Shown here: in pieces, positions 1 to 64,000 of the stretch | Position numbering within the stretch: the first letter of the stretch is position 1 | How the letters are laid out: every line of letters starts with the position of its first letter | NCBI GenBank assembly: GCA_945643635.1 | Contig: CALZFC010000134.1 | Span: 226,501-290,500, forward strand | DNA from: Allodiplogaster sudhausi | Taxonomy: Eukaryota; Nematoda; Chromadorea; Rhabditida; Diplogasteridae | Direction of reading: 5' to 3' | DNA: 64,000 nucleotides | Translations under genes and position numbers: made by a program | Notes under the pieces: model-generated | The model's database searches: none | What the model was told of the DNA's origin: nothing | What the model saw: the letters and a program-made list of their open reading frames with translations, nothing else

Positions 1-530
1 GTTTTCCGCTCTTTCACCTTTTGTCTTGATTTCTCTCTCTCACTCACTCTCTCTTTCTCTGTTTCTGTCTCTCTTCCTTTCTCACTCTCTATTTTTCTGT
101 GTCTATCTCTCTCTCTTTTTCTCTCTTCTCTCTCTCTCTCTTTCTCTCTCTCTCACTCTCTCTTTCTCTCTGTCTCTCTGTATGTATGTATCTGTTTCTC
201 TCTCTCTTTCTCTCTATCTCATTCTTTCTTTCTCTTTCCCTCTAATTCTCTATCTCTGTCTTTCTTTTCATTCTCTTTCTCTATCTCTGCCTTTGTCTCT
301 CTCACTTTCTTTATTTCTCTCTTTCTCTCTCTCTGTCTGTCTCTGTCTCTCTCTCTCTCTCTTCTCTTTCACTTTCCCTCTATTTCTCTATCTCTCTTTC
401 TTTTCCCTCTCTTTCCCTATCTCTGCCACTCTCTCTCTCTCTCTCCCGCTCTCGCTCTGTCTGTCTCTCTGTTTCTCTCTCTCTGTCCTTTCTCTCAACT
501 TATCAATGAAAGACCAAGGCGCAGCAAGTC
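1..530. repeat. CT-rich low-complexity tract
   Basis: Almost pure pyrimidine (CT)n with TTTCTC interruptions. It is open in one frame as a Ser/Leu/Phe repeat, which is expected for such composition and is not evidence of a gene. Confidence 0.9.
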
Positions 531-648
531 TTTAAACTGCAGTCTGCTCACTGAATGTCATGAAAGCCGATTAATGATTGAACTGAGCCATACAAAGGCG
601 ACGAATGATCTGTAATTCATACGAGTACTACCTCTGGTTTATTAAAGA

Positions 649-727
649 ACCCGTCATGAGATTAAAGGGACGAAACGGGTCAATGTTTCTGAATGTATCA
701 GGTTCTCATCTGATGAGTCCCGCCTGA
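649..727 (+). ncRNA. Permuted hammerhead-like ribozyme motif, copy 1
   Basis: Read 5' to 3': ACCCG (649-653), TC, predicted cleavage after 655, ATGAGA (656-661), TTAAA, GGGAC (667-671), GAAA (672-675), CGGGT (676-680), 17-nt linker, TCAGG (698-702), TCTCAT (704-709), CTGATGA (710-716), GTCCC (717-721), CCTGA (723-727). Stem I is ATGAGA:TCTCAT, stem II is GTCCC:GGGAC, stem III is ACCCG:CGGGT, and an extra stem IV is TCAGG:CCTGA. All invariant hammerhead core bases are present, but the three strands occur in the order UH-strand, GAAA-strand, CTGATGA-strand, which makes the fold pseudoknotted. Activity is inferred from the core bases and pairing only. Confidence 0.6.
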
Positions 728-1230
728 ACTGATATGTTGGTGAAGAATGCTATCAAAGCACTATTAATTTGTTGAGAATTTTATTTACAAGGTTCCATTT
801 CCGTACGTTCCTGTCATTCTTTCAAATAGCTGCTGATATTCATATCATGAATGCGCGAAGTCGTAAAGCGCAATATTCATACGTGATCGATCAATTTTAT
901 TGAGCCAGAATATGAAAGTAACATGAACGACTGAGTCATATATTTTTAATTTTATGCATCGATAAAGATCCGTTGGTTTTAATTAATTAAGAATGATCGC
1001 CGGTTTTTACACTGAATCACATGAATATTTTGGAGAAGAATGGGTGTTTTTCCGAATAACGAATGAATGAAGTATTCTGAAAATATTACTCAAGAAAGAA
1101 AGGAATGATCGGATATGCATTGTGAATAAGTTTTTTTTTGCTATTCATCGTTCCGTTGAGAATTATCTGATTATTATGTACATATGCTGAATGATTGAAC
1201 TGCAAGTGCCCTCAAAGCTTCAATTTCGTA

Positions 1231-1309
1231 ACCCGTCATGAGATTAAAGGGACGAAACGGGTCAACGTTTCTGAATGTATCAGGTTCTCATCTGATGAGT
1301 CCCGCCTGA
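1231..1309 (+). ncRNA. Permuted hammerhead-like ribozyme motif, copy 2
   Basis: The paired segments are identical to copy 1: ACCCG 1231-1235, cleavage position after 1237, ATGAGA 1238-1243, GGGAC 1249-1253, GAAA 1254-1257, CGGGT 1258-1262, TCAGG 1280-1284, TCTCAT 1286-1291, CTGATGA 1292-1298, GTCCC 1299-1303, CCTGA 1305-1309. Only the linker differs, by one base (CAACG versus CAATG). Because it follows copy 1 by 582 bp, a conventionally ordered hammerhead could also form from the GAAA strand of copy 1 with the other two strands of copy 2. Confidence 0.6.
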
Positions 1310-1706
1310 AGAAATATTATGATTAAGAATGCTATCAGTGCAATATTATAATGTGTGTGAATATTATTAACAAGGTTCGCTTTATGTTCCTTCATATCAT
1401 TATTTTGAATGAAGTTCAACTGAATGACTGATGAATATATCTCATTTATTTTAAATATTATAAATCAATAAAGATCAAACGACCTTTATTAATTATGAAT
1501 GATCGACGATTTTTGCTCCGTATTACGTGAATATTTTGGAGATCAATCGGTGTTCTTCCATATAAAGAATGATTGAAGTATTCTGACAATATTAATGATC
1601 GGATATGAATTGTGGATAAGAACATTTTTACTGTTCACCATTCCGTTGAAAATTATTAGAGCATGATGTATACTGAATGATTGAACTTCAAGTGCCGTCA
1701 AAGATA

Positions 1707-1785
1707 CAATTGCATCAGATTAAAGGGACGAAACGGGTTAATTGTTTGCAATGTACCAGGTTCTGATCTGATGAGTCCCGCCTGG
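1707..1785 (+). ncRNA. Permuted hammerhead-like motif, copy 3, cleavage strand degenerate
   Basis: Stem I is kept by a compensatory double change: ATCAGA (1714-1719) pairs with TCTGAT (1762-1767). Stem II GGGAC:GTCCC (1725-1729, 1775-1779), GAAA (1730-1733) and CTGATGA (1768-1774) are intact. Stem IV is CCAGG:CCTGG (1756-1760, 1781-1785), a T-A to C-G change relative to copies 1 and 2. The strand carrying the cleavage site has lost CCCGTC and reads ATTGC, so stem III and the U before the cleavage base are missing. This copy is probably not catalytic; its surviving pairing suggests that the fold itself was selected before decay. Confidence 0.5.
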
Positions 1786-1789
1786 AGAA

Positions 1790-2325
1790 AAATATCAATA
1801 AAACTGTCATTATCATATGCAAGCTTATAACTTGTTATTGTGAGCTCTCAGCTATGAATGAATGAAGTGGAATTGATTATGGAAGGAATTGATATTCTAT
1901 TCAATTTGAATAAATAATTCTGCCTGTTAGAGAAATATGAATAATGAATATAATCGGTGTGCTATTATTCGTTGTTTGTATTTATGTTTTGTTGCGCCCA
2001 TTTTATTGCTATGACATACATATGTGCATACACTTATGATCTGGCATTCTGCTAATTGTTAAAGCATACAGACGACACTTTTGACATGCTTAACTGAGAG
2101 TGTATCTGCTCTGTCTGATGTGCTATCAGCAAAGTTTTCTTTAGTGCCTGTGTGCAAATGAGGTGCAGAAGTGCCCGATCATGAATGTATGTACATATTT
2201 GCTTTATTGATGTGGCGTGGCGCATAAGATATGTGTAGCGGATAACAGACCAGTGAACTATTTAATTCACTTTTGCAGGAGGTAAGCAGTACTCTGGTGG
2301 CAGTGACCTGACCCTTTCTTCTCAG
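1790..2325 (+). other. AT-rich 5' leader of the Helitron-type ORF
   Basis: No convincing ORF is present. Just before the ORF, TTTTGCAG|GAG|GTAAGC (near 2272-2286) and a pyrimidine tract ending TTCTCAG directly before ATG 2326 look like splice signals, so the mRNA leader may be spliced. Confidence 0.4.
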
Positions 2326-5300
2326 ATGCGCTTGCGATTTCGACGTGATGGCGGGTTGGTCGATCTTCGGCCGGGCCGTCGTCGCGGAGAGGCCGCGCTG
2401 GGCTCAGAGGGAACCGGGGGAGTACCTCTGAGCCCATCCCGCTACTCCCCCTACTCAGAGCTGTTGTGGACAGGGTCTCTGATGTGTCAATGCTACTGTC
2501 CACAGGCTTCCCCAGTGCCTCAAACTGGTTTCAATGAAATAAATGTATCCGAAATGAAAAATTATGAACATGTTGAATGCAAGGATACATTGAATTGCCA
2601 AGTGCATAGCACATCCATCAAGAGAAGTGAAAGGCACGCAAAGATACATCAGAAATTTGAAAATGAAATGCTTCATCAAATAATGCCTCTAAGAGGAGGT
2701 GGCAATGGAAAAAAGGGCAAGTATGATGAATTGAAAGTTGCAAATGCCAGAATCCCAGCAGAAATTATTGACGAGTACTTCAAGGAGAAGCTGGTTGAGT
2801 GGTGCAAGGAAAAAGAGTCTGATGTTAATAAAGTCATTGTTGCATCAACCACCGCTTTTACACGCGCTCAAGTCGCAGCTGGACTAATGGAAGATGCACA
2901 ATTTGAGGGACTAAATGAAGAGAGCCGAATAAACTTTGAGAGACTTGTCATACCTGTTGTGTTTCAAAGGCACACGTTCTGCGCGTGCTTCATCAGAAGC
3001 GAAAATGTTGTGCATTTGTATGACTCAATGAAAGACAAAGAAATTGTTCATGGTTCAGTAACCGTGCAAAATGCAATTATTAAAGTCATTCAGTTTGTGA
3101 CACAGAATCAGGCAAATCCAACATTTCAATTCGATCAATTTGCAAAGAAGAAAAATGATCTCGATGACTGCATCGTCTATCTTATCAGTGCAATGAATAG
3201 TTCAATCACTAATTCAGACTATGACAGATTCGGTGTAAGTGCAAATGAGATAAAAAATCACATGTTTTCGATTCTGACCAAATCGAAAGGTACGCTCGAA
3301 AAGCGAAGGCCAATGCAAAATGTCGATATACTTCGTGAACTGCGAGATCATAGTGAGCAAATAAATACTGTCATTCTGGATGACTACATCAGAAAAATTA
3401 CTTCGACATACACTGAAGAGGATACAGTCTTCTCACTAAGCTCAATTTATGACCATTTTAACCATAATCAAGCAGCGCTTCGTAATGGAACTCTTAGACA
3501 GATGGAAGGAGAAGAAATTACTGCTGCATTTGCAAACATGAATGATTCAATCAGAAAAACGGCAACGAGAATATTATTTGCTGTTCACGATGCAACCAAG
3601 CAGCACTTCTGGTTTGCTGAGTATGAAAAGGAAAGTGGCATTGTGAATATTTATGATTCAATTAAAGGAGGTTATGTTCAGAAGAACTTCTCTCGCCATT
3701 TCATTGGCTTGGCTCTGCACGAATTGATAAAGTATGTCTACCCAAATGCACGAATGCCGATCTTCTGTTGGCCTTCAGCCGCACAACAACCAGACGGAAT
3801 AAACTGTGGAATATTCACAAGTTACTTTTACGAATGCGCTATGAAGAAAGTGCACATTCCTGATCAAACATTCAATTTCAATTTTAATGAATACAGAACA
3901 AAGATGATTCAAGTCCTAGAATCAGGAAACCAGCAGGAAGTGCGAAATGCCATTCCTAATGTAAAAAGTGATGAGTGGACGCAAGTGAAACCCAGAAGAA
4001 GCCAGAGATCAAAAAATGAAGGATTTAAAAAGCCTCGCACTCCGCCTTGGCGGAAAGATTCTTGGAAAAGAAAAGCTCTGACGCCAGACGTTATCCCAGA
4101 AGTTGAGATAACTAGGCCATACAATGTCCTTGAAGAGATAAATCTTGACGGTGACGTCTTCGCAGATGTGGAAGTACCGTTCAGTGAGATTCAAGATCCT
4201 CAGCGAAGATTGATGCAACGGACAGTGCAGAAAGCTTTCGAGAATATTGTCCAATTCTTTGACAGTGGAAATACAGTACTTTTGAACATCTCAGCTTCCG
4301 AATCTCTGAGACATGCTGATGCCAATCACAAGTATAAGACTGTCCGATCATTTATTCACAAGTATTCAGCTGAGAAATGCAAAGTTATGGAGAGAATGCT
4401 TCTCCCACTGGTTGATGATAAGAGGAACGGACATTTCCTCTTTGCACTGTTTGAAAAGAGTAGTAACACTCTCACGATATATGATTCTCTTTGGAGTACT
4501 GCAAAGACATATGAGTGGAATCGAACATCAGTTCGTAGACTAATTGCTCACGTTATGAAGATAAAGACTGAGATAACCGTAAAGACGGCCACCTGTACAG
4601 AACAGAAACGTGAAGTTGACTCTGGTGTTTACGCAATTCGATTTGCCATTAATGCTTGCAGTAATGGAAAAGACACTGAAGATGACTTTGATGCATCTGA
4701 ATTCCGGAAGGAAATCTTTGAATTGGTTATGCATTGCGAAAGGTTCAAAACCAATTTAACGAAGAATAATAAGATTGTTAAAAGCAGTGTATCTGCAAAA
4801 GCTAAAACGCCACAACTGAATAGTGAGCCAGTTGAACAAACAAGACTTGATTTTGCAAAGATCAAGTCGCAATTGAAGTCGAAACAAAAAACACCAGATG
4901 TTGAGGTCGTGGAGGCATGCATTCTTAAGATTGGTCAAGATGCACCCACAACAAAAGCAGTAATTTGTGAGTACTCTCTAATAAAGGGAACTACAAGTAT
5001 GGAACTTGACGCAATTTGCATGAAATCCTATAAAGGAGAGATAAATGAATATCAGCTTGCTCAATTTGTAATAGTTGATGATAAACGCAAGACGCATTTC
5101 TTCTACTCCGATTTCACTTGGAGCACTGGAATTATGAGAATTTGTGACTCAGATAAATATGCATCACATGATGATTATTCGGACGTAATCGATAACGTGC
5201 GAAAGTTTGTTTCCAGAATAAAAGCAACGAATGCATTTGAGTGTGTTCTGGAAGAATGCAAACAGCAAAGCAAGGGTGCGAAGCACTGCTCATGGTTTTT

Positions 5301-8300
5301 CGCATGCAAATATGCAGAGTGTGCTCTTAAACATCTTGAGTTTACACTCGATGGCTTCAATTGGATGTTGTATAAATCGACTCTATTGTCGATGTTCATA
5401 GAGGATGATGAACGCACAAAGAAAGAATCAGTCATGAGATCTGACAAACGGAAATCCCTTGAATCCTCAAGTACAGTTAATGAAAGCAGCCCGCGTATTA
5501 CGCGTAGCAGAAGTCCTCTTTCTGCTGAAAGGCAATTTAATTGTGTTAACAATATGACACCTATCAAGGTTGCATTGCCTTGTACGAACAAGGAATCCTT
5601 AACCAAGCGAATTGTTCACACACCAAAACGAAAAAGCGATTTCACAGATATTGCATGTTCTCTTAAGAAACGAAGAGAAGGTATTTATGAAAGCCCATCT
5701 GTTTTGCTTTCACAAATGAGCGATTTGCACATCATTAAAACCCCGGCGAGTCCAACTCCCCTGAGAAAGAGGAAAGCTGAAAATGAAGTGGCACCCTCAC
5801 CATCAACCATTTTATGTGGTATGAATCATTTGAATGTTAGTACTCCAAAGCGAGTTTCAACGAGACAGCCGAAAAAACTGTTTGTGCCCTATCAGGCTCA
5901 ATTTTCCACGGCCAAGTCCGATGCTCCAATCGCAAAGATGTCATACGACAGTTTAAAAAAGCTGGACGACAACCAGTGGTTGAATGATGAAGTTGTGCAC
6001 TGTGCAATACAAGCAATTTGCTACAACAAGAATATCTTTCTGATTGATCCGGTTCAGTATGAAAGATACTGTACTAATCTAGAAAGCATGCAAAAGTTGA
6101 GAACAAACAACTTCAGCAATTATGACATGATTATGTTTCCATTGGTCAATGATAACCACTTTATGCTAACTGTCATAGACATGTTGTCACCACTTTTTGT
6201 CATGGTTTACGACTCGCTGAATAAAGTAGACCGGAATGAATTATACAGAATTCAAAATTGTATTAATCACTTAACGGGCCTTCGAGTAATGGCCGTTCCG
6301 TCAGGTGATGATCAGACAACTCTGCAAAGTGATGGTTGTAATTGTGGTCCAATTACTATATTCCACGCACTGCAAATTGTTAATAATCGGCCAACAGTTG
6401 TGCCGCATTTTGATGCTGCTTCATACAGAAAGCAGTTGAAGCACTATTTGATGACATGCAAGTTGATTAAGATACTAGGAGGAAACGAAGATAATGTTGC
6501 TCCTGATTGCACTCCTAGATCCAGAAGATCGAGCTCACGGTCTTCCATCGGCTCTGTAGCATCAATGAGAAGTGTAGCATCATCTACAATGTCAGTTCGC
6601 TCAAATGAAAGCGACTATTCAAGTGAATCACTTGAAATGCTCAAAACGTTTGGCTGGACACATCAGCCTCGAAGAGGCAAACCATGTGATGTTTCAGTAT
6701 CAGCAATATCATTATACGCTGCGTATGCCGGAGGACAATTTGATAGCTCTATTATTGAAGCAATGTTAAAAGTTCTGGTAGCCGAGTCAAAGCAAAGCAT
6801 TTTTGTGTTTTCGCATTCTGTAATGATGGATTGCATTGCAAGGAGCACAGCTAGTGAGATCAAATCTAATATGAAGCAGAAGATTATATTCGTTCCTTTG
6901 AAGGAACAAAACGAATGGATCCTTGGAGTGATTGAGATGAAGCCAGAAATTACGATTCGACTCTACGACAAAGAGCGGAGAGATAATGTTATGGCACAAC
7001 TATCTAACTTTGTGGAGATAACATTTGGCAAGCCAGTAGTATTGGACAAGAAGAGGTCCAATCAAGTATGCAAATACTCTACTCCAGAAGAGTCTGCTTC
7101 TGCTCTATTCTTTAATGCGGAACAATACTTGTGCGAATTGTCAAAGCAGATAAAGAAGAGATTTGACGAGTTTAAATCTGCAGTTTACCGCGAAATAATC
7201 ACCAAGATGCTGATTGACTCAAAGATGGTCAGAATATGTGCCCAAAGTAATACTGCGGCCAAGGAAGTTGTGCAGATAATTCCATTCAAGTGTGATGATT
7301 TAAGCGATAGAGATATTTCTCTGCTATCGGAAGAACATGATCAGTTAAGTGATCTAATTATCAGCAAATTTGCGATCGCTCTCAATTCAAATAAGCGATA
7401 TGTTGCCTTACCACTTGATGCTTATGAAATCAATGGAAGACTTGAAGGCTTTAATGCCGGAAGAAGACAGGGCATATTAATGCATGTCAAGAAAACATCT
7501 GATGAATATGCATTGGTGGTTATTAAGGACCGAAAAGCATGTGTCTATGATCCCTATATTCCAGCCGTTGGAAGCAAATTTTCTGAGAAAATTAAAGCAG
7601 TTGCATCGTACTACAATCGAAATAGAGCAAAGTGCGAACTGAAGAAAAAGTATCCAAAAATTAAAAGCCCGTTATCAACCGGAATTTTTGTCTGTGCATT
7701 AATGCACGCATTGTCAGTTGACAACATGGATATGCCTAAGAGTGTTGAATCCAAGGCTGTGAAGAGAATTATTTGTCAAGCTCTCGAACTAAACAAAGAC
7801 ATTTCTGTCTCTCAAGACATAACTGATACAGCAGTTATTGATAATGAAAGCGGAATTGTGACAACCCCACAGTCGGGTACAAAGGAATATAAAAGAAAGC
7901 TTATGCAACAACTTCGAAAAGCTCAACCGCAACTCATGCGTGCCCAGATTAACTACAGTAATCTACCGGAGCCTTATGTGCTTCCGCCACAGGTCAAATG
8001 TGTACACTGCCAAGCATGGCGATGGCCCGGAGATCCAGATTCCATTTGCTGCAAAGGCGGCCAGGTTAAGATTCAAGATGACTTTCCACTATTCGTGGAC
8101 ATTGAAGAAATGAGAAAAATAAAGGAGTACATCCTTTCACCGGCTGGAAAGGCTACCTATGACACTGTGAGAATGATAAATTCTCCCTTATCATTTGTTT
8201 GCGCCATTATGAACACGAAAAAGAAATCAGAGTTTCCCAAAGGAGGCCCAGTACCCTTGGTTCTTAATGGGAGAATAGAGGCAACAATTGTGAGCCCTCA

Positions 8301-11300
8301 AGATAGCACCTCGAAGTCAAATCCTTCGTTTGTTTCACTCATCATTTGCAAAGATTCTGCTCGAGCAGAAAAGGCTTGTGCCGACTTTATGAAGAAATAC
8401 AATGTAAAGTACAACCTTGATATTTTCATGCGAGTTCGAAATGTAATACAGGAACACAATCATCTCGCGAAATGCTATATGCGCCTGGAAGAAGTGATCC
8501 AGGAAGAGAAAAAGAAAGCTGAGGCACGGAATAGAAAGCCCAACCATGTTATGTTGAACATTCTTGATAGAGAGGAGGCTCTGAAGCAGTTCTCACCGAA
8601 CATTCAAGCTGGAGGAAAAATGATTCATGTGAATCCTCCCATTCATCCTGGCAGATTGAATGAGCCACAAGGCGACAAGTTTATGTCAGCCATATACGTC
8701 TACCCAGATGGACAGTGCCCAAGCCACGAAGATTTGAATCGTGGAGTAAGAATTTTCCAGAAATCCTCTTGGACAAATAAGAAGCTTGTGCACTTTAGCC
8801 AGCTGTGGGATGCCATGAGTTATACACTTTTGTTGCCACGCGGAAACCGCACTTATAAGCTTGGAATGCCAAACTTTACAACGATGAGCAAGAGAAATCC
8901 CCTTCCTGGGGTAAAGCCACGCGAGTTCCTCTCGCGATCTGAATATTACAATTTCACGTTCGCAGATAAAGGTAATACACCCGAAGAAAGAAGAATGCAT
9001 TGGTGCAGATACTGGGGTATGCTTACCCAGCAATTCCAACTAGGCGTATATTTGAGAATTCAAGCAGATCGACTGGCTGCCATAAAGAGAGAACGCGAGG
9101 AGCAAGTCAATAAGTTGACCAAAGTGTCAGCAAATGCAAAGTATGTTCAGATGAAGCTTGAAGAAAAGGGATACGCACTTGGCAACTATGTTACACTCCC
9201 TGAAAGCTTTTATGGAGGTCCGAAATACTTCCGAAGACTGTACTACCAATGTGTAGCACTTTCAAAGAGATATGGCAAACCATCTCGATTCATAACATTT
9301 ACCGGAAATCCAGAATGGCCGGAGATTACGGAAATTCTGAAACTCATCTCACCTAATATGACATGGCATGACATTGCCGATGATGTTTGCCGAATCTTTT
9401 GGCTCAAGGCAAAGGAATTTTTGAAAGACGTCACTGAACGTGGTGTGCTTGGAGAAGTTGTTGCCAACGTCTGGAACGTTGAATATCAACAGAGAGGAAT
9501 GCCTCATATTCACTTGTTGATCTGGTTTAAGAAAGGTCACGTTGACACTCCAGAGATCATTGACCAGACAATCAGTGCTGAGATTCCGCCTGAACCGGCC
9601 CAGGATGACCCTTATTATGAGGAGAAAATGAGACATCGTGAACTCATTAAAAAGTGTATGATTCATGGTCCCTGTGAAGGTAAACTTGATATGACATGCC
9701 GTAAGAGGCGACCTAATGCATTCTTATGCGCGAAAAGTTACCCAAAAGGCTATCGCGATGAAACAGAAATGATTGAAAACGATTATCCGTTGTATAGACG
9801 GAGAGATAACGGAGCAAACATTGTCTACTCAAAAGGAAAGAATGTACGAGTTGCAACGAATCGACATGTTGTTCCACACAATCCATATCTCTTGATGAAG
9901 TATGGTTGTCACATTAATGTAGAGGCCTCTACGAGTATCTCTACATTCAAGTACATTTTCAAGTACATTTTCAAGGGCGTTGACCTTCTTGCCTTGGAAA
10001 TTGATGACATGGAAGAAGATGAGCTGAATGCCAATGGCATTGTACTCAGAAATGAATACCAGAAAAAAGATGGAAAAGTCAGGCAATTGGTTGACCTTGA
10101 CGAGACAAAAACTTTCCAGAATGCGAGAAGCATATCCTCAATTGAGGCTTCATACTGCAGACTTGGCCTGCCAAGGCATGGTATATCTCATTGCGTTACA
10201 GCATTGTACATTCATCTGGAAGGCGAGCAACATATGGTTGTCAAAGCTGATGATACTGCTGCCCAGAGAGAACAAAGAGCTGAGAGAGCCATCTCCAGAT
10301 TCATGGCTTTCATGGAGCTTAATACACGTGACGAAGATGCAAGAAAATTGACATATCTTGAAGTTGAAGAAAGATACAGATGGGATCAGAAGGCAAAGAT
10401 GTACAAGCCATATGTGCGTACTGGCCAGATTGAACGTAATATTGCGTACCTATCTCCCATTAGCCCCCGAAACAGGGAACTTTACGGACTGCACTGTCTG
10501 GTGAGAAGCCTTACAGGCTACACTTGCTTTGCTGATTTGCTTAAATCAGAAGATGGAAACACTACATATGCAACATTTGATGAGTCTGCTCGGGCAAGAG
10601 GCCTTTTAAGAGATGACAAGGAATGGGACGAATGTCTTAACCTTGCAAGCGAGACTATACCGAATAATAGAGCATTCCTGAGACTTTTCTGCGTCATTCT
10701 GATGAATTGTCAGTCACCCAGTCCTGCGGAACTCTTTGAAAAGTACAAGGAACACATGCTTGACCGCGATAAGCAGAAAAAGTATTCTGAAGAAGAGAAA
10801 GAGCAGCGAGTCCTCAGGCACATACAGTCGATAATAAGGCACTCTAACATGACGCTCAAGCAGTTTGGATTGCCTGAGCTTATAAGGAATGAAGCTCTTG
10901 AGCGAAAGTTCATGTCTGAAGACAAGAGAGAGGCCGAAAAGAGAGCAGATGAAATGCAACCCACGCTAAATGACGGCCAGAAGGCAATTTCGGAGCAAAT
11001 CATTGCTGCCATCTCTGACACAAGTGCCAAAAAGCGTTGCTTCTTTGTGACTGGAAGTGGAGGTTGTGGAAAGACATACCTCTACGAGTACTTAATCAAT
11101 TGGTGCATTGCACACGAAAAGGTTGTTTTACCTGTTGCCTCAACCGGCATTGCAGCAACTCTATTGAAGAATGGTACGACCGCTCACAGTGGTTTTGGAA
11201 TTCCGCTCGAATATGATGAGCTGGACAAAACAAACCTTGACATCACCTCAGACAAGGGCCAGGTTTTGAGACAAGTTGAAGTCATCATTTGGGATGAGGC

Positions 11301-12756
11301 CCCAATGCAGTCGAATGCAATCTTGAGCTTTGTTGACAGAACAATGAGGGTCGCTGCACCCAGAGACCAGAAAGATAGACCATTTGGTGGACGTGTCGTT
11401 CTCCTCGGTGGAGACTGGAAGCAAATTTTGCCTGTTATACCCAGTGCTCGAGATAGACAAATCTTGAATTACACATTGAACAATGCACCTGTTTACGACA
11501 AGTTTGAGCAGTGCAAACTGACTGTCAACATGAGGGTCGACAAGGACCAGCAAATATTTCTCAAATATCAGACTGAAGTTGGAGAAGGAACTGCAAAATT
11601 TGACGGATTGCACATTCGTGTACCTGAAAGAATGCTATGCGCCGATGATGACGCACTAATACAATCCGTGTATCCGGAGGAAGTCCGCTGCAACGGTGAA
11701 GAGATGAGCAAAAGAGCAATCCTCGCAGTTAGAAATGATGCAGTAATCAAACTAAATGAGAAGATTATGAACTTGCTACCTGGAAAAGCAGAAGAGTTTA
11801 TAGGAATCACTGAGATTCCTGAAGAAGCAGAGCATATGGGCATGCCAGTAGATTTGATCTCAACCTTGGAGGCGATGACGCCCAATGGAATGCCCGCTCA
11901 TAAGTTAGTTTTGAAACCACAAACACCCGTTATGCTGTTAAGGAACATTGACATTGAGAATAAGTTGTGCAATGGCACTAAACTTGTGTTCTTGAACGCA
12001 GTGAAAGTAAACTCTGCTGACAGAAACGTCATTCTGCTGAGATGCAGAAATGTGACTGTGAATCCACCAGAAGAGGTATTCCTGCCGAGAATCGTACTGA
12101 ATTATCTCGATCGTAACAGTGGTGTACAGTTCACCCGAAGACAGTTCCCGATAAGGGCGTGCTTTGCTTGCACGATTAACAAGAGTCAAGGCCAGACATT
12201 GGCAAGAGTTGGACTCGATCTGAGAACTCCGACATTTTCTCACGGCCACTTCTATGTGGCCATCTCGAGAGTTAAAACTGAGGCACATCTCAAACTTTTG
12301 ATTCCAAAAGAATTTATCACAGAAGATAAAGTGAACGGAAAGCATGCCGTTGTCAGAAATATTGTCTATCGAGACCTTTTCAAGACGGTCAATTGTGAGA
12401 TCACAAAAAGTCCTCCTGTACTGGCTGAGGAACCAGATGTTGATCCATTTGAGGGCTTGAATCTTGATGACGATGAAGGGGCCGAGAATGACCCCGAAGA
12501 GCATGAAGAAGACATTGAGCAAGTCCAGGAGATTGATCAAGAACAGCTCGAAAAAGATCTTGATGATTTTACTTATCAGTTGCAGCAAGAGATTGCCGCA
12601 AAGCAGAATGGCGAAGTAGCCGAGAAAAAGATAACGGATAAGAATGCCGCTGTTAACGATGATATTGTACAGGCAATGCCAGAAATCGATGACGATGTTC
12701 ACTTCTTTAGTGATGATGAAGAAGGCAACCTTGAGTATGTTGTATCCTCCGAATAA
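2326..12756 (+). CDS. Helitron Rep-helicase (RepHel) with tandem Ulp1/C48-like domains
   Basis: A single 3476-residue ORF. Residues about 130-1800 hold up to seven Ulp1-like units. Unit 1 has H216, D233, C282; unit 2 has H427, D444, QQ near 487, C494 in DGINCG; unit 3 has H703 and YDS but Ser near 766 where Cys is expected; unit 4 has H924, D, Q and C988; unit 5 has WLNDE, H1278, YDS, Q1334 and C1340 in GCNCG; units 6 and 7 (about 1440-1800) look decayed. A Cys-rich CxxCxAxxW...CC segment starts near 1892, as in other Helitrons. The Rep domain shows HUH as PHIH at 2393-2396 and tyrosines Y2543 and Y2547 in KYIFKYIFKG. The PIF1-type helicase has Walker A GSGGCGKT (2910-2917), WDEAP (D2990) and AISR (3312-3315). 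The tail is acidic. The protein is expected to nick, unwind and strand-transfer transposon DNA in the nucleus. The true start is uncertain (ATG 2326 or a later Met); the first 50 codons are markedly GC-rich. Confidence 0.9.
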   Translation: MRLRFRRDGGLVDLRPGRRRGEAALGSEGTGGVPLSPSRYSPYSELLWTGSLMCQCYCPQASPVPQTGFNEINVSEMKNYEHVECKDTLNCQVHSTSIKRSERHAKIHQKFENEMLHQIMPLRGGGNGKKGKYDELKVANARIPAEIIDEYFKEKLVEWCKEKESDVNKVIVASTTAFTRAQVAAGLMEDAQFEGLNEESRINFERLVIPVVFQRHTFCACFIRSENVVHLYDSMKDKEIVHGSVTVQNAIIKVIQFVTQNQANPTFQFDQFAKKKNDLDDCIVYLISAMNSSITNSDYDRFGVSANEIKNHMFSILTKSKGTLEKRRPMQNVDILRELRDHSEQINTVILDDYIRKITSTYTEEDTVFSLSSIYDHFNHNQAALRNGTLRQMEGEEITAAFANMNDSIRKTATRILFAVHDATKQHFWFAEYEKESGIVNIYDSIKGGYVQKNFSRHFIGLALHELIKYVYPNARMPIFCWPSAAQQPDGINCGIFTSYFYECAMKKVHIPDQTFNFNFNEYRTKMIQVLESGNQQEVRNAIPNVKSDEWTQVKPRRSQRSKNEGFKKPRTPPWRKDSWKRKALTPDVIPEVEITRPYNVLEEINLDGDVFADVEVPFSEIQDPQRRLMQRTVQKAFENIVQFFDSGNTVLLNISASESLRHADANHKYKTVRSFIHKYSAEKCKVMERMLLPLVDDKRNGHFLFALFEKSSNTLTIYDSLWSTAKTYEWNRTSVRRLIAHVMKIKTEITVKTATCTEQKREVDSGVYAIRFAINACSNGKDTEDDFDASEFRKEIFELVMHCERFKTNLTKNNKIVKSSVSAKAKTPQLNSEPVEQTRLDFAKIKSQLKSKQKTPDVEVVEACILKIGQDAPTTKAVICEYSLIKGTTSMELDAICMKSYKGEINEYQLAQFVIVDDKRKTHFFYSDFTWSTGIMRICDSDKYASHDDYSDVIDNVRKFVSRIKATNAFECVLEECKQQSKGAKHCSWFFACKYAECALKHLEFTLDGFNWMLYKSTLLSMFIEDDERTKKESVMRSDKRKSLESSSTVNESSPRITRSRSPLSAERQFNCVNNMTPIKVALPCTNKESLTKRIVHTPKRKSDFTDIACSLKKRREGIYESPSVLLSQMSDLHIIKTPASPTPLRKRKAENEVAPSPSTILCGMNHLNVSTPKRVSTRQPKKLFVPYQAQFSTAKSDAPIAKMSYDSLKKLDDNQWLNDEVVHCAIQAICYNKNIFLIDPVQYERYCTNLESMQKLRTNNFSNYDMIMFPLVNDNHFMLTVIDMLSPLFVMVYDSLNKVDRNELYRIQNCINHLTGLRVMAVPSGDDQTTLQSDGCNCGPITIFHALQIVNNRPTVVPHFDAASYRKQLKHYLMTCKLIKILGGNEDNVAPDCTPRSRRSSSRSSIGSVASMRSVASSTMSVRSNESDYSSESLEMLKTFGWTHQPRRGKPCDVSVSAISLYAAYAGGQFDSSIIEAMLKVLVAESKQSIFVFSHSVMMDCIARSTASEIKSNMKQKIIFVPLKEQNEWILGVIEMKPEITIRLYDKERRDNVMAQLSNFVEITFGKPVVLDKKRSNQVCKYSTPEESASALFFNAEQYLCELSKQIKKRFDEFKSAVYREIITKMLIDSKMVRICAQSNTAAKEVVQIIPFKCDDLSDRDISLLSEEHDQLSDLIISKFAIALNSNKRYVALPLDAYEINGRLEGFNAGRRQGILMHVKKTSDEYALVVIKDRKACVYDPYIPAVGSKFSEKIKAVASYYNRNRAKCELKKKYPKIKSPLSTGIFVCALMHALSVDNMDMPKSVESKAVKRIICQALELNKDISVSQDITDTAVIDNESGIVTTPQSGTKEYKRKLMQQLRKAQPQLMRAQINYSNLPEPYVLPPQVKCVHCQAWRWPGDPDSICCKGGQVKIQDDFPLFVDIEEMRKIKEYILSPAGKATYDTVRMINSPLSFVCAIMNTKKKSEFPKGGPVPLVLNGRIEATIVSPQDSTSKSNPSFVSLIICKDSARAEKACADFMKKYNVKYNLDIFMRVRNVIQEHNHLAKCYMRLEEVIQEEKKKAEARNRKPNHVMLNILDREEALKQFSPNIQAGGKMIHVNPPIHPGRLNEPQGDKFMSAIYVYPDGQCPSHEDLNRGVRIFQKSSWTNKKLVHFSQLWDAMSYTLLLPRGNRTYKLGMPNFTTMSKRNPLPGVKPREFLSRSEYYNFTFADKGNTPEERRMHWCRYWGMLTQQFQLGVYLRIQADRLAAIKREREEQVNKLTKVSANAKYVQMKLEEKGYALGNYVTLPESFYGGPKYFRRLYYQCVALSKRYGKPSRFITFTGNPEWPEITEILKLISPNMTWHDIADDVCRIFWLKAKEFLKDVTERGVLGEVVANVWNVEYQQRGMPHIHLLIWFKKGHVDTPEIIDQTISAEIPPEPAQDDPYYEEKMRHRELIKKCMIHGPCEGKLDMTCRKRRPNAFLCAKSYPKGYRDETEMIENDYPLYRRRDNGANIVYSKGKNVRVATNRHVVPHNPYLLMKYGCHINVEASTSISTFKYIFKYIFKGVDLLALEIDDMEEDELNANGIVLRNEYQKKDGKVRQLVDLDETKTFQNARSISSIEASYCRLGLPRHGISHCVTALYIHLEGEQHMVVKADDTAAQREQRAERAISRFMAFMELNTRDEDARKLTYLEVEERYRWDQKAKMYKPYVRTGQIERNIAYLSPISPRNRELYGLHCLVRSLTGYTCFADLLKSEDGNTTYATFDESARARGLLRDDKEWDECLNLASETIPNNRAFLRLFCVILMNCQSPSPAELFEKYKEHMLDRDKQKKYSEEEKEQRVLRHIQSIIRHSNMTLKQFGLPELIRNEALERKFMSEDKREAEKRADEMQPTLNDGQKAISEQIIAAISDTSAKKRCFFVTGSGGCGKTYLYEYLINWCIAHEKVVLPVASTGIAATLLKNGTTAHSGFGIPLEYDELDKTNLDITSDKGQVLRQVEVIIWDEAPMQSNAILSFVDRTMRVAAPRDQKDRPFGGRVVLLGGDWKQILPVIPSARDRQILNYTLNNAPVYDKFEQCKLTVNMRVDKDQQIFLKYQTEVGEGTAKFDGLHIRVPERMLCADDDALIQSVYPEEVRCNGEEMSKRAILAVRNDAVIKLNEKIMNLLPGKAEEFIGITEIPEEAEHMGMPVDLISTLEAMTPNGMPAHKLVLKPQTPVMLLRNIDIENKLCNGTKLVFLNAVKVNSADRNVILLRCRNVTVNPPEEVFLPRIVLNYLDRNSGVQFTRRQFPIRACFACTINKSQGQTLARVGLDLRTPTFSHGHFYVAISRVKTEAHLKLLIPKEFITEDKVNGKHAVVRNIVYRDLFKTVNCEITKSPPVLAEEPDVDPFEGLNLDDDEGAENDPEEHEEDIEQVQEIDQEQLEKDLDDFTYQLQQEIAAKQNGEVAEKKITDKNAAVNDDIVQAMPEIDDDVHFFSDDEEGNLEYVVSSE

Positions 12757-12899
12757 ATAAGAAGAAGAAAATTAAATGCGTTGTTTGAATATGAAGTCTA
12801 ACTGCTTAATTAGCAGGAAGTTGTGAAATTCTTGAAAGAAGCAAATGACGGGTAACTGCGTTGTTTGAATGAGAACTAACATTTTCTCAAAAAAAAAAA
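12757..12899 (+). other. 3' non-coding segment of the Helitron-type element
   Basis: AT-rich, with the phrase GCGTTGTTTGAAT occurring twice (near 12778 and 12859) and a run of A at about 12890-12899. No ORF is seen. Confidence 0.5.
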
Positions 12900-12983
12900 T
12901 CCCGTCGCGAGATTAAAGGGGCGAAACGGGTTTATATGTATGCATATTGCCAGGTTCTCGCCTGATGAGTTCCCCGCCTGGCA
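12900..12983 (+). ncRNA. Permuted hammerhead-like ribozyme motif, copy 4 (3' side of RepHel)
   Basis: CCCG 12901-12904, TC, predicted cleavage after 12906, GCGAGA 12907-12912, TTAAA, GGGGC 12918-12922, GAAA 12923-12926, CGGG 12927-12930, TGCCAGG 12948-12954, TCTCGC 12956-12961, CTGATGA 12962-12968, GTTCC 12969-12973, CCTGGCA 12977-12983. Stem I has changed to GCGAGA:TCTCGC with both strands altered together, stem IV is lengthened to 7 bp, and stem II pairs as G-C, two U-G wobbles and two C-G. All core bases are conserved. It lies 144 bp after the RepHel stop codon. Confidence 0.6.
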
Positions 12984-12994
12984 CAATTGTTTTC

Positions 12995-13179
12995 GCGAAC
13001 ATTTTCACACATTTATAGCCCACCTACCGACCCGGGTTCGGAGTCGCGCGGGGGCAAACCCTTTTGCGCGTTTTAATTCGACCCCCAATGCAAAGTTCTT
13101 AATGCTAGGACATAGCGGAGACTCCAAGGGAGATAATGGGCAAAGATACTGAAACCAGGTCCCCCCATAGCTCCGCTAG
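12995..13179 (+). mobile_element. 3' fragment of an array-type Helitron unit
   Basis: The text from ACCGACCCGGGTTCGGAG onward aligns by eye with the distal third of the array units (compare 23757 and 27820 onward). It ends at CCGCTAG, which corresponds to an internal CTAG of the full units (GCCGCTAGAACAG) and not to their normal hairpin end. The giant element appears to have replaced or entered the 5' part of this unit. Confidence 0.6.
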
Positions 13180-14532
13180 TTATTATATACAAGTCGACTG
13201 TTATTTATTGACCGGTATAGCGCGGAGAGGTGCTGTGGGCGGTGGGGGTGAGATATGGGGAAGCGGTTTATTGGGGAACATGTAAAGTTTCCGGACTACA
13301 AGAATATGTGGGTTTCAAAAAATTGGGTTCGATATTGGCGCCGGCGCGGGCGGCCAAACTTTGGTCCGAGGTGACTTTGATTTGGGGCGGTTCGCGAATT
13401 TGACGGGCTGCAACTTTTTTTCTGGTGGTCGTACAGAAATGTAAAAAATAGTGGCGGATAGCCCGTTCAAAAATGAATATGATTCCTGGAGTTGAGATCA
13501 TTTCGAGTTTTGGTAGATCAGTGAGAGGCCGCCGCGCAAACCATACCTTTTTGGGGTACTTTTTGAGAGGGTATTTGCCCCTTTTCTCGGAATCTACAAA
13601 GTCCGCTTTTGATTAAACTGACTGCGATTGTAGAGTTTTTCACGGCGCATCTTCTAATACCATAATTATCAACTTTTGGACACTAGAAGTTGTAGATATT
13701 ATCGATTGAATGGTCAAATTTTTTTGTTAGGAGCGAACCTTCTAAAATACATATCTTTATGAATAGGCAAGGTAGAGGAATGAGAGTTTCAGAATCATGC
13801 AGAGTTTCACGAGAGCTTCAATATGAGTATACGTACGTTTGGCTGGCTGTTCATTAAAGTGCCCTGCCAGGGCCGTAAAATGTGAAATTTTTGGAACGCA
13901 TTTTGGGCCTCCGTTTCTTCTCGGTAGTTAAAGGTTGTGCCACACATGATATATCATTCTGTAGCTCTCGAGATGGCGAACAACTTTCTCATACAAAACA
14001 TTTTGATATTTCGATGTTTTTGATCTACTTTCGGGGTCAGAATGTTCAGGCCACTATTTCGGCCTTAGCTATCACTGACACTTTTTGGCGCATATTTTAT
14101 TTATTGTAGAGCCAAAAATTAGCTATCGAATGATAGGTAGATCATGGGATTTGATCCAGGCATATTCGAGATATGAATTATTTTGTGGCTTTTTGGTACA
14201 TTTTCAGTGCACGTCGAAAGTCATGGGACGCAAGTTCGAATCCGCGCGCGCACAAACTCTTTTGCGCGCTTTTGTATGGCTCCTGATGAAATTATAAGAG
14301 TGCTAACATAGACTAAGGACTCCAAGCTTTCTAATGAGCGGAAATTAAAAGACCTAGGATGTCCATTAACGCCGCTAGAACAGACTTTTGTCCTTTTTAA
14401 GCCAACTAACAACCCTTAGAGCCAACTAACGACCCAACTTACTATCTTTTTATCGGGAAATGGCCTCCGGGGCGATAGCCCCGGTGGCCACTGACCGGGC
14501 CAAAGGCCCGTAGCGTGACAAAGTCACGCTAG
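13180..14532 (+). mobile_element. Helitron-like unit 1
   Basis: 1353 bp. The 5' end lacks the TC and starts TTATTATATACAAGTCGAC, joined to an internal CTAG of the preceding fragment. The 3' end has all three hairpins (CCGGGGC-GATA-GCCCCGG, GGGCC-AAA-GGCCC, GCGTGAC-AAA-GTCACGC) and CTAG. Confidence 0.75.
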
Positions 14533-15890
14533 TCTATTATTATCTAAAAGTCGACTGTAATTTATTGACCGGTATAGCGCCGAGAGGTATTACGGGCGGT
14601 GGGAGTGAGATACGGGGAAGCGGGATTTTGCATGTTGTAGATTATCCCTTGGGCTACCAGAATATGTGGGTTTCAAAAATTCAGGGTTGGCGCCGGCGCC
14701 GGCGCGGGCGGCCAAACTTTGGTCCGAGGTGACTTTGATTTCGGGCGGTTCGCGACTTTGACGGGCTGCAACTTTTTCTCTGGTGGTCGTACAGAAATGT
14801 AAAAAATAGTGGCGGATAGCCCGTTCAAAAATGAATATGATTCCTGGAGTTGAGATCATTTCGAGTTTTGGTAGATCAGTGAGAGGCCGCCGCGCAAACC
14901 ATACCTTTTTGGGGTACTTTTTGAGAGGGTATTTGCCCCTTTTCTCGGAATCTACAAAGTCCGCTTTTGATTAAACTGACTGCGATTGTAGAGTTTTTGA
15001 CGGGATTTCAGAAAATGGTCGAACTATCGACTTTTGGACACTAGAAGTTGTAGATATTATCGATTGAAGGGTCAAATTTATTTGTTAGGAGCGAACCTTC
15101 TAAAATTCATATGTTTATGAATAGGGATCGTAGCGGGATGAGAGTTTCAAAATCATGCAGATTTTCACGAGAGCTTCAATATGAGTATACATAGGTTAGG
15201 CTGGGTTATCATTAAAGTGCCCTACCAGGGCCGTGAATTGTCAAATTTTTGGAGCGCACTTTGGGCCTCCGTTTCTTCGCTGTAGTTAAAGATGTTGCCA
15301 CATGTTATATACCATTCTATAGCTCTCGAGAAGGCGAACAACTTTCTCATACAAAACTTTTTCATATATTGACGTTTTTGATCTTCTTTTGGGTTCAGAA
15401 TGTTCAGGCCACTATTTCGGCCTTAGCTATCACTGATACTTTTTGGCGCATATTTTTGTCGTCGTAGAGCCAAAAATTAGCTATCGAATGATAGGTAGAT
15501 CATGGGATTTGATCCAGGCATATTCGAGATATGAATTATTTTGTGGCTTTTTGGTACATTTTCAGTGCACGTCGAAACTCATGGGTCGCAGGTTCGAATC
15601 CGCGCGTGCGCAAACTCTTTTGCACGCTTTTATATGACTCCTGAGTATGTTAAAAGAGTGATATCATATAGTAAAGACTCCAAGCTTTCTAATGAGCTTA
15701 AATTCAGAGGCCCAGATAGTCCAGTAGCGCCGCTAGAACAGACTTTTGACCCTTTAGAGCCAAATTTTAACCCTTAGAGCCAACTATAAACCCTTGGATA
15801 CATTTTTACATCGGGAAATGGCCTCCGGGGCGATAGCCCCGGTGGCCATTGACCGGGCCAAAGGCCCGTAGCGTGACAAAGTCACGCTAG
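14533..15890 (+). mobile_element. Helitron-like unit 2
   Basis: 1358 bp, from TCTATTATTATCTAAAAG to CTAG, with the full three-hairpin 3' end. Confidence 0.8.
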
Positions 15891-17247
15891 TCTAGAGTTA
15901 TATAAAAGTCGACTGTTATTTATTGACTGGTGTAGCGCGGAGAGGTGGTGTGGGCGGTGGGGGTGAGATACGGAGAAGCGGTTTTTTGCCGATTATGTAA
16001 AAGTTTCCGGACTACAAGAATATGTGGGTTTCAAAAAATTGGGTTCCATATTGGCGCCGGCGCGGGCGGCCAAACTTTGGTCCGAGGCGAGTTGGATTTG
16101 GGCACTTTGCCGACTTTGAGAGGTTGTATCTCTCTTTCGGGTAGAGATATGAGGATGAAAAATATACTTGTAGATAGATCGTTCAAAAATTAATATGATT
16201 CCTGGAGTTGAGATCATTTCGCGCTTTGGTAGATCAGTACGAGGCCGGCGCGCAAACCATACGTTTTTGGGGTACTTTTTTAGGCTCATTCTTCTCATTT
16301 ACTCGAAATCTACAAATTCGCTTTTTGATCTAACTGACTCCGATTGTAGAGTTTTTGACGGGCTTTCTTTTAATACTAAATTCATCGACTTTTGGGCACT
16401 AGGTGTATGAGATATTATCGATTGAAGGGTCAAATTTTTTTGTTAGGAGCGAACCTTCTAAAATTCATATCTTTATGAATAGGGAAGTTAGAGGCATGAG
16501 AGTTTCAGAATCATGCAGAGTTTAACGAGAGCTTCAATATGAGTATACATACATTAGGCTGGGTCATCATTACAGTGCCCTGCCAGGGCCGTGAAGTGTC
16601 AAATTTTTGGAGCGCACTTTGAGCCTCCGTTTCTTCTCGGTAATTAAGGGTTAGGCCAAACATTATATATCAATCGGTAGCTCTCGTGAAGGCGAACAAC
16701 TTTCTCATACAAAACATTTTGATATTTCGATGTTTTTGATCTACTTTTGGGGTCAGAAGGTTCAGGTCACTATTTCGGCCTTAGCTATCACTAACACTTT
16801 TTGGCGCATATTTTTTTTATTGTAGAGCCTAACATTAGCTATCGAATGATAGGTAGATCATGGGATTTGATCCAGGCATATTCGAGATATGAATTATTTT
16901 GTGGCTTTTTGGTACATTTTCAGTGCACGTCGAAAGTCATGAGTCGCAGGTTCGAATCCGCGCGCGCGCAAACTCTTTTGCGCGCTTTTATATGACTCCT
17001 GATGAAATTAAAAGAGTGAAAATATGGACAAAAGACTCCAAGCTTTCTAATGAGCTTAAATTCAAAGGCCCAGATAGTCCAGTAGCGCCGCTAGAATAGA
17101 CTTTTGACCCTTTAGAGCCAAATTTATCCCTTAGAGCCAACTAACGACCCAACTTACTATCTGTTTATCGGGAAATGGCCTCCGGGGCGATAGCCCCGGT
17201 GGCCATTGACCGGGCCAAAGGCCCGTAGCGTGACAAAGTCACGCTAG
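15891..17247 (+). mobile_element. Helitron-like unit 3
   Basis: 1357 bp, from TCTAGAGTTATATAAAAG to CTAG, with the full three-hairpin 3' end. Confidence 0.8.
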
Positions 17248-18623
17248 TCTACTATTATATAAAAGTCGACTGTAATTTATTTACGGGTATAGCGCGGAGA
17301 GGTGCTGTGGGCGCGGGGGTTGAGATACGGGGATGCGGTTTTTTGGGGAACATGTAAAAGTTTCCGGACTACAAGAATATATGGGTTTCAAAAAATTAGC
17401 GTCGGCGCCGGCGCCGGCGCGGGCGGCGGAAGTTGGCGCGGAGGCGAGTCAGATTTGGGGTGCTTCGCGACTTTGAGAGGCTGTATCTTTCTTTCGGGTA
17501 GAGATATGGGGATGAAAAAAATACTGGGAGATAGCCCGTCAAAAAATGAATATGATTCCTGAAGTTGAGACTGATTCGAGTTTTGGTAGATCAGTGGGAG
17601 CGCGGCGCGTTTTGACCCCATTTTTTGGCCGATTTTCGGCATGTAGTTAGGGTTTTTCTCGGAATCTACAAATTCGCTTTTTGATCTAACTGAATCCGAT
17701 TTTAGAGTTTTTGACGGCGCATCTTTTAATAGTAGAATTATCAACTTTTGGACACTAGAAATTGTAGATATTATCGATTGAAGGGTCAAATTTTTTTGTT
17801 AGGAGCGAACCTTCTAAAATACATATCTTTATGAATAGGGAAGGTAGAGGGATGAGACTTTGAGAATATTGAAGGACTTCAAGAGAGCTTCAATATGAGT
17901 ATACTCGTGTTTGTCTGGCTTTTCATTAAAGTGACCTGCCAGGGCCGTGAAGTGTCAAATTTTTGGAGCGCACTTTGGGCCTCCGTTTCTTCGCGGTAGT
18001 TAAAGATCTTGCCACATGTTATATACCATTCTGTAGCTCTCGCGAAGGCGAACAACTTTCTCATACAAAACATTTTGATATTTCGAAGTTTTTGATCTAC
18101 TTTTGAGGTCAGAAGGTTCAGGCCACTTTTTCGGCCTTAGCTATCACTGACACTTTTTGGCGCATATTTTTTTTATTGTAGAGCCTAAAATTAGCTATCG
18201 AATGATGGGTAGATCATGGGATTTGATCCAGGCATATTCGAGATATGAATTATTTTGTGGCTTTTTGGTACATTTTCAGTGCACGTCGTAAGTCATGGGT
18301 CGCAAGTTCGAATCCGCGCGCGCGCAAACTCTTTTGCGCGCTTTTGTATGACTTCTGATTAAATAAAAAGAATGCTAACATGGACAAAAGACTCCAGGCT
18401 TTCTAATGGGGGTAACTATATGCACCCAGGTCCTCCAGTAGCGCCGCTAGAGCAGACTTTTGTCCTTTTTAAGCCAACTAACGACCCTTAGAGCCAACAA
18501 ACAACGCATAGAGCCAACAAACAACCCTCAGAGTCAACCAACAGCAAACCAAGAACCCAACCAACAACCCTTGGACCCTACTGACAATGGCCAAAGGCCC
18601 GTAGCGTGACAAAGTCACGCTAG
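17248..18623 (+). mobile_element. Helitron-like unit 4
   Basis: 1376 bp, from TCTACTATTATATAAAAG. The first 3' hairpin is missing; instead there is a short AGCCAACAAACAAC-type tandem run before the last two hairpins and CTAG. Nearly identical to unit 7, 4089 bp downstream. Confidence 0.8.
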
Positions 18624-19978
18624 TCTACCCTTATATAAAAGTCGTCTGTACTTTATTGACGGGGATAGCGCCGAGAGGTGCTGTGGGCGGGAGAGTTGAG
18701 TTATGCGGTTGAAATTTTCAGGATTCATAGATTATCCCTTGGGCTACAAGGTAATATGGGGTTCAAAGGATTTGGTTTGGCGCCGGCGCCGGCGCGGGCG
18801 TCCAAACTCGGACAAGTGTGGAGTCGAGTTTTGGCTATTCTCCGATTTTGAGGATGTCTAACTTTTGTTTTAGGATAGATATTGCTATGAAAAAAATATG
18901 TATAGGTAGCCTGTTCAAAAATGAATATGATTCCTGGAGATGGGATTGATTGGTTCATTTGTAGATCACTGGGAGCTCGGCGCGTTTTGACCTGCTTTTT
19001 TGGCCCTTTTTTGGCATGTAGTTGCCCCTTTTCTCGAAACCTACAAAGCCGCTTTTTTGATTCTCTGACCGCGATTGTTCAGTTTTTGACGGCGCATCTT
19101 TTCGTACCAAATTCATCAACTTTTGCGCACTGGACGTATGAGATATTATCGATTGAAGGGTCAAAATGTTTTGTTAGGAGCGAAACTTCAAAAAATCAAA
19201 TCTCAAAAAGTAAGCAACCTACAGATATGGGACACACAAATTCTTGAAGGATTTCACTAGGGCTTCAATATGAGCCTACGCGAGTTTGGGTAGGTTTCCG
19301 AAAAAGTATCCTCAGGGGGTTTTGAAACGCAAAATTTTTCGGAGCAACTTTGCGCGGCCGTGTTTTCTCGGGGATTGAACATATCACTACATGTTATATA
19401 TCAAACTGTAGCTATCGTGAAGGCGAATAACGTTCTCATACCAATGTTTTTGATTAATTAATGTTTTGATCTACCTTTTGGTACGAGAATGTTTAGGCCA
19501 CTTTTTCGGCCTTAGCTATCACTGACACTTTTTGGCGCATATCATAATTCTAATAGAGCGAAAAATTAGCTATCGAATGATTGGTCAATCTTTGAAATTG
19601 ATTTAGGCATATTCGAGATATGAACCATTTTGTGGCTTTTTGGCCTATTTAGGCTGCACGACGAAAGTCATGGGTAGCAGGTTCGAAGTCGCGCGCGTGC
19701 AAACCCTTTTGCGCGTTTTTGTATGAATCCTGAGTATGTTAAAAGAGTGTTATCATATAGTAAAGACTCCAAGCTTTCTAATGAGCTTAAATTCAAAGGC
19801 CGAGATAGTCCAGTAGCGACGCTAGAACAGACTTTTGACCCTTTAGAGCCAAATTTTAACCCTTAGAGTCAAATAACAACCCATAGAGATAATTTATATC
19901 GGGAAATGGCCTCCGGGGCGATAGCCCCGGTGGCCATTGACCGGGCCAAAGGCCCGTAGCGTGACAAAGTCACGCTAG
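18624..19978 (+). mobile_element. Helitron-like unit 5
   Basis: 1355 bp, from TCTACCCTTATATAAAAG with GTCGTCTG in place of GTCGACTG. Its middle part is more diverged than in the other units. Full three-hairpin 3' end. Confidence 0.75.
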
Positions 19979-21336
19979 TCTATTATTATATAAAAGTCGA
20001 CTGTTATTTATTCACTGGGATAGCGCCGAGAGGTATTACGGGCGGTGGGAGTGAGATACGGGGAAGCGGTTTTCGGGGTTTTCTAAAATATCCCCTTGGC
20101 TACCAGAATATGTGGGTTTCAAAAAATTAGGCTTGGCGCCGGCGCCGGCGCGGGCGCCCAAACTTTGGTCCGAGGCGACTTCCATTTTGGCTCTTTGGCG
20201 ACTTTTAGGGGCTGTATCTTTTTTTTGGGTAGAGATATGGCGATGAAAAAAATACTGGAAGATAGCCAGTTCAAAAATGAATATGATTCCTGGAGTTGAG
20301 ATCATTTCGATGTTTGGTAGATCAGTGGCAGCGTGGCGCGTTTTGACCCCATTTTTTGGCTGTTTTTCGGCATGTAGTTTGAACTTTTCTCGAAATCTAC
20401 AAAGTCCGCTTTTGATTAAACTGACTGCGATTGTAGAGTTTTTGACGGCGCATCTTTTAATAGTAGAATTATCAACTTTTGGACACTAGAAGTTGTAGAT
20501 ATTATCGATTGAAGCGTGAACATTTTTTGTTTGGAGCGAACCTTCTAAAATACATATCTTTATGAATATTAGAAGGTAGAGGGATGAGAGTTTCAGAATC
20601 ATGCAGAGTTTCACGAGAGCTTCAATATGAGTATACTAGCGTTTGTCTGGCTTTTCATTAAAGTGCCCTGCCAGGGCCGTAAAGTGGGAAATTTTTGGAA
20701 CGCACTTTGGACCTCCGTTTCTTCTCGGTAGTTCAAGGTTTTGCCACATATTATATACCATTCTGTTGCTCTCGAGAAGGCGAACAACTTTCTCATACAA
20801 AATGTTTTCATATTTTGTCATTTTTGATCTACTTTTGGGGTCAGAATGTTCAGGCCACTATTTCGGCCTTAGCTATCACTGACACTTTTTGGCGCATATT
20901 TTTTTTATTGTAGAGCCAAAAATTAGCTATCGAATGATAGGTAGATCATGGGATTTGATCCAGGCATATTCGAGATATGAATTATTTTGTGGCTTTTTGA
21001 GCTATTTTCTCTGCACATCGAAACTCATGGGTCGCAGGTTCGGAGTCGCGCGCGCGCAAACCCTTTTGCGCGCTTTTGTATGACTCCTGAGTATGCTAAA
21101 AGAGTGATATCATATAGTAAAGATTCCAAGCTTTCTAATGAGCTTAAATTCAAAGGACCGGATAGTCCAGTAGCGCCGCTAGAACAGACTTTTGACCCTT
21201 TAGAGCCAAACTTTAACCCTTAGAGCCAACTAACCTTCCCTTAGAGATAATTTATATCGGGAAATGGCCTCCGGGGCGATAGCCCCGGTGGCCATTGACC
21301 GGGCCAAAGGCCCGTAGCGTGACAAAGTCACGCTAG
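19979..21336 (+). mobile_element. Helitron-like unit 6
   Basis: 1358 bp, from TCTATTATTATATAAAAG to CTAG, with the full three-hairpin 3' end. Confidence 0.8.
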
Positions 21337-22712
21337 TCTATTATTATATAAAAGTCGACTGTTATTTATTCACTGGGATAGCGCCGAGAGGTATTACGGG
21401 CGGTGGGAGTGAGATACGGGGAAGCGGTTTTCGGGGTTTTCTAAAATATCCCTTGGGCTACAAGAATATATGGGTTTCAAAAAATTAGCGTCGGCGCCGG
21501 CGCCGGCGCGGGCGGCGGAAGTTGGCGCGGAGGCGAGTCAGATTTGGGGTGCTTCGCGACTTTGAGAGGCTGTATCTTTCTTTCGGGTAGAGATATGGGG
21601 ATGAAAAAAATACTGGGAGATAGCCCGTCAAAAAATGAATATGATTCCTGAAGTTGAGATTGATTCGAGTTTTGGTAGATCAGTGGGAGCGCGGCGCGTT
21701 TTGACCCCATTTTTTGGCCGTTTTTCGGCATGTAGTTAGGGTTTTTCTCGGAATCTACAAATTCGCTTTTTGATCTAACTGAATCCGATTTTAGAGTTTT
21801 TGACGACGCATCTTTTAATAGTAGAATTATCAACTTTTGGACACTAGAAATTGTAGATATTATCGATTGAAGGGTCAAATTTTTTTGTTAGGAGCGAACC
21901 TTCTAAAATACATATCTTTATGAATAGGGAAGGTAGAGGGATGAGACTTTGAGAATATTGAAGGACTTCAAGAGAGCTTCAATATGAGTATACTCGTGTT
22001 TGTCTGGCTTTTCATTAAAGTGACCTGCCAGGGCCCTGAAGTGTCAAATTTTTGGAGCGCACTTTGGGCCTCCGTTTCTTCGCGGTAGTTAAAGATCTTG
22101 CCACATGTTATATACCATTCTGTAGCTCTCGCGAAGGCGAACAACTTTCTCATACAAAACATTTTGATATTTCGAAGTTTTTGATCTACTTTTGAGGTCA
22201 GAAGGTTCAGGCCACTTTTTCGGCCTTAGCTATCACTGACACTTTTTGGCGCATATTTTTTTTATTGTAGAGCCTAAAATTAGCTATCGAATGATGGGTA
22301 GATCATGGGATTTGATCCAGGCATATTCGAGATATGAATTATTTTGTGGCTTTTTGGTACATTTTCAGTGCACGTCGTAAGTCATGGGTCGCAAGTTCGA
22401 ATCCGCGCGCGCGCAAACTCTTTTGCGCGCTTTTGTGTGACTTCTGATTAAATAAAAAGAATGCTAACATGGACAAAAGACTCCAGGCTTTCTAATGGGG
22501 GTAACTATATGCACCCAGGTCCTCCAGTAGCGCCGCTAGAGCAGACTTTTGTCCTTTTTAAGCCAACTAACGACCCTTAGAGCCAACAAACAACGCATAG
22601 AGCCAACAAACAACCCTCAGAGTCAACCAACAGCAAACCAAGAACCCAACCAACAACCCTTGGACCCTACTGACAATGGCCAAAGGCCCGTAGCGTGACA
22701 AAGTCACGCTAG
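21337..22712 (+). mobile_element. Helitron-like unit 7
   Basis: 1376 bp. Nearly identical to unit 4 from about position 120 of the unit onward, including its reduced 3' end; its first 120 bp instead match unit 6. Confidence 0.8.
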
Positions 22713-24063
22713 TCTCTTATTATATACAAGTCGATTGTTATTTATAGGCCGGTATAGCGCGGAGAGGTGCTGTGGGCGGTGGGAGTGAGATATGGGGAAG
22801 CGGTTTTTTGGGGAACATGTAAAAGTTTCCGGACTACAAGAATATGTGGGTTTCAAAAAATTGGGTTCGATATTGGCGCCGTCGCGGGCGCCCAAACTTT
22901 GGTCCGAGGAGACTTCGATTTGGGCGATTTGGCGACTTTGAGGTGGTATATCTTTTTTTCGGGTAGAGATATGAGGATGAAAAAAATACTGGAAGATAGC
23001 CCGTCCAAAAATGAATATGATTCCTGGAGTTGAGATCGATTGGAGCTTTTGTAGATCGGTACGAGCCCGGCGCGTTTTGACTCCTTTTTGGGGTACTTTT
23101 TAGGCTCATTCATCTCCTTTTCTCGGAATCTACAAATTCCGCTTTTTGGTTGTCTGACTCAGATTGTAGAGTTTTTGACGGCGCATCTTTTAATACTATC
23201 CTTATCGACTTTTGGGCACTGCGCATTGTAGATATTATCGATTGAAGTTCCAAATTTTTTTGTTAGGAGCAATTTTCAAAAATTCAGCTATTTAATTGTA
23301 GGGATCGTAGAGCGATGGGACTTTCAGTATATTGAAGCGCTTGGAGTGGGCTTCAATATGATTATACTTGCATTCCGATAGGTGATCAATAAAGTGCCCT
23401 GAGGGTGCTGTGAAGTGGAAAATTTTTGGAAGGCATTTTGAGCCTCCGTTTTTCCTCGGTGGTGAATGCTTTTGCGACATGTTATATATCTATCGGTAGC
23501 TCTCGTGAACGTGAACAACTTTCTCATACAAAACGTTTTCATATTTTGACTTTTTTGATCTACTTTTGGGGTCAGAAGGTTCAGGCCACTATTTCGGCCT
23601 TAGCTATCACTGACACTTTTTGGCGCATATTTTTTTTATTGTAGAGCCAAAAATTAGCTATCGAATGGTGTGTCAATCGTGGGAATTGGTTAAGGCATAT
23701 TCGAGAAAAAAATTATTTTGTGGCTTTTTGGTACATTTTCAGGACACCCAGATAAACTACCGACCCAGGTTCGAAGTCGCGCGCGTGCAAACTCTTTTGC
23801 GCGTTTTGGTATGATTTCTCATTAAATAAAAAGTATGTTAGCATAGACTAAACACTCCAAGCTTTCTTATAGGCTGAATTTAAAAGCCCCAGATCGTCCC
23901 GTAATCACCGCTAGAGCAGACTTTCCCCCCTTTAGAGCCAACAAACAACCTCAGACCCCAACTAACAACCCTCAGACCCCAACTAACAACCCTTAGAGCG
24001 AAATAACAACAACCCGAACTAACCCCCAGGCCAAAGGCCCGTAGCGTGACAAAGTCACGCTAG
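22713..24063 (+). mobile_element. Helitron-like unit 8
   Basis: 1351 bp, from TCTCTTATTATATACAAG with GTCGATTG. Reduced 3' end without the first hairpin, preceded by repeated AACCCTCAGACCCCAACT-type text. Confidence 0.75.
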
Positions 24064-25420
24064 TCTATTATTATATAAAAGTCGACTGTAATTTATTCAC
24101 TGGTATAGCGCGGAGAGGTGCTGTGGGCGCGGGGGTTGAGATACGGACAAGCGGTTTTTTGGGGAACATGTAAAAGTTTCCGGACTACCAGAATATGTGG
24201 GTTTCAAAAAATTGGGTTTGATATTGGCGCCGGCGCGGGCGGCGAAACTTTGGTCCGAGGCGACTTTGATTTGGGCACTTTGGCGACTTTGAGGGGTTGT
24301 ATCTTTTTTTCAGGTAGAGATATGGCGATGAAAAAAATACTGAAAGATAGCCCGTCCAAAAATGAATATGATTCCTGGAGTTGAGATTGATTGGAGCTTT
24401 GGTAGATCGGTACGAGCCCGGCGCGTTTTGACCCCATTTTTTGGCCGTTTTTCGGCATGTAGTTTCAACTTTTCTCGGAATCTACAAAGTCCGCTTTTGA
24501 TTAAACTGACTGCGATTGTAGAGTTTTTTACGGCGCATCTTTTAATAGTAGAATTATCAACTTTTGGACACTAGAAGTTGTAGATATTATCGATTGAAGC
24601 GTGAACATTTTTTGTTAGGAGCGAACCTTCTAAAATACATATCTTTATGAATAGGGAAGGTAGAGGGATGAGAGTTTCAGAATCATACAGAGTTTCACGA
24701 GAGCTTCAATATGAGTATAGGTAGGTTAGGCTGGGTTATCATTAAAGTGCCCTGCCAGGGCCGTAAAGTGGGAAATTTTTGGAACACATTTTCGGCCACC
24801 GTTTCTTCTCGGTAGTTAAAGGTTATGCCACCTATTATATACCATTCTGTTGCTCTCGAGAAGGCGAACAACTTTCTCATACAAAATGTTTTCATATTTT
24901 GTCATTTTTGATCTACTTTTGGGGTCAGAATGTTCAGGCCACTATTTCGGCCTTAGCTATCACTGACACTTTTTGGCGCATATTTTTTTTATTGTAGAGC
25001 CTAAAATTAGCTATCGAATGATAGGTACATCATGGGATTTGATCCAGGCATATTCGAGATATGAATTATTTTGTGGCTTTTTGGGCTATTTTCTCTGCAC
25101 ATCGAAACTCATGGGTCGCAGGTTCGAATCCGCGCGCGCGCAAACTCTTTTGCGCGCTTTTGTATGACTCCTGAGTATGTTAAAAGAGTGATATCATATA
25201 GTAAAGACTCCAAGCTTTCTAATGAGCTTAAATTCAATGGCCGAAATAGTCCAGTAGCGCCGCTAGAATAGACTTTTGACCCTTTAGAGCCAAATTTTAA
25301 CCCTTAGAGCCAACTAACGACCCAACTTACTATATTTTTATCGGGAAATGGCCTCCGGGGCGATAGCCCCGGTGGCCATTGACCGGGCCAAAGGCCCGTA
25401 GCGTGACAAAGTCACGCTAG
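24064..25420 (+). mobile_element. Helitron-like unit 9
   Basis: 1357 bp, from TCTATTATTATATAAAAG to CTAG, with the full three-hairpin 3' end. Confidence 0.8.
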
Positions 25421-26778
25421 TCTAGAGTTATCTAAAAGTCGACTGTAATTTATTCACTGGGATAGCGCGGAGAGGTGCGGTGGGCGGTGGGATTGAGATA
25501 TGGGGAAGCGGTTTTTTGGGGAACATGTAAAAGTTTCCGGACTACCAGAATATGTGGGTTTCAAAAAATTGGTTTCGATATTGGCGCCGGCGCGGGCGTC
25601 GGAAGTTGGCGTGGAGGCGACTTCGATTTGGGCTCTTCGGCGACTTTGAGGGGCTGAAACTTTTTTTCTGGTAGACATATGGCGATGAAAAAAATACTGG
25701 TAGATAGATCATTCAAAAATGAATATGATTCCTGGAGTTGAGATCATTTCGATGTTTGGTAGATCAGTACGAGGTCGGCGCGCAAACCATACGTTTTTGG
25801 GGTACTTTTTTAGGCTCATTCTTCTCATTTTCTCGAAATCTACAAATTCGCTTTTTGATCTAACTGACTCCGATTGTAGAGTTTTTGACGGGCTTTCTTA
25901 TAATACTAAATTCATCGACTTTTGTGCACTTGGTCTATGAGATATTATCGATTGAAAGGTCAAATTTTTTTGTTAGGAGCGAACCTTATAAAATTCATAT
26001 CTTTATGAATAGGGAAGGTAGAGAGATGGGAGTTTAGGAATCATGCAGAGTTTCAAGAGAGCTCCAATATGAGTATACTTGAGTTTTCCTGGGTGATCAT
26101 TAAAGTGCCCTGAGGGGGCCGTGAAGTGTCAAATTTTTGGTGCGCATTTTGGGCCTCCGTTTCTTCGCGGTAGTTAAAGATGTTGCCACATGTTATATAA
26201 CATTTTGTAGCTCTCGAGATGGCAAACAACTTTCTCATACAAAACATTTTGATATTTTGACGTTTTGATCTACTTCCTTGGGTCAGAATGTTCAGGCCAC
26301 TATTTCGGCCTTAGCTATCACTGACACTTTTTGGCGCATATTTTTTTTATTGTAGAGCCAAAAATTAGCTATCGAATGGTAGGTCAATCGTGCAAATCGA
26401 TTCAGACATATTTGAGATATGAATTTTTTTGTGGCTTTTTGGGCTATTTTCACTGCACGTCGAAACTCATGGGTCGCAGGTTCGGAGTCGCGCGCGCGCA
26501 AACCCTTTTGCGCGTTTTTGTATGACTCCTGATGAAATTATAAGAGTGCTGACATAGACTAAAGACTCCAAGCTTTCTAATGAGCGGAAATTCAAAGACC
26601 TAGGATGTCCATTAACGTCGCTAGAACTGACTTTTCTCCTTTTTAAGCCAACTAATAACCCTTAGAGCCAACTAACGACCCAACTTACTATCTTTTTATC
26701 GGGAAATGGCCTCCGGGGCGATAGCCCCGGTGGCCATTGACCGGGCCAAAGGCCCGTAGCGTGACAAAGTCACGCTAG
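25421..26778 (+). mobile_element. Helitron-like unit 10
   Basis: 1358 bp, from TCTAGAGTTATCTAAAAG to CTAG, with the full three-hairpin 3' end. Confidence 0.8.
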
Positions 26779-28127
26779 TCTATTATTATATACAAGTCGA
26801 CTGTTATTTATTGACCGGTATAGCGCGGAGAGGTGCTGTGGGCGGTGGGGGTGAGATATGGGGAAGCGGTTTTTTGGGGAACATGTAAAAGTTTCCGGAC
26901 TACAAGAATATGTGGGTTTCAAAAAATTGGGGTCGGTATTGGCGCCGGCGCGGGCGTCCAAACTTTGGTCCGAGGCGACTGCGATTTGGGCTCTTTGGCG
27001 ACTTTGAGGGGGAATATCTCTTTTTTGGATAAAGATATGGGGATGACAAAAATACTGGGAAATAGCCCGTCCAAAAATGAATATGATTCCTGGAGTTGAG
27101 ATCGATTGGAGCTTTGGTAGATCAGTGGGAGGCCGGCGCGTTTTGACCCTGTTTTGGGGTACTTTTTTAGGGTCATTCATCTCCTTTTCTCAGAATCTAC
27201 AAATTCCGCTTTTTGATTGTCTGACTCAGATTGTAGAGTTTTTGACGGCGCATCTTTTAATACTATTCTTATCAACTTTTGGGCACTGCGCATTGTAGAT
27301 ATTATCGATTGAAAGTTCAAATTTTTTTGTTAGAAGCAATTTTCAAAAATTCACCTATTTAATTGTAGGGATCGTAGAGCGATGGGACTTGTAGAATATT
27401 GAAGGTCATGGAGTCAGCTTCAATATGATTATACTTGCATTCCGATAGGTGATCAAGTGCCCTGAGGGTGCTCTGAAGTGGAAAATTTTTGGAAGCCACT
27501 TTGAGCCGCGGTGTTTCCTCGGTGGTAAAAGCTTTTGCAACATGTTATATATCAATCGGTAGCTCTCGTGAGGGCGAACAACTTTCTCATACAAAACTGT
27601 TTCATATTTTGACTTTTTTGATCTACTTTTGGGGTCAGAAGGTTCAGGCCACTATTTCGGCCTTAGCTATCACTGACACTTTTTGGTGCATATTTTTTTT
27701 ATTGTAGAGCCTAAAATTAGCTATCGAATGGTGTGCCAATCGTGGAAATCGGTTCAGGCATATTCGAGAAAAAAATTATTTTGTGGCTTTTTGGTACATT
27801 TTCAGGGCACCCACCTTATTCTACCGACCTAGGTTCGAACCCGCGCGCGTGCAAACTCTTTTGCGCGTTTTATTATGACTTCTCATTAAATAAAAAGTAT
27901 GTTAGAATGGATAAAAGACTCCAAGCTTTCTAATGCGATGAATTTATATGCACAGTTCGTCCCGTAATCACCGCTAGAGCAGACTTTTCCCCCTTTAGAG
28001 CCAACTAACGACCCTCAGACCCCAACTAACAACCCTCAGACCCCAACTAACAACCCTTAGAGCGAAATAACAACAACCCGAACCAACCCCCAGGCCAAAG
28101 GCCCGTAGCGTGACAAAGTCACGCTAG
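26779..28127 (+). mobile_element. Helitron-like unit 11
   Basis: 1349 bp, from TCTATTATTATATACAAG. Reduced 3' end. Its distal two thirds are almost identical to those of units 12 and (mostly) 13. Confidence 0.8.
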
Positions 28128-29476
28128 TCTAGAGTTATCTAAAAGTCGACTGTAATTTATTTACTGGTATAGCGCGGAGCGGTGTAGCGGGCGGGGGGAT
28201 TGAGGTATCGGGAAGCGGTTTTTTGGGGAACATGTAAAAGTTTCCGGACTACAAGAATATGTGGGTTTCAAAAAATTGGGTTCGATATTGGCGTCGGCGC
28301 CGGCGCCCAAACTTTGGTCGGAGGCGACTCTGATTTGGGCACTTTGGCTACTTTGAGGGGCTGTATCTTTTTTTCGGGTAGAGATATGGCGATGAAAAAA
28401 ATACTGTTCGATAGATAATCCAAAAATGAATATGATTCCTGAAGTTGAGATCGATTGGAGCTTTGGTAGATCAGTGGGAGGCCGGCGCGTTTTGACCCTG
28501 TTTTGGGGTACTTTTTTAGGGTCATTCATCTCCTTTTCTCAGAATCTACAAATTCCGCTTTTTGATTGTCTGACTCAGATTGTAGAGTTTTTGACGGCGC
28601 ATCTTTTAATACTATTCTTATCAACTTTTGGGCACTGCGCATTGTAGATATTATCGATTGAAAGTTCAAATTTTTTTGTTAGAAGCAATTTTCAAAAATT
28701 CACCTATTTAATTGTAGGGATCGTAGAGCGATGGGACTTGTAGAATATTGAAGGTCATGGAGTCAGCTTCAATATGATTATACTTGCATTCCGATAGGTG
28801 ATCAAGTGCCCTGAGGGTGCTCTGAAGTGGAAAATTTTTGGAAGCCACTTTGAGCCGCGGTGTTTCCTCGGTGGTAAAAGCTTTTGCAACATGTTATATA
28901 TCAATCGGTAGCTCTCGTGAGGGCGAACAACTTTCTCATACAAAACTGTTTCATATTTTGACTTTTTTGATCTACTTTTGGGGTCAGAAGGTTCAGGCCA
29001 CTATTTCGGCCTTAGCTATCACTGACACTTTTTGGTGCATATTTTTTTTATTGTAGAGCCTAAAATTAGCTATCGAATGGTGTGCCAATCGTGGAAATCG
29101 GTTCAGGCATATTCGAGAAAAAAATTATTTTGTGGCTTTTTGGTACATTTTCAGGGCACCCACCTTATTCTACCGACCTAGGTTCGAACCCGCGCGCGTG
29201 CAAACTCTTTTGCGCGTTTTATTATGACTTCTCATTAAATAAAAAGTATGTTAGAATGGATAAAAGACTCCAAGCTTTCTAATGCGATGAATTTATATGC
29301 ACAGTTCGTCCCGTAATCACCGCTAGAGCAGACTTTTCCCCCTTTAGAGCCAACTAACGACCCTCAGACCCCAACTAACAACCCTCAGACCCCAACTAAC
29401 AACCCTTAGAGCGAAATAACAACAACCCGAACCAACCCCCAGGCCAAAGGCCCGTAGCGTGACAAAGTCACGCTAG
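28128..29476 (+). mobile_element. Helitron-like unit 12
   Basis: 1349 bp, from TCTAGAGTTATCTAAAAG. Reduced 3' end. The 1349-bp offset to unit 11 and the near identity indicate a recent duplication. Confidence 0.8.
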
Positions 29477-30815
29477 TCTAGAGTTATCTAAAAGTCGACT
29501 GTAATTTATTTACTGGTATAGCGCGGAGCGGTGTAGCGGGCGGGGGGATTGAGGTATCGGGAAGCGGTTTTTTGGGGAACATGTAAAAGTTTCCGGACTA
29601 CAAGAATATGTGGGTTTCAAAAAATTGGGTTCGATATTGGCGTCGGCGCCGGCGCCCAAACTTTGGTCGGAGGCGACTCTGATTTGGGCACTTTGGCTAC
29701 TTTGAGGGGCTGTATCTTTTTTTCGGGTAGAGATATGGCGATGAAAAAAATACTGTTCGATAGATAATCCAAAAATGAATATGATTCCTGAAGTTGAGAT
29801 CGATTGGAGCTTTGGTAGATCGGTACGAGCCCGGCGCGTTTTGACCCGTTTTTTTGGCCCCTTTTCGGCATGTAGTTTCAACTTTTCTCAGAATCTACAA
29901 ATTCCGCTTTTTGATTGTCTGACTCAGATTGTAGAGTTTTTGACGGCGCATCTTTTAATACTATTCTTATCAACTTTTGGGCACTGCGCATTGTAGATAT
30001 TATCGATTGAAGTTCCAAATTTTTTTGTTAGGAGCTATTTTCAAAAATTCAGCTATTTAATTGTAGGGATCGTAGAGCGATGGGACTTGTAGAATATTGA
30101 AGGGCATGGAGTCAGCTTCAATATGATTATACTTGCATTCCGATAGGTGATCAATAAAGTGCCCTGAGGGTGCTGTGAAGTGGAAAATTTTTGGAAGGCA
30201 CTTTGAGCCTCCGTTTTTTATCGGTGGTGAATGCTTTTGCGACAAGTTATATACCAATCTGTAGCTAACTTGCAGGCGAACAACTTTCTCATACAAAACG
30301 TTTTCATATTTTGTCATTTTTGATCTACTTTTGGGGTCAGAAGGTTCAGGCCACTATTTCGGCCTTAGCGATCACTGACACTTTTTGGCGCATATTTTTT
30401 TTACTGTAGAGCCTAAAATTAGCTATCGAATGGTGTGCCAATCGTGGAAATCGGTTCAGGCATTTTCGAGAAAACAATTATTTTGTGGCTTTTTGGTACA
30501 TTTTCAGGGCACTTAGATATTTCGAACCCGCGCGCGTGCAAACTCTTTTGCGCGTTTTAATATGACTTCTCATTAAATAAAAAGTATGTTAGAATGGATA
30601 GAAGACTCCAAGCTTTCTTATAGGTTGAATTTAAAAGCCCCAGATCGTCCCGTAATCACCGCTAGAGCAGACTTTTCCCCCTTTAGAGCCAACAAACAAC
30701 CCTCAGACCCCAACTAACAACCCTCAGACCCCAACTAACAACCCTTAGAGCGAAATAACAACAACCCGAATCAACCCCCAGGCCAAAGGCCCGTAGCGTG
30801 ACAAAGTCACGCTAG
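29477..30815 (+). mobile_element. Helitron-like unit 13
   Basis: 1339 bp. The proximal part is identical to unit 12; the middle switches to another subtype at the GCCCGGCGCG segment, and the 3' end is reduced. Confidence 0.8.
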
Positions 30816-31460
30816 TCTACTATTATATAAAAGTCGACTGTTATTTATTTACCGGTATAGCGCCGAGAGGTATTACGGGCGGTGGGAGTGAGATACGGGG
30901 AAGCGGTTTTTTGGGGGTTGTTTAATAGTGTCTGTGCTACAAGAATATGTTGGTTACAAAAATTTAGCGTTGGCGCCGGCGCCGGCGTGAGCGTCGGAAG
31001 TTGGCGCGTAGGCGACTTCGATTTGGGCTCTTTGGCGACTTTGAGGGGCTGTATCTTTTTTCCTGGTAGAGATATGGGGATGAAAAAAATACTGGTAGAT
31101 AGATCGTCCAAAAATGAATATGATTCCTGGAGTTGAGATCATTTCGAGTTTTGGTAAATCAGTGGCAGCGCGGCGCGTTTTGACCCCATTTTTTGGCCGT
31201 TTTTCGGCATGTAGTTAGGGTTTTTCTCGGAATCTACAAAGTCCGCTTTTGATTAAACTGACTGTGATTGTAGAGTTTTTGACGGCGCATCTTTTAATAG
31301 TAGAATTATCAACTTTTGGACACTAGAAGTTGTAGATATTATCGATTGAAGGGTCAAATTTTTTTGTTAGGAGCGAACCTTCTAAAATTCATATCTTTAT
31401 GAATAGGGACGGTAGAGGGATGAGACTTTGAGAATATTGAAGCGTTTAGAAAGAGATTCA
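30816..31460 (+). mobile_element. Helitron-like unit 14, 3'-truncated
   Basis: Begins TCTACTATTATATAAAAG and follows the unit for about 640 bp, then homology ends near 31450-31470 inside the segment that elsewhere reads GAGCTTCAATATGAG. The break coincides with the stop codon of the minus-strand gene next to it. Confidence 0.75.
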
Positions 31461-32007
31461 ATCTGAGTTTTCTTTTTCCTTCTTGATCTCCCCAACGCGT
31501 CTGAGCAGCCTCGCCTCCTCTCTCTTCTGACTCTTAACCGAGCCTTTCACCTACAAGCAGCGAAATATGTCGTATATTCCTCCTTTTAGGTGTTACACAA
31601 AGATGATGTATGAAAAATGGATAAAAGGATGGAAAACCTTCTCTAGCTCATCCTCCGCCTCTCTGACGTCCCTCTTCAGATTACGGAGTCGAGCTTCTTC
31701 CCGCTCACATTCCTGGCGTTGACGATTACCGGGCCTCGAATGAATAAAATATGTTCAACTATTCTGCTTCTAGATGAACTCTCTTCTTTATATCAATAAC
31801 TAACCGGTTGTAGCTGTTGTTGCTGTCGTACCGGTAGCCGCGTTGGTTGTAGTTGTTGGCGCCGCCGCGGAAGTTGTAGTTGTTGTGGTTGAAGTTGTTG
31901 TTGCATGGCGGAAGCGGCGCACAACCGCATCCATTCTGCTGCAGCGGCAAATGCGAGCATACGTGCTGTTGTTGCTGCTGCATCTGATTGGCTTCGGGAT
32001 GTGACAT
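31458..32007 (-). CDS. Asn/Gln-rich coiled-coil protein, unknown function
   Basis: Three exons on the minus strand with in-phase GT-AG junctions: 32007-31805, 31734-31638 and 31550-31458, giving 130 residues. Residues 1-68 are low-complexity, with a QQQQQ run, Cys pairs (CGC) and Asn/Tyr/Gly-rich repeats such as NNYNFRGG. Residues about 69-130 are charged and helical (REEARLRNLKRDV, KREEARLLRRVGEI), a likely coiled coil. The chosen ATG lies 4 bases after TTTTTACAG, so there may be an upstream exon. I do not recognise the family. The mix of a prion-like N-terminus and a coiled coil would fit an RNA-binding or scaffold protein, but that is a guess. The stop codon sits at the edge of the truncated array unit. 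Confidence 0.5.
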
Positions 32008-32222
32008 TCTTCTGTAAAAACAAGGTCATGAACAACAACAAATAAGTAAATAAGGATGGGAAATACCGCAGATATTTATTTCAGTTGGCATTGGATCAGC
32101 TTTTATTTTAAAAGTCATAATCTTTGCCACGAAATTGTTCATACTGTAAGAGTCTTCCGCTAACTTTTGGCAACGTGCCACGGCAGGCTAACATCCCCAA
32201 ATGTACTGGGCTAACTCTCCGT

Positions 32223-32273
32223 GCGGGGCGATAGCCCCGGTGGTCATTGACCGGGCCGAAGGCCCGTCCCCTA
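32223..32273 (+). repeat. Orphan Helitron 3'-end hairpins
   Basis: GGGGCGATAGCCCCGGTGG, then ATTGACCGGGCCGAAGGCC, matches the first two 3' hairpins of the array units, with few differences. The third hairpin and CTAG are absent and no unit body lies upstream. It sits about 70 bp before the Asterix start codon. Confidence 0.7.
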
Positions 32274-32342
32274 TTAAGCTCTTTTTATAGTAAAACTATG
32301 ATGTTCTTATTTCCTTGTCGTATTGTTTTCAGAGATCTTAGG

Positions 32343-32920
32343 ATGCAGAATTCGTCTGATCCTCGCCGGCCAAACAAAATCGTCAGGTTTGGTTGTGATT
32401 CCTCGCTTAGTGTTTGCTTATTTGTAGTACTACTACTTTTTTTAAATTTATTCAGATGCTTATTTTGCTCAATTTTAATTGTATCATTTAGCTTGTTCTA
32501 CTTCAGACTGAAGCCGAACGATGTGAATGCGCAATCTCTGCTGGATAACCCTTTGCCAGAGTACATGAATGTGCTGGGGATGATCTTCAGCATGTGTGGT
32601 CTTATGATGCGGGTTAGCCAGTCTTTGCTTTCTATTCTGCAAGTTCATCCAGTTCATGTTGCCTAAACAATCCGAATTGAGTTGAAATGGTGTGCGTGGG
32701 CTGCTTTGTTCTGTTCGTGTGTCAGTTTCGCGAATACTCGTTCCTCTGATGATGCCAAGCAGATCGTCAGCAGTTTCATGTCAGTCCGTTTTCCGTCTTT
32801 CCTTTGTACTCGGCCGTACTCCTATTATATCTTTTCAGGTTGTCAGTCTCTGCCGTTGTTATGAGCTACTTGCAGAATCCCCAGCCAATTATCCCTCCCT
32901 GGGCATCACTTATTTCATGA
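32343..32920 (+). CDS. WDR83OS: PAT complex subunit Asterix (WDR83OS homologue)
   Basis: Four coding exons with in-phase splice sites: 32343-32386, 32507-32612, 32682-32779 and 32839-32920, giving about 109 residues. The family pattern is unmistakable: SDPRRPNK near the N-terminus, [17 protein letters not shown], then [18 protein letters not shown] (hydrophobic), [18 protein letters not shown] and a C-terminal PPW. Asterix partners CCDC47 in the ER-membrane PAT complex, which shields unassembled transmembrane helices with polar residues. The usual family length is near 106, so the gene looks complete. A few residues after PPW extend the C-terminus relative to the human protein. AATAAA lies at 33049. 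Confidence 0.93.
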
Positions 32921-33048
32921 GATCCAAGACGCGAATTTCCTCCATGCGCTTATTAATTGATGTCGAGGCTGTGGTAACCGAGTTTTTGTTGTTGTTTTTG
33001 TGTGGGTTTTTTTATCCGAAGTATTAATTAACACAGATATAATAGAGA

Positions 33049-33054
33049 ATAAAC
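33049..33054 (+). terminator. Polyadenylation signal AATAAA, Asterix gene
   Basis: AATAAA 128 nt after the Asterix stop codon, on the coding strand. Position supports use as its poly(A) signal. Confidence 0.5.
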
Positions 33055-33070
33055 GATCTCTTGAACACTT

Positions 33071-33256
33071 CTATGGAGAACTCGGGTCAATGAAAAATGA
33101 AGGGAGTGCCTCGTGACGTTGCCTTCTGAAGCGTAAACGAAGATCACTACGATCTGTGGTGAAGGGTGAGATCTCTCGCTTGTGTTTCTTATTCAGTCTC
33201 TTCCATTCATTTCGCTTTTTGATTGCCTTTCCGGTCAACCCCTTCCCCGCCCGCAT
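33071..33256 (-). CDS. Possible small basic protein or terminal exon
   Basis: A minus-strand frame of about 61 codons from a Met at 33256 is very rich in Lys and Arg (KAIKKRNEWKRLNKKHKRE) and ends at TAG 33071; the frame stays open upstream to 33361. The composition is unlike the random ORFs nearby. It could be the last exon of a gene whose upstream exons I cannot see, or chance. I recognise no family. Confidence 0.25.
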   Translation of the reverse strand: MRAGKGLTGKAIKKRNEWKRLNKKHKREISPFTTDRSDLRLRFRRQRHEALPSFFIDPSSP

Positions 33257-33361
33257 AATTGCCCGGCAACTAGTCCCATATGAGTTTGCGATTGACCATA
33301 TTCCTGGAAAACGTCTGTCAGCCTCTTCACTTGTGCATGCTTGATTTCCGCTATGCCGCAC

Positions 33362-33694
33362 AATTTTTTTTCTAGCACTTAGTTCACCTTCATCACGGGA
33401 TAAATTCTATTTATTCAAGTCTATAAACATTGGGGTTAGCTTAAGTTACCGGGAAAGAATGAGATTTCTATTAAAGCAAGAAATCTGATGACTAGTTTGC
33501 TGGTCTCAACAGCGAAAGGTAAAACAGGCCAGAGAATGGGAGGTATATTACTTGAGTGCGTAGCCTACAAATCACTCGTATAGAAATGCTGGTAATGGCC
33601 TCTTCTGCTTTGCATAGAACTATCTACCGCGTGCTTCATTCAACAAAGAAAGTGAAGGAGGGGGAGGGGGGGGGGGAGAGAGAGAAGGGTATTT
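33362..33694. other. Intergenic, no gene seen
   Basis: AT-rich spacer that ends in a polypurine GGGGAGGGGGG..GAGAGA run near 33655-33685, just beyond the malic enzyme stop codon. Confidence 0.6.
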
Positions 33695-37584
<3,890 letters not shown>

Positions 37585-38103
37585 CCCACGGCAGAGGAAC
37601 TGAAGAGTCGAGGGGTGCAGGCAGGAGAAGACACTCCTGCTCCCTCTATTGGAACCTTCTAATAAAGGGCTCTGAAGCCCGTGGATTTGCATTATACTCA
37701 TGGAACTAGAAATTTAATATAAATGAAATCTGGAAGAATCCCTGCCTTATCGACATTCTCACGTAATCGCAAGTATACTTGCATGGGTAGTTTTCAACAT
37801 GAAATTAATTAACCAAGTAAAACTAAAGCAAAACAAAAACAAAGCATTTTAAAATCAGCTTAATTTTTTCTAAAGAAGCTAAACCGGGCGTAAACAAGAG
37901 CAAATAGAAATGCAACTGAGATTAAAATGCGCAATGTAAATTGATTGCGCAATTGAGGCTTTTGCGCAGATCACGTCACTGAAGAAAAAAGGGCGTGTTC
38001 TGGAGACCCCGCGCACCCGTATTCTTTTATTGACATCCGAGTGTTTTAATTAAAATGAGCGTGCGTAACTAGTTGAATGATGATGTGCTTGGCAGGCTGG
38101 CCA
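37585..38103. promoter_or_regulatory. Divergent intergenic region, malic enzyme and folliculin
   Basis: 519 bp between two oppositely directed start codons, so the promoters of both genes probably lie here. Part of it (37740-37930) is AT-rich. No specific elements were identified. Confidence 0.4.
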
Positions 38104-39892
38104 ATGCAGGCCGTGATCGCGCTCTGCCACTTCTGCGAAGCGCACGGCCCTCGCGTGCTCTTCACCTGCCAGCCTCTCGGCGAAGGCCCCTCCGGCCGAC
38201 TCCCCGAGCCCGCCGATGTCGCCGTCACTTCAGATCCAGAGCTCTTCGACTTGGCCAAGAGAGATCAGGATGCCCGCTGTGCTGCCTGTCGATCCGTTGA
38301 GGATCAGATCATCTATTCGCGGGATCGCGACACCAACACCACTTATGTCAGCACTCAGGTCAGACATTCTGCTTTTTTTATACTTATTTATAATGGTTGT
38401 AAACTACTTTTCCTATTTAAAATTTAAAGTTGGCGGCCGCTGTCGAACTAATTTTATTCCAATGGGAGCACATTGGTTTATTATTGAAAACTATGATATT
38501 CGCGATCGGTACAAGTCATTTTTCAGCTGAGTGTTTGTGCGCTCCCTCGCTTAATTTTGTTAAACCCTCACTTACTTCAAATTCTAGCCAATGCATATTC
38601 AAATGGAAGTTTTAAGAAGAAGAAAAACAATGATCTTATTTATTGCGAAGCCACACGGATTTTCCAGATTGCCTTTAACGAGCGGGTTTACAACAGGATA
38701 AAAGTTGCGTGCTTTCGTTCTTTAACGATAGAAATCAGCACTCCGCAACATAAGGAACCTGATAAGGTAGACAAGATGTGCTCCAGTCTTCAGTCAAGTT
38801 GGTTATCTTTTTCACGTTATCTTAAAAAGAATGCCTGGGCACCATTTACGCGAGATTCTTTGAACGGTTGAAAATTAAATGTGAATTCTGCTAATTAATT
38901 GTCGTTGATCTTATTTGGAAAAAGTCGTCTAGCGTTTAGTAAATGTACGAGAAGACGCGCGTATTGAAAGCGCACAACTGGAATCGGATGGAAATGTTTT
39001 CTTCGGAGATGCCGAGAATGGCTACACTCTCTCCGTTACCTTCAGGTTTGGTTCAGTTTAATTCTAGACTATCACTTTTTGGTAACAGGGTACTTTCCTC
39101 CAACCTTCCCATTATCTAACGACAATAATAATAAAAAAATTATGAAATTTGGTTTTATTTCCTGATTAATATCCCATCATAAAAAATAATCTTCGAACTA
39201 TACAATTCACAAACAAATGTTCAGATTGAAGGACTCGCGAGCGCGCGGTTTTTATCGTCTTTATTCCCTGATAATCGTGAGTAACGACATGACCCTCATC
39301 CTCCACAATTACGACTTCTTCCTCTCCTCCATTATCAGCATCAAATCCCACATGCAGGTTTGTCACATCCGATTCAATTCCAACAGTTTTGAACTACACT
39401 AAACGACTTTGCCTTATTGTGTCAATTGAACGCTTTAAATTCGTTGTAGCATTCGGCATTTTCAAATAATTTTTATATTCCTTGTGTAGTCCCGGCCACG
39501 TTGTTTGTCTCTTGTTTTTTTAAGCTCTTTTTCACAAAAAGCTCTGCCTACAGTGTTCGCAAAATTTCGTCTTGGGAAACTTTCCGGAAAAAGTTGTGTA
39601 GAGATTTGGCCTCACGAACTTTTTTGTCTGTATTACTCTTTCTATTTACTTTGCATTAAATGACTATGGGTTAGCACTTTCCGGCCCTGGTTTTTGGCAG
39701 TAAATATAATTATTTTGCTACTGGCTTGTTCTAATTTTTCCAATTCGATTTACACTCTGGCAATTTTTCCAGAATATGGCGTTAAGAGTCTTCGATGATG
39801 AAATGTACGCCATCGATAAGGAAATTCGGCCTCAGAATGCTGGAAGAGCGAACATGCTTCCGGCCGGATGGTTCAGAGGAAGGGTTTGTTGT

Positions 39893-39936
<44 letters not shown>

Positions 39937-40515
39937 CTTTCTCTCTCTCTCTACCCCCTCTCTCTCTACTCCCTCTCTTTCTCTCTCTCTCTCTCTCTCT
40001 ACTCCCTCTCTCTCTCTCTCTACTCCCTCTCTCTCTCTCTCGGTCTCTCTACTCTCTCCCTCTCTCTCTCTCGCTATTTCTCTCTACTCTCTCTCTCCTC
40101 TCTATTTCTCACTTCATGTAAAAAATTTGCACTATTATATTACTCAAGTATCCACTGATGAATCAAATTTGCACATTTCCCTACTTCCTTGCTATTTTTA
40201 CACGGTGTCAGGACATCCCAATGTAAGATGTCATTGAAAAGGAAGAAAGCAACGAATAAGTAGTGGACCGCGTTCTTCCCATTCTGCTCTTTCTCGCTTC
40301 AAATTAGCTTATAAGAAAGAGTAAATAATGTTAATCTGTATTTGTATTACAATAATATAATGATCCCATTATGTTGTTCTTCGTTGCTTTCTCCAGTTCC
40401 TCACGCTTCTCTCTCCATCTCTCTCTCCCTTTCTCTCTCTACCTTTCTCTCCCTCTCTTTCCCTCTCTCTCTCCCCCTGTCTCACTCCCTCTCTCTCTAT
40501 TTCTCTACTCGTTTC

Positions 40516-40557
<42 letters not shown>

Positions 40558-41001
40558 GCTTGGCTTTTAAAAATGGATGTTGCAGACAACTGTGATCGAC
40601 CAGTCCAGAGATTTGCGGCAGATCACGGGCGATAACGCGATCTGGGCCTTTATGCATCGGTCAGTTATTTTCGCGTTTTCATTTTTCCATCACGATTTTT
40701 TCCCGTTGTTCGACAAGTAAATCGTGGACAATTTGACTATTATTCATAAACCACAGACTGGAGTGTAAATCTTATTTATTTACTCGCTTTTTATAATTAG
40801 TTTGAATGTGGACAACCGAATTATTTACTTTCACACTCTACGAGCGATGGGGTTTCACTACTGTCATGCATGGTCCCGGTCATTTCATGACCCCTTTCTG
40901 TCCTTTGGGAAGATGAGTCTTTATGAAAGAGTACTTTCCGCCAGTCATTCACCTACTGCCGCCTTGCCTTCTCTCTCTCTCTCTCTCTCCCCCTCTCTCT
41001 C

Positions 41002-41032
<31 letters not shown>

Positions 41033-41773
41033 TGTGTTTACTTGCAGACCCTCCATCTCATTTATATGTATTCCTCTCCTTGCCTATCACTTTGGGGATG
41101 ATGAAAGATTGAATGGGTATTTGTGATTCGGGATAGAAGCCTTGCGAAGTAGTGCGTTGGAGGCAGATCACTTGGAACTTCAGTCAGTTTCAGGGGTCTC
41201 TGCCAACGGGCTAAACGGGAAGTAGTTCAAGCGGATTGTAATATTTTTCCGTTTGTTGCTTGAAAATCGGCCCCACATTTTTAATTAATTTCTTGCTAAT
41301 AATCGTTGACTTCTTGGGAGGCAACCTTTTTTTTCTGACCAGATGTCTCGCTGTTGATTGGAAACGGAGAGACCAGTGAATTATTCCCTCATTATGTAAG
41401 AGGTAAAAACATGACAAGGTGTAGGTAAATTTAGAAAGAAAACAGAAAACTTGAGGGAATTCACTTCCTTCCCTTTCGGATCGTGTTAAATAGTTCAGGT
41501 AGGTTTTTATTGGTCTTTTTTCTGCAGATATACTAACAAGAAAACTATCTCTATTCTCATGTTTTATATTAATTTTCCTATTACTATCCATTAAATGCAA
41601 TTCTGTCTTTTCTCTATGCCATTCGCTTCGAATCGCACTGTTTACGTAGTTCGGCCTGCTCCTTTCTTTCTGTATCTCCCTGCTCCTCTTTCGTTTCTTT
41701 TTTCGGTCCTCAACCGCTCGTCATTGTACATTTTGGGCATAGGGCTGCCCCATGGACGACCGCTCTTTTAGTT

Positions 41774-41826
<53 letters not shown>

Positions 41827-44800
41827 TTCTTTCGCTGTCTCCCTCTCTCTCGCTCACTCACTCTCTCTCTCTTTCTATCTCTTCCTCTTCCTCATCGATC
41901 TCTCTGCTACCCTGAAACCTACTTGCCATGCTAGTCTCTTCCTTCTGCAAATCGTCCGTTCTTCCCTCGCCACTTGCCAACCAATATTTGTTCCTGCCTG
42001 CCGGTTTATTCCGAATGTCTTCTGAATAGAGAAGAGGTTGACAGCTCGAAGTGAAGTGGAGGCACAAAGCACCGAGTGAATACAAGACTTCTTCACTTCC
42101 TTTAAGTGGAGGCACAAAGCACCGAGTGAATACAAGACTTCTTCACTTCCTTTTTCTATGCTCATCTGCTTCCCCACTTTAATTCTAGCTATCCAAACTA
42201 CTCATTCTCGGCTTAACCAGGAGTGTACCAAAAATTACTGAGAGAACGTTTACTTGGTAGGTAATATATTAACTGGGAGACTAAACACTTTGATGATTTA
42301 TTTGACTTTTATTCAGACCTTTTATTCAAGTCAAATTATTGATCCTCCGCCTTCCCATTTCCCTTGTCATCCGTTGATTGGCTACGCAGCTTATCCGCTT
42401 AATATTATGGGGCCGCGTCTGAGCACTGCATCTCAGGGAGGTGAAGAATGCATGAGTGAATAAAGATTAATCAAGAAGGATGAAGAGTGAGGGTGGGATG
42501 AAAGGGGGAGTGAAGAGGTGAAAGGAAAGGGTCGAATGAGAGAGCGAGAGAGGGGGAGAGAGATGCAAAGTAAAGGGTCGAGAAATGATTGCAAAGGAAA
42601 GGGTCGAGAGGGAGGAAAGAAAGAGGTGCAAGAAAAAGGTCGAGAGAGAGAGAGAGAGAGAGTGGTCATCATCTCTGCGCTGTAGGATAGCTTTCTTCGT
42701 CGCTCACTCGTTCCCTGGGAGTGTATGGCGAGGCCGGTCGCTACGCCTGGTTGCTCGAGTCAGATGTAGTGCTTTGATGGAGGAGAAGGAAGAGAGGGGG
42801 GAATGGAGGCCGAGTCGAGGGAAAGGAAATGGGAGAACTCTAAGGGATCATTCGCCAGTTTTTTAAACCTTGTATGAGCCGCTTTCGAAATATGACAGTG
42901 AAGGCCTCAATGATTGCCTTTTTAGAATGTCTTCGTCTTCCTACAAAGAGATCGTTTGGTCTGCTAATACCCACACGAGGCATTTCTAGGCTGGAAACGG
43001 AAAGATCGGAAAGCGTGAAACTAAGTTATTAATAGGTTATTCTCCGAAAACGCTGAATAAAAATATGCAGAAGGTATTCTGTCAAATTATGCACACAAAA
43101 TAACAATCGTTTCGTGTAAGAGGTTTGAAAACGTAAATGTGTACTGGAGGTGAGCAAGATTTCTACAGTGGCCGAGCTTCCTTCCTTACGAACTCTGAAA
43201 TGAAATTGAGCCACACAGCAAGACTTCACTGCTCACAGTCTTTGTTTTGTACATCTTAAACCATTGTCATTAGCGGTCTTGTCGGATCTGACAGAATTTG
43301 TTGAAAGAATTCCATCTATTTGGATCGCTGTGGGTGGTCTTGTGTTTGTAGTTTGTATGGGGGATTCCCTTCTCCTCCCTCTGCAAACAGCATCCAGCTG
43401 TGCTTGCATGTCCGAAAGCCATGTCTCTCTGTGTCTTAACCGTTACCATACATCCGCGACACGGTAAAGGACAGATTGTCAGAACTACCAGAGGAGATAA
43501 GACAGAGAGAAAGAGAGAGACAGACAGACATACGACACGAGGGAGAGAGAGAGGAGAGAGAGACAGACAGACATACGACACGAGGGAGAGAGAGAGGAGA
43601 GAGAGAGACAGACATACGACACGAGGGAGAGAGAGAGGAGAGAGAGAGAGACAGACATACGACACGAGGGAGAGAGAGAGGAGAGAGAGAGAGACAGACA
43701 TACGACACGAGGGAGAGAGAGAGGAGAGAGAGAGACAGACATACGACACGAGGGAGAGAGAGAGGAGAGAGAGAGAGACAGACATACGACACGAGGGAGA
43801 GAGAGAGGAGAGAGAGACAGACATACGACACGAGGGAGAGAGAGAGGAGAGAGAGAGAGACAGACATACGACACGAGGGAGAGAGAGAGGAGAGAGAGAG
43901 ACAGACATACGACACGAGGGAGAGAGAGAGGAGAGAGAGAGAGAGACAGACATACGACACGAGGGAGAGAGAGAGGAGAGAGAGACAGACATACGACACG
44001 AGGGAGAGAGAGAGGAGAGAGAGACAGACATACGACACGAGGGAGAGAGAGAGGAGAGAGAGACAGACATACGACACGAGGGAGAGAGAGAGGAGAGAGA
44101 GAGACAGACATACGACACGAGGGAGAGAGAGAGGAGAGAGAGACAGACATACGACACGAGGGAGAGAGAGAGGAGAGAGAGAGAGAGAGAGCTGACAGGA
44201 ACGAGTGGATTGATGAGTGCATTCGCACTCTTTTATCTTCACGACAGTCATTACGCCCACCGAGTCGAACGGCAATTGCTTTGAAGGGAGGAGAGGGAGA
44301 CAAAAGAAAGGAGGCAGTAGGAAGTAGTACATGACCAGGTCGCATACGAGTTCTTCTGTCACTGTCGGCTCAGGTCTTTTGATGATTAAATATGAAATAT
44401 TAGAAATTGGCATCATGCTCCTCGCAACTAACCATAAATCAAACAGCTGCTCAATTTGTTAGGGCAAAACGCTACGACAACTTGAAGTCTCGAAGTAGTA
44501 GTCAACAAGGACAATTCTCTCAGATTCCCTCTTCACTCTGGCCTCTCTCTCTCACTCTCACTCTCACTCTCTCTCACTCTCACTCTCTCTTCTCTCTCGG
44601 CCTGAGGCCTTCTTGCACTTCTCATCTTTCTTCCTCGATCATTGCCATTGGTCGGCATTGCTTTCATCTTTAACTTCCAAACTCCTTCAACAAGCATGGT
44701 TGCGTCGTTCCCTCCCCCCCCCTCACTTCCCTCCTTCCCGTTTCTCCCATCGCTCTTTTTCATTCTCTGACTCTACTTTGAAAGTAACTCTTCACTCTTC

Positions 44801-45254
44801 CCTGCCCACTTCTCTTCTGTTTGTTCTCTGCTATGGAGGAGGGTGCACAATCCCTCCCACCCTCTCACAACACATTCTGCGGTAGGTTTCCTTTCCACTT
44901 CTATTTTCGATTTACTGTATATTTAAAAACATATGTAAAAGCATGATAGCGGGCATTATGTCTCAATCTTTCTTTCTCTGCTTTTTGTCCGTCCAATACA
45001 TTTCAATCATTCGTAAGGATGCCATGAAGAAGCAGTGTGTTGAGCTCCCTTTGTTATGGTTGGCTATCCCTGAATCTTTTACTTTGTTTCAACATTCAAA
45101 GTCATCGCCGTAGACAACCTAGTTTCTAGCTACTCCATCCCTCCCGAGGTTGAGCTATTTGAAATAGATTTATGAAATGATGGGGGGTCTTATTCTAATC
45201 TTTCATGCTTTTCGTCTGACCGTGGCAGTTTCTGTCTCGCAGTCTCCACTTCTT

Positions 45255-45288
<34 letters not shown>

Positions 45289-48200
45289 GTTCTCCCCTCT
45301 CCCTTTGTACGGTTTGAGTCTTCTTGCCTTCCTTCTTTCTCATTGAATGCTGGCCTTCGCTCTTCGTATCTCCGTCTCCTGCTCCGTGCAGACAAGAGAG
45401 AGTGAAAAAGGAGGAAGAAACAGGGCTGGGGGAGAGGGAGGAAGCGACGAGGGAGAGGGAGGGGCGGGGAGGGGAGGAGCGGTCGGGGGAGGGGAGCGGA
45501 AGTGTCCGCCCCCGACGACCCTCTGCTGCCCCGTCAGTGTCCGTCCCTTGCCAAGGATGAACGTGCGGCGCTCTACGGGTTGGCGGGGCTGCGGAGATGG
45601 ACGGTGCTGCCGGCCTCTCTTCTCCACAAGGTCCACCAAGCTCCCTTCTCTCAATCCCCATCTCTGCTCTCTCTCTCTCTCTCCCTCTCTCTCTCTCATT
45701 CATATACTTTCCCCTTTCTTCGTTTGGCGGAGCTCTTTCAGTCGACCGACCCCCAGGCTTTCTCAAGAAGGAATAATCAATGTTTGCCCATGGGATGGCT
45801 GTCGAAGCGAGTGGGAAACGAAGCATAGGGAAGAAAGGTCTTGCTATGCAGCTCTCTCTCTCTTTCTTTTGCTCACTCTCATTCTCTCTCTTTCTCTAGC
45901 TCACTTTCATTCTCTCATCGTCTCTTCCCCTCATAATCTTTTCTCATTATCTCACATCCCTTCTCTGTTCATCCCTCTCCTGTGTAAATTTGGAAGTTTT
46001 ATTTTCCTATTCCCTGTAATATAATTCTTCCTCTGATAGTGATGAGTCGAATGGTATTGAGTGTCATCGGAATTTCTAGTTCACTTTCCGAAATGAAATA
46101 TTTGAAATTGGCATCTAATAAAGTTGAAACTGTATTAGAGTTCAACGTTGGGCTTCTTTTTGGAGAAAGATGGATTACGAATTTATAACGAGAGAAAAAA
46201 GAGGACTTATGTGGGGGGGGGAGTGAGAGAGAGAAAGAGAGAGAGAGAGTTGAATGTAAGTGTGTGAGAGTGCTGGAACGAAGTAATTGCAGACACATGA
46301 TGGGTACTCTCCGCTGTCATTCGTTGCACTGCAGCGACGATGCGCTTGAAGGGAACCCTAGCCAAGATTCTCTGGTCGGTTTCAATTTTCTCTCTCCACC
46401 TCTATTCTCTCTCCCTTGCTATCTTTCCCTCTCTTTCTCTCTCTCCGCCTCTTTGTCTCTCTTTTCTCTATGTTTCCTTTTATCCTTTTCCTACATCCAC
46501 CACTATTGTCTCTGCTTCCTTGTCCCTTTATAACGACAAACTATGAATAAAAAATTAGTGATGACCTTTTGTCTCTTTTTTTAAAGAAAGTGTCGCGGTG
46601 GCCTGAATTGGTTGTTTACAGTGCTTGTCTTGTTTATTCATCCACGTTGACCCATTCGTAGTCTCTCTTTCCTTTCTCTCACTTTCCTTTCTCTCCTCCA
46701 TTCTTTCTCTCCCTTTCCTTTCTCTCCCTTTCCTTTCTCTCCTCCATTCTTTCTCTCCCTTTCCTTTCTCTCCTCCATTCTTTCTCTCCCTTTCCTTTCT
46801 CTCCTCCATTCTTTCTCTCCCTTTCCTTTCTCTCCCTTTCCTTTCTCTCCTCCATTCTTTCTCTCCCTTTCCTTTCTCTCCTCCATCCTTTCTCTCCCTT
46901 TCCTTTCTCTCCTCCATTCTTTCTCTCCCTTTCCTTTCTCTCCTCCATTCTTTCTCTCCCTTTCCTTTCTCTCCTCCATTCTTTCTCTCCCTTTCCTTTC
47001 TCTCCTCCATTCTTTCTCTCCCTTTCCTTTCTCTCCTCCATTCTTTCTCTCCCTTTCCTTTCTCTCCCTTTCCTTTCTCTCCTCCATTCTTTCTCTCCCT
47101 TTCCTTTCTCTCCTCCATTCTTTCTCTCCCTTTCCTTTCTCTCCTCCATTCTTTCTCTCCCTTTCCTTTCTCTCCTCCATTCTTTCTCTCCCTTTCCTTT
47201 CTCTCCCTTTCCTTTCTCTCCTCCATTCTTTCTCTCCCTTTCCTTTCTCTCCTCCATTCTTTCTCTCCCTTTCCTTTCTCTCCCTTTCCTTTCTCTCCTC
47301 CATTCTTTCTCTCCCTTTCCTTTCTCTCCTCCATTCTTTCTCTCCCTTTCCTTTCTCTCCTCCATTCTTTCTCTCCCTTTCCTTTCTCTCCTTCATTCTT
47401 ACTCCCCCTTTCAGATGATTCGCGAGCTTCATCCAACCCTCGTCCAAGAACTGGAACTCTGCAGACCTGACCAGCATCATGTCCGTCTTCTTTCTTTCGT
47501 ACTTATTTTTTATCTTTAAAGGATTTGCATCTTCGGAGGCGTAACAGCCAGGGAAGAAGACAAGCGAGCATGCTTATTTACAACAGAATGTACTTCAAGG
47601 TCACTCTGACCCAGTTGCACAATCTGAAATTGCTTGCGGATTGCCTGGAACGAAGCGGGGATCTGAACACTCTTCTCTATCATCTCATCACTGGCGGCCA
47701 GGTGGGAAGATTGTCTGAATTAGCTAGGTATTTACAGAAAGTTTCAAGCGAAACGTTATGCTATTTGAATTTTTTTTGGATTCTTAAATGTCCCAGTAGA
47801 GTACACGCGCACTCTATGTTTTGCAAATCGCTTCGTATGCATCGTTGGACTCTCATTCCTTACACAGATCTTTCTAATTAATTATCCTCACTCATCCTTG
47901 TGGTAAATGAGGTGCTAGTGGAGCAGGGGATTACTTGGCACTCTTCACTGTATTTGAGTTCAAAGGTCAGAGTTATTTTTACGGTATGTCAGATTAAATC
48001 GTAAGTATAGATTAAAAAGAAGGCCGACCGGGGTCGCTCTCAATCTAGTATCTTTTGGGCCGTACTTAACAAAGTTGGGCAAGAAAATGAAATATAATTT
48101 TTCTTTGGAAAGCTCCTTTACATCGATTTCCTATGACTACCTTCACTGAATTTATAAACTTCTAGAGGCAAACTCATTTAAAATTTGGTTTTCTTTTCTC

Positions 48201-48994
48201 CTAATCTTTTTTTCGTTTTGTTAATTTAATTCTTTTGCTGAATGCTTCATTTATTTAAAAATATATATAGGTTTTTTTCATATTGACATTATCACTTTTT
48301 TTACATGCTACTAACTCTAAAAAAAATCGCATCAAGTTTTTCTGCCAGGCGTTATGAAAAGGATCCATTTTGTAATTTTTTTTAGAAGAAATGTTCACCC
48401 TAAATATTCTGCAAATAGCGAATTGTCAATCTAAATTGTGCCAATCTAAAGAAAAGTCAGCGGCCTCCTCCATCCACATCTATTTATATCTACCTTCATC
48501 TTACTTCCTTTTATCTCCCCCTCTTCTCCCTCGGGCGGCAAATAACAAGTAAATCGACACCTCAGCCTTGGGTTTTTTCTCCTTTCTTCTCAAACCCGTG
48601 TCTCTTTCTCTCTCTTTATTCCTCTTCTGTCCCCCTCCTTCCCTTCTTTTCTTCCACACTCCCGTTCTCTCTCTCTCGCTATTTCCATCAGATATTTCTC
48701 TTTCTTTCCCTTTCTTTTCATTTCTTTTTTCTATTTTTTTCTTTTTCCCTCCTATGTGGGATGTTCTATCTAAATGTGGTATCCGGTTACCTAATGAAGG
48801 AATGAGAACATATATGAGACCTTATGCATACGAGATGCCCAAACCGCCCCAGTCAACACGGGGGGCTAGAGCGATAGACGGCCAGAGTGATATCTAAAAG
48901 GGAGAGATCCAGAGAGGGAAAACTGGGAAGGAGCCCGTAGAGAGCTTGCACCGACACAGTCATAGCGAACGTTTGAATTATGAAGACTTGGTAT

Positions 48995-49035
<41 letters not shown>

Positions 49036-49461
49036 CTTCACTCTCCGTTTGTTTCAGGTTGTGGTGACCTCCGATTCTCGGCTGGCGAGTCGGTCCATTT
49101 TGCTAGCACTGACGAATATTCTGCCGATTGGCTGCCTGAAGGTGAACACGTATTCTGAGAAGTATCTTCATCCAAACAGGTTCCCTCCCACTCTTCCCTT
49201 TTAACAATAAGATGGAGTATCCTAATGAAAGACGATCGAAGTATGAAAAGGATGCAAAAATGGATTGATGAGCTCTGCTTGAGATGCAATCTTCTGGGAG
49301 GGCCTTCCACTCTTTCCATTCCGTCTGCAGTGGAGAGAGCCATGCACATCTTAGTCAAGACACCCTCCATTCCTAGTAAGGCTGACGACCCTCTCGACGA
49401 TGTCAGTCTGCACTTCCTATTCTTCTCTTTCTCTTTGTCTCTCTCTCTCTGCTTCTCTCTC

Positions 49462-49501
<40 letters not shown>

Positions 49502-49546
49502 CTTCTCTCTCTCCTCCTCTCTCTCTCTGCTTCTCTCTCCTCTCCC

Positions 49547-49589
<43 letters not shown>

Positions 49590-50045
49590 TTCTCTCTCCT
49601 CCTCTCTCTCCTCTCCAGATAGTGTTGGTGGTGTACCGTCGTCCATCGTGTGTAGTGGGAGTGGCAGACCGTCCGTCTCTACTGCTTCGTCTCCGCCAGC
49701 TTCTTCTGGTGGATGTATTTGTGGAGAATGTACTGGAGTCGACTCTGAGACAGGCCCGAGATCAGTGGCTGGACAAGGCTAAGCTGGTGTTCCAGTTGAC
49801 CCGCCAGCCGGCTGCCTCCCTCTCGCCCTCCCAGCTCATGCGAATTGCTCGCTGCCAGCCAAAGGTTTCTTCCTTGTTCCTTCTCTCTCAGTCAGCTCAT
49901 TGATATATCGGTCAAAGGAGAGTTGATGTTCTATCAAGCAGCCTTTCAGGATAGGCCAGTCCTTCACTTCTGGCAGTCTGGCCTCTCCAGAACCTATCGA
50001 GATCGCATTCGGAACACTCTGGCTTCTCCAAGCACTCCTCAGTAA
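38104..50045 (+). CDS. FLCN: Folliculin (FLCN) homologue
   Basis: The start ATG 38104 gives [20 protein letters not shown], the conserved folliculin N-terminus. Supported exons: 38104-38358; about 38927-39045 (NVFFGDAENGYTLSVTF); 39225-39357 (KDSRARGFYRLYSLIIVSND); 39773-39883 (MALRVFDDE); 40586-40659; a weak one near 46290-46372 (DALEGNPSQDSL); 47522-47701 (LNTLLYHLITGGQ); 49058-49179 (LTNILPIGCLKVNTYS); 49284-49401 (RCNLLGG); 49619-49864; and 49950-50045 ending FWQSGLSRTYRDRIRNTLAS. Splice phases agree at nearly all of these. The N-terminal longin and C-terminal DENN regions are both represented. FLCN is a GTPase-activating protein for RagC/D at the lysosome, acting with FNIP. Exons between the first and second, and between 40659 and 47522, are not fully resolved. 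The introns are filled with microsatellites. Confidence 0.88.
39895..40115. repeat. (CT)n microsatellite with CTCTACTCCC interruptions
   Basis: Folliculin intron directly after the exon ending at 39883. Repeated TCTCTACTCCCTC phrases show a minisatellite phase within the CT tract. Confidence 0.85.
40400..40555. repeat. (CT)n microsatellite
   Basis: Folliculin intron, just upstream of the exon at 40586; pure TCTCTC for its last 40 bp. Confidence 0.85.
42054..42153. repeat. Exact 50-bp tandem duplication
   Basis: Two copies beginning AAGTGGAGGCACAAAGCACC, at 42054-42103 and 42104-42153, with no differences seen. Confidence 0.9.
43500..44192. repeat. Minisatellite, 34-42 bp unit
   Basis: About 18 copies of GACAGACATACGACACGAGG followed by a GAGAGAGAGAGGAGAGAG tract whose length varies in steps of 2 bp. 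It is open in several frames on both strands (Arg/Glu/Asp/Thr or Ser/Leu repeats), a consequence of the repeat. Confidence 0.92.
46660..47405. repeat. Minisatellite, CTCCATTCTTTCTCTCCCTT family
   Basis: About 750 bp of a 28-bp unit (CTCCATTCTTTCTCTC plus CCTTTCCTTTCT), sometimes with an extra 12-bp CCCTTTCCTTTC block. It lies in a folliculin intron and is open in many frames on both strands; none is considered a gene. Confidence 0.92.
47710..49050 (+). other. Folliculin intron
   Basis: AT-rich between 48000 and 48430, with CT tracts at 48600-48760 and 48999-49032. No coding exon is supported. Confidence 0.6.
49425..49615. repeat. (CT)n microsatellite
   Basis: Fills most of the 217-bp folliculin intron between the exons ending at 49401 and starting at 49619. 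Confidence 0.85.
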
Positions 50046-51026
50046 TCTCTCTTTCTTTCTTTCTCACTCTCTTTCTCTCCCCTTCTCCCTCTTCCCTCCT
50101 CCATTACTCTTCAGTACTAGCAGTAACTCTGTGCATCCTTTGCACCCTGCTCCCCTCTTCCATCCAGACCCCAAGCAAGGCTTCTTCCCACTTGCGTCTC
50201 CCTCATAACCTCATGAAGTCTCTCGCTTTCTAGATAGCCCTTGCTTAAATTGAAGACAGAAGATGCTTCCCCAGTCTCAGCTTCTCATTCTATCAATCTC
50301 TGATTCTCCTCGCATTCCTTATTCCCCTCTTTTTTTAATTTTTTTTTCTATGGTATTCTTTCTCTGCCACTCATGCACGGACCTCAGCCTTTGGCTTTAA
50401 GAGAATCCTTCATTAATGATTTATTATGTTCCCCTTTCCCTCTCTCGGGTTGATTTATGTCGTATTTCTCCTCGCTTCCAGACTATGCTTCTGATGACCT
50501 CTCAGTGGGCCGTTTCATTGTCCTCGCGTGGGAACTTGTTGTTGCTGACAGCTTTCCCTTTTCCATAAAGAACGTGTGAGGTGGCAGTGCCCTGTTTTGA
50601 AAGTTGGCTGGCCGTTTATCCAATTCTCAGCCAGCCAATATGTATGCACCTAGTCGAGCGCTTTTTATAAACCAACATTTTGTACGTGTTTTCTACTGTA
50701 TTTATACTTGTATGTAGTTAGAGAAATAGTAGAGAACTGTATGTTCCTATTGTGTTCTTAAAAAAAGTAATATCTTAGCTTTTTAGAGCAGCGTTAGCTG
50801 TCATTTTAATTAAGGCTAATTTATAGGCTATTTGAACTGCAGCTATTTCATTGCATATGAAAACGGGAATAGCAAATAAAGAATATCTCTAATCTTGCGT
50901 TGTGGAGAGAAAGATTCTGTATTTGCTGAAGGCGAAAATATTTACACTTTCGCCCTGTATATTTACGGTCTCGTAGGTAGGCGTAGAATGGACTACTACG
51001 TAGCAATGCTCTGCAGGCATTTGGGA

Positions 51027-51057
<31 letters not shown>

Positions 51058-51666
51058 TCTCAGTCCATCTTTTCCTCGCGCGCTCTCTCTCTCTTCATCT
51101 TTCCCCTCTCCAATATTGTTCTATCTCGCTCCATCCATCTTCCTCTCTCCCTCCCCCTCTCGCTCTCTCCTTCTGTACTTGTCTTTTCCCATCGGGTTAT
51201 CAATTCAGTTTCTCCCCCAGGATGGCTCGATACCATGCATCTGCGATGATGGAGAGAGATGCGACAAAGTGCACCCGCATTTCGCATGCAAAGTGGGAGA
51301 GAGGAGAGAAAACATAGTGAGAGAGAGAGAGACAGACAGAGAGAGAGAGAGATGGGAGAGAGAAAGAACGGACAGACATAATTGACGAGACACGGAAGTT
51401 TTGGTACATTCCGTAGCAAGACTAACAGCACAGGGCTAGGAAGGGTCCCACGGGGGGTAGCTATGCGTCACTCTACTGTTGATCAAGCCTCCCATGCTCC
51501 TTCGAAATCATACACACATATATCCAAATGATATAGCCATTTCGGTGTGATAACACTGATTTGCTAAAGAGTGCAGCAAAGTATGCTTCATTAGTGATGA
51601 TTCTTCGTACAATAATGTATGACCAAGGGGTTGGAATGAGAGTGAAGGGAAAAGAGAATCGATGTC
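50046..51666. other. Folliculin 3' region and intergenic spacer
   Basis: No further gene seen. AATAAA on the folliculin strand at 50875 could end a long 3' UTR. CT tracts lie at 51028-51062 and GA tracts at 51318-51365. Confidence 0.5.
50875..50880 (+). terminator. Candidate folliculin polyadenylation signal
   Basis: AATAAA in the folliculin orientation, about 830 nt after its stop codon; the only good one I saw before the next gene. Confidence 0.35.
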
Positions 51667-52533
51667 CTACTCCACATCGTACTGCTCGAGAGCCTTGAGG
51701 GCCCTCGCGAGCTGAAAGCGAAGAGTGGCGAGTCCTTGCAGAGTCAACTCAACAGGCTTCCCCTCCCCTGCCAGTCGCAGCTCACTCAGGATATGCAGAG
51801 ACTTCCCCACACTCGCGTTCCCCACGATCACGTTAACCTCAAACACCAAATAATCGTCCCATTCTTTTTAAGACCCCCACAAACAGCCAAAGTCTACAGC
51901 TTATTTACCAGGATCTCCTTTTACGCAAGATCTTTCTGAGAAGGGATGGGCTCAAAAGCTGGGGAAAATGGGGAATCTCCCTGGTAATCTTGGCTGTGAC
52001 GCACCTTCCACGAAGGGTTCTCTGCTACGCTCTTGGCTCTGCATGCTCAATTAGCCGCTTCTTCAGCTCAAATCGACACATTTGGATCTCTCTTTATTCC
52101 TCTCTCTCTCTCTCTCTTTCTCTCTTCTCCTGCCTCTCCTCACACTCTCTCTTACACCCTTCTCTCTTTATTCCTCTCTCTCTCTCTCTCTCTTTCTCTC
52201 TTCTCCTGCCTCTCCTCACACTCTCTCTTACACCCATCTCACCAATACTTGCTTACTTACTTCTTCGTCAGCACTGCGAGAGAGAAGAGCAGAGGCGTTC
52301 TCAGGTGCTCGTAGAGCGTCAGTGAGTGAAGTGGCAAGCAGCGCGAATTGGGAAAGGGAGACAATGCAGGGGAGCCTCCTCAGCTGTTTTCCACTCACTA
52401 CGCGTTCCAAAAGCTCTTAAAAAGAACCGGATAGAACAGGGCCCCCTATTGCCCCAGAAAGTACACCACACCACCCCCTCAACCCTAGTTAGGCAATTCT
52501 ACCTTCCACTCCGGCCTTCTTTTCCTCGACCAT
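51667..52533 (-). CDS. COMM domain protein, COMMD5-like
   Basis: Minus-strand gene. ATG 52533 begins a short exon (MVEEKKAGVE) that splices in phase to an exon reading ELLERVVSGKQLRRLPCIVS, which ends at donor GTAAGT. The last exon carries YLVFEVNVIVGNASVGKS, then SELRLAGEGKPVELTLQGL, then LRFQLARALKALEQYDVE and a stop. That matches the C-terminal COMM domain, closest in my recall to COMMD5: a beta-strand pair, then an amphipathic helix with LR..LA..LK. COMMD proteins form the decameric ring of the Commander/CCC complex for endosomal recycling. The middle exons (about 51900-52230) are not resolved frame by frame, but ITREIPHFPQLLSP is a likely segment. Confidence 0.7.
52085..52235. repeat. 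Two-copy CT-rich tandem duplication in a COMMD5-like intron
   Basis: A roughly 66-bp segment starting CTCTTTATTCCTCTCTCTCT and ending CTCTCTTACACCC occurs twice, at about 52089-52156 and 52164-52234. Confidence 0.75.
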
Positions 52534-52645
52534 CTCTTCGCCTGCAAGTCCTCCTTGGAAATACTTGAGATGTTGATTGCGTGGCAGATACCAGAAAGGA
52601 CGTAGCTACGTGTTCATTTGGAATCAACATAGAACAAAAGAACAG
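52534..52645. promoter_or_regulatory. Bidirectional promoter candidate, COMMD5-like and METTL21A
   Basis: Only 112 bp separate the divergent start codons (52533 on minus, 52646 on plus; 43 bp if METTL21A starts at 52577). Both promoters must overlap here unless upstream non-coding exons exist. No TATA element stands out. Confidence 0.45.
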
Positions 52646-53677
52646 ATGATATTTCTCATCGCTCTTCTTCTCCAATTCGCCGTGGAATCCGCGTCGTCCT
52701 CTGCTTGCTCTTCTCTCGTTCTCTACACGAACTCAGCCTCTCTAAGCAAATTCCGCGATGCTACCGTACATGTTACAGTAGCTGGGAAGTTCAGTGTAAC
52801 ACTGGCACAGGACTGGGATTCTGCTGGAGTCAGCGGAGTGCTCTGGGATTCAGTGCGGGCATATTCTTCATCTCTTCATATTAGGCAGAACAGACAATTT
52901 AATAATACACAACAACATCCTTTAGCAAGAGGGGTAAGCCAGTATTCATGCAAGTATGTTCTCACAGACTATTCTCAGGCCAAAGTGCTCTCGGAGTACA
53001 TGGTGACAGTGCTGGAGGATGCGTTGTTGGGTGCGAGAGTGCTAGAGCTGGGAGCGGGTCTTGGCCTGCCTTCCATAGTCATGGCCCAGTCTGGTCTGCC
53101 CAGTCTAGTGGTCTCCTCTGACCTAGCCCCGGCCCTTCCTCTCCTCTCGCGCAACATCAGAGCGAATCAACACGACCTGAAAGTGCAAGTTAGACGCTTT
53201 TCTCTTTAGAGTACTATTTGAGTAGTTTTCAATTCATTTATCCCATTCGCCAAAGTGCAAAGTTGCATTTGCAAGATTTGCGAGTTGGATTGGGGAAAGC
53301 CGGAAGCGTCTCCGGCGAGTCGCCTCGGGCCCTTCGACTTTATCATCGGGGCCGATCTGGTGTATGCGGAAGCGGCCTTCTCCTCCCTCCTTAATCATCT
53401 CCTAGCTTCCAACTCTACCATTATCCTTCTTGCTGCACGCATCCGATATCCCAAGGTTTCTAGTTGTTCCTCAACTCATTAATGGGTCACAAGGTTTGAG
53501 GAACGGGCAAACTAAATGTCATTCTTTAAGGATCGTCGCTTTTTCCGCGATCTAGCAAAGGGAAACTTCAATGTTGAAAGAGTTCTTTATGTCCCCGAGA
53601 CAGACATCGATCTCTACCACATTCAAAAGAAAAAAACGACCCTGCAGGAGAAGGAGCAAATAAAAGAAGATCTATGA
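52646..53677 (+). CDS. METTL21A: METTL21A-type protein-lysine methyltransferase
   Basis: Four exons with phase-0 GT-AG introns: start-52852, 52979-53188, 53276-53455 and 53531-53677. The protein has AQDWDSAGVSGVLWDSAKVL, the SAM-binding VLELGAGLGLPSIV, then ICELDWGKPE and FDFIIGADLVYAE (motif post II), ILLAARIRYPKDRRFF and a C-terminal HIQKKKTTLQEKEQIKEDL. That end closely recalls METTL21A, which methylates HSP70-family chaperones on lysine. An in-frame ATG also occurs at 52577. The residues after ATG 52646 (MIFLIALLLQFAV) are strongly hydrophobic, like a signal peptide, which is unexpected for this cytosolic enzyme, so the true start or a short first exon may differ. Confidence 0.87.
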
Positions 53678-53731
53678 CGTCCTTATTCTGTAAAATCGAC
53701 CTCTCGTATCCATTCCGCCACACTTTATCGG

Positions 53732-55326
53732 TTATGTGAATTCCAGCTCATTGTTGCTGACCTTGTTGAATGTATGGTAGGCACTGATAAAGCTGTAAAA
53801 AGAGAGAAAGAGAGAAGCTGACCATTTGCGAGTAAGTGTTGAAGGGAAGATGCGACGGTCAACTCGTAGGAGGCGAGGAAGGAGAGACACGCTGAACACG
53901 TGGAAGAGAGACAACTGCAGGGGAGTGGCCAGCAGCTGCTCAACTCAACCATCACTCTTCTCTTCCAACACTCAGGCAGTGAAACCTGCCAATGCGACAG
54001 CGAAAGATGTCTTCATGGACGGGGCAGATGAGACAGTCCACGCCAGAAGAGAGTCGAGAATCAATGACAAGTTCGAGAAGGCGGGAGAGGCCAGCCATGT
54101 TCAGACGGGCATCTCCTTTCAGCATATTCTGAGAGATACAGAGAATATAGAAGATAGTGATGTGAGAGAAACAACTTCATAATTTTGATGCATTTCCTCC
54201 TCGCTGAAGATCCCACTGAGATGTTCGATTTCCTTCTTAACATCATGCATCCTCACATGAAGAAACCTGGTCACCAGTCGGATATTTGATGCATTAATTG
54301 AGTTGTGGTTGATGGATACAGTATCCTCCTGATGTTGAAGGGATCTTCTCGAATTTCTCACCACGGTTTGGCAAGAGTTGCAAGTGAAAGATTTCCAGAA
54401 TCCAACCATATTGTGTACTTGATGATGCCAGTTGGAAGGGACGAAGATTATTTGGCCAGCTTGTTGTTTGATAGAGAAGACGCCAGCCTCTTCCCATTCT
54501 TCACTTCGCTCTCGGATGTCCTCGAGCAGTTGACCTGCAATCTTCTTTTTTTTTCGTTTGACGTCCTTTGCTTGAAGCAAGTTCTCACCAAGCAAGTTCT
54601 CACCATTTCTCATAAAGCGCTTTTCTTCCCCTGGCGGCACGAAATACCACAATTTGCAACCAGAGACATTCGCTGACCAGCTGTGGGATGATAGAACATC
54701 TGAGTGGAAACGAGTCCTATAATCAAAGAAATTCGAATGTTGATTAGCAACATCAATATACTAACCAAGTTCCCTTAACTCCATAATACACGAATCGGTA
54801 GTCGCCATCGAATGGCGAGTTTGGCTTTGCGGTCCAGACTTCGTTGTTCACCCAATCCGGTGCAAGAAATGCTGGAGGAGAATACATCGCCGTGCCAACC
54901 CTAGAAAAGATTCATTCCGATCCAATCATGCAGAGGAAGAGAATGAGCAGAACTTCTGCTGGAAGTGCCAATCCTTCAGATAAAGAAGCCCGCTGCGCTC
55001 ATTTGCTGGAATATTCACGTAATCCAGAAAAGTTGACAACTTCCAGAGAGACGATTCGCATTCACTCTCGCGTATAACAGGCGCATCCAAGTCACCGAAA
55101 AATAAAAGATATAAACTAGAAAGATTCGTAGTAGACTCGATCGATGCTTACCATAATTGTGCCTTAGATAGTCGTTGTCTGGTCGACCATCCGAACGGAG
55201 CCAGCAGACACGAGACGGCCACTCCGCTGTCCACTCCTCGCTGAGAGTGCAAGGTCGATTTGTAACAGCGAAATCGAAAAAGAGTTGGAGCCAAGCACTC
55301 GAAGACGGATTCGCGACAATCTCCAT
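53732..55326 (-). CDS. JMJD4: JMJD4-type 2-oxoglutarate oxygenase
   Basis: Seven minus-strand exons: 55326-55152, about 55096-54954, 54900-54766, 54716-54407, 54328-54173, 54128-53986 and 53792-53732. The order matches JMJD4: NRPCTLSEEW with W.SR, the exon with YLKDWHF, DYRFVYYGVKGTW, then FHSDV (Fe-binding HxD) with SWSANVSG, WYFVPPGEE, FVPSNWHHQVHNMEDTVSIN (distal Fe-binding His) and a helical C-terminus ending NNELEFT. JMJD4 hydroxylates the translation termination factor eRF1 on a lysine. All junctions fit in phase except intron 1, whose acceptor would have to be TTTTTCG (CG in place of AG). The gap to METTL21A, which converges on it, is 54 bp. Confidence 0.88.
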
Positions 55327-55968
55327 CTATCTACGCAGGCATAACAACTCTTGAGAAAACGAAATTAAACCATTACATCACACCCCAGCGGTATAACCTG
55401 GAAAAAATAAGGTTCTTTAACAATTCTTGAAAAAAAACCCGTCATTGTGCATTTCGTTGGGTCAGAATTTCGGCCAAACATTTTTTGTATAGTTACCGTA
55501 TCCACGCTATATGTGTATGCTTGTATGTACATAAACAGAAAAAAAAACCGGAATGAGCAGAATCTTATGCCCACGAGGACATTTATAATCCTCGAAGTGT
55601 AAACGATCGTGGATAATGAAAACTTTAGCAATGGCTGCTGGATGAACAACAACATGTAAAATATTCAAACCCATAAAATACAAATGGACATAGCCTTATT
55701 TTGTGAGAACAAATAAAAGCTGTTGTTTGAGCGAGTCACTCTACTTCTACCATATAAAATTTCTAATCAATATTAACTTTCAGGACCGTCTATTATCTAC
55801 ATTTCATACTTAACAAAAGGTGAAAGCAGTGAAACCATGGAAATATTCGACGTTTAATTCTGTACCAAAGTTATCGTGAGGAGTTAGTACAAATGAAAAA
55901 CCAAAATAAAATACACAATCAAACGGATGTGTATTTATAGTTAAATAAGAACCAAAAGAAGGTAGTAA
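55327..55968. other. Intergenic between JMJD4 and the SLC22 gene
   Basis: AT-rich, no coding exon recognised. It should hold the JMJD4 promoter and the SLC22 3' UTR. Confidence 0.55.
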
Positions 55969-56079
55969 TTATCTCTTTCGAGCCGTTTTTTCTGTCTCGG
56001 CAGAATCAGTTGTGGTCTTTGTGCTTGTGGAAGCAGCCGCCGTTGACTCTGCCTTCTGCTGGTCATCAAACTAAAGTAA

Positions 56080-56121
<42 letters not shown>

Positions 56122-58003
56122 AAGAGAGAGAAGAAGATATCATAGGAGAGTTCACCTCCTCAGCTGCGACGTAGACGTCTTCCTCTTCCTCCTCAAATTC
56201 CTCTTTGTCTTTCTGAGAAACCATAATACATGGCTTATGCGTTGTGTGCATCGAAACCGCGTCCTGCAACGATTCATGAGGCATACGGTAGACCTGCGGG
56301 GTATACTGTATGAATGTGCTCACCCAGATCGTGTCAGGCAAGGGAAGATCAGAAGTCTCCGGAAGGAAGATGACACAAGCTCCGGCGAAGAGAGAGCAGA
56401 GAGAGAAGATCAACATGGGAGCAATCGGGAGAGTGACGTCCGAGAGGATGGCGATGTACCCAGAACCACCCGAACCAAGGCGAGAGACCTCAACGGAAGG
56501 TGAGAAGGTCGGAGAAAGTGATGGAAGGGAGAGAAAGAGAAGGAGTGAGGGAGAGAGAGAGAGAGGTAGAGAGAGAGAAGGCGAGAGACCTCAACGGAAG
56601 GTGAGAAGGTCGGAGAAAGTGATGGAAGGGAGAGAAGGAGAGAGAGAGAGAAAGAGAGAGAGAGAAGGAGAGAGAAAGAATGAGAGAAAATATCAAAGAT
56701 ATACCACGGACGAAAGGGCGAGCGCTGAACTTCGCACCACGGTTGGATTGAGCTCGGAAGTGAAGATGTAGAGAATATTGAAGGCGCCCTGGATGAACGC
56801 CTTACCCAGCAGCATGAGCACCAGAGACACCTCAACTCACCCTCTCGATATCGCTCTCTTTCTCTCGCTCTCTCTCTCACCTCAACTCACCCTCTCGCTC
56901 TCTCTCTCTCTCTCGCTCTCTCTCTCTATCTCTCTCTCTCTCTCTATCTGTCCCGAAGGGAAGAGTTACGAGTCAGAATACGCACTCATCAACGAACAAT
57001 CGAATAGAAGAATAAGCAAAATTGGTCTGACTGTACTATATCGATTGAGAACCGCAAGGAGAGCGAGCACCAAAGTGATTCCAGCACCACAGAGAGTCAC
57101 CATCTGAGAGCTGAAGGGGCAGGCGGGTAACTGGATCAAGCAAGAACAACAAGTGTAACATTAAAAAAGAAATAAAGGAAAAGAATAGGAAAGTGCCTCT
57201 TCCTCCCCGATTTGAGGAGAACAACGCAGACGAAGAGAGTCGGTAACTCAATGGCTCCAGCGATGGCATTGTTTAAGAAGAAGTTGCCGGCAAAGATGGA
57301 GCGACCCGGAGAGGACTGGTCGGAGAGAGCTGAAAGGGAGGAAGGAGGTATGTGGGGGTGGTGTAGATTGTCATTTGTGAAGAGAGAACCAATGACGAGT
57401 CCGTAGTAGACGAGAGCAGTGGAACCCCAGATGATGAAGAGGATTCCGTTGCGGCGGAAAAGAGTGCGGGAGCGGAAGAGATCCGTGAGCTTTGGCTTGT
57501 GCTCCCGACTCCACTTCTCCTTCTCCGTGTGCTTGATCTAATCAAAGGGGATGTTAACATCTTAATATATCCTCGTTCGAAAGCAAGTAAAAGAGAAAAA
57601 AGACTAGCCAATCCAAGATCGGAAGGGAGGCTCGTCTTGTTAAAGCGGCAGGCCCTTCGGATGATCGCTTCGGCATCGCTGATCCTGTCCGTGATGATCA
57701 GCCACCGCGGAGACTCTGGCACGAAGAACAGAGCCACGAGTGCCAAGCAGTGCAGGCCCACCGTAAGCTCCTGCAAGGCTCGATTCCTTGGCTTCTCTCG
57801 TTATCAAAGTAATGAAATATTACTTTATAAAAAGGTAAAGGAAAAGAATGCATGCATACATGAATTAGTGTCCACGACTTGCACAAGTAAGCAGTGAGTG
57901 CGAGGATGGAATAGCCAAGGGCCCAGGGGGCATGAAGGGAGGAGCCAACCACCGACCTGTACTTCATCCCTGCAATATCATTACAGTGGTGTTTCCCTTC
58001 CCC

Positions 58004-58034
<31 letters not shown>

Positions 58035-58554
58035 CTCTCTCTCTCTCTCTTTTCTTTCTCCCAGCAAACAAAATTCTCTCACCAGTGATCTCCATGCAAA
58101 GAACATAAGCCGAGAGATCGGCAGCTTCATTCGAAGCCGCCAAGCAGAAGCGAATCACCAGGAAGACCTGAAGCACATTAATGATTGCATATCGAGAAAA
58201 GGGTGAGGTATGAACTTACGAAGAACTCCTTGATGAATGGCAAGACCATGGCGAATATGAGAGAGAGGATCCCGAAGGTGTACAGGGAAGCTTTGCGGCC
58301 GAAGCTGAGGAAAGAGACAGAAGAATGGAGAAGAAGAGAAAGAAGAAGCAGAATCCGTACCGGTCTGAGAAATGACCGCCCATTGCACTGCCTACCAAGT
58401 AACCGAGAGAGTAACTCAGGTGGACATGGGCACGCGACCAGTTGTCATCACACACGCGATTCCACTGAGTCACTACTGTCGAGCTCATGATCTGAAGAGA
58501 GAAAGAGAAAGAGAAAGAGAGAGAGAGAAAGAGAAAGAGGAAGAGAGAAAGAGA

Positions 58555-58610
<56 letters not shown>

Positions 58611-59610
58611 GTACCGAAGTGTCATAGTCCCATGTGTGGCATCTCTTGAGAGCCGTGGTGGCCGGGAGATTCTGTAGTTCCTTCCAGGTCAGATTGACGA
58701 GAGAAGACCACTCTCGGTCCACGTGCATGCACTGGTCGTGCCAGTCTGAGTTGCGCTGCTTGTTCGACACCTCAACATTTCTTCTGACTCTTTCTTTTCT
58801 CATTCCTCCCTCTCACTCTCTCTCCCCTACTCTCTCTCCCTCTATCTCCATCTCCCTCTCTCTCTCTCCCTCTCACTCTATCCCTTTTTTCCCTCTCACC
58901 CTCCCTCTATCTCCCTCTCACTCGCCCTCTCTCTCTCTCCATCTCCCTCGCTCCCCTTTATCTCCCTCTCCCTCTCACTCACTCTTGCTAGAAAAAATAA
59001 CCAAAAGTTTTCCTTTTAACTTTTTGAAATAACACTGTAGAGTTTAACAACTGTTGCCAAGTGTAATCTCGATTGCCAGAGATCACATCTCGCTCCGTGA
59101 ATCCTGGGATCTAAATTAAACGAGATGCATTTGGTCAAAAAAGCACCATATTGGGTCTCATCACGACAACTTTAACAAATTGAAAGGTGAAAAAGCGAAG
59201 AAGTGAATTGGACGCTAAGAAGCTTACACGACACCAGTGGTCTGGCTGGTACATCATGTACACGGTGGAGAGCGCGAACATCGCATGGGGGATCTGCTGA
59301 AGTGCAATGATACAGTACACCAGCATCTGCCACGTCGAACAACCACCTATCAGGTTCAGAATACCTGCAGAGAGAAAGAGAGAGAGACAGGGAACGAGAG
59401 AAAGAGATAGAGAGAGAGGGAGAGAGAGGTGGGACGAGAGAGAGGGAGCGAGAGAACGAGAGAAAGAGAGAGAGGCTGAAGAAGGAAAGGCAAAAGCGTA
59501 ATTGACCTTCGAAGTCGATACTAGTAAGATCTCCTTCCCTCTGCCTTCTGTACTGCTTCTGCTTCGCATAGTGATGTCGATTAATTTCAAGTTCACTGTT
59601 TAGCCGATTC
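55969..59610 (-). CDS. SLC22-family organic ion transporter (5' end unresolved)
   Basis: Minus-strand multi-exon gene. In order: SIDFEG joined to ILNLIGGCSTWQMLVYCIIA (first membrane helix) and YQPDHWCRV (59.2 kb); a large-loop exon with WKELQNLPATT (58.7 kb); WNRVCDDNWSRAHVHLSYSL then GYLVGSAMGGHFSDRYG (58.4 kb), the MFS loop typical of the family; ESPRWLIITDRISDAEAIIR (57.7 kb); helices near 57.2-56.7 kb; VSRLGSGGSGYIAILSD and the last helix with FLPETSDLPLPDTIW (56.4 kb); an acidic EEFEEEEEDVYVAAEE tail; and a last exon 56070-55969. Twelve membrane helices are expected in the plasma membrane. The substrate cannot be read from the sequence. No start codon is visible in the first supported exon, so a further 5' exon may lie beyond or under the LINE insertion. 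Confidence 0.82.
56468..56640. repeat. Duplicated exon edge and splice acceptor in SLC22 gene
   Basis: GCGAGAGACCTCAACGGAAG plus the following GTGAGAAGGTCGGAGAAAGT occur at about 56480 and again at 56581, separated by GA-rich sequence. On the minus strand this duplicates the CTTCCGTTGAG|GTCTCTCGC acceptor region of the VSRLGSGG exon. Confidence 0.8.
56865..56950. repeat. (CT)n microsatellite in SLC22 intron
   Basis: TCTCTC tract that includes a repeated CACCTCAACTCACCCTCTCG phrase at 56828 and 56878. Confidence 0.8.
58498..58606. repeat. (GA)n microsatellite in SLC22 intron
   Basis: GAGAAAGAGAAAGAGA grading into pure GAGAGA for the last 45 bp. Confidence 0.85.
58800..58985. repeat. CT-rich tract in SLC22 intron
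   Basis: CTCTCCCTCTATCTCC-type sequence of about 185 bp between SLC22 exons; no coding signal. Confidence 0.75.
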
Positions 59611-59889
59611 CTTAAGTAGTCAAGACTTCTATTCCATTATACCCATCACACACACCCGCTGCCCTCTCTTGCTGTGCGGCCGCTCAACTCTTGGCTCCTT
59701 AACGGTCCGCTCAGCTGCAGCTAATGCTTCCGCCTGTGTGCCTCAGGCCTTCCCAAGTCTCCAAAGGCACTTTCTAAGGTTACCTCTTGCCGTATACGAG
59801 CTTCCTCTCTCTCTCTCCTTTCGTCATCCAACTCAACTAGTACCCTTGGGCCAGCGGAATACGTGATCTACTTAGGCCCTTTATGAGTT

Positions 59890-60984
59890 ATGTCTGGTCT
59901 GGACTCTTCTTCTTCTGACCCTCCCAAGACTGTCTCTCCTCTGGTCTCGTTTGCCGATCGATTCCAGAACCGCCGCAAGCGGATTCGAGCTGATGGCGGC
60001 TCCGTTGGCGACGAGGCAAGCGAAGACGAACTCATCCACCTCATGGCCCAGAAAGTCGACGCCCTGGTCGTCGCCCTCTCTACCAAGGACGACGACATCC
60101 ATTCCCTTTCCACTCTCCTGGCCGACAAGGAGAAACGAATCTCCACTCTGGAGGCAGCCCATTTTGATCTTCTTTCGCGTTTTGATGCTTTCCTCTCTGC
60201 TCCCGTTCCCGCTAGCACCGAGTTAGACGTTGAAATGACTGCTCCCACCCTTTCTCCTTCTCGCGGGGCTGCCTCCGTTCCCTCTCCTTCCAACCCACCG
60301 CTTCCTCCCCCTTCCAACTCTCTCGTATCTGACGCCGCCTGGAACCCCTCCTTCGAGACGGAGGAGGAGAAGGCCGATAGAACGGAACGCCGTCGTTCCG
60401 TTGTTGTTGCCGGTGTGGACTATGCATACGGCACTTCCACTCAGCGAGTTCTCTGTTACTATGATGTTATCACACGTATGCTTGATTTCCTGGATGTCTC
60501 TGTTGTCCCCGTAGCAGTGTACCCTCTCCCCTCTCGCGGCTCCCGCACCGCTCTATTGAAAGTTGTCCTCCCCAATTCCGCTGCGCAGGAGGGGATGATC
60601 AGGAAGGCCCCTCGTCTCTCTCAGTCGGACGACTTCTTCCGCATCTCCGTCCGCCCTTCCCTCACCCTGGCTCAAAGGGGCATCAAGCAATCCGCTCCCC
60701 GTCCCCGCTTGGATTATTCCAAGTTCTTCCGCCACCCTCGCCCACTCTCTCAGGCCAATCTCGGCCGCCCCACAAACACCGTCCCCATCCAGCCTCCCCC
60801 ACAATACAGGCGTCCTGCCTTCCCTCGCAATCGTAACCCGTCCTTTACTATCCCCCCTCTCTCCTCTTATCAACAGCATCGCAGTGCTGCTCCCGCTTCC
60901 CCCTCTCCCTATAACCTGTGGCATCGCAACGCTGGTCCCCCTCCTTCTTCTTTCTACCATTGGCTTCCTCTCCATTACAATTAA
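59890..60984 (+). CDS. LINE ORF1 protein, coiled coil plus RRM-like domain
   Basis: 364 residues. Residues about 40-105 form heptad-like acidic/hydrophobic sequence (LIHLMAQKVDALVVALSTK, LLADKEKRISTLEAAHFDLL), a likely coiled coil. After a Pro/Ser linker, residues about 165-270 have the pattern RRSVVVAGV...VITRMLDFL...TALLKVVLPN...FFRISVRPSLTLAQRG, resembling the RRM-like and adjacent domain of L1-type ORF1 proteins. The C-terminus is Pro/Arg/His-rich and basic. No CCHC zinc knuckle is present. By analogy it would coat the element RNA as an oligomer. The last 67 nt overlap ORF2 in another frame. Confidence 0.7.
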   Translation: MSGLDSSSSDPPKTVSPLVSFADRFQNRRKRIRADGGSVGDEASEDELIHLMAQKVDALVVALSTKDDDIHSLSTLLADKEKRISTLEAAHFDLLSRFDAFLSAPVPASTELDVEMTAPTLSPSRGAASVPSPSNPPLPPPSNSLVSDAAWNPSFETEEEKADRTERRRSVVVAGVDYAYGTSTQRVLCYYDVITRMLDFLDVSVVPVAVYPLPSRGSRTALLKVVLPNSAAQEGMIRKAPRLSQSDDFFRISVRPSLTLAQRGIKQSAPRPRLDYSKFFRHPRPLSQANLGRPTNTVPIQPPPQYRRPAFPRNRNPSFTIPPLSSYQQHRSAAPASPSPYNLWHRNAGPPPSSFYHWLPLHYN

Positions 60985-63793
60985 GCAGTGCCATTCGCAG
61001 GTCTAATCTCTTATCCCATTGTAAAGTTCCCGTCGATGTCTGCAAGATCTCATTATTTAACGCCAGATCTATTGTAAATAAGACCGCGGAATTAGCTAAT
61101 GTTTTAAATCAGTCTTTCGGCATTATTGCAATTGTAGAGTCTTGGCTCTCTTCTAAGTACCCAGATTCATTCATCTTAGCTGGCAATTATAATTATAATG
61201 TTTATCGCACCGATCGCCCCCGTCGCAAAGGGGGTGGAGTTTGTCTCTTAGTCCACTCCGCCATTTCTTGCAAGATTATCTTATCCAGCTCTACTGCAGG
61301 CTCTTTTGATCTTCTTGCCGTAGACAGTAGCTTTAACGGCGGCCTTGTTCGTATTATTACTGTATATCGTGCTCCATCTTCTTCCGCCGAAGGCAACTCT
61401 AGTCTGATCAATTCTCTCCGCGATCTCTCTTCATGCGCACATCCTACTATCATTCTGGGGGATCTGAACTTCCCCGAACTCTCCTGGTCTGTCCCTTCTT
61501 CCCCTCCAGTCGGGAGTGTCCCAGCCCAGGCAAAGCTCTTCCTCGACTTCACCTCCACCGCATTCTTCGCCCAACTCACCCCTTCCTTTACATGTAACTC
61601 CCACGTTCTTGATCTCACCCTTTGCAACACTCCCAATCTTCTTTCCAACGAATCTGTATGCCCACCTTTCGCCTCGTCTGATCATAACAGCGTAACAGCT
61701 GATCTTTCTCTCTCATTCCCTTTCCCCACTTTCACTTATATCAAGGATTTTTCCAGATGTGATTATGCTGCAGCCAACAATTTTTTACTATCATTCAATT
61801 TTCCTACCGCACACTCTACGATCACCTCTATAGATACGATGTACTCGCAACTTATCTCTGCTCTTCAGGCAACAGAGTCCCTCTTTGTCCCTTATAAGAA
61901 AGTTAGCATTAGCAGTGATAGACTTCCGGATCATATCCTACGGTTACAACGCACCCGGTACCGTCTCTGGCTTCAGTCTCTTGCTATTAAGTCCCCTGCC
62001 TCCGTTCTCAATTTCAAAATAGCAAATGATCGTTATAATAAGTCTGTCGACAAGTACTCTTGTAACGTTGAGAAACATATTGTTGCATCTAAGAATACTT
62101 CCACCTTCTTTCGTTATATACGCAACAAGACCTCCTCTAAGCCGAGAGGCGTAGACACTCTCACTGACCATCTTGGTAAAGACTGCTTCTCTGACTTAGA
62201 CAAGGCCGAACTTCTCTCGCTCACCTTTTCTTGCGCAATCACATTAGATAATGGAATTCTCCCTACCTTCTTAACCCCTACTTCTCGCTCTCCTTTTAAT
62301 TTTGTCTTTGCTAGACATGAAATATGCCGAGCTATAGAGACCTGGTCCAATAGTTCTTGCATTACCCCTGATCATTTCAATATTAGATTTATTAAAAACT
62401 TGCTATACCGATCAGCGAGTCTCTGGAATTTATTTTTAATTTCTCACTCGTTTCATCGACTGTACCTAGCATTTGGAAACACTTTATTGTAGTCCCCATT
62501 AAGAAAAAGCCTCCTTTCTTTGATCCCACTAACTATCGGCCCGTTTCTATCACGTGTATGTTTTCTAGACTATTTGAGAAGCTTATTTGCCGTAGACTGT
62601 CTTCGTGGTGTGATCTTAATAATATTTTACCAGACGAACAATTTGGTTTTCGTCGTAAACGTTCTATAGAGTTCCAATTATTAGATTGCTTAGAACGCTG
62701 GACCCATTCTTTGCACCAAGGACATGCCACAGACGTTGTATACTTCGACCATGCTAAAGCTTTCGATAGGGTCAGTCATCCAAAGCTTATTTATAAACTC
62801 AAATGTCTCTCTTTCCCACCCGTTATAGTTAATTGGATAGCTAATTTTCTTGATAACCGATCTTTTGCTGTTCGTGTAGGTAGAACTCTTTCAAGCCCCC
62901 GTCCTGTCATAAGTGGTATCCCTCAAGGCACCGTTATTGGCCCCCTCCTCTTCATCATTTACACTGCCGACCTCCCTCCTCTAGTCTCTGCTCAGGGTGC
63001 AACTTCTCGCTGCTTTGCGGATGATCTTAAAATATTTCGGTCTTTTCCTCCGTCTCACAACAATCCCGATCTCCAGTCCGCCATTGACGTGGTCTCTCTT
63101 TGGGCTGACACATGGCAGCTTCCCCTTGCTCCTGATAAGTGCTTTGTCTTGCATATCGGTAGAACTAATCCGCGAATTGCTTATACGCTTAGTGGCACTC
63201 CTCTCTCTTCCATCGTTTCCATTCGCGATCTTGGCATTATTATCGATGACCGCTTATCGTTTTCTCTTCATTGTAATAAAATAGCCAATTCTGCCCTCGC
63301 AAAGGCATATCTTATTCTTCGGGCTCTCCGCACTTGTAACAAGAGTGTACTCTTATCTGCCTACACTATCTACGTACGCTCCATACTAGAAAACTGTACT
63401 ACTGTCTATTCTCCCCATTTATTAAAAGATATCCGCGTTTTAGAAAAAGTCCAGAATTACTTTACCCGCGTTATTTTCCGTCGATGTTATGGCTATTCAG
63501 CATTATCCGTCCCTCCTAGTGAGGAAAGGAACCGCATCCTCTCCCTCCCTTCTCTTAAAGCGCGTCGGGAAGATTTTGATTTCACATTGGCTCGTCGCCT
63601 CATATTTGGTCATAGAAAACTGTCCCTTAGTCACCCCCATCACTTTTATTTCCGTAATTCCCGAACTCGTGGCCTCTCGTTTAAATTAGCTTACCCAACA
63701 AGTCGATTGAAAGCTCGGTCTCATTCCTTCTTTATCCGTGCCGCGAAGCTATTCAATTCTATTGCCAGCAATAAGCCTTCGGTTGTTTTATGA
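60918..63793 (+). pseudogene. LINE ORF2, endonuclease and reverse transcriptase, one frameshift
   Basis: The first part (60918-62492) has AP-endonuclease motifs: SLFNARSIVNK, IVESWL (catalytic Glu), RKGGGVCLLV, ILGDLNFPELSW and SSDHNSVTADL (catalytic His). The second part (RT, ending TGA 63793) has NYRPVSITCMFSRLFEKLI, DEQFGFRRKRS, VYFDHAKAFDRVSH, GIPQGTVIGPLLFIIY and the catalytic FADDLKIF. The frames differ. Near 62450-62460 the text LISHSF continues in the RT frame as STVPSIWKHFIVVPIKKK, so a one-base shift (or sequence error) there breaks an otherwise open ORF of about 950 codons. It would nick target DNA and copy RNA in place. Confidence 0.85.
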
Positions 63794-63905
63794 TCTGTAC
63801 AATTTATATTCATTTTCATTCATTTTATTTATTTTTACTCGCTAAATTTTACCTCCACGTATCACTAAGGTGTGCGTAAATAAAGTATAAGTATATAAGT
63901 ATACT

Positions 63906-64000
63906 AATATTATACTCGATCACTTTATCTTAAGCCGGGTTCTCTCACTCTCCCCTAACCCCCGATGTGACTCGTGGTCGTGTTCATGACTGTTGTTGTG
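63906..64000. other. Window end, no gene seen
   Basis: Short unique sequence after the LINE 3' end, which may be the interrupted upstream region of the SLC22 gene. Confidence 0.4.

Follow-up and report, generated by a model that had tools for sequence, protein, structure and literature searches.

Within the first kilobase of the 64,000-nt stretch of Allodiplogaster sudhausi DNA analysed here (the window), the conserved strands of a hammerhead ribozyme are found together, in an order that differs from that of hammerhead types I-III. The locus therefore raises two questions: what kind of ribozyme these strands might form, and why they are found in a nematode chromosome. The initial annotation of this DNA proposed a self-cleaving RNA with a new topology. 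We have examined the motif, its further copies in the window and in the host genome, and the mobile element in which they lie. The first copy is as follows.

649 to 727, + strand: copy 1, a type-SGC hammerhead (direct reading and descriptor scan)

We term the three strands S (with the cleavage site), G (with GAAA) and C (with CTGATGA). Block S of copy 1 (649-661) was read directly as ACCCG (649-653), U654 C655 and the stem I strand ATGAGA (656-661). It is followed by the linker TTAAA (662-666) and by block G (667-680), made up of GGGAC (667-671), GAAA (672-675) and CGGGT (676-680). Beyond a spacer of 17 nt (681-697) lies block C (704-721), comprising the stem I partner TCTCAT (704-709), CTGATGA (710-716) and GTCCC (717-721). 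The strands TCAGG (698-702) and CCTGA (723-727) form an additional stem IV that encloses the CTGATGA strand. All stems are complete, with 6 bp in stem I, 5 bp in stem II, 5 bp in stem III plus a U-A pair beside the cleavage site, and 5 bp in stem IV. Cleavage is predicted after 655, the same site as that proposed in the initial annotation, and we agree with its reading of 649-727 as two hairpins joined through stems I and II. Further copies were found in the window on both sides of a long open reading frame (ORF).

1231 to 1309, + strand: copy 2, with the parts of copy 1 and equal to it at 78 of 79 positions
1714 to 1785, + strand: copy 3 (direct reading and descriptor scan)
12901 to 12983, + strand: copy 4, 3' of the ORF (direct reading and descriptor scan)
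12889 to 12899, + strand: a run of 11 A just 5' of copy 4 (sequence reading)

Direct reading bears out the core bases and stems I, II and III that had been claimed for copies 1 and 2. Cleavage of copy 2 is predicted after 1237. Copy 4 begins with CCCG of stem III (12901-12904), U12905 C12906 and the stem I strand GCGAGA (12907-12912). It continues with GGGGC (12918-12922), GAAA (12923-12926) and CGGG (12927-12930), and ends with the stem I partner (12956-12961), CTGATGA (12962-12968) and the stem II strand GTTCC (12969-12973), within a stem IV formed by 12948-12954 and 12977-12983. The sequences of stems I, II and IV differ from those of copies 1 and 2, yet they still pair. Its cleavage is predicted after 12906. 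Copy 3 has a stem I strand (1714-1719), GGGAC-GAAA-CGGGT (1725-1738), the stem I partner (1762-1767), CTGATGA (1768-1774), a stem II strand (1775-1779) and the stem IV partner (1781-1785). It retains stems I, II and IV and the core, and its stem I (ATCAGA/TCTGAT) carries a compensated change. It has neither a 5' strand for stem III nor the U that precedes the cleavage site, and is therefore probably inactive. Third copies at other genomic sites align with about 10 extra bases where copy 3 has its gap.

The block order of copies 1, 2 and 4 is S-G-C, the reverse cyclic order to that of hammerhead types I-III, and it is indeed one that no circular permutation can give, as the initial annotation had argued. 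Its claim of a new topology does not hold, since the main text of PMC10085705 (Eckert et al. 2023) already reports this arrangement, extra stem included, together with tests of it, under the name of type SGC, a non-circular permutation. Thus the permuted hammerhead core stands and the novelty of its topology falls; copy 4 and the setting of the motif in a Helitron, set out below, were missing from that account. Copies 1, 2 and 4 share with type-SGC RNAs the order, the junction core, stems with covariation, and stem IV.

Could such an arrangement be found by searching any sequence? We scanned for hammerhead blocks in any order within 120 nt, with stems I, II and III of at least 5, 4 and 4 bp. 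Three matches were obtained in the window (copies 1, 2 and 4), all SGC, and 150 first-order Markov windows of equal (dinucleotide) composition contained no match, whatever the order. At looser settings (4/3/3) 26 matches over all orders arose in the 150 Markov windows, including a single SGC; in the window these settings added two pairings for copy 3, both GCS. The GCS pairing for copy 3 was judged to be chance, because looser stems yield such matches in random sequence. When the scanner was applied to 47 pattern-matched viral contigs, the best match was GSC (type II) in 42 and CGS in two, with none in three and no SGC. This viral control indicates that the scanner detects ordinary orders, and a type II or other conventional hammerhead is ruled out for the present copies by their block order. 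Patterns in SGC order that fixed part of stem III selected another 108 prokaryote or viral places (14 viral and 94 prokaryote). These gave two weak SGC pairings, and none reached the 5/4/4 stem threshold. The specific core pattern had no match in viral contigs, and no SGC motif was found at 19 loci of helicase relatives in viral contigs. No Rfam hammerhead family matched within the window at gathering score, and the weak Rfam matches in 500-2300, in 1900-2700 and at three host-genome loci (L191, L183 and L175) included no hammerhead family.

Calculated folding of nested structures was unremarkable for copies 1-4 (z = -0.18, -1.27, -1.31 and -0.57), a method that is uninformative for pseudoknots. 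The nested minimum-energy folds of copies 1-3 lack the hammerhead, and only that of copy 4 contains hairpins III and IV. In copy 1 the four helices sum to -25.7 kcal/mol, compared with a nested minimum of -20.3, the sum omitting all loop and pseudoknot costs.

The nature of the element that carries these copies is given by the ORF between them. The features that define it are these.

573 to 1868 (limits approximate), + strand: 5' direct repeats of about 617 and 486 bp and a partial third, with one hammerhead copy each (repeat search and unit alignment)
2326 to 12756, + strand: Helitron ORF of 3476 aa with Peptidase_C48 (Ulp1), Helitron_like_N (Rep) and PIF1 helicase domains (ORF and domain search)
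12757 to 13023, + strand: 3' non-coding part (satellite similarity)

The ORF matches Helitron_like_N (1.9e-39) and PIF1 (2.1e-52), together with Pif1_2B and Peptidase_C48. A Rep (HUH) domain and a PIF1 helicase in a single ORF identify the element as a Helitron. On alignment with relatives, H336 and H338 of the Rep HUH/Tyr residues are invariant, and Y485 and Y489 nearly so. Fourteen relatives of the Rep-helicase were found, and the nine with an organism name comprise eight nematode proteins at 28-31% identity and one fungal protein. Elsewhere in the window, a methyltransferase-like ORF (52577-53206) has six matches, all nematode, at 29-37% identity. Both sets of relatives point to a nematode, or something close to one, as the probable host. 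No match to a reverse transcriptase, as expected of a Penelope-like element or retrozyme, was found in the ORF between the copies. Far downstream, at 59890-63793, there is a non-LTR retrotransposon-like ORF pair; its reverse transcriptase has at most 51% identity to database proteins, nearly all of which are environmental and unnamed.

Copies 1-3 therefore lie in 5' repeats before the Helitron ORF and copy 4 lies after it. The 3' end of the element is likely near 13019-13023, because similarity to a downstream satellite begins at 13024; a 5' end was not found. The satellite (13024-32000) consists of units of about 1.36 kb with a tRNA B-box-like GGTTCGAATCC. It lies directly 3' of many ends of this Helitron family, and also 5' of the ORF in some relatives. 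On the 5' side, TTCTTCTCAG stands immediately before the ATG of the ORF. When 12 loci were compared at this point, six aligned, with five exact (L250-L253 and L257) and one (L268) a one-base variant. The surrounding segment 2270-2326 is strongly conserved and has splice-like signals: CTTTTGCAG, GAG and GTAAGC, then TTCTTCTCAG. Over a wider region (1960-2668) that takes in the leader and the start of the ORF, DNA identity to loci L250-L253, L251 and L256 is 94-98%, and the proteins beyond are only about 50% identical, as if a 5' module had been exchanged between Helitron subfamilies.

Within the element the hammerhead is conserved beyond its surroundings. Repeat units 1 and 2 agree at 78 of 79 motif positions, compared with 289 of 406 aligned positions in the remainder (Fisher p = 2e-9, after exclusion of 133 gap columns that lie outside the motif). 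Comparison of the 5' region (480-2325) with the 3' region (12757-13700) by blastn gave the hammerhead motif as the sole similarity.

We then turn to the host genome, an assembly of 382 contigs with a total of 351.8 Mb. By DNA search, at least 40 places are similar to copy 1 and at least 47 to copy 4; all 87 places listed were read. A search with copy 3 added 40 more rows, many of which overlap the places of copies 1 and 4. The SGC descriptor (stems I, II and III of at least 5, 4 and 3 bp) is satisfied by 61 of the 87 places listed and failed by 26. Thirteen of the failures are one identical copy, on 12 contigs, with UUGACGA instead of CUGACGA. The others comprise six that share one stem II change, two in which the core is altered differently, a truncated copy, and four altered in stem I, II or III. 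The thirteen identical UUGACGA copies are 3' copies (L207-L212 and L233-L239), and several are some 13-30 kb from a contig end, which suggests one element spread by subtelomeric or segmental duplication. Some 3' ends (L191, L193-L196, L199 and L205) have two hammerhead copies about 145 bp apart, the first of which has an altered stem II in several cases.

The constraint on individual bases was assessed in 67 distinct genomic rows that were found by similarity, with no selection on core or stems. GAAA is unchanged in all 67 rows, and UC is unchanged in the 66 rows that have letters there. Of 402 cells at the six fixed sites of CUGANGA, three are changed. At N, the free position of the hammerhead core, 48 rows have T and 19 have C; PMC10085705 likewise writes the core as CUGAnGA. 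By comparison, the mean minor fraction is 0.325 outside the motif and 0.302 in the spacer between blocks G and C. These patterns are evidence of selection acting on the catalytic core, as judged from aligned sequences.

In the same 67 rows, paired cells number 396 of 397 in stem I, 327 of 334 in stem II and 289 of 328 in stem III, compared with 38-52% overall when stems I-III are slid. Covariation was examined in 54 distinct rows chosen by the descriptor with stems of at least 4/3/3, a choice that inflates pairing. Every cell of stem I pairs in these rows, and double-sided changes occur at three of its pairs, A-U being replaced by G-C in 21 rows, U-A by C-G in 21 and G-C by C-G in seven. The covariation score is 0.213, as against a shuffled mean of 0.137 (none of 500 as high) and at most 0.061 when slid. 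Two of five measures are not above shuffles, namely double-sided pairs (3 versus 3.6) and further pair types (10 versus 12.6). Variation in stem II is one-sided; 21 rows have G.U at two adjacent positions, which is compatible with RNA. There is little variation in stem III; 22 of the 54 rows lack its outermost pair. When the best of five registers is used for each row, stem IV reaches at least four pairs in 51 of 56 rows, and its pair 5 is mostly C-G, U-A or A-U. Its variable positions give 164 paired cells compared with a permuted mean of 137 (none of 2000 as high). The initial annotation had named a lack of covariation in further copies, together with a lack of cleavage, as grounds for abandoning the ribozyme; covariation is found in the host-genome copies, in stems I and IV. 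The sequences fall into classes according to where a copy lies in the element (copies 1/2, copy 3 or 3' copies), so few independent events lie behind these counts.

Are the copies regular parts of a Helitron family? For the best 30 of at least 47 3' places (loci of 2.2-3.1 kb), the C-terminal end of the ORF lies upstream in the same orientation in 30 of 30; in one of these, L195, the upstream part is the last 29 residues only. Three further SGC copies, about 185 bp apart, lie on the minus strand of that locus (1954-2411) beside the ORF remnant, and this is perhaps a non-autonomous derivative. There were 21 5' arrays among the matches listed, and the eight chosen all have the ORF downstream in the sense orientation. 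The two positions differ in the A runs within the 14 nt 5' of CCCGUC: the longest is at least 7 in 24 of 45 3' places tested and 1-3 in all 34 5' places tested.

Starting from the protein, 50 match rows were obtained (45 of 298 candidates scored), with identities to the Rep-helicase of the window falling into groups of about 92-100% and 57-75%. The full-length rows of the second group have 64-65% identity, except for one at 62-63%. For ten elements of the 64-65% group we read 1.1 kb past the Rep-helicase region. A complete sense SGC copy is present on the 3' side in seven, a GAAACGG remnant in one, and neither in two. A listed 5' array lies 8-13 kb upstream of five of the ten elements, four of which have a 3' copy. 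The other five were taken by protein alone: three are near-identical and have a 3' copy, one has the remnant and one has nothing. At the 5' ends of elements on C55, C136, C163, C115 and C4 no copy was found. The stretches on C55 and C4 are uninformative, because the first has an ORF start in the opposite orientation and the second lacks similarity to the element. The informative ones are the three near-identical elements (C136, C163 and C115), where a 5' copy is absent from about 3 kb before the ORF. Since the 3' copy is retained in seven of ten elements and the 5' copy is missing in these three, the 3' copy is the more constant.

The sequence, order, pairing, covariation, constraint on catalytic bases and association with the Helitron ORF together make it likely that copies 1, 2 and 4 are working type-SGC hammerheads, regular parts of a Helitron family that cut its transcripts; transcription, cleavage and a use in RNA processing are what we infer from this evidence. 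In the sense transcript hairpin III (containing the cleavage and GAAA strands) and hairpin IV (around CUGAUGA) would fold first, locally. Pairing between their loops would follow and give stems I and II, held side by side by the 5-nt linker and stem IV. The RNA would be cut after the UC of ACCCGUC in copies 1 and 2, or of CCCGUC in copy 4, removing the 5' leader and detaching the 3' tail. The RNAs released would be of 582 nt (656-1237) and 11,669 nt (1238-12906), the latter with the ORF, and hammerhead chemistry would leave 5'-OH and 2',3'-cyclic phosphate ends. A more specific proposal, which we put forward tentatively, is that the RNA ends of the family are made by its hammerheads, pseudoknotted and non-circularly permuted, on either side of the ORF. 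The 5' copies might yield an uncapped ORF RNA, possibly recapped by spliced-leader trans-splicing (using TTCTTCTCAG before the ATG as acceptor) or circularised by an RtcB-type ligase, and the 3' copy might act in place of ordinary polyadenylation. Against the reading of the copies as working ribozymes stand the 26 of 87 listed places that fail the descriptor, the broken copy 3, the competing nested folds of copies 1-3, the absence of a 5' copy in the three near-identical elements, and the two of five covariation measures at the level of shuffles.

The failing places, copy 3 and the missing 5' copies would also be expected if an ancestral Helitron had captured the motif and carried it since as a useless passenger, some copies of which may still cleave, and the 5' leader common to elements with diverged ORFs fits this too. 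We consider such relics unlikely, given that the core and stems are retained while the flanks differ, and that a copy occupies the equal 3' place in two subfamilies that are about 65% identical in protein. A signal acting in DNA deserves similar scrutiny. Hairpins III and IV might form in single-stranded DNA for recognition by Rep or for termination of rolling-circle replication, the resemblance to a hammerhead being a relic or incidental. Excerpts of PMC5714489 and PMC6431247 describe Helitrons with a hairpin near the 3' end, copy 4 is about 40 bp from the likely 3' end, and the 3' copy is the more constant. Yet it is exactly the hammerhead core that is near-invariant, with variation at its free position; stem II has adjacent G.U pairs; stems I and II are kept, though hairpins alone do not need them; and copies occur deep inside the element as well, in the 5' repeats. 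A purely DNA-level role thus seems to us improbable. A chance arrangement of common short motifs, which does arise at looser settings in the Markov windows (26 matches over all orders) and as the two weak SGC pairings among the 108 prokaryote or viral places, is scarcely credible in the face of no strict match in the 150 Markov windows, none of the 108 at 5/4/4, and constraint and covariation across the host genome.

The reading of the copies as working hammerheads of a Helitron family may be set beside known systems. As here, Helitrons with an Ulp1-type protease combine Rep-helicase and a cysteine protease domain in one long ORF. The hammerheads of Penelope-like elements, Terminons and retrozymes have conventional block orders. 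Those mobile elements resemble the present one in that their terminal or flanking repeats contain hammerheads (excerpts of PMC6431247 and PMC4918198), and they differ in being retroelements, whereas here a Helitron carries the SGC order. We found no report of hammerheads in Helitrons in the open-licence PMC literature, and excerpts of PMC4918198, PMC6431247, PMC12477314, PMC3414825, PMC8969392 and PMC10645062 that concern ribozymes and Helitrons contain no hammerhead in a Helitron. If the copies do make the RNA ends of the element, this would be a new use of ribozymes in Helitrons. It would add a DNA transposon to the retroelements that carry hammerheads, and raises the question of why RNA should be cut on either side of the gene in an element that moves as DNA.

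Type II hammerheads (GSC, in viral contigs) have the GAAA strand before the CUGAUGA strand with similar spacing, as here, but place the cleavage strand between the two. The closest relatives are the type-SGC RNAs (the HRIMA-1 motif and variants), for which the main text of PMC10085705 gives 583 predicted examples, five of them (SGC-1 to SGC-5) shown to cleave at the predicted site with observed rates of 0.007-0.13 per minute. In SGC-3 each of the four stems was confirmed, disruption stopping cleavage and compensation restoring it. By that description they share with our copies the S-G-C order, the CUGAnGA/GAAA/UH core, stems I-III, two pseudoknots, a short linker between stems I and II, and the extra stem joining the other sides of these. 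The linker is 5 nt here and typically 3 in those RNAs. The sources also differ: the RNAs of PMC10085705 come from metatranscriptomes, and none of them from the genome of a known organism except one type-GCS candidate, whereas the copies here are chromosomal and flank a transposon ORF on either side. Its main text makes no mention of helitron or transpos-. The topology is therefore already known, and what is new is the setting, that of type-SGC hammerheads recurring in a Helitron family of a eukaryotic genome. A type-SGC motif in a transposon may reveal where such motifs live and what they do, and if our reading is correct it provides a genomic source for RNAs so far known from metatranscriptomes. 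Because the motif is recurrent and multi-copy in one Helitron family, its role becomes testable in a defined element with its own protein.
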